Shown: piece after piece, positions 1 to 47,239 of the stretch
Numbering within the stretch: position 1 is the stretch's first letter
Layout: each line of letters opens with the position of its first letter
Assembly: GCA_037447655.1 (NCBI GenBank)
Contig: JBBHKE010002036.1
Location: 1-47,239, forward strand
Direction: 5' to 3'
DNA length: 47,239 nt
From: Zygnema cylindricum
Lineage: Eukaryota; Streptophyta; Zygnematophyceae; Zygnematales; Zygnemataceae
Notes under the pieces: model-generated
The model's database searches: none
The model's input: only the letters and a program-made list of their open reading frames with translations
What the model was told of the DNA's origin: nothing
Made by a program: the position numbers and the translations under genes

Positions 1-478
1 TATATTGGGGTTCTGATTGTCAAGGGGTCAGTCATTTGGGTTTATATCAAGTTGGAGTCGGCACTATCTAGATTAGCTTCATTTGGACCTGCAAATTTTG
101 TGTGGCAATGGAACCTATAGAATTTCAAACCTTCGAAGTTCTAAGATGAAGTGAAATGACCTTTGGTTCTTGCCCATTTTTCGTACGGTGTAAGATTTTC
201 TCGTTGCAATTTCCATTTTTTGTGAAAATGACTGAAAAAAACCCTGACCTTAATACATGGGCACACACCCTAAAGAAACATTAGCACTAACAGCAATTCA
301 CGGTGTATCCTTTTTATTTAGTGTTCACATAGTCAACGTTTAAATATTTGAGAACAGTTCGCGCGAGTTTTCGCGTCTTTATGACAACAAATCGAATCTG
401 AGCGTGCTTTTCCGTGTCGACGCCGTTATCTCATTATTTGACTCTGCAGTACACTTTATGTACAACACACTACATATT
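1..478. other. Unassigned intergenic DNA with a MITE-like right end
   Basis: I see no coding sequence here. At about 284-308 a GCACTAACAGCAATTCACGGTGTA-like end closely resembles the right terminus of the TA-flanked MITE family found elsewhere in the window. Its left partner would lie before the window starts. The stretch ends at the left LTR of the gypsy element. Confidence 0.4.
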
Positions 479-964
479 TGTAAAAGGGCAAAATAGTAAC
501 CCACAACACACTATAATGCCCAACAGAAAGACTCTAAAGATCTCCCCGTAGCAACAACAAGAGTACACAACACTGACAGATAAGGGTCAAGCTTTATTAA
601 TCGGGAGGAAGATTACAGGTTGACAACTCATTGCAAAAGTCTACTCCAAGAGTTTGTCTTTTTACTACGTCTGCTCCACTATTTAAACCAACTAGCTGCT
701 AGTCAACCTAATACTGTACAAGTGTACTCGTGGACTTTCACCGTCAACCGAGATCTTTCCAAAATATCTTTCTAGAACTATACAGTTAAATCTATGTTCT
801 GCGGCGTTGCTATACTGCCACGCTGCGCTGCTATGCTGCGCTACGCTATTCTACTAAGTTGCTATGTTGCTATGTGGCACTGGTCTGGAATCGCAGCTGC
901 GCTGCTCTGTAACCGCAACTATAACAGTCTGGTCTCTAGCCCTTAAGTACCCAACTCTATAACC
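479..964 (-). repeat. 3' LTR of the outer gypsy element
   Basis: It begins TGTAAAAGGGCA and aligns along its length with 12795-13294, with scattered substitutions and small indels. The inner edge reads CTCTATAAC then C, where the other copy has CTGTAACA, so the terminal CA is mutated. The LTR contains short GCTATGYTGC repeats. Its differences from the other LTR indicate an old insertion. Confidence 0.88.
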
Positions 965-999
965 CTGTTAGAATAACTCACATTGCTCACATTGATTTT

Positions 1000-2112
1000 G
1001 GAGCTGCTAACATCGAGTCTCCAGTAGCGCGATATGATGATCTGCCGCCGCCTATTGTCTCTGAGTGATTCGCTCCCGAACTCGGTCCTCCCCTTTTTCT
1101 GGTGCTGCTGCTGGTGCTGCGGGGGGCAGCGGAACGGCCGCCTGTGCAGGTTCCTCACGTACCAGGGCTTGGAGAGGTCTGGGTTCTTCAATCCGTCGTG
1201 CTCCTTCCGCCTCCTCGTCGGCCTATTCCCACTGAGGTACTTTCCTTAGTTTGAAGGATACATGTTTCTTGGCAGCTCGCGCGCGCTGTAGAGCGTTCTT
1301 CCGTGCCAGCATGAGTGCTCGTACTCCGGGTGTGACCTCCGCCCGAGAAATGATGTCGTGAAGACGGACATCCTATAGGTGATATCGGCAAAGCAGTCAC
1401 GGACCATCCACTTGATAGCGATAGTGGTCCTCTACCACTTCCACAAATGACAGGGCACGAGGGTTTAACTGCACATAACCCTTATGGTTATTCCCTAAGT
1501 CTTTCGTCCTCATGAAATTCCAAGCTGGGTTGGACGCCACTCTGGCAGGGATATTAATATGATCGCCTGGTTTTCCTGTGCGCCACGCTGCTGGCCAATC
1601 CGAATGATCACAATAGAAGCGTTTGGCAAAACTAAAGGCGAGGTCTGGATGTTGGGGGTCGATAGGCAGTGGGAAGAGGTAGTCGGGAATTTCTTCCCCT
1701 TTTTCACTTTCCTCGTCCGTCTCTCCTCTTTCCCGTCGTAGAACAAATAGGTCATCCCCGCTGGGATAATGTGCCTCAGCCCACTTTTCTGAACTCTCCG
1801 AGGACTGCTCGTCTGCAGTGCTCTCATATTAGGATCCCTCATCACCTCCAGATCCGAGACACACTCCCTTATCTGTGGGGGTGTCGGTTCCCGTTCCGGC
1901 TCATCTGCTTCCGAGAATTCATGGTCTTCTTTATCCTCCTGATCCCCCTCTTGGAGCGGGTTGTACTCAGGGTCTTGTGAATTTTGTGACCTCTCCCCTC
2001 CACTGGTTTTCCCCGGTCCTGCCTCGCTATTGGTCGTCTTTTCCGGTTCTAGTCCTACTTCTACCCCCCTCTTCCAATCTGCCTCTACCATGGCCTCCGC
2101 CGCCATTAACAA
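1000..2112 (-). pseudogene. Degenerate extra ORF downstream of pol in the outer element
   Basis: A 200-codon open frame (2112-1510) is acidic and low in complexity at its start, with runs such as QEGDQEDKEDHEF and PEREPTPPQ, then basic (KVKKGKKF). A related frame continues towards the LTR through about 1000 with several stops and encodes a basic segment followed by a proline/alanine/glutamine-rich tail. I recognise no domain. Its place, between the chromodomain end and the 3' LTR, suggests an additional open reading frame of the element, now broken. It could also be captured host sequence. Confidence 0.4.
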
Positions 2113-2572
2113 TCTATCTGGACAAGCACATCTCCTTGCCCTACCCCTTAAAGTCCTCTCCTTTTCGGTGGTGGAGAGGACGACAACGCCATGGATTTTG
2201 TTGTGTTAGATAATTCCGGTAGTTCGAGAAGGGAAGGTAAGCTGGCTGTGCAGAGCGAGACACTCTCCAAACTACTTCGACTTGGTTGGTCGCGAAGGCT
2301 GATGGCGGCTTTATCCGCGAGGGTTGGGGGTCTCACCGTTGGTCTTTCTAAACGTAGCAGCGCGGGAGGATATCGCAGCATCCTATATTTCTTAAATTGC
2401 GCTGCTGCGACGAAACCGCGGCTTCGTCGTCACCAATGTTGTGATGCACAACTACGCGTTGCGATTTCTTATTATCGCAACGATAGCGCTGCGATACTCT
2501 GACGGCACCGCTGTTATGCTTTTCGTCGGTGGTTGCGCAACCAGTGTTGCGAGCCTTTATTATCGTCGTTGC

Positions 2573-3541
2573 TGTAACAAGATCTCCTACCTCTCAGAAA
2601 ATCCCATTACTACAAACAATCCCAACCACACATTCCACACATTGGAAAATACACATCCACATTGGACCACACTTACATAAGGATAAACTTTAAATTAGAA
2701 GAAGCTTTTGTCCACATAACATTAGCTTGGTCTCTTGCCCTCGTGGCTCATCCCTTCTTATTAAAGTGGTTTTCCACTACTCTCCACTCTTAATAATTCT
2801 ATCTCTTAACTACTAAAACACTATTTAGTTAGTAAGAGATTTCAATGCAAAAATGCCTTTTCTCCAATTTGGTATTAATCCCTCAAGACCAAGATCAGCC
2901 GAAATTTCCACAAATTTTTCCAAAGGAAAAGATGTCTACTCTCCTCTTACACTCCACTATTTATCCATCATCGCGTTGGACTAACCAGGCCAGAGTCAAC
3001 GCTCCGTTTTAAAAGGCTTTTACCTGGGCCAATCATTGATCAGCAATTACTCAGACTGACCAATGCAAAAACGTGCGAAATCTCTTACTAACTACTTAGC
3101 ACTTTACTAACCAACCAAACGTTACGTTTCACTACGTAACATTTACGTGCAAAAGTGCGCGCCAAACAAACGCGACTTCGCACGATCGTGCGTAACAAAT
3201 TTTGCACGCGAAACTTCCTCCGAAATTCCCTTAAGTGAAAGTGACGTTTCGTACTAAAATTTGTACGAAACGAACCACCGAGCATACTAAACGTTTTTTT
3301 AGAACTTTATGAAAAGTACACGCGTTCTTTCGGTAATAATTTGACCCTTAACCCGTTTCAATGATACCCAATTGTTATTTAGACCCCACCCTGTCACCTA
3401 AATACACCTATCGCTATAACTTTTAAAATATAACTCCAAATAGCGTGATTCTTTCGCAAACGTCTACCAAATTTAGTACTCTATAATCATAACACCTAAA
3501 TACCCCTTTATAAACAAGTTCGATCCGCTATTACTGTTACA
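2573..3541 (-). repeat. 3' LTR of the nested element
   Basis: It aligns with 5831-6798 over its whole length with a modest number of substitutions. The ends are TGTAACA and TGTTACA. On the minus strand the purine run AAGGAGGGGATGA at about 3542-3554 lies directly before it and serves as polypurine tract. Confidence 0.92.
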
Positions 3542-3895
3542 TCATCCCCTCCTTATTTTTAACTAACCTCAGTTAAAACACATTAATTCTCAAGACGGGA
3601 CTTCTATATTATTATCCCTCCAATACCTCTGTAAAAACTCAAAATGTTTATCCTCTAAAGTCAACTCATGCTCCGGCCTTCCGAGATAATGCACTTGCTA
3701 GAATATAGTATCTCTGACCTTGAACTGTTGACCAACCCAATCTATTACCCATTATAATTATTGAGGGATCCAATTCCAATTCTCTTTCTGTTGGTCGAAG
3801 ATTTACTGGTTTCAATCAGCTGATGTGTATCACTGGATGAATTTTTGTTGAAGGCGGAAAGTCTAATTTGGCAGCAACTGAAGGTATCATCTCGA

Positions 3896-4907
3896 TTACA
3901 GTAAATGGTCCAATGCACTTAGGAGCAAATTTCCTCGTAGGATCCGATTCTCCCTCGATTTACCTGTAATAAGATTAGAAAACCAAACCTTGTCACCTGT
4001 GCATAACACCCAATCACCCCGTTTGCGGTACACATTTAATTCTTGCCTCCTTTGGCCTCCACTAATGCATCCCGGACAGTTTTCCAAACTGTTTGAACGT
4101 ATTCCCAAAACTCTGTTTCTAGAACCTCTATTCCCTTGAGTGACCTCTGTTAATAAGTCTAATGCTTCTCTAGATTGGTATCCGTATGCAACTTTAAATG
4201 GTGAGAATCATGTACTAGCATGTTTACATGAATTGTATGCAAATTCCATTAATGGCAGTTTAGATTCCCATGTGTTCTGAATTCTGTCTTGTAATTCTTT
4301 CAAATTATTTAATTTTTGATGTTTTAATTCTGATTTCAGTATAGGGTTTAGATAATTTAAGAAATGCAACTTAGCCATTTCATCAATCAAACCTATAACG
4401 TCAATGTTAGATGAGTCAAATTCCACAATGTAATCCTTCATAGATCGAGTCTGCTTACAGTTCAGCCACTTTTCTTCTATTCTGGATTTAAAAAGTGACA
4501 GACAAGAATCGCGATTTGATCGCGGTTTTAAAAGTTTCCCGATTAACATTATTAGGAATCAATTTAGACCTTCTCTGAGTGTAATACCAAATCTGAGCAT
4601 CGCCTTTCAAACAACTAACAATAAAAGAAGTGTAATCATTACGATCACAATTTCTAGATTCTAAATAATACTCCATATGAAAAATCCAACCATCCAACTC
4701 ATCAATCTTCTTACCATCAAACGATGGTGCCTCACTAATAGACAATTTCAGATCTCTTATCTTCTTAGGTTTATCATGATCATCATCCCTAAAACTAGCA
4801 TTCCTTTTACTTCTTTCACTCTTTTGGTCATTAATATCATTTTTGGTCTGAATTAAGCTAATAAGTTGATCTAATTTCTCATTTGAAACATTTCCATTTT
4901 TTAACAA
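3896..4907 (-). pseudogene. Broken gag joined to the integrase C-terminus (nested element)
   Basis: Frames 4907-4488 and 4549-4208 overlap with a frameshift and together resemble gypsy gag: a capsid-like segment with LDGWIFHMEYYL and LKGDAQIWYY. Near 4270 the gag-like sequence passes directly into SKLPLMEFAYN, a conserved part of the end of the integrase core. A further frameshifted piece to 3896 (VLCTGDKVW) matches the integrase C-terminal region. The simplest reading is one deletion from mid-gag to late integrase. The frame at 5121-4879 upstream is probably the gag N-terminus, also shifted. Confidence 0.75.
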
Positions 4908-5816
4908 CTTTCAATTCACTTTTTAATTCGGAAATGGTTTCATCCACAGCGGCAACATTATTTTTAAATCTTTTAACCAATTTTACAATACGCTTCTTCA
5001 ACACATTCAAACCATTATCCATTTCACGTTTCCATGCAGAATTTGTCATTATCACACAATGAAATGAAGCAAAAGGAAAAAAAGAATATAATTTCCCAAA
5101 AAAAATTGCTGCAGATTTCAAGTCCTAAGATTGTTCCAATCAAAGACTTCTTCTCCTTAACGAATCCTTTGAAAATGTCAAAATCTCAGAAATAAAAATA
5201 AAAAAACATTGACAGTAAGTTAGTGCAAATTCAAATTTCAATTTCCCAACATTGAAACAAAAGGTAAAAATTTCCCCACAAATTTGCAATAGCAAAATTG
5301 AAAGCTCTCAAAGATAAGATTTAACCACAAAATTTGCAACAGCAAAATTGAAAGCAATCAAAGGTAACAATTTAGGGTTTGAAAGGTTTTGAGTCATTTC
5401 TGGACTCTTTTGCTCTTGAAGAAGTAAAGTAATCCACTTTCTTTCTCCTCCATTAGCAAATTTCTTAGTTCCCACTACATCAGGATCTTTTACTCTCTAA
5501 TCCTCACATCCTCACCCTTCATGGCTTGAAGCCCTCCCTCTACACATGAATCATTGTTAGGAGAAGGCAAGTTTGTTTGACCTCTATGTAATTGGAGTGA
5601 GTTTCACCGGTGGCTACACTACCCACCCCGCCTTAGTCCTTAGGACCTTAGCACGACCCACATCTAACTAGCGGCCGCTGGCAGTGTGATCACTCAGTTT
5701 CTTTCCAATCCCCTTCCACTTCACATTGTGGTTCTACCGACACAGGTTAGAGCACCCTCACCGGTCACGGCAATCGATATTCGAGTGAGCAAACTTCTAC
5801 TTGGTTTTTAACCAAA

Positions 5817-5828
5817 GCTCCGATACCA
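5817..5828 (-). other. Primer-binding site of the nested element (initiator Met tRNA)
   Basis: The minus strand reads TGGTATCGGAGC two bases inside the 5' LTR. This differs by one base from TGGTATCAGAGC, the usual plant site complementary to the 3' end of initiator tRNA-Met. Confidence 0.9.
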
Positions 5829-5830
5829 TA

Positions 5831-6798
5831 TGTAACAGGATCTGGTAACTCTTAGAAAATCCCATTACTACAAACAATCCCAACAACACATTCCACACAT
5901 TGGAAAATACACATCCACATTGGACCACACTTACATAAGGATAAACTTTAAATTAGAAGAAGCTTCTGTCCACATAACATTAGCTTGGTCTCTTGCCCTC
6001 GTGGCTCAACCCTTCTTATAAAAGTGTTTTCCACTACTCTCCACTCTTAATAATTCTATCTCTTAACTACTAAAACACTCTTTAGTTAGTAATAGATTTC
6101 AATGCAAAAATGTCTTTTCTCAATTTGGTATTAATCGCTCAAGACCAAGATCAGCCAGAATTTCCAAAAACTTTTCCAAAGGAAAAGATGTCTACTCTCC
6201 TCTTACACTTCACTATTTATCCATCATCGCCTTGGACTAGCCAGGCCAAAGTCAACACTCCGTTTTAAAAGGCTTTTACCTGGGCCAATCATTGATCAAC
6301 AATTACTCAGACTGACCAATGCAAAAACGTGTGAAATCTCTTACTTACTACTTAGCACTTTACTAACCAACTGAACGTTACGTTTCCCTACGTAACATTT
6401 ACGTGCAAAAGTGCGCGCCAAACGAAACGCGACTTCGCACGATCGTGCGTAACAAATTTCGCAGGCGAAACTTCCTCCGAAAATCCCTTAAGTGAAAGTG
6501 ACGCTTCGTACTAAAATTTGTACAAAACGAACCACCGTGCATACTAAACGTTTCATTAGAACTTTATGAAATGTACACGCGTACTTTCGGTACTAATTTG
6601 ACCCTTAACCCGTTTCAATGATACCCACTTGTTATTTAGACCCCACGCTGTCACCTAAATACACACATCGCTATAACTTTTAAAATATTACTCCAAATAG
6701 CGTGATTCTTTCGCGGACGTCTACCAAATTTAGTACTGTATAATCATAACACCTATATACCCCTTTATAAACAAGTTCGATCCGCTATTACTGTTACA
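5831..6798 (-). repeat. 5' LTR of the nested element
   Basis: The partner of 2573-3541 with the same TGTAACA and TGTTACA ends. It is followed by GCTGC, the right copy of the imperfect target duplication. Confidence 0.92.
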
Positions 6799-6842
6799 GC
6801 TGCGTTCCTTCGCCGAGTCCCCAAGATGATTCCGCTAGTTGC

Positions 6843-9800
6843 TACACTGCGATTCGATCTTTTATCACGTCCTTTGCGATTGCCCCTCCGGTTAAGCTGA
6901 GTTTCCGCACTCTGCCTAAATCGGTGCAGCAAATAGGGCGAATGCATATCCTTCTCGTCCACCGAAGAATCGCTTTCAACTTCGTAGCCTTTCTAACGCA
7001 CCAAATATATTGTGGAGGTAGAATTTCGATGGCGACGCGATTGAAGGATATGCTCCACCTCGTACTCGTCCGCGGTACCTTGAATGGGCGATAACGGAAT
7101 ATACGTGCGTTGATTAAGAAAAATCGAATCGGGGTCGCGAAACGACCTGAGTAGGGAAACATGGAAAACATTGTGAATATGTCATTCCTGCGGAATATTT
7201 AACTTATGGGCCACCTCTCCCACCTTTGAAAGAACAGTGAATGGACGTGTAAATTTCGGTGCCAATTTCTCGGAGAGGGCAACCGGTAAGGACATGTTTG
7301 CCATATTAAGGCGAACTTTATCACCCACATTAAACACGATGTCCTTCCGATGAGTGTCGGCTTGCGACTCTTGACGATCCTTTGCAAGCTGGAGCGCCTT
7401 CGCTGCCTTTTCTAGATTTCCTTGCAGTGTTCTGGCAAAATCTAAAGCTGCGGGCGTAGGGCAATCCGCTGCTAATAAATTTGGGGAAGGGTGGGCTGTC
7501 ATCCATTGATGGAAAATGGCGTAGTATTCGTGGACGAGTGCATCGTAGTGCTATACGCCACCTCAATTGCAGTTAAATGGTTCACCGAATCCGTTTGATG
7601 TACCGAAACATAAGCCCGCAAAGCCTCCTCCAAAGTCTGATTCACTCTTTCGGTGTGACTATCGATCTGAGGGTGATAAGCTGTGGACATGGCCAACTGC
7701 GTTCCACACAACTCGAACAGACTTCTCCAAAAGTGACTCACAAATTTTCGGTCATGATCGCTGAAGATCCTCTTCGGGAGTCCGTGATGGCGGAATATCT
7801 CTCGAAAGAATAAGTCTGCCACATCCCGCGTTGTGGCTGTGGTTGTCATGGGTAGGAAATGGGCCATTTTCGTCAAATAATCCACGACGACGAAGATGGA
7901 GTCATAGCCTTCACGAGTCAACAGAAGGGCAACGATGAAGTCCATCGAAATCGCCTCCCAAGGAACAGATGGTATCGGAAGGGTTGTAAAAAACCTAGGT
8001 GACCTGATTTCGATTTATTTTTGTTACAGGAGTCACATGTCCGGATATACTCCGCAATGTCTCGAGTCATATTCGGCTAATAATACGCCTCAGCGACACG
8101 CGCAGTTGTTTTATCCCGTTCGAAATGTCCACTGAGTGGCTCATCATGACTCATTTGAAGTATCGAATGACGTAACTCTTGGTTTGTCGGAACGTACAAT
8201 CTAGTTGTTTGAGTTGGTCTGTATCGCCACATACCATTTGCGGTTCGAACTAATAACTTCCCTTTTACTAGTTCCTTTAATGTCTCGTCTTCGTCGTATG
8301 CGGCCTTAATCATACTTAACCACTGGTCGTCTACTTGTAACGTACCGGTCACTGCGATGAGTTCCGGATCCTGCGCTTTGTCCGTCGCTGCAGTGTTCTT
8401 TTTCACAGAGCTTACGTTGCCATCCTGCGATGTTTGCAATTGTTGCTCCGTCACTAGCGCAGCTACTCCGCGATTCTCGACAGCGCATCCGTCGGGTTTG
8501 TCTTGCCCGGTCTATACTCAATAGCTAGTTCCGACCCGAAGGTTTGAAGAAACCTCATCAATCGCACCTGTTTCTTTGACAACTTCGGCTGGGTCTGAAG
8601 ATATTGTAGAGCGTGGTGATCGGTGAATATCGTGATCCGTTTCCCTTGAACGTAACATTTCCAAACCTCCAGCGCATTAATAATTGCGATTGTCTCCTTT
8701 TCATGTGTGGCCTAGTTAAGCTTCACTGCCTTTAGTTTTCGACTATTGTAGGCAATGGGTTGAAGGCCTTTTCCTTGATTCTGCATAAGGATCGCTCCAA
8801 TAGCTGTATCGTTGGCGTCGGTGTTTATCGTCAAGGGTAATTCCGGGTCGGGAACAGCTAACACAGGGGCGGTAACCAACCGCTCTTTTAGCGTGTCAAA
8901 GGCTGCCCCTTGCGCCGTTTTCCACTCGTACGTCACGTTATTCTTAAGTAAATTTGTGAGTGGTGCAGCAATTTTTGCAAATCATTCAACAAAGCGGCGA
9001 TAGTAGGAGCATAATCCATGAAAGCTCCGTAACTCTGTAATGTTCGCAGCTGCGGCTACTCCTTCACTGCTCTAGTTTTGTTCGGATCCACTGCGATCCC
9101 ATCCTGGCTTACCACATGATCTAAAAACTCAATTTTTTTCTTCAAGAAGTCACATTTACTCCTCTTCGCGTACAGCTTGTTCTCCCGAAGGACTTGTAAG
9201 ATCGTCCGCAGATGCTCCACATGATCCTCCAATGTCTTGCTATACATCAAGATGTCGTCCAAGAAGACAATTATGAAGGCGTCCAAATATTGCCGAAAGA
9301 TGGAATTCATTGAATGCATAAAAATTGCTGGTGTGTTGGTCAATCAGAACGCCATAACCTGAAATTGGAAATGACAGTACCGAGTCCTGAATGCTGTCTT
9401 TTCCACATATTCTTCGGCAATTCTGGTTTGGTGATAGCCACTTCGCATGTCTATCTTCGAAAAATATTTAGCACCTCGTAGCCTATCCAACAGTTCATCT
9501 ATTTTTATTAGAGGGTACGCATTTTTCACCGTTAACTTGTTTAGCGCTCGGTAATCCACACACATCCGAAAACCTCCATCCTTCTTATTTACGAAGAGGA
9601 CGGGGGCTCCATATGGTGACTTGCTCGACCAACTCCACAAGCTGCTTTTTGAGTTCATCTAATTCGGAGTAGCTCATCTTGTACATCCGATTTGCCAAGG
9701 GTACCTCTCCGGGAACAAGCTCGATCTTGTGGTCTACTTCGCGCTTCGTAGGTAAGCCTTTTGGAAGCTTCGGGGGAAAGACATCAACGTACTCCTCGAG

Positions 9801-10346
9801 AATTTTTGTCACGACTTCCGGGGCCTCTACGAAAGTCTTTCCGATGTCGTCACTCTCTTTCCAGTCGAAGTCGGGGTCCTTCTTACTCCATTCTTCCGGA
9901 ATCCCCTCCTTCCCTTCCTCCATAAGTTGGACGACCGCCATACCAATTGTCTCCCCCTTCTTGAGTGCCCTCTTAAGCTGTAAGGCCGAAAGCAGGCGTC
10001 CCTCTTCCGATCCATTACCAGCCGCTCCCACCTTTACCTCAAACTTTTTTTCACCTTTCCTAACTCTCATGTCGCCACTTCTCCAATCGATCGTCGGGTT
10101 CCACTTTTGCAGCCACGGTTTCCCCAAGAATACTTCATGGTCTGCAAGCGGTAATACATGAAGAGTGTTTAACCAGTGGAACTTCAAAATTTGGACGCGT
10201 AACCTCGGAGTACTATGAGTAATGGATAGGGAACTTCGGTCGGCCAATTGCACCGACTGATGATCCGTTAGCACCACGAGAGGAAGTTTCAACTTTATCA
10301 CCGTCACCTCATTGATAAAGTTCCCCGATGCGCCGGAGTCCTGTCG
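6843..10346 (-). pseudogene. Degenerate pol of the outer element: protease, RT, RNase H, integrase, chromodomain
   Basis: Reading leftwards, the aspartic protease motif DSGAS is at about 10341. The RT fingers start with [14 protein letters not shown] near 9620, and the RT catalytic FLDDILMYS is near 9265. RNase H has INTDANDTAIG (about 8820) and IFTDHHALQYL (about 8630). The integrase zinc-binding H/C residues lie in 8350-8010. Its catalytic residues are in MDFIVALLL (7945), FSDHDRKFVS and HTERVNQTLEE. A chromodomain starts EYEVEHIL near 7063. Breaks include a frameshift near 9620, stops near 9343, 8711 and 8077, a frame change near 7945, a stop at about 7183 and a TAG in the conserved chromodomain aromatic region near 7003. 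The domain order is typical of chromoviruses and the gene is not functional. Confidence 0.88.
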
Positions 10347-11723
10347 AGCATGCCTGGTAACCGGGAGGTCCAGGTTATATGTCCAAGGAGGTGTGTATGA
10401 ACACCTGCAATCCACCCCAAATGCTGATGCTCCCTTGGATCAGTGATAATGCCCATCTCTGTTCATTACCCCCCCCCGAGGGATATGCATAGATAGTAAG
10501 GAGGAATGGAGTGGAAAAGAAAGGTGCCCTGTACCCCCCCTAGATTTCAGTGCTACTCCGCTGGAAGCCCACTAAATGCCACACTCCCAGCTACTCTCCA
10601 AAGAATAGGAAGGAAATGAGAGTCGTCCGATCCTTTCCGCAAAAACTCCGGACAACCCCAAAGATGACCACAAGAGTGTGCAAATAACTCCCACGCAGAA
10701 ATATAGAAATAATAAATATCGGCTTTTCAGATTAAACAATATCACCTTGCCCCAGAGAATGGAATTAAAGATAGAAATGAATGATAATGGTGAAGCGAAT
10801 TCACATACCCCGGAGTGCAACGATGGCCAAACTCAGCAGAAGAAACCTCTCCCAATGGCCCCGAAGACCGGTATGAGTCTCCCTCAACCCTCCCGGTTCC
10901 ACCGCAAGGATCCGACAAGACTCTTCTTAGTTTCAAACAGCGAAAGTCCAGACCGCCCAAAGAGGAGATAGTGCCAACTACCCACCCGTGCTACGGTCTC
11001 CAAAAAAAGACAATCCAAAACAAAGATGGCAATAGAGTCAACGACAAAATGCAACCGTTCTCTAACAAAAAGATTGATTTAATTCCTTGGGGGTTTTCTC
11101 AGGAGACAGTACTGAAAAAGCAACCTGTCTCTTTCGGCCCCAAGTGCCTTATACAACCAGAGTTTGTCCTACTGCAAGTTCCAAAGTCAAAGCAATGTGA
11201 CAAGCCAATCAGCGGCCAGCAATTGTTATCGTACTGACATAAGACAAAACAGACTGTACTACACTCAAGGCTAAAAATTAGACGACTGGTCCCGGCTGGA
11301 TTAGCGGCCGAAGGTCCTTCTATCACACACAAAATGAAACAAAGTTCTGACTCGACGTGAAACCGCCTAACTTTGTCCCAACGTCATAAATGCTTTGCCC
11401 GGTGGTTGGGCTTGAACTAACATCATACTGACAGCTAACAGTAAGATCTACGGGATAATCCTAAATGTTACGTGTCGTTCTCTAAGGTATCCCTCTACTA
11501 GAGCTACATAGAACACACACTATAATGGATCAACCACTTTGCACCGGACTAACTCCCAGTTCGACCTCCGTTTAAGGTGAACTAAATTGCGTAGTGTTCC
11601 AGGATGAAAATAGAAAGATCTGATCCGGCTGATTGTCCTCTTCCTTCTCCGTACGCTAGAGTCCGTACAAAGTGGAATGAAGCCCCGGAACTCCTGGGAG
11701 TGCAAATGTGCCGAAGATGCACA
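10347..11723. other. Unidentified 1.38-kb insert in the outer element's protease region
   Basis: Minus-strand coding sequence stops matching gag-pol at 11724 and resumes at 10346, just before the protease DSGAS motif. The flanks share only CG. I find no LTRs, clear terminal inverted repeats or known domain. The plus strand has two overlapping open frames (10678-10971 and 10815-11237, 97 and 140 codons) in different phases that I cannot assign. The segment may be a small transposon, a captured fragment or part of another retroelement. Confidence 0.55.
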
Positions 11724-12730
11724 CGCGCTTGACAGTCCACCATGAAGCTAGCTGCGCTCACTCTGATTCTACCTTGAAATATCAAAGGATCTCCCCCTTC
11801 ACCAGTTAACCTCATGACGTTAAGCATGCCCTTCTTAGGCCCTCTCCTTTTTGGGCATTCTCGGGCCATATGATCTGGGGAACCGCACTGGAAACATAAG
11901 TCGTTTTGCTTCCTCTGTTGAAGCTCCTTGGGGGACAAGTTATTTGTCCTCGCCTTGGTAGTCTTCTTCTTCTTCCGCAGCATGTTGACCACCTCTTTAT
12001 CCTCATTAATTGCTCCGAGCTCCATAGGGGTTGGACCATCATCACATCGACCTCCCCCGCCACTACTCGACCTAAAGTTGTAGGATCTACGGAAGGTGAA
12101 ATCCACCGAATCGGTCCGTTCCGCAAATTGGATAATCGCCGAGAGGCTAGGAGTCGTACTTTCTTGAGCGAGCCATTGCTCCACATCCCTCCGAATGGAG
12201 GCCTTAAGCCCCTTAACGTAACGATCCACGGCTTCGTCCTCCGTCATCGAGGGTATTTGAACTTTGCATTCCAAGAACCGTTGCGTGTACTCCAATACTA
12301 AGGTACGTTGCTTCAAATTCGCGATCTTATCCTTTGCCGCCTTAATTGTGTTAATGGGTTGCCACGAGTCACGGAGCAGTTGAATAAAAAAAGTCCAAAC
12401 ATGCGGTATTTCATCGTTTTCCACCATTGTCCTCCACCATGCTCCCGCTGCCCCTTTTAGAAGACCACCCGCATAATGAATTTTCTCACGATCCGACAGG
12501 CTAGGGAAATTCTCAAGGTAATTCGCAAGGGAGAATAGCCATGCATCAAGGTTCTTGTGTCTGGCCAGGTCAAACTCATCGGGAAGTCTTAACTTCGGTC
12601 TCCTTAAGTCTCTCTCTAGGCCTCCATGAGGTCGTTCACCAAGACGAGATTCCAAGGTTGCGACGGTGTTACTCAATTGAGCATTCTGTAATCGGACGTT
12701 TTCCAACTCTCGAAGAACTTACGCTAACAT
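11724..12730 (-). pseudogene. gag of the outer element
   Basis: The open frame begins at 12706, but an ATG at 12730 in the same frame, three codons before a TAA, is probably the original start. The protein has a coiled-coil-like N-terminus, a retrotransposon gag capsid region (AWLFSLANYLE, LLKGAAGAWW), a basic linker and one CCHC zinc knuckle, CFQCGSPDHMAREC (C-X2-C-X4-H-X4-C). The frame runs on towards protease and is interrupted at 11723 by the 1.38-kb insert; translation beyond that point is insert sequence. Confidence 0.85.
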
Positions 12731-12781
12731 TTCCGTGGTAGATACGTTGTGTTCTCCCGTGCTGTCGGGTCACGAGGAAAA

Positions 12782-12793
12782 GCTCTGATAACA
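12782..12793 (-). other. Primer-binding site of the outer element (initiator Met tRNA)
   Basis: The minus strand reads TGTTATCAGAGC one base inside the 5' LTR, one mismatch from TGGTATCAGAGC. It confirms the minus-strand polarity and assigns 12795-13294 as the 5' LTR. Confidence 0.85.
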
Positions 12794-12794
12794 A

Positions 12795-13294
12795 TGTAGA
12801 AGGGCAAAATAGTATCCCACAACACACTATAATGCACAACGGAAAGACTCCAAAGATCTCCCCGTAGCAACAGCAAGACTACACAGCACTGACAGATAGA
12901 GGTCAAGCTTTATTAATCGGTAGGAAGATTACAGGTTGATAGCTCATTGCAAAGGTCTACTCCAAGAGTGTGTATTTTTACTACGTCTGCTCCACTATTT
13001 AAACTAACTAGCTGCTAGTCAACCTAATACTGTACAAGTGTACACGTGAACCTTCACGGTCAACCGAGATCTTTCCAAAATATCTTCTAGAACTATACAG
13101 TTAAATCTACGTACTGCGGCGTTGCTATGCTGCCACGTTTCGCTGCTATGTTGCGCTTCGCTATTCTACTAAGTTGCTATGCTGCTATGTTGCGCTGGTC
13201 TGGAATCGCAACTGCGCTGCTCTGTAACCGCAACTATTATAACCGCAACTATAGCAGTCTGGTCTGTAGCCCTTAAGTACCCAACTCTGTAACA
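12795..13294 (-). repeat. 5' LTR of the outer gypsy element
   Basis: A 500-bp copy of 479-964 with TGT...ACA ends intact. It carries a small tandem duplication (TATAACCGCAACTAT) relative to the other LTR. Confidence 0.9.
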
Positions 13295-13642
13295 GGAGTA
13301 TTGTACCGAATCGCCACCTTTTGTACTACACAGTACGTATTGTACAGAATTGCCAACAGTAAACGTACCAATGACGCATTTTGTACAATATAATATTTAA
13401 ACACTTCCTCAATGACGCTAATAAAATCGTACCTATATTAGCTCAAAAACATAGTAGTATTAATTCTATTTTCTGTCCAAGGGGAGTAATTGAGGGGTGT
13501 CTTAATAGCGACTCCCGGTGCACCACCGTTACACTAATTAATTACTCTAAGTCGGTGGCGACCTTTTTTGACTAAAAATCACAAAATATTGTTAGGAACA
13601 CTATTTTAAAACGTGGACTAAATCTGCAACGTCCCTCTACAC
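13295..13642. other. Intergenic gap between LTR element and MITE
   Basis: AT-rich DNA with several GTAC-containing words and no gene that I can support. The 64-codon plus-strand frame at 13381 shows no recognisable protein. Confidence 0.5.
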
Positions 13643-13644
13643 TA

Positions 13645-14197
13645 CACCGCTAATCGTTATTAGCGTAGAAGTTTCTTTAGCGTACATTGAAAATTACCGT
13701 GGTTTACGCTAATTAAGAATTTGAAAATTTTGAAAAAAAACATATATTATAATTGTTTAATAATTCTAATTTGGGTCTTTGAAAAAAATATATGTCGGTC
13801 GCAAACATGCTTACACTAATATAGGTATTCGTACAAAATCTGACAAATCATACACAAATCGTTCACACAGTCGAAACGTGGTTGCTGGACGAATATTTGC
13901 GATCGTGATGTTTGACAACCCGATTAGACCCCCTTTTTGGGCGCACATTCTCATGCTTCCGCGGCTACTAAAACTCATTAATCATACTTTTTCACTTAAA
14001 AAGGTACAATTTTGTACAGTCTGACACTGTCCGTACACCACACAAATTAATTGATGGCGTACTTCCAGTTTGTACGGTACTAAAAAATTAACCCTATATA
14101 GAGTAAAGAAAAAAATAGAATGAACTACGCTAATGGAGAATATAAAAAAAAAGCGGGGCGGAATTAGTGTACACAACGCTAATAGCGATTGGCCGTG
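13645..14197. mobile_element. TA-flanked MITE, copy A1
   Basis: Ends CACCGCTAATCGTTATTAG and its inverted partner, flanked by TA on both sides (13643-13644, 14198-14199). It is about 553 bp and AT-rich, and aligns along its length with copy A2 at 41525-42067. Terminal repeats plus a TA duplication point to Tc1/mariner-type mobilisation. It encodes no transposase. Confidence 0.85.
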
Positions 14198-14199
14198 TA

Positions 14200-14746
14200 G
14201 CATTGAGAATCTTCACTAAAATCCAAAGTTACATTGGCACACGGCCTTAAAGAAAACAAGTGCATGAAGTGTACGCATGCCATATAATTGTGGCACATCA
14301 AGAGAAACTTTTGCACAACACGGATTCAATTCATATTTATATGAAATGAGGGTATTTATCGGACATTACATTTTGAACACCTCGAATCCGTTAGGAGGTG
14401 ATTGTCATACGAACACATTTAAAAATATTTTGAAGAATCTTTCATTAGGTGGTGCCAATAACCAAACTTTTGCCAACGTGCTTTAATGAGGTTGAAATCA
14501 CATAGCTTAGTCTTCAAACATTAAAAATCAACAAATATTCTTCAAGCCCAAAATCTGAATGAAATATTTTCACGGGCAAGCCAAAATGAAGATTTGTAAA
14601 AGCCTAAGAAATTATCACATTTGTACGTACATACTACATCATTGTACTGAATTTGTTGTAATGTTTCAAAATCTGAAATTCCTTCCGCTAAGGTGAACGG
14701 ATGGCAAAAGGAACGTCAAAAATATCAAATTTTCTCGTGGCTTTTA
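14200..14746. other. Intergenic DNA before the TRIM array
   Basis: I see no gene or clear repeat in this stretch. Confidence 0.4.
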
Positions 14747-14884
14747 CTAGATTTGCATCTATTTTATTTTTGCGAAATTCGTGATTCAACATGTCCCACA
14801 CTAGAGAAAATTGAACAAGCTAAGGCTAAAACCTAGGACCTTTCACTTAAGCTGCTAACGCGCTCACCATTGAGCCACCAACTT
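14747..14884 (-). mobile_element. Inverted TRIM LTR remnant with tRNA-like core
   Basis: On the minus strand this is the 3' two thirds of the same LTR found in the plus-strand array. It contains a 72-nt tRNA-like segment (14884 to 14813) with A box TGGCTCAATGG and a CTT triplet (14851-14849) at the anticodon position. It meets the first plus-strand LTR fragment head to head at 14884/14885. Confidence 0.65.
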
Positions 14885-14969
14885 TTGGAGGTCATACGTT
14901 TGAGCCCTCGCCGACTCAATTCTCTTAGTGTCGAAAACGCCAAATCTCGGATTTTGCTGGAATCCAACA

Positions 14970-14982
14970 TGGTATCAGAGCC
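14970..14982 (+). other. TRIM primer-binding site, initiator Met tRNA type
   Basis: TGGTATCAGAGCC directly follows the AACA end of LTR1. It matches the standard plant iMet primer site exactly. The equivalent sites at 15202 and 15465 carry two or three changes. Confidence 0.85.
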
Positions 14983-15084
14983 TACGAGATTGCAGATGGA
15001 TTCACTAGCCTCTTTGTGAGGGGGGCTGTTGGATTGGCACGCGGATGGCGAATCAACACGTCGAAGCAATGGGTATGGACCCGT

Positions 15085-15156
15085 CAACTGGTGGCGCAGT
15101 GGTTAGCGCGTTCACATCTTAAGTGAAAAGTCTGAGGTTGGAGGTCTTGTCGGTTC
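15085..15156 (+). ncRNA. tRNA-Lys(CUU)-like cloverleaf inside TRIM LTR2
   Basis: The 72 nt fold as a tRNA. Acceptor CAACTGG pairs with TCGGTTC at six of seven positions, counting G-U. The D stem is GCGC/GCGC. The anticodon stem TTCAC/GTGAA is perfect around loop ATCTTAA, with T33 and anticodon CTT (15118-15120). The T stem TGAGG/TCTTG pairs fully with G-U allowed. The A box TGGCGCAGTGG (15092) fits the polymerase III consensus. The B box here is degenerate (GGTTGGAGG). A functional tRNA is unlikely; an internal pol III promoter or structured RNA element is more plausible. Confidence 0.65.
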
Positions 15157-15339
15157 AATTTTCTCTAATGTGGGACATTCGAATTTCACGCAAATCTAAC
15201 ATGGTGTCAGATCCAACAAGGTTGCAGATGGATTGATCGGCCTCGTTGTGACGAGAGTGTTGAATAAGTACGCAGATTTCAGTTGAACAAGCTGAAGTTG
15301 CTCGAAATAAATGGGTATATATGCGCATGGTTGAACATC

Positions 15340-15411
15340 AAGCCGGTGGCGTAGTGGTTAGCGCATTCACAACTTAAAATAAAGGTCCAAGGTTCGAGCC
15401 TTAGCTAGTTC
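15340..15411 (+). ncRNA. tRNA-like module inside TRIM LTR3, with intact A and B boxes
   Basis: Again exactly 72 nt. The A box TGGCGTAGTGG (15347-15357) and B box GGTTCGAGCC (15391-15400) both fit consensus with tRNA-like spacing of 33 nt. The D stem and most of the T stem pair. The anticodon position reads CTT (15373-15375), but the 3' half of the anticodon stem is mutated. Of the modules here it is the best candidate for pol III factor binding. Confidence 0.65.
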
Positions 15412-15602
15412 AATTTCTCCAAATATGACACATGCCGAATCCCGGATTTTGCGGAAATCTAACATGGAATCGGAGCCAACGGGGTCGCAGGTGGATTGAT
15501 TATCCTCCTCGTGAGGGGTGTGTTAGATTGGTACTCGGATGTCTGTTGAACACATTGAAGCCGCTCGAAATAAATGGATATGGACCCGCTAGGCTCAACA
15601 TC

Positions 15603-15674
15603 GAGTTGGTGGTGCAATGTTTAGCGTGTTCACAACTTAAGTGTAAAGTCCCAGGTTGAAGTCCTACACGGCTC
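15603..15674 (+). ncRNA. tRNA-like module inside TRIM LTR4
   Basis: 72 nt. Acceptor GAGTTGG pairs with ACGGCTC at six of seven positions, although both strands differ from LTR2. At acceptor pair 3:70, A-T in LTR2 is replaced by G-C here. The anticodon position reads CTT (15636-15638). The D arm is weakened to G-U pairs and the B box is degenerate. Confidence 0.6.
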
Positions 15675-15727
15675 AAATTTCCCAAGTGTGGGACATGCCG
15701 AATCCAAGATTTCGCGGTAATCTAAGA

Positions 15728-16877
15728 GCGTCCACCTTGTCCCAAGAGGACCAATTGTAAATATGCAAAATGTGATTATGTCCTCTTTGAGGACACTAGG
15801 TACAAAGTGGATGAATTGAGTGATTGTGTCGCGAACGCAAAAAAACAAAAACTAGGGCGATCAATATTTACACCTATATGGTTGGAAATTTGCCCAAATA
15901 TCGACACATCTCTAATAAACATATTATAATAAAAAAATATATGTATATATTAGGATTGGTATGAAAACGTACGACATTAAGTAAACAACCTCACCTTTTT
16001 GCTAATAGAGTTCAACTTTTGTTGCAAAAAAGAAAAACAAACATAAATATATAGAGCATCTGAGGCATTTTTAAAACCGCTTATCGTGTATCGTCAAATT
16101 ACAGCCGAAAATACTCCACTGCAGTTCATACACATGCGTTGACACATGTCCAAAACGACAAAATTAAACGTCGTAAAATGCTCGACAAAACTAAAACGCC
16201 GTCAAACGCCTTTATTTCTTTCGCGATGTTAATTGTGGCTCATCACAAGTTTGGCATTTTGCAATTAGCCGCGTAGCCATGACAAACGAATAGATGCGGG
16301 TGCCAACCGTAGACAATTGATTCCACCGTATAGTACTGTACGGATCAGCTGATTTTCATATTCTCCAAAACCATACCTTGACTCGTTTTCGAAAGACAAG
16401 CACACTGAATTCATTTTGGAGTTATCAAACCGTATGTACCATACTCTTGACTTACTTAGTTGTTAAAGGATGCTAAAGGTACGGCTCCATGTAACTTGTA
16501 ACTTAGCAAACTTACTTTGTTTTTTAGGAAGGATCTAGCGGACCCGGATTTCAGGTGTCTCTATGTGTTTACTCGAAATTGTTACTTAACTTTGTGACGA
16601 TTGTATACGTCGACAATGCTCGTGAGGGTTGTCAACGAGTACAATCTGTCTTATAGCACCGTATCTTTTGAAACTTTTTGATGCGTCGCAAGACACGTCG
16701 TTATTTTTGAAACAGTTTGGTAATCTCGCATATCATTGCGTGACATCGTAGACGTACAGCCTTGCAGCCGTGGCTGTACAACATGCCTTTGCGTAAACCT
16801 CTCACGTCCGAACCCCATGACTTCGCAGATTTTTCACCTTCGGATATTTTTCACCTTTAAGTGAAATGACACTGCAC
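15728..16877. other. Intergenic DNA without recognisable genes
   Basis: AT-rich sequence between the TRIM array and a MITE. I see no open frame with a recognisable protein and no strong repeat. Confidence 0.45.
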
Positions 16878-17360
16878 CATAGTTCAAAAGTTGGTGAAAG
16901 TACACTAATAAAATATGCCTATTGTACGCAAAAAATACAATGTACCCTTAAGACCCATATTGTATTGGCCGCAAAATAAAATAAAATAGTAACAGGGTTG
17001 AGTTGCACATGGATCGATAGGGAATTAAACGTCATGTCTAAATTTGAAAAAAAAAACGGACAAAAAATTCTTTTTCTGTGAGTTTTGAGGTACTTTTTAT
17101 TTATACCATCAGATTCGGACAATTGGACGATCTCAGATCAAAGTAGCGATCTAAGAAGATCACATGAAAAGCCCATAACACAACTTACGATAGGACTATC
17201 GTCAGATTCGGACGATCGGACGGTCGCTGATCAAAGTAGCGGTTTAAGAAGATCACATGAAAAGCCCATAACACAACTTACGATAAAGGCGCCTACAAAA
17301 GGCCTACAATAGAAACGCCTACTTTTGAACTATGATAAAAACGCCTACTTTTGAACTATG
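16878..17360. mobile_element. Second MITE family, copy F1 (CATAGTTCAAAAGT ends)
   Basis: The ends CATAGTTCAAAAGT and ACTTTTGAACTATG form inverted termini. The interior matches the reverse complement of F2 at 42164-42469. Inside, a block of about 87 bp (from about 17107 and again from about 17195) is tandemly duplicated, and the last 25 bp (CGCCTACTTTTGAACTATG) also occur twice. The target duplication is unresolved. Confidence 0.75.
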
Positions 17361-18747
17361 GTTACTAACTGTTAACGATGGGTTAACGATGTACTTCCCT
17401 GTAGATTTGGTGGCTGGCGTACTTTTGCACCGCCAATTTAAAGTACACAAATATGATCGTACGTACACAATTTGTACACTTTCTTCCGTGGTTTTTACTT
17501 TTTACGACTTCGCGACGATTTTGAAGAGGGTGAGAAATAAATCAACGAGGTGAAATCGTAGCCGTGCCTTGGGTAATAAGCATGCTTCTCGCCGTGTGGA
17601 AGATCTGGCCACGTCAGCCTTGGACGGCCAGCCCATGCCAGCCGACCCTCACACGTGCGAACATTGCAGCGACCGCGTGACTGCAGTCTTCTCGCGGCTT
17701 ATGCCGAACTTCCATTTTTCGGTATCCGTATCGGTATTGATTTGCCGATGGAGTTTCCGTACGACAACCGGAAGAATTGGATGAGTTTCTCCGTGTTTTA
17801 TTTATGGTTGACGTCCATTCGAGAGAAGTGGCTAGGGAGTATTCTTGCTTCTCTTCTCTTTTTTTTGTTTGCCATGCACGGAGATGGTTTACCGTCGCGC
17901 TTTGGTAATAAAGTCTTGGTTTTTTTGCTTCTCTCCTTACATCTTTTTATCGTCAGTGTTTGTTGGTTGCTTCAGAGCGAGTGGCGGGTTTAAGGTGTCT
18001 GCTTTAGAAGTTTTTAGCCATGGAATTTCGACTCTATAGTTTTTGTTTTGGATACGCTATTTTATTGTTCTTTCTGTGCTTGCTTGTCCCTTTCAAAACA
18101 TGACTGCTTGTCCTTTCAACCTGTTTTATTTTTTTTAAATGCTTCCGACTCGCGTTCGGTTGCCTCTCTTTTTGTTGTTCACGGTTTACCTTGTGCTTCT
18201 TTAATAAAATCTTACGGTTTTACACTTTGCTAGTACAACCATAACTCCCAAAGCTGTCTACAAGTGGACGGTAGAAAGGGAATTAGCCTCTGTTTGTGAA
18301 ACTAAGTACTCAGAATGACTTAGTTGAGGGATGAAAAGAGGCAATCACTTTTGAAAATCTGGCAAAATATTCTCGTTTTCGGGCGAATCAATTGTACTTG
18401 TAACTAAGATACAACTAGAAAACTGTTTAGTTAGTTATGTTTTTTTTTTGTTACTTGTTAGTTTTCTCCTTTGATGTTTTGTTTGCGGGGTTTTGCTTTT
18501 TTTGGGTGTTTTCGATTTCCATGCCATTCTTTCGTATTTTCGTCGGTTTTGCCTTGATTTTCCTTTTTGTTTATTCCCTAGTCATGTGGTTTTTTCAGTT
18601 TCAGCAATGCTACTTCCTTTTGTTCCTATAGACTCAGATGGTTTACCATCGCGTTTTTTAATAAAGTCGGCCCTATTACTAGAAAACTGGGAACAACTTA
18701 TAACCCAGTAATTTGAGTGGTGCTTACGGCAGATTGTTAGATCAGTA
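17361..18747. other. Intergenic stretch with three copies of a GGTTTACC...AATAAA motif
   Basis: Near 17885, 18182 and 18640 the sequence repeats GATGGTTTACCRTCGCG-like words followed within about 20 bp by AATAAAGTC or AATAAAATC. Between them the DNA is T-rich. Plus-strand frames of 60-112 codons here show no recognisable protein. These may be decayed copies of a transcript end. Confidence 0.4.
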
Positions 18748-18960
18748 CGCCGTGAAATCGCTAGCAGTGTTTATGTCTTTTTAGCCCGTTAAAACATCTT
18801 TTCTCCATAGACTCGTGTGCGATTTATGATTAGAGACCACCAATCGGAAGATGAGAACCTTGACTTTCAATCAAACCGTAGGATGTTCAATCCGACAAGT
18901 GTGCAAAGAGAAGATGTTTTAAGCGGCTAAAAAAACATTAGGACTAAGCGATTCTCGGTG
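18748..18960. mobile_element. Short MITE, copy G
   Basis: Imperfect inverted arms of about 55-60 bp (18748-18805 against 18900-18960) share TTTTTAGCCSGTTAAAACATC-like sequence. The outer ends CGCCGTGAAATCGCT and CACCGAGAATCGCT resemble the TA-flanked MITE family. TA precedes the left end, but AA follows the right end. Confidence 0.6.
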
Positions 18961-19157
18961 AACCTCGCAACCTGTTATCTATACCTTACTTTCTTGTCCA
19001 ATACAATGGCACAGGAAATTTTAGCGTCAATAGTGACAAGCAGGTTGTGTATGACATTGTTGTCTTTTAGACCTTACCTTATCACGGTGATTACAATGCT
19101 ATGACATACAGGATGAAATTGTGATAGAAATAACATTCTTTCATGAGAAGACGTTAT

Positions 19158-19559
19158 TCACAAAGTAAAAATACACGCAGTTAATCCCAATATCTGGCAT
19201 AAGTGATAAAAGCATGAATCCGTTTCTCCAGAGTACAGTAAAACTCCAATGTTCTCGAAAGCTCTCGATATAAAAAAAGTTAACACAACAAGAAAAAATA
19301 TTTCACGCCCGATGTAATGTGAAAAACTATCCAATCTCCCTCCAAAATCCGGCCTCCTAACGACAGAAAAAAATAAAATAAGCAAACTCCTCCCTAGAAT
19401 AATTACAGCACCACTAATAGTCATGCAAGTCTCAAGAGGAAAATAATTTTTTCCAGCTAAAGCACTTTCCCTGTGGTAGGGAGTCGATAAACTATTTGTA
19501 ATGTTGCTTTCATTATTATCATTTACCTCAACTTTAACATTTTCAATTAGATCAATCAT
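19158..19559 (-). CDS. Hypothetical 133-codon frame with hydrophobic segments
   Basis: I do not recognise this frame. The N-terminal third is polar (NVKVEVNDNNESNITNS). The rest holds two or three hydrophobic stretches (MTISGAVIILGRSLLILFF, EIFFLVVLTFFISRAF), so a product would be membrane-bound. It lies about 385 bp beyond the ZML stop codon on the same strand. It could be ZML 3' UTR, a relic or chance. No splice support is visible. Confidence 0.2.
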   Translation of the reverse strand: MIDLIENVKVEVNDNNESNITNSLSTPYHRESALAGKNYFPLETCMTISGAVIILGRSLLILFFSVVRRPDFGGRLDSFSHYIGREIFFLVVLTFFISRAFENIGVLLYSGETDSCFYHLCQILGLTACIFTL

Positions 19560-19785
19560 AACATCTTCATATTTTCAAACTTCACACTATTCCACACATA
19601 ATTCTCAAACTTTTCCACACTATACCCATAACTTTCCTGATCTCTAGATATTTCCATCTAATACCTGTTCTAACTACAATGCAAACTGCCAGATTTGACA
19701 AAACCCGGGCATATACCAACTACCGACAAACAGTATTTTACCTACGGATAGAAAAAAAAGGGCTCAATCCCGCTATATCTCAACA

Positions 19786-19925
19786 AAGAGTCCTCTTTTG
19801 AACAAAGAGTCCTCCACTGAAAAAAGAGTCCTCCAATGAAAAAAGAGTCCTCCAATGGACAAAGAGTCCTCCAATGAACAAAAAGTTCTCCAATGGACAA
19901 AGAGTCCTCCAATGAACAAAGTGGG
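19786..19925. repeat. 20-bp minisatellite in the ZML 3' flank
   Basis: About seven copies of a 20-bp unit based on AACAAAGAGTCCTCCAATG, with variation at the GAAC/GGAC/GAAA positions. It starts about 20 bp beyond the ZML stop codon, so it is probably in the 3' UTR. Confidence 0.85.
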
Positions 19926-19943
19926 TTTTCAAAGGACAAGTGT

Positions 19944-22900
19944 TTAACTAACTTGTTGGGTCAAATTTGGATCCACTGGTGGTATAATCTCCTGTTGTTC
20001 CACTTGATCAGGTACAACTTCAGGAGCAGTAATCTCTGGATCAGCTTGTTCAGGTTGAACCTCCTTCAACTCCGGATTTGAAACCTCCGTTTCTAAACCG
20101 ATAACCTGTCAAGAGGGAGAGGGCGATCGAGAGGGAGGGAGGGGGAGAGGGAGGCGAAAGGAAGAGGAAGAGGAAGAAGAAGAAGAGGACGACGAGGAAG
20201 AGGAATAAGAAAAAGAATACAAGCAATAAATAAATAATCGACTATCACTTGTGTGACAAAAAGGTGAAGTAACTTTCAAAAAGAAAAACAGCTTATGACA
20301 CCACCCTTATTTCTAATCCCCGTGTTCAAAAATAAATCAGATGGCCTTATAGTGTTGGAATGGTGCGGCCGAATGGCAGGTAACAAGAATGAAAGATAGA
20401 GCCTTGAGTGGACACTTGGCGTTCACTAATTTGACTTAATAATTATTTGGATATGTTTTGTAATGATGTGAATGAGCAGGCCCCAAAATGGGAATCAACA
20501 AGAGTATGGTCCGTACCATTTACAATGGACCATGTTACATAACCCTGGCCAGCTTCGCTAGAGTCATAAAGCAGAGAAAAGTACAAAGAGGGTCATAAAC
20601 CAAAGGAATCAAAGGAGAAGACTTACCCCACGTTCGAGGCTCTCCTCAAGGCCTACCATGTTGTCTTCTTCTCTTGGTGCCTGGATTATGATCTGCCATG
20701 ATACATTTCCACCTCAAACCACAGTATCAGGAATAGTTCCCAAACATAGAAAAAGCTCTACCAACTCTATTGGAAAAACAACCCAGGTTCCAAACTTTCA
20801 ACCAAAGAATCGTCTACAAGAACCTTGCCAGTCGATATTGCTCATGCACAAAACATCAAACATAGCAACAGTTTTTTTCCCCAACATTTTTAATTCAGAA
20901 ACAAGCAGCTAAATTCAGTACACTAACTGTACAAAGAACTGACACTCATCCGACTAACCGACATTGACTTAGCTAGCTCGGCGTAGTTAGCTTGGCTAGC
21001 TTAAGATTCCAGTTGAACTCGAAACTGCTAATGTAGAGTTTTCAGAGTTTCTTAATGTTTAAGGCCTTTAATTTTTTAAGGTTACCTGTTGTTGATGAAG
21101 CATGTGTGGTTGCTGAGGCATAACTGGGCCTGGGCTTTTTGTGAGATCCCTCAATATACCCTGAAATGAGACCAAACAAAGATAAAAAAAACAGGGTTGA
21201 AGATCAAATGAGCAGTATGCTGCAATGCGTGGAAAATCAGAAAACTTAACAACCATGTATCGCTGTCACAAAAAAAAAAACCTTTGAATGACCTGCATAT
21301 AAACTAAATAAATCACCAACCATTTTTTCATAAACAAAGGGAAAGCGACCGATGGTGTGGTTTCCAAACTGATTTGATTGGTTGCAGAACCTAATCAAAA
21401 GATCTTGCTCTATAATAATGTTTACCTATGTGATTAATCCAATCCTGTTTATACATAGGATTTTTGCATACCTCAAACCACCATGTAACACCATGTAATA
21501 CATAAACTGCTGTCACAACCAATTTTTTTTGAATAATCTGCAAAGATAAAAAATAGAAAAGGATTTGCAAGTACCTTATTTGCCCACATAAGACCACAAG
21601 CATTGCATAAACTACGAGGGCCCTGTGGCCCACGCCTCATCATAGGCGTAGATCTCTCTCCAGTTCCACAATGTACACATCTGCAAAAGAAGTAAAGAAC
21701 TCGGATTACAACCAGTAGGTGAAAATAAAAAAACACAAGCAACAAAAAAGAAAACTAGAGAATCTCCACAATTAATTTGCTAATATTGGCAGTCCAGATA
21801 AAAACAAAATTGAAAACAAATGATGGTCATAGCATCTTCATCTCCGCCTCACACAAAAACAGTAGCTATGTCCCACTTCAAGAAACTACAGATGTTCATA
21901 TTCAGGTATAACAATAACAACAATAACAACAATAACAACAATAACAACAATAACAACAATAACAACAATAAAAAGAATAACAACAATAAAAAGAATAACA
22001 ACAATATTAACAACAACATTATTACCAATAGTAATAACAATATATGCCCCACTTCAAGAAACTACAGATGTTCATATTCAGGTATAACAGTAACAACAAT
22101 AATAAAATATTCACAACAACATTAATACCAATAGTAATAACAATATAGCGATAATAATAACAACAATCTTGTATGATAGCAACAATAACAGGATTAACTT
22201 ACATCGCCTCTGGTGTATTGGGGTTAACAGCTGCGCCATCCCCGGAACTTGCTTGTCCTGTTCCATTGAAATTTCCACTGTTGTCTTCACCTGCAGGTCT
22301 TGATGGGGCAAACTGCCCACGTTTCCTTTGCATTCTGGATATAGAAACACACCAATAAAGCTAACTTACATATCTCTTTTGCACAAAACAAGTTTTTGAA
22401 AATGGTTAAGAAATTCCATTTCTACAATCAGAAATCTAAAAAAACAACTGATAGCCACCAAAACCTAGAAGAAGGAATCTCTGAACTTAGCAGGTCCACA
22501 AAGCTTGGAAAAAGACTTCCTAAAAAGAACTAGAAAGAGTTTTATCTGCGCCTACGATCACAAAGTAGGAAAAGTGAAACATATACAAACAAGATTCAGA
22601 AAAGACAAGGTCAAAGCCCTAGCATTTAACTATTATCAATTTCCTGCCATTACTTTAACCCATTGAAGATGACCTGCTGAATGACCTAAAAATTGACATT
22701 AGATTAGTAAAGTTCTAAACAAATACCTTGGTTCAACTCGCTTTCTACTTCAAAATTTGCAATTGTAAATGATACAGACACTATTACTGGGATTACTAAC
22801 CAGTAACCCACGCACTTGAACAGATAATTATATGGATTGTACAAGTTTCTGTACAAGTACTCTAATTATTGGCCAATAGCGCCAGATATATCGTACGTAT

Positions 22901-24776
22901 GTTACCCTTTTACAAGCAGGAACACCTACAACCAGAAGCAAGGCTTTCCAGTTCAGTTTTTGTTAAACACTGGCTCACCTTTGAGCAACCTCCTTCCGGA
23001 CACTGTAACGAATCTTTTTATCATAGCATCGTTCTTTCCTTTTTTCACGGAATCTTGTTAAGGATGCAAGGCGCTGTGGCAAGTTCATTCGGGCAGGTAG
23101 CTCGTTGTGAAACTGCAAAAAACATAGCCAGCAGAGCCGGGGGGGAGGGGAGGAACAAAGTGAGCTGTTAAACTAGCCCAAAGCCAATATTTGGCTAGGT
23201 TGAGCAAGACACTTGAAAGCAGTTCCAGATAAACCTGCTACAATTAAGGCCACTTCAAATTCTAAAAACATAAAATTCTAAGAAACATTCTGTCAGTAAA
23301 ATTCATGGAACTTAATGCATTCAGAAACAGACAAAGAGGTCCTATTTTTTTGAAATGTACACCATTCACAGGTCATATGATACCAAATGATAAAAAGATC
23401 CCACAACACATTTGTTTTCATAATCCTAAGGTGCAAAAATAATGGGAAACACTTTGGTGGTTTCCCCATACAGTAGGTTTATCACACTCAAAAAAACCAT
23501 ATGATAAGCATATAGTATAGGATCACCACATACAGAGATCCCAATTGTTACGCAAACTATGATTATTTTGAGCAAGCAGTCCACTATTACTAATGAACCA
23601 CAGACAGCTTTGTATGCATCAAGACAATAGGTCAAATGTGCAAAAACAATCGAACCGCACTACTATACACATATTGCACCTTGGTTCTGGGCTCGATAAG
23701 AGCAGTAAGGGCTAACAAGCTATAACATTTCCAATTGTTCTCACACATTTGAACTACAATCAAGAAGAAAAAAGCTGGATAACTGTCCATCACTATTATA
23801 GTTAATCAAATACGAGTGAGTGAAAATCATAAACCAGTGTTAATAAGATTTTAATAACTGTGTGGCCCATAATGAGCTACATGGCAAAACATGATTCAAT
23901 GTAGTTCATTCCAAAGAAGTTTTAACGCTAATATTCCATTAACTCTTTGCTAACTAAGTCTAATGGCGATGGGAGGTGTACCTTATTGTATTGGTCCTTG
24001 TAAACTCCCGGAGATGTACTTCCACCGGCCATGCCCGCTGGAATCTCTCTTCCACCAAGAACAAGGAGCACAGCTTGTACCTGAAAAACAGCATTAGGGC
24101 CAATTACAACAAGATAATCATAAGAGGACTCCAAACACCGACCAGGGCATCTTCACATGTAAACCTAAATGCAAAAAGTGAAGAAATAAGAGGGCACTGT
24201 CTGATACTAAAGCAGAGAGAAATGCTGTTATTACCAAAACAAAAGGTACCTTTCCTGGCGGTAAAAAACAAAAAAGTACCATACCTTTTCTGGTGGTACT
24301 GTGTCGAACACATAGACTTCTCCTTGGTAAGACAAGGTGAGTTGTGTTGCCCCTAACGCACGCCCTCCACCTTCCACCAAATGGCTGTCATCTCTGTTTC
24401 CATCCTCGTCATCCATGTCTTCGTCTCCACCAACATCGTCTCCATCCACGTCACCCCCTTCTCCGTGGTCCATTGAGTGACCATGTCCATGTCCGTCTGG
24501 ATGCATTTGTCCGTGATGAGCATGTTGATGTACATGTGCATGAGGGTGCGCGTGTAAATTATGCGTATTATGTGTATGCTCATGACCATGGGCGTGATGA
24601 GCATGTACGTGGACCAATGAGTTGTGTTGCATGTCGTGACCAGGGTCACCGGTGTGGTCGTCTGTCACATGCCGGTGGACAGCCTGCCTGTCGGCTTCTG
24701 CCTGAGCCATGGCTTGAACATGTGCATGATGAGCATGGACAAGCTGAGCCTGGACTTGAGGATCAGCTTCTGCCAT
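19944..24776 (-). CDS. ZML-type transcription factor: TIFY, CCT and GATA zinc finger domains
   Basis: Nuclear DNA-binding protein of the plant ZML (TIFY group I) family. Seven coding exons join in frame with GT-AG introns: 24776-24285, 24080-23982, 23112-22979, 22334-22203, 21680-21575, 21160-21086, 20105-19944. They predict 399 aa. TIFY (TLSYQGEV, about 147-180) normally mediates protein contacts. CCT follows at about 211-250 ([15 protein letters not shown]...RKEVAQRM). The GATA finger is C-X2-C-X20-C-X2-C, with cysteines at 287, 290, 311 and 314. The first about 107 residues are extraordinarily histidine-rich, followed by an acidic run. An acceptor-like site at 24918 suggests a 5' UTR intron. 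All hallmark residues are intact; Arabidopsis ZML1/ZML2 are the named relatives. Confidence 0.93.
20109..20215. repeat. Polypurine/polypyrimidine tract at the 3' end of ZML intron 6
   Basis: About 105 bp of almost pure purine on the plus strand, hence C/T on the transcribed strand, immediately before the exon 7 acceptor at 20106. It acts in effect as a very long polypyrimidine tract. Confidence 0.8.
21869..22165. repeat. AAC/AAT microsatellite with flanking 43-bp direct repeats in ZML intron 4
   Basis: A run of AACAACAAT units (about 21908-22030) lies between two near-identical copies of a sequence containing CCCACTTCAAGAAACTACAG (21870 and 22048). The second copy is followed by a shorter AAC/AAT run. 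Local duplication by slippage or unequal exchange is likely. Confidence 0.85.
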
Positions 24777-27297
24777 TCTAAGAAGCTGGCCCTAAATTAG
24801 GATTTTCACCAGCAAGCAAACAATTCCGGTGAGTTCAGACAAGTATTGTAAAATTTCCGTTGAGTTTCGTCAAGTTCCGTCACTTTCCAGCTACACACTT
24901 TTTCACATAAAGACTACCTGCAAATAAAAAAGCAAAAAAAGGAAAGTCAGCAAATGCATAAGAAGAAGGTCAGAAGGGAACAGTGGTTTCGAAAGGATTT
25001 GAAGGTTACTGCGAAAAAGGTTTAAGATACAGATCATAATCACTCGCCCTAGGAACAAGTGAGATACAACTGTATGCTGTAACCCTAATTTGATATTACC
25101 AACATCATTCTTTCAAATTTATCAGGAACTCCATTAATACAACTCCCACGGAGCCCTCCGTAAAGTTAGAAGCGCACCTTTCGTATAGGTGACAAAAGGA
25201 AATAAAAGTTACTTCACTTGAGACAAAAACTCAAGAGCAAAATACTTTGACTTGTCTATGGGACGTATACCAGCCAGTTGCAAAAGGTCAACCATTCGGG
25301 GAGCTACGCCCTTCAGAGATATGATTGATTCTCTTAATAAAGAGTAGCCACATTTCAAACAAACAAGGAACATGAAGCCTCCTATAAATTGCTAAGTATA
25401 GAGAAGCCATGGCTAATATATTATTACTGCTGGCTTCAGACCACTGCTATTGACATCAAATATTCGACCAAAAGAATCGTCCTTTAGAAGATGATTAGAA
25501 GTAGGATATTGAAACTGGATATAACTTCTACTTCATACCATAGCCATACTTTCTGCAAACATGATCAATTAGAGAAACGACATGGAACCAACGGTTAGTG
25601 GTAGTGAGCAGCATACCCGGAGAGTCAGGATGCAGGCAGCCAGGAGCAGACGAAGATGGCATCTGAACGGACGTCCGCCCTCCATCTCCAAATCGTGCAG
25701 CTGCCAGGACTCCAAGGGAGTTGATCACACAACGGAACTGCAAAATGTCGCATGGAGAAGCGTGTTTGACTAGCAACAAAAAATCGATGATGCTCTCTGA
25801 CACTACTGGAACTATATCTCAACCGTTAATTTGTTATTTGACGGTCTCGATGCTGCTTCACATCTTCTGTCACGCGTCAAGACACGTACGAACATCTCAA
25901 ATTATGCAGCTACCGGGACTCCAAGGTGGTTGATCGCATAACGACAATGTTGATCATCACATGGAAATGCGTGTTTGGCTACCAGCAAGAAAATGTTGAT
26001 GCTCTCTGACACGACAAACATAGTTCTGATTCGCTCACCATTTTTGGACGGCCATTATGTTGTTTAATCTGATGCAGGATGATGTTATTTAATTGTTTTC
26101 CATCTCTTGTCACGTCTCATCGGTCATGACACGTTCGAACATCCTCCAATGCCAGGATTCCAGGCGTTTGATAACAAAACGGAACTGCGATTTACCGCAT
26201 AGAAATGAATGTTTGGCTTGATCGCACAGCGGGACTGTAGGTCCGCTGATAGAGAAGCGTGATCGACCAGTAACAAAAAGTCAAAAACATTGATGATGCA
26301 ATCGGACTCTACTACAATAAAATCTAAATCGTTCGTGCTATTTTTAGACGGTCAAGATATTGTTTCCTAGATTCTGTCACGCATCACAAGACGTTCCAAC
26401 TTCCAAACTTCCACTATCCTCCAAATCGTGCAGATGTCAGGAAACGGTTGATCAACTGTTCAACTGTTACAGAGAGTCGCCGCATGGAGAAAGCGTGTTT
26501 GTCTACCAAGGAAATCTTTCCATTCCGAAGATGCACACTTTCACAAGTCTGGGATGTAACCGCGCTAGAAATCAGGAGAATTCTGAAGAATCCTGAAGAA
26601 TCCTGAAAGATCTTGTGTCCAGCTTCTCTGAGGTCCCTTTTTGCCTTTGACATTATCTTTTTTGACTTTTCCAAGAGTTTTGCAAAGTACAATTGTACCC
26701 TTTTGAGTTTTGCAATTTGGACTGTGGTATCATCACCTCGTCATATTTCTCCAATAGTTTTGCATACAAACAATGAAAAACATTTTTTTTGCACTTTTGC
26801 AACGAACAGTGGCATAGAATCGCTCCACGTGGAATCATTGCAAGCTCTTGTATGGCTGGAATACATTTCTCTTTAATTCCATCAATTGAAAACATGAGAA
26901 AAGACTTTCATTTATTTCATTATGGCAAGCAAGACTAAAGTTACAGTTACTGAAAATTATGAAACATCACAAACTCTTCCTTGATTCACATTAACAAGAA
27001 ACTGTTACAATTGTACTTTGTTACTGAAATCTACTATTATTCAATACAATTTACACATTTATTACCTTAAAATTTCCTGGATCTAAACATATGCAGAACT
27101 AAGGAAGTGAAGAAACAATATTCCTGTTTCTTCCTAAACATATCTGCTTTTCACATCCACCTAATTAAACTCCTCACTTCCTCCCTCAAATATCCCTCTT
27201 ATTTTTTCAAGACCAAATATTATTTTCTCCCTCAGAAATACATCGCCCGTTTTAAAACTAGGCGAACAATTTCACAGGTAAAGAATAATTATGTCAT
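24777..27297. repeat. Intergenic region with a decayed tandem repeat (25684-26530)
   Basis: Between the ZML start and the ABCG stop. About four diverged units of roughly 210-270 bp recur near 25684, 25893, 26141 and 26416. Shared words include CAAATCGTGCAG, CCGCATGGAGAA, AAGCGTGTTTG, GATGCTCTCTGACAC and TCTGTCACGC. They show no coding sequence. The part nearest 24776 holds the ZML leader and promoter. The part nearest 27297 should hold the ABCG 3' UTR, with AATAAA on the minus strand at about 26917-26912 and 27063-27058. Confidence 0.6.
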
Positions 27298-30200
27298 TTA
27301 ACGTTTTTGGAAATTTAAATACTTAATACCGGCAGCGTATACTACCCAAAAAAGAACATCAAATCCTATTAACACCGCCGCAACAACTCCCAACAAATTA
27401 TGGTGAAATCCAAAATAATCGGAAATAAAATCCTCCACTTTCACTGATTGCCCGTCCAAAGTGGTAAAAGAAGATTTCACGTCTCCCAGTTGAGAAGTAA
27501 TGAGACCATAAAGAGTCCAAGCCACGGGGCTGAGCCAGTAGTACCATACCCACCAACCCGGTATTTGCTGCAAAACAGTCCAAACAGAATAGTCCAAACT
27601 AAACACAGATCAGTTAAAAGATTTAACAAAGTAATTGTGATTTGCTTATTGGAAATCTGTTAAGCCCTTCTATTTGTAAGTAGGCAAATAATTCGAAAAG
27701 TAATAAGGGCTTAAAACAGGAAAAGCCAGTACTATGTTCTTAAAACTGAGTAGTAATGACAATCTTAATACATATCAAAGTAAATTTTCACAAGGAACCT
27801 TAACTATTTGCTACACTAGATCTAGTTGTGGCTTATATCGGTTTTTTTGAATCCAAGTCAGTGTGTTTTCAAGTTTTCTTCTACAGAAGTATTTAGTCTG
27901 TCAAACCAGTAAGGAAACTCAGGCTAAAGAGATGTCTGCATTTCTTTTCTCAAGCAAGATACTCCCATTTGGCAGGCTAAAAAAGAGAGATAACAATCAG
28001 TCAATTGTCAACAAACATTTTTTTCTATATGATCTTGTTTTCAGGTGCTTAGTTAAAAGTCAATTCAGCAAGGAGAAGAGGAGTGTGGAGGAGGAGAGCT
28101 AGGAGGGTAGCTGGACCGTACCGGACGAGGAATGAGGAAACCGGAGAAGAGATTCCAAATGGAGTAAAAGGCGGAGGAAATGACAGCAGCCAAGTTCTGA
28201 TTGGGCGTAATAGAAACCGTCATCATTCCGTAAAAGGTGAAGTACATGAAGGTGAGGTACATAAAAAGAGTATACCAGAAAAACTTTGCAGCTGTCCACT
28301 CGAATTGAATCATGGCATATGTGATGAGAGCATATACCACTGTTTGGAGAAGGACATAGGGGAGTTCAATAATTCCCTGTATATTTTCCACAAATTCAAA
28401 ATGAAATCAGAGGCATACAATACCTTTCAAGCAAAAAGTATATGACATGAATGCAACTAATTTCCAACTGATTAAAACACTCTCCAGTAGAACATTGCTT
28501 CTCGGAATAACAGCAGAACGTGAACTATTATTGATTGGGCTAAAAGCAATATATGCTTAATAGTATAGCATGAAACTGTCAAATGTTTTGTACAGATTTA
28601 AACAGTTTTACTGGAAAAGAATGGTTGCTTTACCTGTGCTATGGCATACGGCAGAGGAGAGTACATTCCAGCTGCCCTTTCTCTGTAGAAAACTGTCCGT
28701 TCAACAGAAATTACTGGCTGAACTGTTGATGAATTATTTACACCGATGAACAAAACAGCAGCATAAAGCGCACCCATGACATTAAAGATTTCTTGGTAGG
28801 CAGATCTGCAAAAACAATGAGTTTACCAAGCTCACTTAGTTTTTAACTCCCGCAACATCCTGAAAGCACATTAAAAATGTTTCCATAATGTTTCGTCATT
28901 ATGAACGACCTTCTTTCCTCGTATTGTCATTATTTAACAGCCTTCTTTTACTTTGACCTCAGATCCATTCACAACTCTCAAAATGCTTGTAGGAAATTTA
29001 GAGCTGGAAGTCTCCAATTTTCTGCTCTCTCCCCACCTTTTCTTTCCGAAGCCCCAAAAGATAGTACCAAATATGAGCGCACAGATTTGTGTGAAAAAGA
29101 AGTTGATCGCTTTATATTGAGGTGTCCTCCAGTATGTCCAGTGGTTCTTCCATAAACATATAAGGACCTGAGATGGGAAGCTTTGCGAGTAAACCGTTGA
29201 GAAAGAAAGATCCCCTTGACCAGCTGAGGGTTTGCTAAGTTCCATTATCAATTCGTCCTGTTGCCTGTAAAACAAATAACATTATTTGTTGCCCATTAGT
29301 TTAATCATCCGCTTTCTTTTGCCAACCTTAATTTTTATGTAAACAACTTTAACATACGTTTTCTCTAGATTTTTTTACCTTTCTCATTGACATAGCTAGC
29401 TCCAACTTTCTGCCTTGATTTAAGCAACAACGGATGGAAAAGAAAATCATAAGATCAGTATAACCTGTGTGGCCTGAACCTATCCTCTCTACCCCCTCAT
29501 CCCGAAGTTTGTGTCAACAACTTCTAATAAAGGCATCAATCAGAAAGTTAAACGAAAAGCATCATAGCAAATTAAATTAAATTCATTCACTCAGTTCCTG
29601 TGTCTCTTCGTCCCAAAGATTGTGCGTACAACAAGTTAAGAACTAACGAACTCCAATAAAGTCACCAGTCAGAAAGTCGAACAAAGGTATCATAGCCTCC
29701 CCCCCTCCCTTTCCCTCTCCTTCCCTCTCCTTCCCTCTACTCACTTGTACAGCTCAGACTTCTGAAAGATGTCGGCAAAATCAACTCCAATTCTCTGTTC
29801 ATTTGCTGGTGTGGTAATCTCCAGCATCCACGTGGCAGGATTATACCCGTCCTTGATTTTTGGCACACCCTCGATAGCCTGGAAAAATACGCAAATATAT
29901 CCATTTCCAAAGGTCATTCATTTTGCTTTTCTCCAGTAATGCAAATTCACCATTGATGCATTTACGGTGAAAAAAAAGAATGACCATTCCAGAACTTTTA
30001 CAAATGTCTCATAAATTTCCTCTTTTGACTTACCTGGAAATAGTCAACAAGGATAGACGAGCGAGGTCCTAGGGGACCTTGGTAGATCACTTGACCACCA
30101 CGCTTCATAAGGAGTAGCTGCAACAAAAAGAAATAGGAACCCATGAAATCTTTTAATTTCAAATGACAAACTTGACAATGTCTATCTCATATCTGATTAA

Positions 30201-33200
30201 ATCCATGTCCATTTCTGGTGCATATGCCAATCACTGAAATCGAAAGCGAACCAAAAACTCAAAATTACAAAAGACATTATACAATTTGTTGCACAATGCA
30301 TATGACAGGGTAATTACACGAAAATTATTTTCTCTCCATGCTGAAGGTAAATTGCACAATTTTGTGGGTAACCATATATACAGTGACTCGAAAAACTGTA
30401 CGAATTGTTTGATTTACCCTCAAAACAACATCGTGTAATGAACTCTATGGGAGTTTTCTCAATTACTTCGTCAAAACCTTCGTGTCAATACTCAGTTGAT
30501 GAAAGGTATATACAACCAACAAAAACTACAAAAAGACAATATACTCTTCCCAAATTTACACGGTGCATGTGAGAGTGTTATAGGTTACTCACTTCGTCAA
30601 AAGCTTCAAAAATGTCAATACTCGGTTGATGAATGGTACACACAACCGTCCTGCCAGTGTCAACAGTATTTCTCACTGTCCTCATAACAATGGCGGCGGC
30701 TCGAGCATCGAGTCCGGAAGTTGGTTCGTCCATAAAAATAATCGATGGATTTGCAACAAGTTCCACAGCAATTGTGAGACGTTTCCGTTGTTCCGTGGAC
30801 AATCCAGACATTCCGGGCAATCCTACAAGTGCATTTCGTAATGGAGAAAGTTCCACAAGGTCCATTACCTCTTCAACGAACATCTGTAGTATCACAAGGA
30901 ATTTAAAAAGGATTATGTTAGTGTTGTGTGTAGAAAAAAGCATGTAACACAATGAGTGCAATTTTGTAGTAGAGTAAGTTGACGAAATTTGTTACCTCTT
31001 CAACAAACATCTGGTATGTAAGGAGGATCTATGTCAGTGTGTGAATATAGAAAAAAACCCATATCGCAGATAGCAGTAGTCAACTGACACGTTTAGAATC
31101 CCACTCTCGAAAGTATGTTTAAGAATAACATTACTCAAGATCATCTAGAATCTTTGAATTAACCATAGTAAAAGAAATTCCCCGTCAAATGAAAGCAATA
31201 ACATACACACATGTATCCATCTATCACGGCATTAAACAGAAACACAAGGTTTGTTACGAATTCTTACCTTGCGAGTGTCAGCGCTGACATCACCGGATAG
31301 TCGAAGCCATGCTGAAAAAATCAGGGACTCATAAACTGTCACATTTGGAGAATGAATGTCAGTTTGTTCACAATAACCGGCCACACGTGCAAATGTTTCC
31401 TGGTTTTTTGGATATCCAGAGACGCGAATATCGCCTTCAATATACCCTCCAGTTTTACGACCGGCGAGAACATCCATTAAAGTGGTTTTTCCAGCTCCTG
31501 AGACACCCACAAGGGCAGTTAAAACTCCTGGACAAAAAGATCCTGAAACATTTCGGAGAAGTTGTAGTCGATCTTCTGTAGCTCCCTGGGATTTCATCTC
31601 CTGAAGAAAAATAAAAACAACGTATCATTGTGTAAGAGCAATCATAGCTATGTCCATGAAAAGAATTACCGTCTTTCTCTTCGGAAAAAAATTAAGGAAG
31701 AAAACATATCATAGCGTAAGGACAATAGTAGCTATGGGGCTTTGGGGCTGGGCTATGTCCATGAGAAAATTGCCTCCCTTTCTTGGTTTTAAGAAAAAAG
31801 AATCTCATTGTCAGAGAACAATAGTAACGATGTCCAAAAAAAGAATTAAATTACCCTTCCTTTCTTCGTTCTAACATTATCACGAATAGAAGTCAAACCA
31901 CAAATTCTCAAAAAGCAGCAAAAAGACAAAAACAAGGACAGACAAAACGACAGAATCAAAACGACAAAATAGAAAGAGCATCTTACTTGTGGCATGTCAA
32001 CGTAATAATTGACATGATGAAAAGACAAAGAAAGTGGCTTAAAAGGCAAAATCATGCCCTTTTGAGCCCCACTTGTTTTTCCATCACCATTTTCCATCCC
32101 ACTTTCAGATAATTCAAGTTCCCCATTTGGTACATCTGTGGTTTTTCCGGTTGCCCTTTTACTTCGAGATGCATTTCCGTCTCCCAAAGAGTTACTCTTT
32201 CCGGGTTTAGTGTGGACATTTTCTCTTTCTGTTAATAGAGGGGAAAGTTCTCCGGTACAATTAGCGTTTTTCTCGGCAATGGCTTCCTCTGATAAAATGA
32301 CTTGAGCTTTTCCCAATGCTGAAAAAAGGGGAAAAAAAAACACTTGGACAGGGAAATATTTCAGAATTTGTTTTTTTTTGTTTGTTTTACAGTCTCTAAA
32401 ATACATAGCGACTGAGGATAGCATGAAGCACTAGAGATTGCATTGAGACAAAGTTGAACAGAGAGAGTTGGATGTATTTGTCCACATGTGTGTTTTTATT
32501 CCTATGGTAGACATGTTATTTCTTGACGAATGGACAAACAATCATTACACTTATTTTCCATTTTGTCAGAGCTAACAAATAAGACCCTAACATTACATCC
32601 CTTGTCTTGACTCAACTAAATAATGCGTTCAAACTTTGGACTTCTTTAATCATCGATGACCAAAAACATTATTGAAACCAAAAGCTCCATTCCACGAAAC
32701 ATGACAACATTCCATAAAAGATATCTGTAAAACAATTATAAATTACACAAATTACAAAAGACATGTTGACCTCCCCCTCCGAAACTTTTTCCAGTCTTCC
32801 ACACTACCAATTCTTTTTCTGGTCTTACAATAGTGCCACTTACGTTGAAGATACTGAAGTGCCAATGTAGCGAGAACGTTGAAAATAATGGAATACCCAA
32901 ATAAAACTCCAGTCCCAAGCCAATACCACCAATCTTCTGTTGGGATTCCTCGATTTTGGAGTACTTGATTTCCAAGTGTTGATGCACTTCCTAAGCCATC
33001 CGGAGGCTGCCCATTCAAAAAACAAAAGAAGGGCAGAATGAAATAATAATGAATACAAAAATACTTCATTCTGGAGAAAAAAGTGAAAAAGTGAAGGAAG
33101 TTATAAAAATATAAAAAGTGATAATTTCTAGAAATTATCAATCAATGTAAAGCAGCATATTGCTAGAAGTAAAGCAATACGCAAGTAATTATCTTTGGGA

Positions 33201-34262
33201 TTTAAAAGTAAACGGATGTTAATAAGGAGGATAATGGTGTTTTTACCTTGCTTTGCCATCGTTCTGCTGTAAATTCATTTACAGCAATGGCATTTTCTCC
33301 GTAAGCTAAGGGAGAAACCCAGTAACCCCATATCCACCATGGATGGATATCAGCTGCACAAAAAAAAAACCATAAAATCCTCATTAAGGACAATATTAAT
33401 AACCCACTAATAGGGCTACTAGACTGTCGTAAATTTTGAAGGGTAAATTTCTGTAATTACCTCGGAGAGCAAAAATTTAAACCAAAAAGTTAACACTTAT
33501 CCGTGTCACAGTTGCAGCTTATGTTAGAATTCTAGATACTAACGAAAACAAAAAAAGGTGATACAACAAAGACGTGCATTAACTTATTATTGTGAAAAAA
33601 AGATTTGATGTTTATTATTCTGGATGTTTGGGGCCAGTACCCTCTGAATCGTTTTATTGTTAATCCAAATCCCAAGCTAATAGTTTCTTCAATAACAGTT
33701 CACGGTGTATCATACAGAGTAAGGAAGGAGTAAACTTACGCTTTGCAACAATAAATCCTCCAAGAAGGAAGACCACAAGGAGAGAGAAGGAACCAAATGT
33801 GTTTGCAACAACCATACTTCGACCCAATGCACCGATAAATCGGAAAAGTCCAAGTGCCATTTGATGAACACTAAACATCAGTAGCAAATGCCGAAAAAAT
33901 CTGGTAAAAAGTAAAAAAAACATTCAATCCATAAGTTTCTGACTGTAAGTTTTTATCATTTTTTCAAAAATTCGATAAGACTAGAGAAAACGAGAAGGTA
34001 AAAACCCGGCCTGACTGAATTAAAACATAAAAAGAACGGAAAAACTCCTATCGGTGTTTATCAGAATTTCCACTCCAAACTCAAATAGAAAGTCAATGAA
34101 GTACACCATTTTAGGAAATGAGCGTACAAAAGGAGAGAGAGAGAGAGAAAGAGAGAAAGAGAGGGGGAGAGAGGGGGAGAGAGGGGGAGAGAGGGGGAGA
34201 GAGGGGGAGAGAGGGGAAGAGAGGGGGAGAGAGGGGGAGAGGGGGAGAGGGGGAGAGAGAGG

Positions 34263-34340
<78 letters not shown>

Positions 34341-34341
34341 A

Positions 34342-34372
<31 letters not shown>

Positions 34373-37300
34373 CATACCGCCCAGGAGCTGGAGCAAAACC
34401 AATGACATAGTATGTCATACTGGTCCATATGATAGCTTCTACGATGGAATACGGGAGGCGAAGAACCCAAGTAGGGACAGAATATGCCCACCCAGGATAA
34501 AAAAGGTCATCTCGTTGTTTGTAAAAGATACCGAGACGTGACACAGTAATAGACATCTCCGCAAAACCGTTGAACATCATGTGTACTAGGGCAAAAAAAA
34601 GGGCTCCCAAATAGATATTGCCTTCGTTTGAACTACTGGGACTAAGTGTTGTCCGAAAAAAAAGAGTCATAGTGATGAAAGCAACGACTGCCACTTGACA
34701 AGTTTTGAAAGTATACAAAAATCTATCTCGTTTCATAAGTGTCCATTCACGTTGCATGCACGCACGAAATAACTCTGTTGTATTTAAAGCGTACTTTTTC
34801 TTTATTAATGCATCAGGGTGATATACGCTGGGATCAACTGGCTTTTCCAATTCTGCAGTCATTTGTTTCCCCACTTCAAATTCTTGAAAAGTTTCCGCAA
34901 AAGCTTGGACTGGAACATAACGATATGGTGTTCCTTTTTTGGACCAATACTGGCCCTGGTCTTTCATTGATGTCACCTGTACAAAGAACCAGATTCACTT
35001 AATCACTACTTTACAATGAATGATATCAGATAATATATCGGATTGGTTCTAGATTACTAATATCTTTAGATGACCGATGAACTAAATTCAATTGACATCC
35101 ACTTTTCTAAGCTGCCTAGTGGTCATAGTGATTGTGGGCCCAGGATTTAGATCTTACAGCCTTCAGATTTTGAAAATGACCTTTTACCGTGAAAAAACAC
35201 AGAAATATATGTAACGTACGGAGGATTGCTTTTTTGAATCATTAGACAGGACATTCTGAACTTAAACTGGCGAGCATATTATTAAATAGTTTACCAACTG
35301 ATATGTTGGATAGTACATTTAGCAAAAGGTTTAGATATTTACTCTGGTTCTACATTGTTTGACATTTGTTCAAAATACAACGTCAAGACCAACCATAAAC
35401 AGAGAGAGAGAGAGATGAGAAAAAAGAGTTAAACAGATAGAAACGAGAGATTCTTTTTTTTTGTAATTAGAGAGTCCTTATATCACTTGTTCCTATACAG
35501 TTGTTGCACTGCAAGTCAACTTACCTCTTGTAAAAAATCAGCAACGCCCTTTCGAGGAGGACAAGAAAATCCCATAATCTCGAAAAATTCAAGAACACGC
35601 TCTCTTGGTCCATAGTAAACAATAAGACCCTCGGACAAAAGCAAAATGTCGTCAAAAAGCTCAAAAGTTTCAGGTGCTGGTTGCAAAAGGGCCATGAGGA
35701 CAGTTCCATTCAAAAGATGCGTAAAATTTCTGATGGCCTTCACAATTTGATATGTGGTTGAAGAATCCAATCCAGTTGAAATTTCGTCCATAAATAATGT
35801 CTTTTTTGGGCCCACAATCATTTCACCTGCAACAAAAATATGTTGTTAGTCTCGCCGACAATGCGCTCAACTTCATGCAATTGAACAAGTTTAGAGTACA
35901 ATTTGACTCCCTTACTTGATTTAAAATTAAGAGTAAAGAGCAAAATGAAGACTTCACACGGACAGTACCATAAATCTGGTCCAAATTTCCACGATACTTT
36001 CAATTGTTTTTGAGAGATAAGATCAGCTTTACCTGTGGTAACTCTCTTCTTTTGTCCACCGGAAATCCCTCGTAACATCTCATTTCCGACCACAGTATCA
36101 GCACAAATATCCAGACCCAATATCTGCACCAAATGAAATCTAAACTTTTAGAAGCGTAGAAAAATCTAAATATTGTTAAACAACGTGCGAGCAACTAATC
36201 ATCTAAGAAGAACCAAGGATATAATCTCCCATTTCTATCAAGCTAAGAGAAATATGGTTTTTTTAGTTTGTTGTTGTCATAATTCAAAATCCAGACTCGT
36301 ATTCCATTTAGTCTGACAGATCCTACTCCAAATATTTAGTAAAATTGACAGTTAATGCAATTGACATGTACAGATGCCTATCACTCTCACACAATAACCA
36401 CGCAATTCAATCAACATGCAATTTTGAAAGTTTTCTCACCTTCATAATGTAGTCCGTGATGACATTTCTCCTCAGACCTTGAATAGAGGCAGCCTGCACA
36501 TTAATCCAATATAGAATTATACTAAACGCCTGTTTCAAAGAGCAATATTGATTATAATAAACACCGATCTCAAAAGCAATTGCAAAAAATATGCAGATAT
36601 GACTACACCAATGAATCATCAATAGCGATAATAATACTAATTAGGTGTAGCTTTTCGTTTACCACAAAATAACGTTAATAGTACTAACTGGCTTTTCTTT
36701 TTTCTTGAACTCTAATTTCTAAACGGTTCAAAAACAGCAAAGTCATTCGGAACTGAATTATAGTTGATATAAACCCCATGCTAATAAATTCTTTACTCTA
36801 AAAACGATTTGCGGTGTACTTCCTGAAAAAATCTTGCCCTTTTATGCTTTCTTTTGGCTTTAGTCCACCTGTACATTTGCCAACCGAATCAATGACACAT
36901 GCACATTTTGAATGATGATAGAAAAATGTCCAAAAGTCTACAATTTTCACCACATCATCTTCAAAAAGCAATGCATCAATTTCTGTGCTAACCAAGTCAA
37001 TTATACATGTATTTAATGGAACAACGTCCAAACGACTAAAAAAAATCAGCATGATACCTTCATAAAAGCATCAATTTCTGAGTCGGGAGTGATGTTTGCC
37101 TCTCTTTCAAGTTTTTCGAGATTCCTCAACAGGTCTGCAAAAGAATATAGCAGATTGTGTAAAAACACATGTTCCCAAAAGTTTTGAATTGAAGTTATGA
37201 TCTGATGCTTTTGAGAGTAAATAAACTTATATTATTGGCAAAATATGTTGCAAAATTTTGTAAAAATTATAAATACTACATCGAGGATTGAAGTTCTGAT

Positions 37301-39846
37301 CTTATGCTTTTGGGAGTAAACAAAATTTACATTACTAAGTTTCTAATTCCCACGGACTTTAAAACTGCAAATGAAATATTCACCATATTTTCACCATTAA
37401 CCTGTAATGTGAATTAAGAAAAATAAACATTGACAAAAAAAAAAAAAAGCTGGAAACTTTCTTGCTAGGTGGTGAGGTAAAATTTAATGACAAGTTATCC
37501 ACCTCATTGTCAACTGATACCTTGAATTAGGCACAAGCCTCTAAGAATTACTCTATTTTTTCCAAAATGAATGCAGTCTGGACTTTGCAACAGAACATTA
37601 TGAAAGTAGTGTGACGTAAAGTATTTCATTGCGTATACGAAATGTATAGCGATATTCGATACACTTTAAAGTACAAGTATTCTGAAATTTTTCATATCAT
37701 ACCCGTTTTTGTTAACTATCGGCAGGTATAATTCGAGCCTTCAGAATTAGAATTCCATCAAATTCAACGGGAATGAGTATGATTCACGGATTTTTTGGTC
37801 GGTGTTGTACTTCTGGGTCTTAAATTTTGCATAAATTTATTTCAAGTATTGCAGTTTAAGATATATTTCGTACATTCAAATGTATCAAATACCGAGGATC
37901 GTTTTCGACTATGTACGGAGTATCGCATTTCTTGCCTTGACATGTAACTCTATAGAAAACACTTGGTTAAATTCTAGATGCATCTCAGCAACGTACCATT
38001 CCGATAACTTGTCCCTTGACATCGAGCCGAAAAATCGAGAGTTTCTCGTACTGTCAATGTCCCAATATGACGATCATTTTGACTGATATAAGCTGCTGTA
38101 CGCTGAGGAATAAACTCATTTAGAGGTACACCATTATAAGTGATTTCTCCCTCAGCCTGCAAGTTATAAAATACCGCAATCAGAAAAAGGTGACAAAAGA
38201 AGCAAAAAATGATCAGAAAAAGTAACTGTGTGTGAGAGAGAGAGAGGGGAGAGAGAGGGGGGAGAGAGAGAGAGAGCGAGAGAGAGAGTGAGAGAGAGAG
38301 GGAGAGGGAGAGAGGGAGAGAGAGAAAGAAAGAGAGAGAGACAAAAAGAAAGATTGGCCGGGGGGGGGAAGGGCAGGTGAGGGAAATTGAGAGGGAGAAA
38401 GGAGAGAGAGAAATAGAGATTGTTCGAATATGCCTGTAAATACAAAATCTTTAGCAAAATCATCACTTGCCTGTAAGCTTTTGTCAAGTTTTCCTGCCAA
38501 AGCAAGTAGTAGTGAAGTTTTTCCAGAGCCAGGCGGACCAAGGAGAAGTGTCATCCTGTAAGATTTATAACAGAAAAAAAATATATATATATTGATGAGA
38601 TTTTCCTATTTGCAATGTCCAAATTGCATAAGAGTTTGAAGGAAAAAGTAGATAGTCTTTTTGACCCATGTATTATTTCAGAAGTTGTTCACCAAAAAAA
38701 CGGTATTGTTCAAAAATCAGTGGAGAACAAACTCACCTTCCAGGCTTCAAAATACCATTGATGTTGTGTAAGATAGGAAAATCTTGTTTTTTGTTCTTTG
38801 TCCAGAAAAACATCCATCCAAAAATTTTCTGCAAGTTTTGAAATCCAGGATTCAAAAACCATGTCAACGTCTTTGTATCTCAAATTGAAAAATTGAATCT
38901 TAATTAATATTTTGTGGCTCATGCCAGGTAAGATAGTTATCAACTTCATATGTAAAACTAAATTCCTAACATCATTGTTTATGTTGCCTTTTTTTATTGT
39001 ATTTTCTGCACGGTACAGTGATAACTGCCAGCATAGTCAACAATCGCGTAAGTATAATTACCCGAATGGATGCTGAGGGCGTGCAAAAGGGAGAGAGAGA
39101 GAGGGAGAGAGACACACCTCTGCAATATCCCTTGTAAAATTGAGTAAAGTTGGGAGAGCCCGCCCTCCAACAAACACATCCGCATCGATAGAAAGATGTT
39201 GAAATCGAATTTCCACCGAAGGAAGTTCGATGCCCACTCTATTTCAAAATAAATTTCAAAAGTCATGTGGTCAAAAATCATGTCAGAATTGTGAAAATTG
39301 ATGTCATAATTCGTGTTGTCAGATTTCATGGCAAAATTCAGTACAACAAATAATTGCCGTCATGTTAATGGGAGAGATGCCAAAAGTTCTAGAGCAAGTG
39401 AAATAAGTAGCCGGAATGGTTAATTCATAAGCGGTAATTTTGCTTCTTTAGTGATGAACTTTGTGGAGACAGGAGAGAGGACAAATGGAAGATGGGGGGA
39501 GAGGTGAGAGGAAAAGGGGGAGAGACGAGACAAAAAAATGGTCGATTCACGCATTCACAATTGGTTTAATTTACACCAAAAATAAGCATTTAGCTATAAC
39601 CAGAAAAATTTAAAGCAGTTGAAAACAAGCGTCTGGATGACATTCTTCCAGAATAGAGACAGGAAAAAAAAAAAGAGAGAGAGAGAAAGGTAGGCAGAGA
39701 GAGCGAGAGAGTGAGAGAGAGAGAGAGCATGAAATTCGACCTGTCTATCCATTCTCGTAATTTAGTTTCTCTTCCAGAATCCAAAGGTGAGAGGAATAGG
39801 GACAAGAGAGAGCATAAAAAATAAGAAAAGAATGGAAAAGAGAGAG

Positions 39847-39911
<65 letters not shown>

Positions 39912-40350
39912 AGAGAGAAAGAGAGAAGGAGAGGGAGGTAGGGAGAGATTGGTAGGGAGAGCGAGAGAGTGATAAAAGCATTAAATTTCATTCTTACCTG
40001 TCTAGCCTCTCTCTCAATTTCCTTAGCAAAATTTCATTGTCTTGATCCCTAGTATTCAAGGCTCGTTCCACCAAGGCCAGCCTTTGCTGAGCAGTAATCT
40101 TACGTAGATTCACTTGCTTCCGTACAGGTTCTCCACCTTCTGTACTTTCTTCAAGTACGGCGGCATGCAATCTGTTGAGCGATGGCAACCGTTGGATCGC
40201 CGCCCATCGCAGGAATTCTTCGTCGTCGATATCGATATCGATATCGGAATGTGAACGTCGGGAGAGAGTGGAAGCATCGCCGGTTTGGGCTGTCCAATCT
40301 GTAGATGTACCCGGACCGACTCCTATTTGAGGTACAGCTGAGGTTGCCAT
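27298..40350 (-). CDS. Full-size PDR-type ABC transporter (ABCG subfamily)
   Basis: Plasma-membrane ABC exporter of the plant pleiotropic-drug-resistance class. Twenty-two exons join in frame to 1487 aa: 40350-39998, 39238-39118, 38828-38737, 38555-38471, 38156-37997, 37134-37058, 36493-36440, 36123-36033, 35826-35525, 34976-34378, 33900-33740, 33353-33247, 33006-32844, 32318-31987, 31600-31268, 30883-30593, 30117-30034, 29878-29745, 29264-29037, 28805-28634, 28376-28122, 27567-27298. The order NBD-TMD-NBD-TMD is the reverse type. NBD1: Walker [10 protein letters not shown] (about 195), ISGGQKKRV (334), Walker B LFMDE (355). NBD2: GVSGAGKTT (931), LSTEQRKR (1038), [10 protein letters not shown] (1058). 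PDR hallmarks include [12 protein letters not shown] in exon 1 and [13 protein letters not shown]. Intron 4 uses GC-AG; the others use GT-AG. No break is visible. The substrate cannot be told. Confidence 0.95.
30466..30526 (-). pseudogene. Relic copy of the 3' end of ABCG exon 16 in intron 16
   Basis: It matches 30590-30650 (words ACTTCGTCAAAA, GTCAATACTC, GTTGATGAA, ACAACC on the plus strand) with a small deletion. The codons would align with the H-loop region of NBD2 but are damaged. Confidence 0.65.
30992..31066 (-). pseudogene. Relic copy of the 5' end of ABCG exon 16 in intron 15
   Basis: It matches 30862-30943 (TTACCTCTTCAAC, AACATCTG, then intron words TATGT.AGTG and ATAGAAAAAA). It includes the acceptor region, but the acceptor AG context is altered. 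Confidence 0.6.
34132..34372. repeat. GA/CT microsatellite at the donor end of ABCG intron 10
   Basis: About 240 bp of GA-rich repeats on the plus strand. On the transcribed strand CT repeats begin about four bases after the GTATG donor at 34377. Confidence 0.95.
38231..38415. repeat. GA/CT microsatellite in ABCG intron 4
   Basis: Interrupted GA repeats on the plus strand, inside the intron that uses the GC donor at 38470. Confidence 0.9.
39663..39970. repeat. GA/CT microsatellites in ABCG intron 1
   Basis: Two GA-rich blocks separated by about 80 bp, with a short TATATATA run near 39848 before a long uninterrupted GA run. Confidence 0.9.
40220..40246 (-). repeat. In-frame GATATC hexamer repeat in ABCG exon 1
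   Basis: Repeated ATCGAT units encode an alternating Asp-Ile run, DIDIDID, just before the conserved DEEFLRWAA motif. The multiple-of-three unit keeps the frame. Confidence 0.85.
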
Positions 40351-40364
40351 TTATCATGTATTGC

Positions 40365-40365
<1 letters not shown>

Positions 40366-40423
<58 letters not shown>

Positions 40424-40437
40424 CCTCTCTCCCTCTT
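40366..40437. repeat. GA repeat in the ABCG 5' leader or core promoter
   Basis: About 60 bp of CT on the plus strand, so GA on the gene's sense strand, ending 16 bp before the start codon. Purine orientation is opposite to the intronic repeats of the same gene. GAGA tracts near starts can bind BBR/BPC-type plant factors; that role here is inference. Confidence 0.9.
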
Positions 40438-40454
40438 TCCTAACTGAAGAGAAT

Positions 40455-40640
40455 CAGATATGTAAGAATACGTAAGAATATTTAAGAATATGTAAGAATC
40501 TGTAAGAATATGTAAGAATATGGAAGAATAATTAAGAATATGTAAGAATATGGAAGAATATTTAAGAATATGTAAGAATCTGTAAGAATATGGAAGAATG
40601 TGTAAGAATATATAGGAATCTGTAAGAAATGTAAGAATCC
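40455..40640. repeat. 10-bp minisatellite upstream of the ABCG gene
   Basis: About eighteen units of TAAGAATATG and variants (TAAGAATCTG, GAAGAATATG, TAAGAATATT). It lies 105-290 bp upstream of the ABCG start codon, in the likely promoter. Confidence 0.9.
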
Positions 40641-41524
40641 TGTAAAATTGCTGTTATAATTCTGAAGGATTTGAATGTGTTTTTAGTTGGAGACGGGGAA
40701 ATGTGAATGGTTGCAGAAAAGCTTCTTATTATTATTATTATTATGTTGCCAAACTCAGATAACGAAAATATTAAATTAGAGCAATTACAATGAAGTATTG
40801 CGACTGTGTTAAAATTGAAATTCAAATAGTTCTATTTTTCTTTCCAAAGTTCCGAAAAAGCAATAACGGACGAGTTCAATAGACGATGTGAAATTCAAGA
40901 AGAATCTCAAAAAGAAAAAATCAATATCAAATCTCTAAAAGAAGATTCAATAATAAATCTTGAGACTCCATGGCATATAAGACTGCAAGCTTGTAAAGCT
41001 TCAGTACTGGGAGAAGATTGGCAGGAGTTGCTGCAGAGATATTGATCAGGCTGGGAATGTCAGCAAGTAGACGTTTCGGTATTTGTATGACATTTTTATT
41101 TTTTTCGTACAGATGTGTGATTTCGTACTTTTGGAGTTTAGGTACAGTAAACTTTGAGAGCGACGTGGCAAGAGAGTGCGTGCGAGGTGGACACGTGCTC
41201 GTTTGTTTTTGTTAATTCGTTTAAAAAAATCCGGAAATGGCGGCGGCGAAAGTACGTTCGGAAGCTGCGGCGATTTGTAAATTGGTGCCGTAAGACGTAC
41301 ATAAAGATTTGCGGGCTGCCCTAGAGAGGGCAAAAACAAGTACGAGGAGATGCAATGAATTTTTTTTGAAGGAGAAGTACGGTTGAAACTTTGATTAAAG
41401 GAAACGAAAATTGAAATCAAAGTAAGTTTTTTTTTTGTGTGATTCCACTGATTTACTAAAACTGAAACTCTCTGGAGACCACCCTATTTTTATGGCTGTG
41501 ACTTACAGCCTATATGAGTAGATA
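40641..41524. other. Region upstream of ABCG, with an exon-like plus-strand segment
   Basis: The part nearest 40641 is probably ABCG promoter and includes an ATT microsatellite (40725-40744). At 41237 a plus-strand ATG opens 17 codons rich in Ala (MAAAKVRSEAAAICKLV), then a GTAAGA donor-like site. Read through, there is a stop and then about 33 more open codons to 41389. I recognise no protein and find no following exon, so it may be a gene fragment or chance. Confidence 0.25.
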
Positions 41525-42067
41525 CACCGCCAATCGCTATTAGCGTAGAAGTTTCTTTGGCGTATGAGAATAATTACAGTGGTGTACGCTAATTAAGAAT
41601 TTGAAAAATTTGAAAAAAAACATACATTCTAATTGTTTAATAATTCTAATTTGGGTCTTTGAAAAAAAAAATGTCGGTCGCAAACATGCTTACACTAATA
41701 TAGGTACTTGTACGAAATTTGACAAATCGTACACAAATTGTACGTTCACACAGTCGAAACGTGGTTGTTGGATGAATATGTGCGAACGTGATATTTGACA
41801 ACCCGGTTTTATCCCCTTTTTAGAGAGCATATTTTCATGTGTCCGCTGATGCTAAAACTCATTTATTATATTTTTTCACTTAAAAAGGTACAATTACCGT
41901 ACACCACACTATTTAAACGACAACGTACTTTCATTTTGTACATTACTTAGAAAATAACCCTAAATGGCGTACAAAAAAAAAATAGAATAAGCTACGCTAT
42001 TTGAGAATAAAAATAAGAAAAATCGGGACGGAATTAGCGTACACTACGCTAATAGCGATTGGCAGTG
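41525..42067. mobile_element. TA-flanked MITE, copy A2
   Basis: 543 bp, flanked by TA at 41523-41524 and 42068-42069. It starts CACCGCCAATCGCTATTAG and ends with the inverted partner. It is collinear with A1 at 13645-14197, in the same orientation. Confidence 0.88.
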
Positions 42068-42072
42068 TAGTA

Positions 42073-42873
42073 CACCTCCAATCGCTATTAGAGTAAATAA
42101 CGCTAATTCGGTGCCCTTTAAAAAAAAAAAAACCTGAAATACAATCCATAATTATATTTTTTCCATAGTTCAAAAGTAGGCGTTTTTATGGTAGGCCTTT
42201 GGTCGGCGCCTTTATCGTAAGTTGTGTTATGGGCTTTTCATGCGATCTTCTTAGATCGTTACTTTGATCAACGACCGTCCGATCGTCTGAATCTGACGGC
42301 GTACAAAAAAATGTTTGGTTTGAATGTTTTAATTGGTCCAATTTTTTGTTCAAATGTTTTAATTGGTCCAAATAGGTCCGAACACAATATGGGTCTTAAG
42401 ATCATATAGTATGTTTTGCATACAATAGGCATATTGTATAGGCCTACTTTCACCTACTTTTGAACTATGATTTTTTCCTTTACGCCTTTTAGGGTTTTTT
42501 TTAATTAGCGTTAAAGTACACCGCAATGCTTATAGTGTGGTGTACGGACAGTTTTTTCCGTACCAAAATGTACTTTTTGAAATTCAAATGTAAAAAAAGT
42601 CATTGAATGTAATTGCGCACGCATGTGAATGTGCACTGGGAAAAGAGAAGCAAACTCGAATATTCATATTTTGGTGTACATATTGTCAGATTTTGTACGG
42701 ATACATATATTGATGTAGACATCAATACGGCGGGCATTTGTTATTCGAAAAAACCCAAATTAGAGTTAGTGATTAATTAGTATATGTGTTTTTTTTTTTT
42801 TTCCCAATTAGCGTTGATAACACTAATTTTTTTTTACGCTATTTATTCCTTTACTCTAATAGCGTTGGCGGTG
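42073..42873. mobile_element. TA-flanked MITE, copy B, carrying a nested MITE
   Basis: Ends CACCTCCAATCGCTATTAG and CTAATAGCGTTGGCGGTG, with TA on both sides. After removal of the F2 insertion (42164-42469) about 495 bp remain, close in size to A1 and A2. It starts three bases after A2's TA. Confidence 0.8.
42164..42469. mobile_element. MITE copy F2 nested in MITE B
   Basis: Inverted termini CATAGTTCAAAAGT as in F1, opposite orientation to F1. It lacks the 87-bp tandem duplication of F1 but duplicates a CAATTAAAACATTT word. It is flanked by T runs, so the target duplication is unclear. Confidence 0.75.
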
Positions 42874-42883
42874 TAGAGAACTA

Positions 42884-43091
42884 CACCGTGAATCGCTATT
42901 AGCGTTTAGAAATAGATAGCGTTATGAAACAAATAGCGTTATTAACGCTATTTGGGAATTTGGGGGTTTTGAAGGAAATCATTTACTCTAATTTGTTTTT
43001 TAAAGGGTTTTTATTAATTCTATTTGAGAATTTGGGTAAAAAAACGGGGTACCGCAATTAGAGTCATTGACGCTAATAGCGATTCGCGGTG
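42884..43091. mobile_element. Short TA-flanked MITE, copy C
   Basis: 208 bp, TA at both sides. Ends CACCGTGAATCGCTATTAG and CTAATAGCGATTCGCGGTG. The interior is made largely of further inverted AACGCTATTTG-like words. Confidence 0.85.
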
Positions 43092-43093
43092 TA

Positions 43094-44432
43094 TTTGGCT
43101 ATTTGCAATAACTTGGATATAGTGTTTATCCATTAATTGTAAATAAATTCTACATATTCAAATTTTGTTTGGACGTACTTGGGTAGATCTTGTAAATTTT
43201 GAAAATTTCCCTGTCTCTGGCCTAAAAAAAAATTCCCTGTTATGTACGGAAAAGAAAAGAGCCTTGTATTGGCCGTGCCATCAAAATTTTGGTCAGCCTT
43301 ACTAACCGACTAGCCGTCAGTTTTCGTACGATATCATTCCGTTTGCCACTAGAAAACCTGACGCATCTGCTGTACTGGACATCTGTGAAAGTTCACCGTT
43401 AGCAACTAAAATTTGTCGTTTCATCCACGAGGCACGTGAATCTGATACAGGTGTTAAATTCTAGACGCGTGTCATGCAATCGAGCATTAGCACGTACGTG
43501 GAAGATTCTTTGTATACTTGCAAGTCCAAGAAGCTTCGCTTACAGCCGTAGATCCCTAGCCTGATTTATCCTACCGACAAATGGACTCGACGAAAAAGCT
43601 GACGCATCTTGACCTTTCTGAAGAAAGTCTCGACTTTCAAGTCACATATTTCAGGAGAGTTCCCATGTAAATTCAAACACGTTAAATCAAGAATTGTTTG
43701 AGCTTGTGTCGGTTGTTTGGCCATTTAACTGACACTTTGTCTCCTAGTGGCTAGCACGAATCCAGGTTTTTAGGGTTCCAACTACTCAAGGCGTCCATAC
43801 ATGTGATTTCAAAACTCCTCCCCGCCCCTCGAGGAAAACTGGAAAACTGTGGAACATTCAAAATCATTACTTTATTTACAGCGAAACGGTCTCCAATAGA
43901 ATTGTACTTTACTGTACCTTCCTCAGATTCTCCTGTACCTTAAGGAGGTGTTGCAATACTTGGCTTTACACGCGTATGGTCGAGTCGCACGCTTCGATGA
44001 CAAGTCACAGTCATGCCTAAAGTGTTCGCACGCGTGAACATTAGCTTTATCACTTGTTAAGCACGCACACGTGTACAGCGAAGCAACTTGCAATGCTCTC
44101 GATAAATATGCCACGATCTTACTATGATAGTCTAGGAAGCTTCGTCGGGAGAGCTCAAATGCATGGATTAACATATACCGACAAACGGAAACGACGCGAA
44201 AGATGACATATCTTAACCACTTCTCATGACGTAAGAATTCCCGCCATTGGATCCGAAAAACGTGTCGCGACTCTCAAAGCTTCGACCTTCGCATGTAATT
44301 TCTCTACTTCGTATCCCGTAAAGAATTTAACTACATTTTGTCTGGTAATCCAGTGTTCACACCGATCCAATTATTCACTCGAATCCTGAAGTCGTTGCGT
44401 CAAAGGGTCTGCAACAAAACGTCAAAACTCTA
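43094..44432. other. Intergenic DNA with a decayed duplication
   Basis: No gene is supported. Segments near 43480-43690 and 44040-44300 share words in the same order (AAGAAGCTTCG or AGGAAGCTTCG, CCGACAAAYGGA, GACGCATCTTGACC against GACATATCTTAACC), about 600 bp apart. This is an old direct duplication. Confidence 0.35.
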
Positions 44433-44970
44433 CACCGCGCATCGTTATTAGTGTCAAAGTTTAAATAGTGTGGAAGTAAATATACCGTCATTGACGCTAA
44501 TTAAGATTTTTTTTTTTTTTTAAAAGGTGTATTCTAATTTCGGCGTTTATGCTAATTTGGGAACAGCAAAAATGGAATATTCGCTGTACGATTATATACA
44601 TTAATATATGTATCCGTACAAAATATTAAAAATCGTACGCTCATCGTGAAATTTTAATATCCGTACATGTAAGACTAGTTTACGTGTCAGAACAATCCCG
44701 TTTTTTTAGCGCACGATCCTATGCGTGCGCGTCTGATTTAACTCATTTTTTGTAAAATTTTCACTTGAAAAGGTACATTTGTGTACGGTCTGACATCAAC
44801 CGTACACCACACTATTTAGACATAATGTAATTCGTCCTTTACGCTATTTTGTACGGTACCCTTAATTAACGTCAAGGAAAAATTAAAATTATGTATCCTA
44901 TTTGAGGAAAAAAAATCAAAATTTTAAGAACCCAAATTAGTGTCGTTGACACTAATAACGATGCGCGGTG
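44433..44970. mobile_element. TA-flanked MITE, copy D (left arm of palindrome)
   Basis: 538 bp, TA on both sides. Ends CACCGCGCATCGTTATTAG and its inverted partner. It is related to A1/A2 but clearly diverged (shared interior GGTACA, GTCTGACA and CCGTACACCACAC words). Confidence 0.88.
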
Positions 44971-44982
44971 TACAGTACAGTA

Positions 44983-45516
44983 CACCGCGAATCGTTATTA
45001 GTGTCAAAGTCACTAATTTGGGTTCTTAAAGTTTCGATTTTTATCCTCAAATAGGATACATGATTTTAATTTTTCCTTGACGTTAATTAAGGAACCGTAC
45101 AAGATAGCGTAAAGAACGAAAGTACAATTATATCTAAATAGTGTGGTGTAAGGTCGATGTCAGACCGTACATAAATGTACCTTTTCAAGTGAAAATTTTA
45201 CAAAAAATGAATTAAATCAGACGCGCACACACAGGAACGCTCAAAAAACCGGATTATTCTGACACGTTAACTAGTCTGACATGTACGGATATTTAAATTT
45301 CACGACAGCGTACGATTTTTGATATTTTGTACGACTACATATATTAATGTATATAATCGTACGGCGAATATTCCATTTTTTCTGTTCCCAAATTAGCATA
45401 ATGCCGAAATTAGAATACACCTTTTAAAAAAAAATATCAAATTCTTAATTAGCATCAATTACGGTAAATTTTCTTCAACACTATTTAAACTTTGACACTA
45501 ATAACGATTCGCGGTG
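44983..45516. mobile_element. TA-flanked MITE, copy E (right arm of palindrome)
   Basis: An inverted copy of D. TA precedes it and TG follows it (the second TA is mutated). D and E are separated by 12 bp, TACAGTACAGTA, and together form an inverted repeat of 1084 bp. Confidence 0.88.
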
Positions 45517-46840
45517 TGGTGTTTCACTAGACGACGCGCATGTAAACTGGACAGTGATTTAACCATACTTATCATTTTCTCATTTTTCTGTCTATCGCGG
45601 GTTGCCGAGTTCTTTTAACAGCCGTTTGATCACCAGAAAAACACTAACGGGCACGAAATGCCACGATCGCAAATCCGGTTAAAACTTCCGCTTGCATAGA
45701 AGTGAATTTCCCGGAAGGCGGGAACTAAAGAGGCGGCGGGCAAAAAAACAATTTTCAGTAAAAGTACAATTTGGATTATTCCGTACTAACAAAAGCTTCA
45801 AAGATTGCTCTTTCACATACAATGTGTCCACTGAAATACACAATTTTCTTAAATAGAAATTGAATAGGAAACAAATTAGCAGCCAAAGTTTTGGATTTTA
45901 CAGTTGAATTTTGGGACATGTCAACACTCTAGTTTTACGGTTTGCAAACATTTTTGTTATTTATTTTTTGCAGACCACACCTTCCGTTTGGTTTGTACAA
46001 TTGCTGTACATATTACTGAATATTATTGCACTATTCGCAACGCCGAAAATAAATTAAACAATTAAAGTTCAAGAAAAAAGGCGACAATGGTATATCCTGG
46101 AAACAAGAAACCCTCAAAAGACTGCAAGGAAAGTTATTTTTTTTTTACCCTCAAAAGTAAGAAAAACTAGAGAAGTGCAAAAATTTTGGCACATCAACGA
46201 TTATTTCATCAAGTTACATCATTTGATAAACATATCATTTCCTAAACATGTTATTTTATAAACATATGATTACATAAAAACACATCATTTCATTAAAAAC
46301 ATCATTTCATAAAAAAACATCACTTCATAAAAAACATCATTTTGTAAAAATCATCATTTCATTACGATTCCAAAAAAGACAAAATGCTAATATTGAAAAC
46401 CAAGAGCATAGCCAATCCCATTTTGGTAATGGCAAAAAAAATAATAGGAATTACATACCCAAATATCTACCCCTTTTCTATATTGACCCTACAAAATCTA
46501 CTCCTATAATACACAATTACCTGCATTAGAAATGAGAGTAAGCAATTTAATTTGTTTTCATTTCAACAAACGATTAAAATTACATGAAAAAAAAAATGCA
46601 ACCTTTGAGACAGGAAACTTCGAAAAATAGGAAATGTTAAGAAACAGAGAAATCGTAAGAAATATTGAGAAATAGGAAAAAAAATTGATTAGTACGAAAT
46701 TCTGGGAAATAATTAATTTTGGGAAATAAAAAACTTAGGGAAATAAGAAATCTAGGGAAATAAGAAACTTAGGGAAATAAAGAAATGTAGGGGAAACAAA
46801 TTTGAAGAATAGAGGGTTTTGAGAGATAGAGAATTACTAA
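45517..46840. other. Intergenic DNA downstream of the hydrolase-like gene, with AT-rich tandem repeats
   Basis: No gene is supported. 46205-46370 holds repeated ACATCATTTCATAAA units with variable A runs. 46616-46800 holds repeated GGGAAATAAGAAACTTA units. Both lie in the 3' flank of the gene ending at 46841 on the minus strand. Confidence 0.6.
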
Positions 46841-47026
46841 TTACTCCAACAAGTGATGAACCCATTTTTCTATGACACCTGGAGAACCGTACCACGGTCG
46901 AGTGTCCTTATCTGCACCCACGGGAGAGTGGTAAACTCCATCCACACTAATATTGAGGGCCCCATTTAAAAAAGCCGCTTTTTCGGGTACCACTCCGTCT
47001 CCCCAAACCGAGGCTTCTCCACATAC
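46841..47026 (-). CDS. C-terminal exon of a probable alpha/beta-hydrolase-fold protein (partial)
   Basis: The last exon of a gene whose earlier exons lie beyond the right edge. A CAG acceptor at 47027-47029 precedes 61 codons and a TAA. The peptide contains VWGDGVVPEKAAF, then LNISVDGVYHSPVG, then RPWYGSPGVIEKWVHHLL. From memory of plant lipase/hydrolase-like families, GDGVVP is an acid-bearing loop and the His in GVYHSP is a candidate catalytic histidine near the C-terminus. No nucleophile elbow is in the window, so the family assignment is an inference. The alternative is an uncharacterised plant protein sharing this tail. Confidence 0.5.
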   Translation of the reverse strand, partial: VCGEASVWGDGVVPEKAAFLNGALNISVDGVYHSPVGADKDTRPWYGSPGVIEKWVHHLLE

Positions 47027-47239
47027 CTGTTTCCATATAAAAAAAACCGACAGAGGCAAGAGAGGAGAGAGAGAGGAGAGACAGAGGGCGAAAGAGTGGG
47101 AGCGAAAGAGTGGGAGCGAAAGAGGGAGGGACAGAGAGGGAGAGGGGGTGAGGGAGAGAGGAGAGAGAGAGGGGGTGAGGGAGAGAGGAGAGAGAGAGGG
47201 GGAGGGGGGAGAGGAGAGAGAGAGGGAGAGGGAGAGGGG
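47027..47239. repeat. Purine-rich GA/GGGA microsatellite to the window edge
   Basis: Beyond about 47055 the plus strand is almost pure purine (GAGAGAGGGA, GAAAGAGTGGGAGC, GGGGGTGAGG repeats). It lies in the intron preceding the last hydrolase exon, so the transcript carries a long CT tract before that acceptor. Confidence 0.85.

Follow-up and report, generated by a model that had tools for sequence, protein, structure and literature searches.

A decayed tandem TRIM array with a tRNA-like module in its LTRs in Zygnema cylindricum

Within the stretch of Zygnema cylindricum DNA analysed here (47,239 nucleotides, hereafter the window), a segment resembling a tRNA recurs inside a group of short long terminal repeats (LTRs). 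The locus therefore raises the questions of whether these repeats belong to an LTR element, whether the segment does derive from a tRNA and whether it once provided the element with an internal promoter for RNA polymerase III (pol III). The explanation that we consider the most probable, and by a good measure, is that a Helenus-like TRIM (TRIMp3) of a plant has left a decayed tandem array here, the element being likened to Helenus by its described features and having probably been driven by pol III.

Layout and anatomy of the array

One repeat array is found at 14745-15727, with no other copy in the window (blastn, E up to 0.01). Its TRIM-type tandem part, 14970-15727, is made up of three rounds, each consisting of an internal region that opens with a primer-binding site (PBS) and is followed by an LTR. 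The features are as follows.

14745-14884, minus strand: inverted LTR remnant, module position 1 through to the 3' end of the LTR, 5' LTR part absent (alignment)
14812-14884, minus strand: tRNA-like module, inverted copy (alignment, 17/21 pairs; no ARAGORN or Rfam listing)
14885-14969 (approximate), plus strand: LTR-0, partial direct LTR, 3' part from about the anticodon loop (alignment)
14970-15026, plus strand: internal region 0, 57 nt, from PBS TGGTATCAGAGCC (14970-14982, 0 mismatches) to the purine-rich end
15027-15201, plus strand: LTR-A, 175 nt, TGTT...AACA
15085-15157, plus strand: tRNA-like module A, tRNA-Lys(CTT)-like (ARAGORN, as 15084-15158; Rfam RF00005; pairing), TTTT at 15159
15202-15257, plus strand: internal region 1, 56 nt, PBS with 2 mismatches
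15258-15464, plus strand: LTR-B, 207 nt
15340-15412, plus strand: tRNA-like module B (Rfam RF00005 below gathering; B box GGTTCGAGCCT, 1 mismatch)
15465-15520, plus strand: internal region 2, 56 nt, PBS with 2 mismatches
15521-15727, plus strand: LTR-C, 207 nt, ending in AAGA instead of AACA
15603-15675, plus strand: tRNA-like module C (alignment, 17/21 pairs; no ARAGORN or Rfam listing)

An earlier sequence-only reading of this DNA had recognised three complete LTRs and an inverted remnant, and its coordinates proved right; it had missed the partial direct LTR-0, which includes the 3' portion of the tRNA-like module. LTR-A falls 32 nt short of the 207 nt of the other two because it lacks 11 and 13 nt ahead of the module and 8 nt behind it. 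On the opposite strand, the inverted remnant is 72.0% identical to LTR-C and 73.1% to LTR-B (blastn); it holds about 17 extra nt near its end, as counted by eye, and its left end is uncertain by some nt. The K2P distances between LTRs, 0.28-0.39, indicate that the array is old.

All three LTRs start with TGTT and finish with AACA (AAGA in LTR-C), and a PBS of the initiator Met-tRNA type opens each of the three internal regions, with 0, 2 and 2 mismatches over 13 nt; with up to 2 mismatches this 13-mer has six matches in the window against 0.82 expected, three of which are the internal regions. Every internal region ends with 8 purines in its last 10 nt, the purine run thus being interrupted, and no stop-to-stop frame of at least 110 aa exists between 12719 and 17579. 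Short LTRs, a PBS, a purine-rich end and the lack of a long frame are the anatomy of a TRIM, as the earlier reading had proposed. The flanks of the array, GCTTT and GCGTC, compared by eye as a 5-bp duplication with the inverted remnant taken as the left end, agree at three of five positions.

As judged from its genes and retroelements the window is plant nuclear DNA, a conclusion drawn from an ABC-2 transporter frame, a tify frame and pieces of a Ty3-type retrotransposon. The plant-specific tify domain follows a histidine-rich stretch in the frame at 24231-24791 (minus strand). The Ty3-type pieces (7182-12793, minus strand) are degraded and include gag with a zinc knuckle, protease and integrase, a PBS-like TGTTATCAGAGCT being located at 12781-12793 (minus strand), 62 nt before the gag frame. 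Another LTR element is possibly represented by a minus-strand frame at 4488-4910, gag-like by eye and devoid of Pfam matches, together with a PBS-like TGGTATCGGAGCT that lies some 900 nt upstream of it (5816-5828, minus strand). A Pfam ABC2_membrane (ABC-2 type transporter) frame is present at 28065-28406 and a frame lacking Pfam matches at 39994-40350, both on the minus strand; we take the minus-strand frames of 28065-40350 to resemble exons of a full-size ABCG (PDR) transporter gene. Other repeats of the window are two 89-nt copies at 17104-17285 (90% identical, spacing 93 nt) and CT-rich simple repeats near 34.1-34.4 and 38.2-38.4 kb, the latter judged from Ser-Leu translations.

Origin and decay of the tRNA-like module

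The segment that the sequence-only reading had described as 72 nt of tRNA in four copies aligns here over 73 columns; it is gapless and carries the anticodon CTT in all four copies, the cloverleaf being strong in copy A only. In LTR-A the module is preceded by 58 nt of LTR sequence and followed by 44 nt, and in both LTR-B and LTR-C these lengths are 82 and 52 nt; since the inverted remnant has no 5' LTR part, the placement of its module is judged from the 3' side only. This common register, and the fact that modules A and B are flanked by no exact direct repeat beyond chance length, uphold the view that the module is part of the LTR and not a separate SINE. Target duplications of the module's own, which the same reading had named as counting against that view, are absent from A and B, and in C amount to a weak 7-nt pair, GGCTCAA, that arises only if 8 nt of module sequence are included and is reached by 39 of 1000 shuffles.

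The 21 standard cloverleaf pairs are formed to the extent of 20 in A, 15 in B and 17 each in C and the inverted copy. Across all 73-nt frames on both strands of the window (n = 94,485) the mean is 7.75 pairs; at least 15 pairs occur in 246 frames, at least 17 in 15 and at least 18 in a single one, which is copy A. When each module was dinucleotide-shuffled, the observed number of pairs was matched in 0 (A), 3 (B), 0 (C) and 0 (inverted) cases per 2000, and pairing depended on register, with 82.1% of 84 cells paired versus 31-45% after sliding by 1-3 columns. The four copies are homologous and do not, for that reason, constitute independent evidence.

ARAGORN calls a single tRNA in the window, copy A as tRNA-Lys(CTT), and none in 40 dinucleotide-shuffled windows; given one at a time, modules B, C and inverted are not called. 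The 73-nt majority of all four modules, with ties resolved toward copy A, is again called tRNA-Lys(CTT), and the majority of A, B and C is not. With lax filters the Rfam tRNA model scores A at 32.6 bits, above the gathering value of 29, and B at 23.3 bits, below it, C and the inverted copy being absent up to E=10. With default filters no match is listed for the whole window. Weak Rfam matches to mir-204 and Xist, far below gathering, were taken as chance, and the co-occurrence of A and B boxes was discarded as evidence in itself, 13 loose pairs being present in the window against a mean of 13.4 in 60 shuffles. Support for a tRNA nature comes from the cloverleaf, not from the boxes, and the module is, to judge by that fold, of tRNA origin but degraded.

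The degradation bears on function. A working tRNA-Lys gene needs T33, C56 and a full cloverleaf. Copy A has T33 together with G56 and no 1-72 pair, and the other three copies are without T33, and a functional tRNA-Lys gene was rejected on these grounds; the module is unlikely to encode a working tRNA. Nor is the module better preserved than its surroundings: its identity compared with that of the remaining LTR is 0.74 versus 0.68 for A-B, 0.76 versus 0.77 for A-C and 0.67 versus 0.75 for B-C, which amounts to no excess conservation in the three LTR pairs. Likewise, the four-copy alignment reveals no covariation in module pairs beyond shuffles, and the folding energies of the modules are ordinary, at least equally good folds being attained by 149 (A), 194 (B), 35 (C) and 116 (inverted) of 200 shuffles. 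This pattern of conservation, covariation and folding is that of the neutral decay of a once intact module, and the locus is a decayed relic.

Known relatives and the case for RNA polymerase III

The sequence-only reading had left room for an undescribed kind of element, a suggestion that does not stand, because TRIMs with tRNA-derived sequence in their LTRs have been in print since 2024 under the name Helenus, from fungi, animals and one plant (Kojima 2024, PMC10886601). As described in the text and table of that paper, Helenus elements are non-coding TRIMs under about 1000 bp with a PBS and a polypurine tract between the LTRs; the sole plant in the table is the spikemoss Selaginella moellendorffii (LTR 120 bp, internal region 85 bp), plant and fungal members generate a 5-bp target-site duplication, tandem arrays are noted for LTR-11_DR of zebrafish, and most, though not all, Helenus LTRs have a box A with TRGCY and YGG and a box B with GGTTC (PMC10886601). 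The unit from LTR-B to LTR-C, 470 bp from its coordinates and non-coding, is of that size, and the array shares with Helenus, by this description, the short gene-less LTR element, the tRNA-derived sequence inside the LTRs, the PBS and purine tract and the small internal region. Compared by description with the Selaginella element (PMC10886601), it differs in having LTRs of 207 nt and an internal region of 56 nt.

Other TRIMs offer partial parallels. Cassandra, whose PBS is given as TGGTATCAGAGC, resembles the array in its LTR-borne remnant of a pol III gene, in the same PBS and in occurring, across many species, as short arrays with about three LTRs, and differs in that its LTR holds 5S rRNA and not tRNA sequence (PMC7215508); Rfam scans with default and lax filters detected no 5S rRNA in the array. 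Tandem TRIM arrays are known for 129 subfamilies in 35 of 43 plant genomes, the commonest form in maize (63 of 93) having three LTRs and two internal regions, and a rice example shows the PBS TGGTATCAGAGCC that is also present here (Gao 2016, PMC4717578). Unlike the array, none of the 156 TRIM families of that study is reported to contain a tRNA module in the main text, where the word tRNA does not appear, and for 278 of its TRIM subfamilies no encoding relative was found (PMC4717578).

Further reports add little. A 2026 meeting report cites Helenus and adds no case (PMC12859917), and the text of another paper deals with Cassandra and does not mention Helenus (PMC12786077). By title, the literature from 2024 on Helenus or TRIMp3 yielded only Kojima's paper on the element, and the search, largely outside subscription papers and Repbase, yielded no title on a Helenus of flowering plants. 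Two sequence words of the module were absent from the papers listed (25 of 27 retrieved), which carry the PBS word alone. A distant-mode search for relatives in plasmids gave no match, and degenerate patterns of the internal region and module gave none in viral contigs, nor did that of the module in genome contigs; these blanks say little, as the collections hold viruses, plasmids, bacteria and archaea. Taken together, the tRNA-bearing kind of LTR is already known, and the array looks like a further plant member of it.

Transcription by pol III is expected for Helenus, where it is unvalidated, and has been validated for Cassandra (PMC10886601). The RNA of the present element was probably made by pol III from the module. 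In such a scheme the A and B boxes would set the pol III start in the 5' LTR, at the module or slightly ahead of it; the polymerase would read through a unit of about 260 nt and terminate in the 3' LTR, where a T run follows the module. The RNA would then have the module as its terminal repeat, for use in strand transfer. Reverse transcriptase and integrase would be borrowed from an autonomous helper, whose probable assignment to the Ty1/copia superfamily is made by analogy only, and the array would have been born when LTRs recombined or were read through. A predicted transcript that spans modules B and C in full measures 336 nt (15340-15675).

The general A-box consensus is TRGYNNARNGG. All four modules match it with 0-1 mismatch and the B box with 1-3 mismatches, and LTR-0 retains a B-box-like CGTTTGAGCCC with 2 mismatches; TRGCY is found in one of the four modules (the others have TGGCG or TGGTG), YGG in three, and GGTTC in copy B only. 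The module is followed by TTTT in A and the inverted copy and by TTT in B and C, and in LTR-0 no run of three or more T comes after the module part. In the 50 nt preceding the module, CAA is present in A (-31, -18) and C (-7) and missing from B. The Helenus-like TRIM account as a whole is favoured by the whole tRNA-shaped module at the same place of the LTRs, the PBS and the purine-rich ends. Against it count the T run after the first module, which would also halt the genomic transcript unless read through, and the state of the module, which is no better conserved than the rest, lacks covariation, folds in an ordinary way and is not called by ARAGORN in B, C and the inverted copy.

The absence of excess conservation and of covariation in the module also suits a TRIM that was an ordinary polymerase II element, in which a fragment of a tRNA or SINE had landed in the LTR and hitch-hiked without ever driving transcription, and the TATATAT that begins 24 nt upstream of module B fits this idea too. 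We nonetheless judge it rather unlikely, as a TATA lies within 50 nt upstream of just one of the three forward modules, the entire 73-nt module has persisted gapless in four of four copies, and, in the description of Helenus, elements of this kind are recorded repeatedly, from fungi, from animals and from a plant, with boxes conserved in most LTRs, as suits a promoter role (PMC10886601).

Much less credible is the absence of any LTR element. A tRNA-derived SINE has a tRNA-like head with A and B boxes, carries target duplications of its own around the tRNA part and is mobilised by non-LTR retrotransposons. Tandem duplication of such a SINE, or of a tRNA-Lys pseudogene, together with its spacer would account for the tRNA-like core and for direct repeats with module-to-module spacings of 255 and 263 nt; it provides no reason for spacers that each open with an initiator-Met PBS (0, 2 and 2 mismatches) and finish purine-rich exactly at LTR boundaries of the TG...CA type. 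The array has the tRNA-like head with its boxes in common with tRNA-derived SINEs, as these too are described with Helenus, and unlike them it possesses PBS, LTR and purine tract, all three missing from SINEs in that description (PMC10886601). Equally hard to credit is that the tRNA likeness of a single degraded copy arose by chance: the empty default-filter Rfam scan, the frequency of loose A/B pairs in shuffled DNA and the ARAGORN call of one among four homologous, non-independent copies are in its favour, yet copy A is the sole frame of 94,485 with at least 18 of 21 pairs, reaches 32.6 bits in Rfam, above gathering, and has no counterpart among the ARAGORN results on 40 shuffled windows.

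The inverted arm and implications of the array

Returning to the Helenus-like TRIM array as the preferred explanation, its left part presents a head-to-head junction of two LTRs with a 5-nt overlap, AACTT, at 14880-14884, which belongs both to the acceptor end of the inverted module and to the anticodon loop in the module of the sense LTR-0; the anticodon loop of modules B and C reads AACTT as well. The inverted arm starts at module position 1 and continues as far as the LTR end. Minus-strand strong-stop cDNA copied from an RNA starting at the module, and mis-extended on a second minus strand, would have this extent; the sense LTR is entered at the anticodon loop. It is tempting to speculate that the remnant may record, as a fossil, an error of reverse transcription and so mark the RNA start, a proposal which, drawn from the sequence of one junction, we regard as unlikely. 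Within the inverted module, its own opening letters find no exact complement of 4-7 nt, so that the cDNA reading of the join would require a switch to a different copy, for example B or C, and a plain inversion with microhomology explains the single junction equally well. Were the strong-stop reading true, the genomic RNA would have been started by a promoter of the tRNA type, and the plant lineage may have captured that promoter independently of Selaginella.

Beyond this junction, the finding of a nearly complete tRNA fold in a second plant case hints that elements of this type have been overlooked among plant TRIMs, where they can also produce spurious tRNA gene predictions. The array could offer a plant system for assaying the pol III transcription predicted for Helenus.
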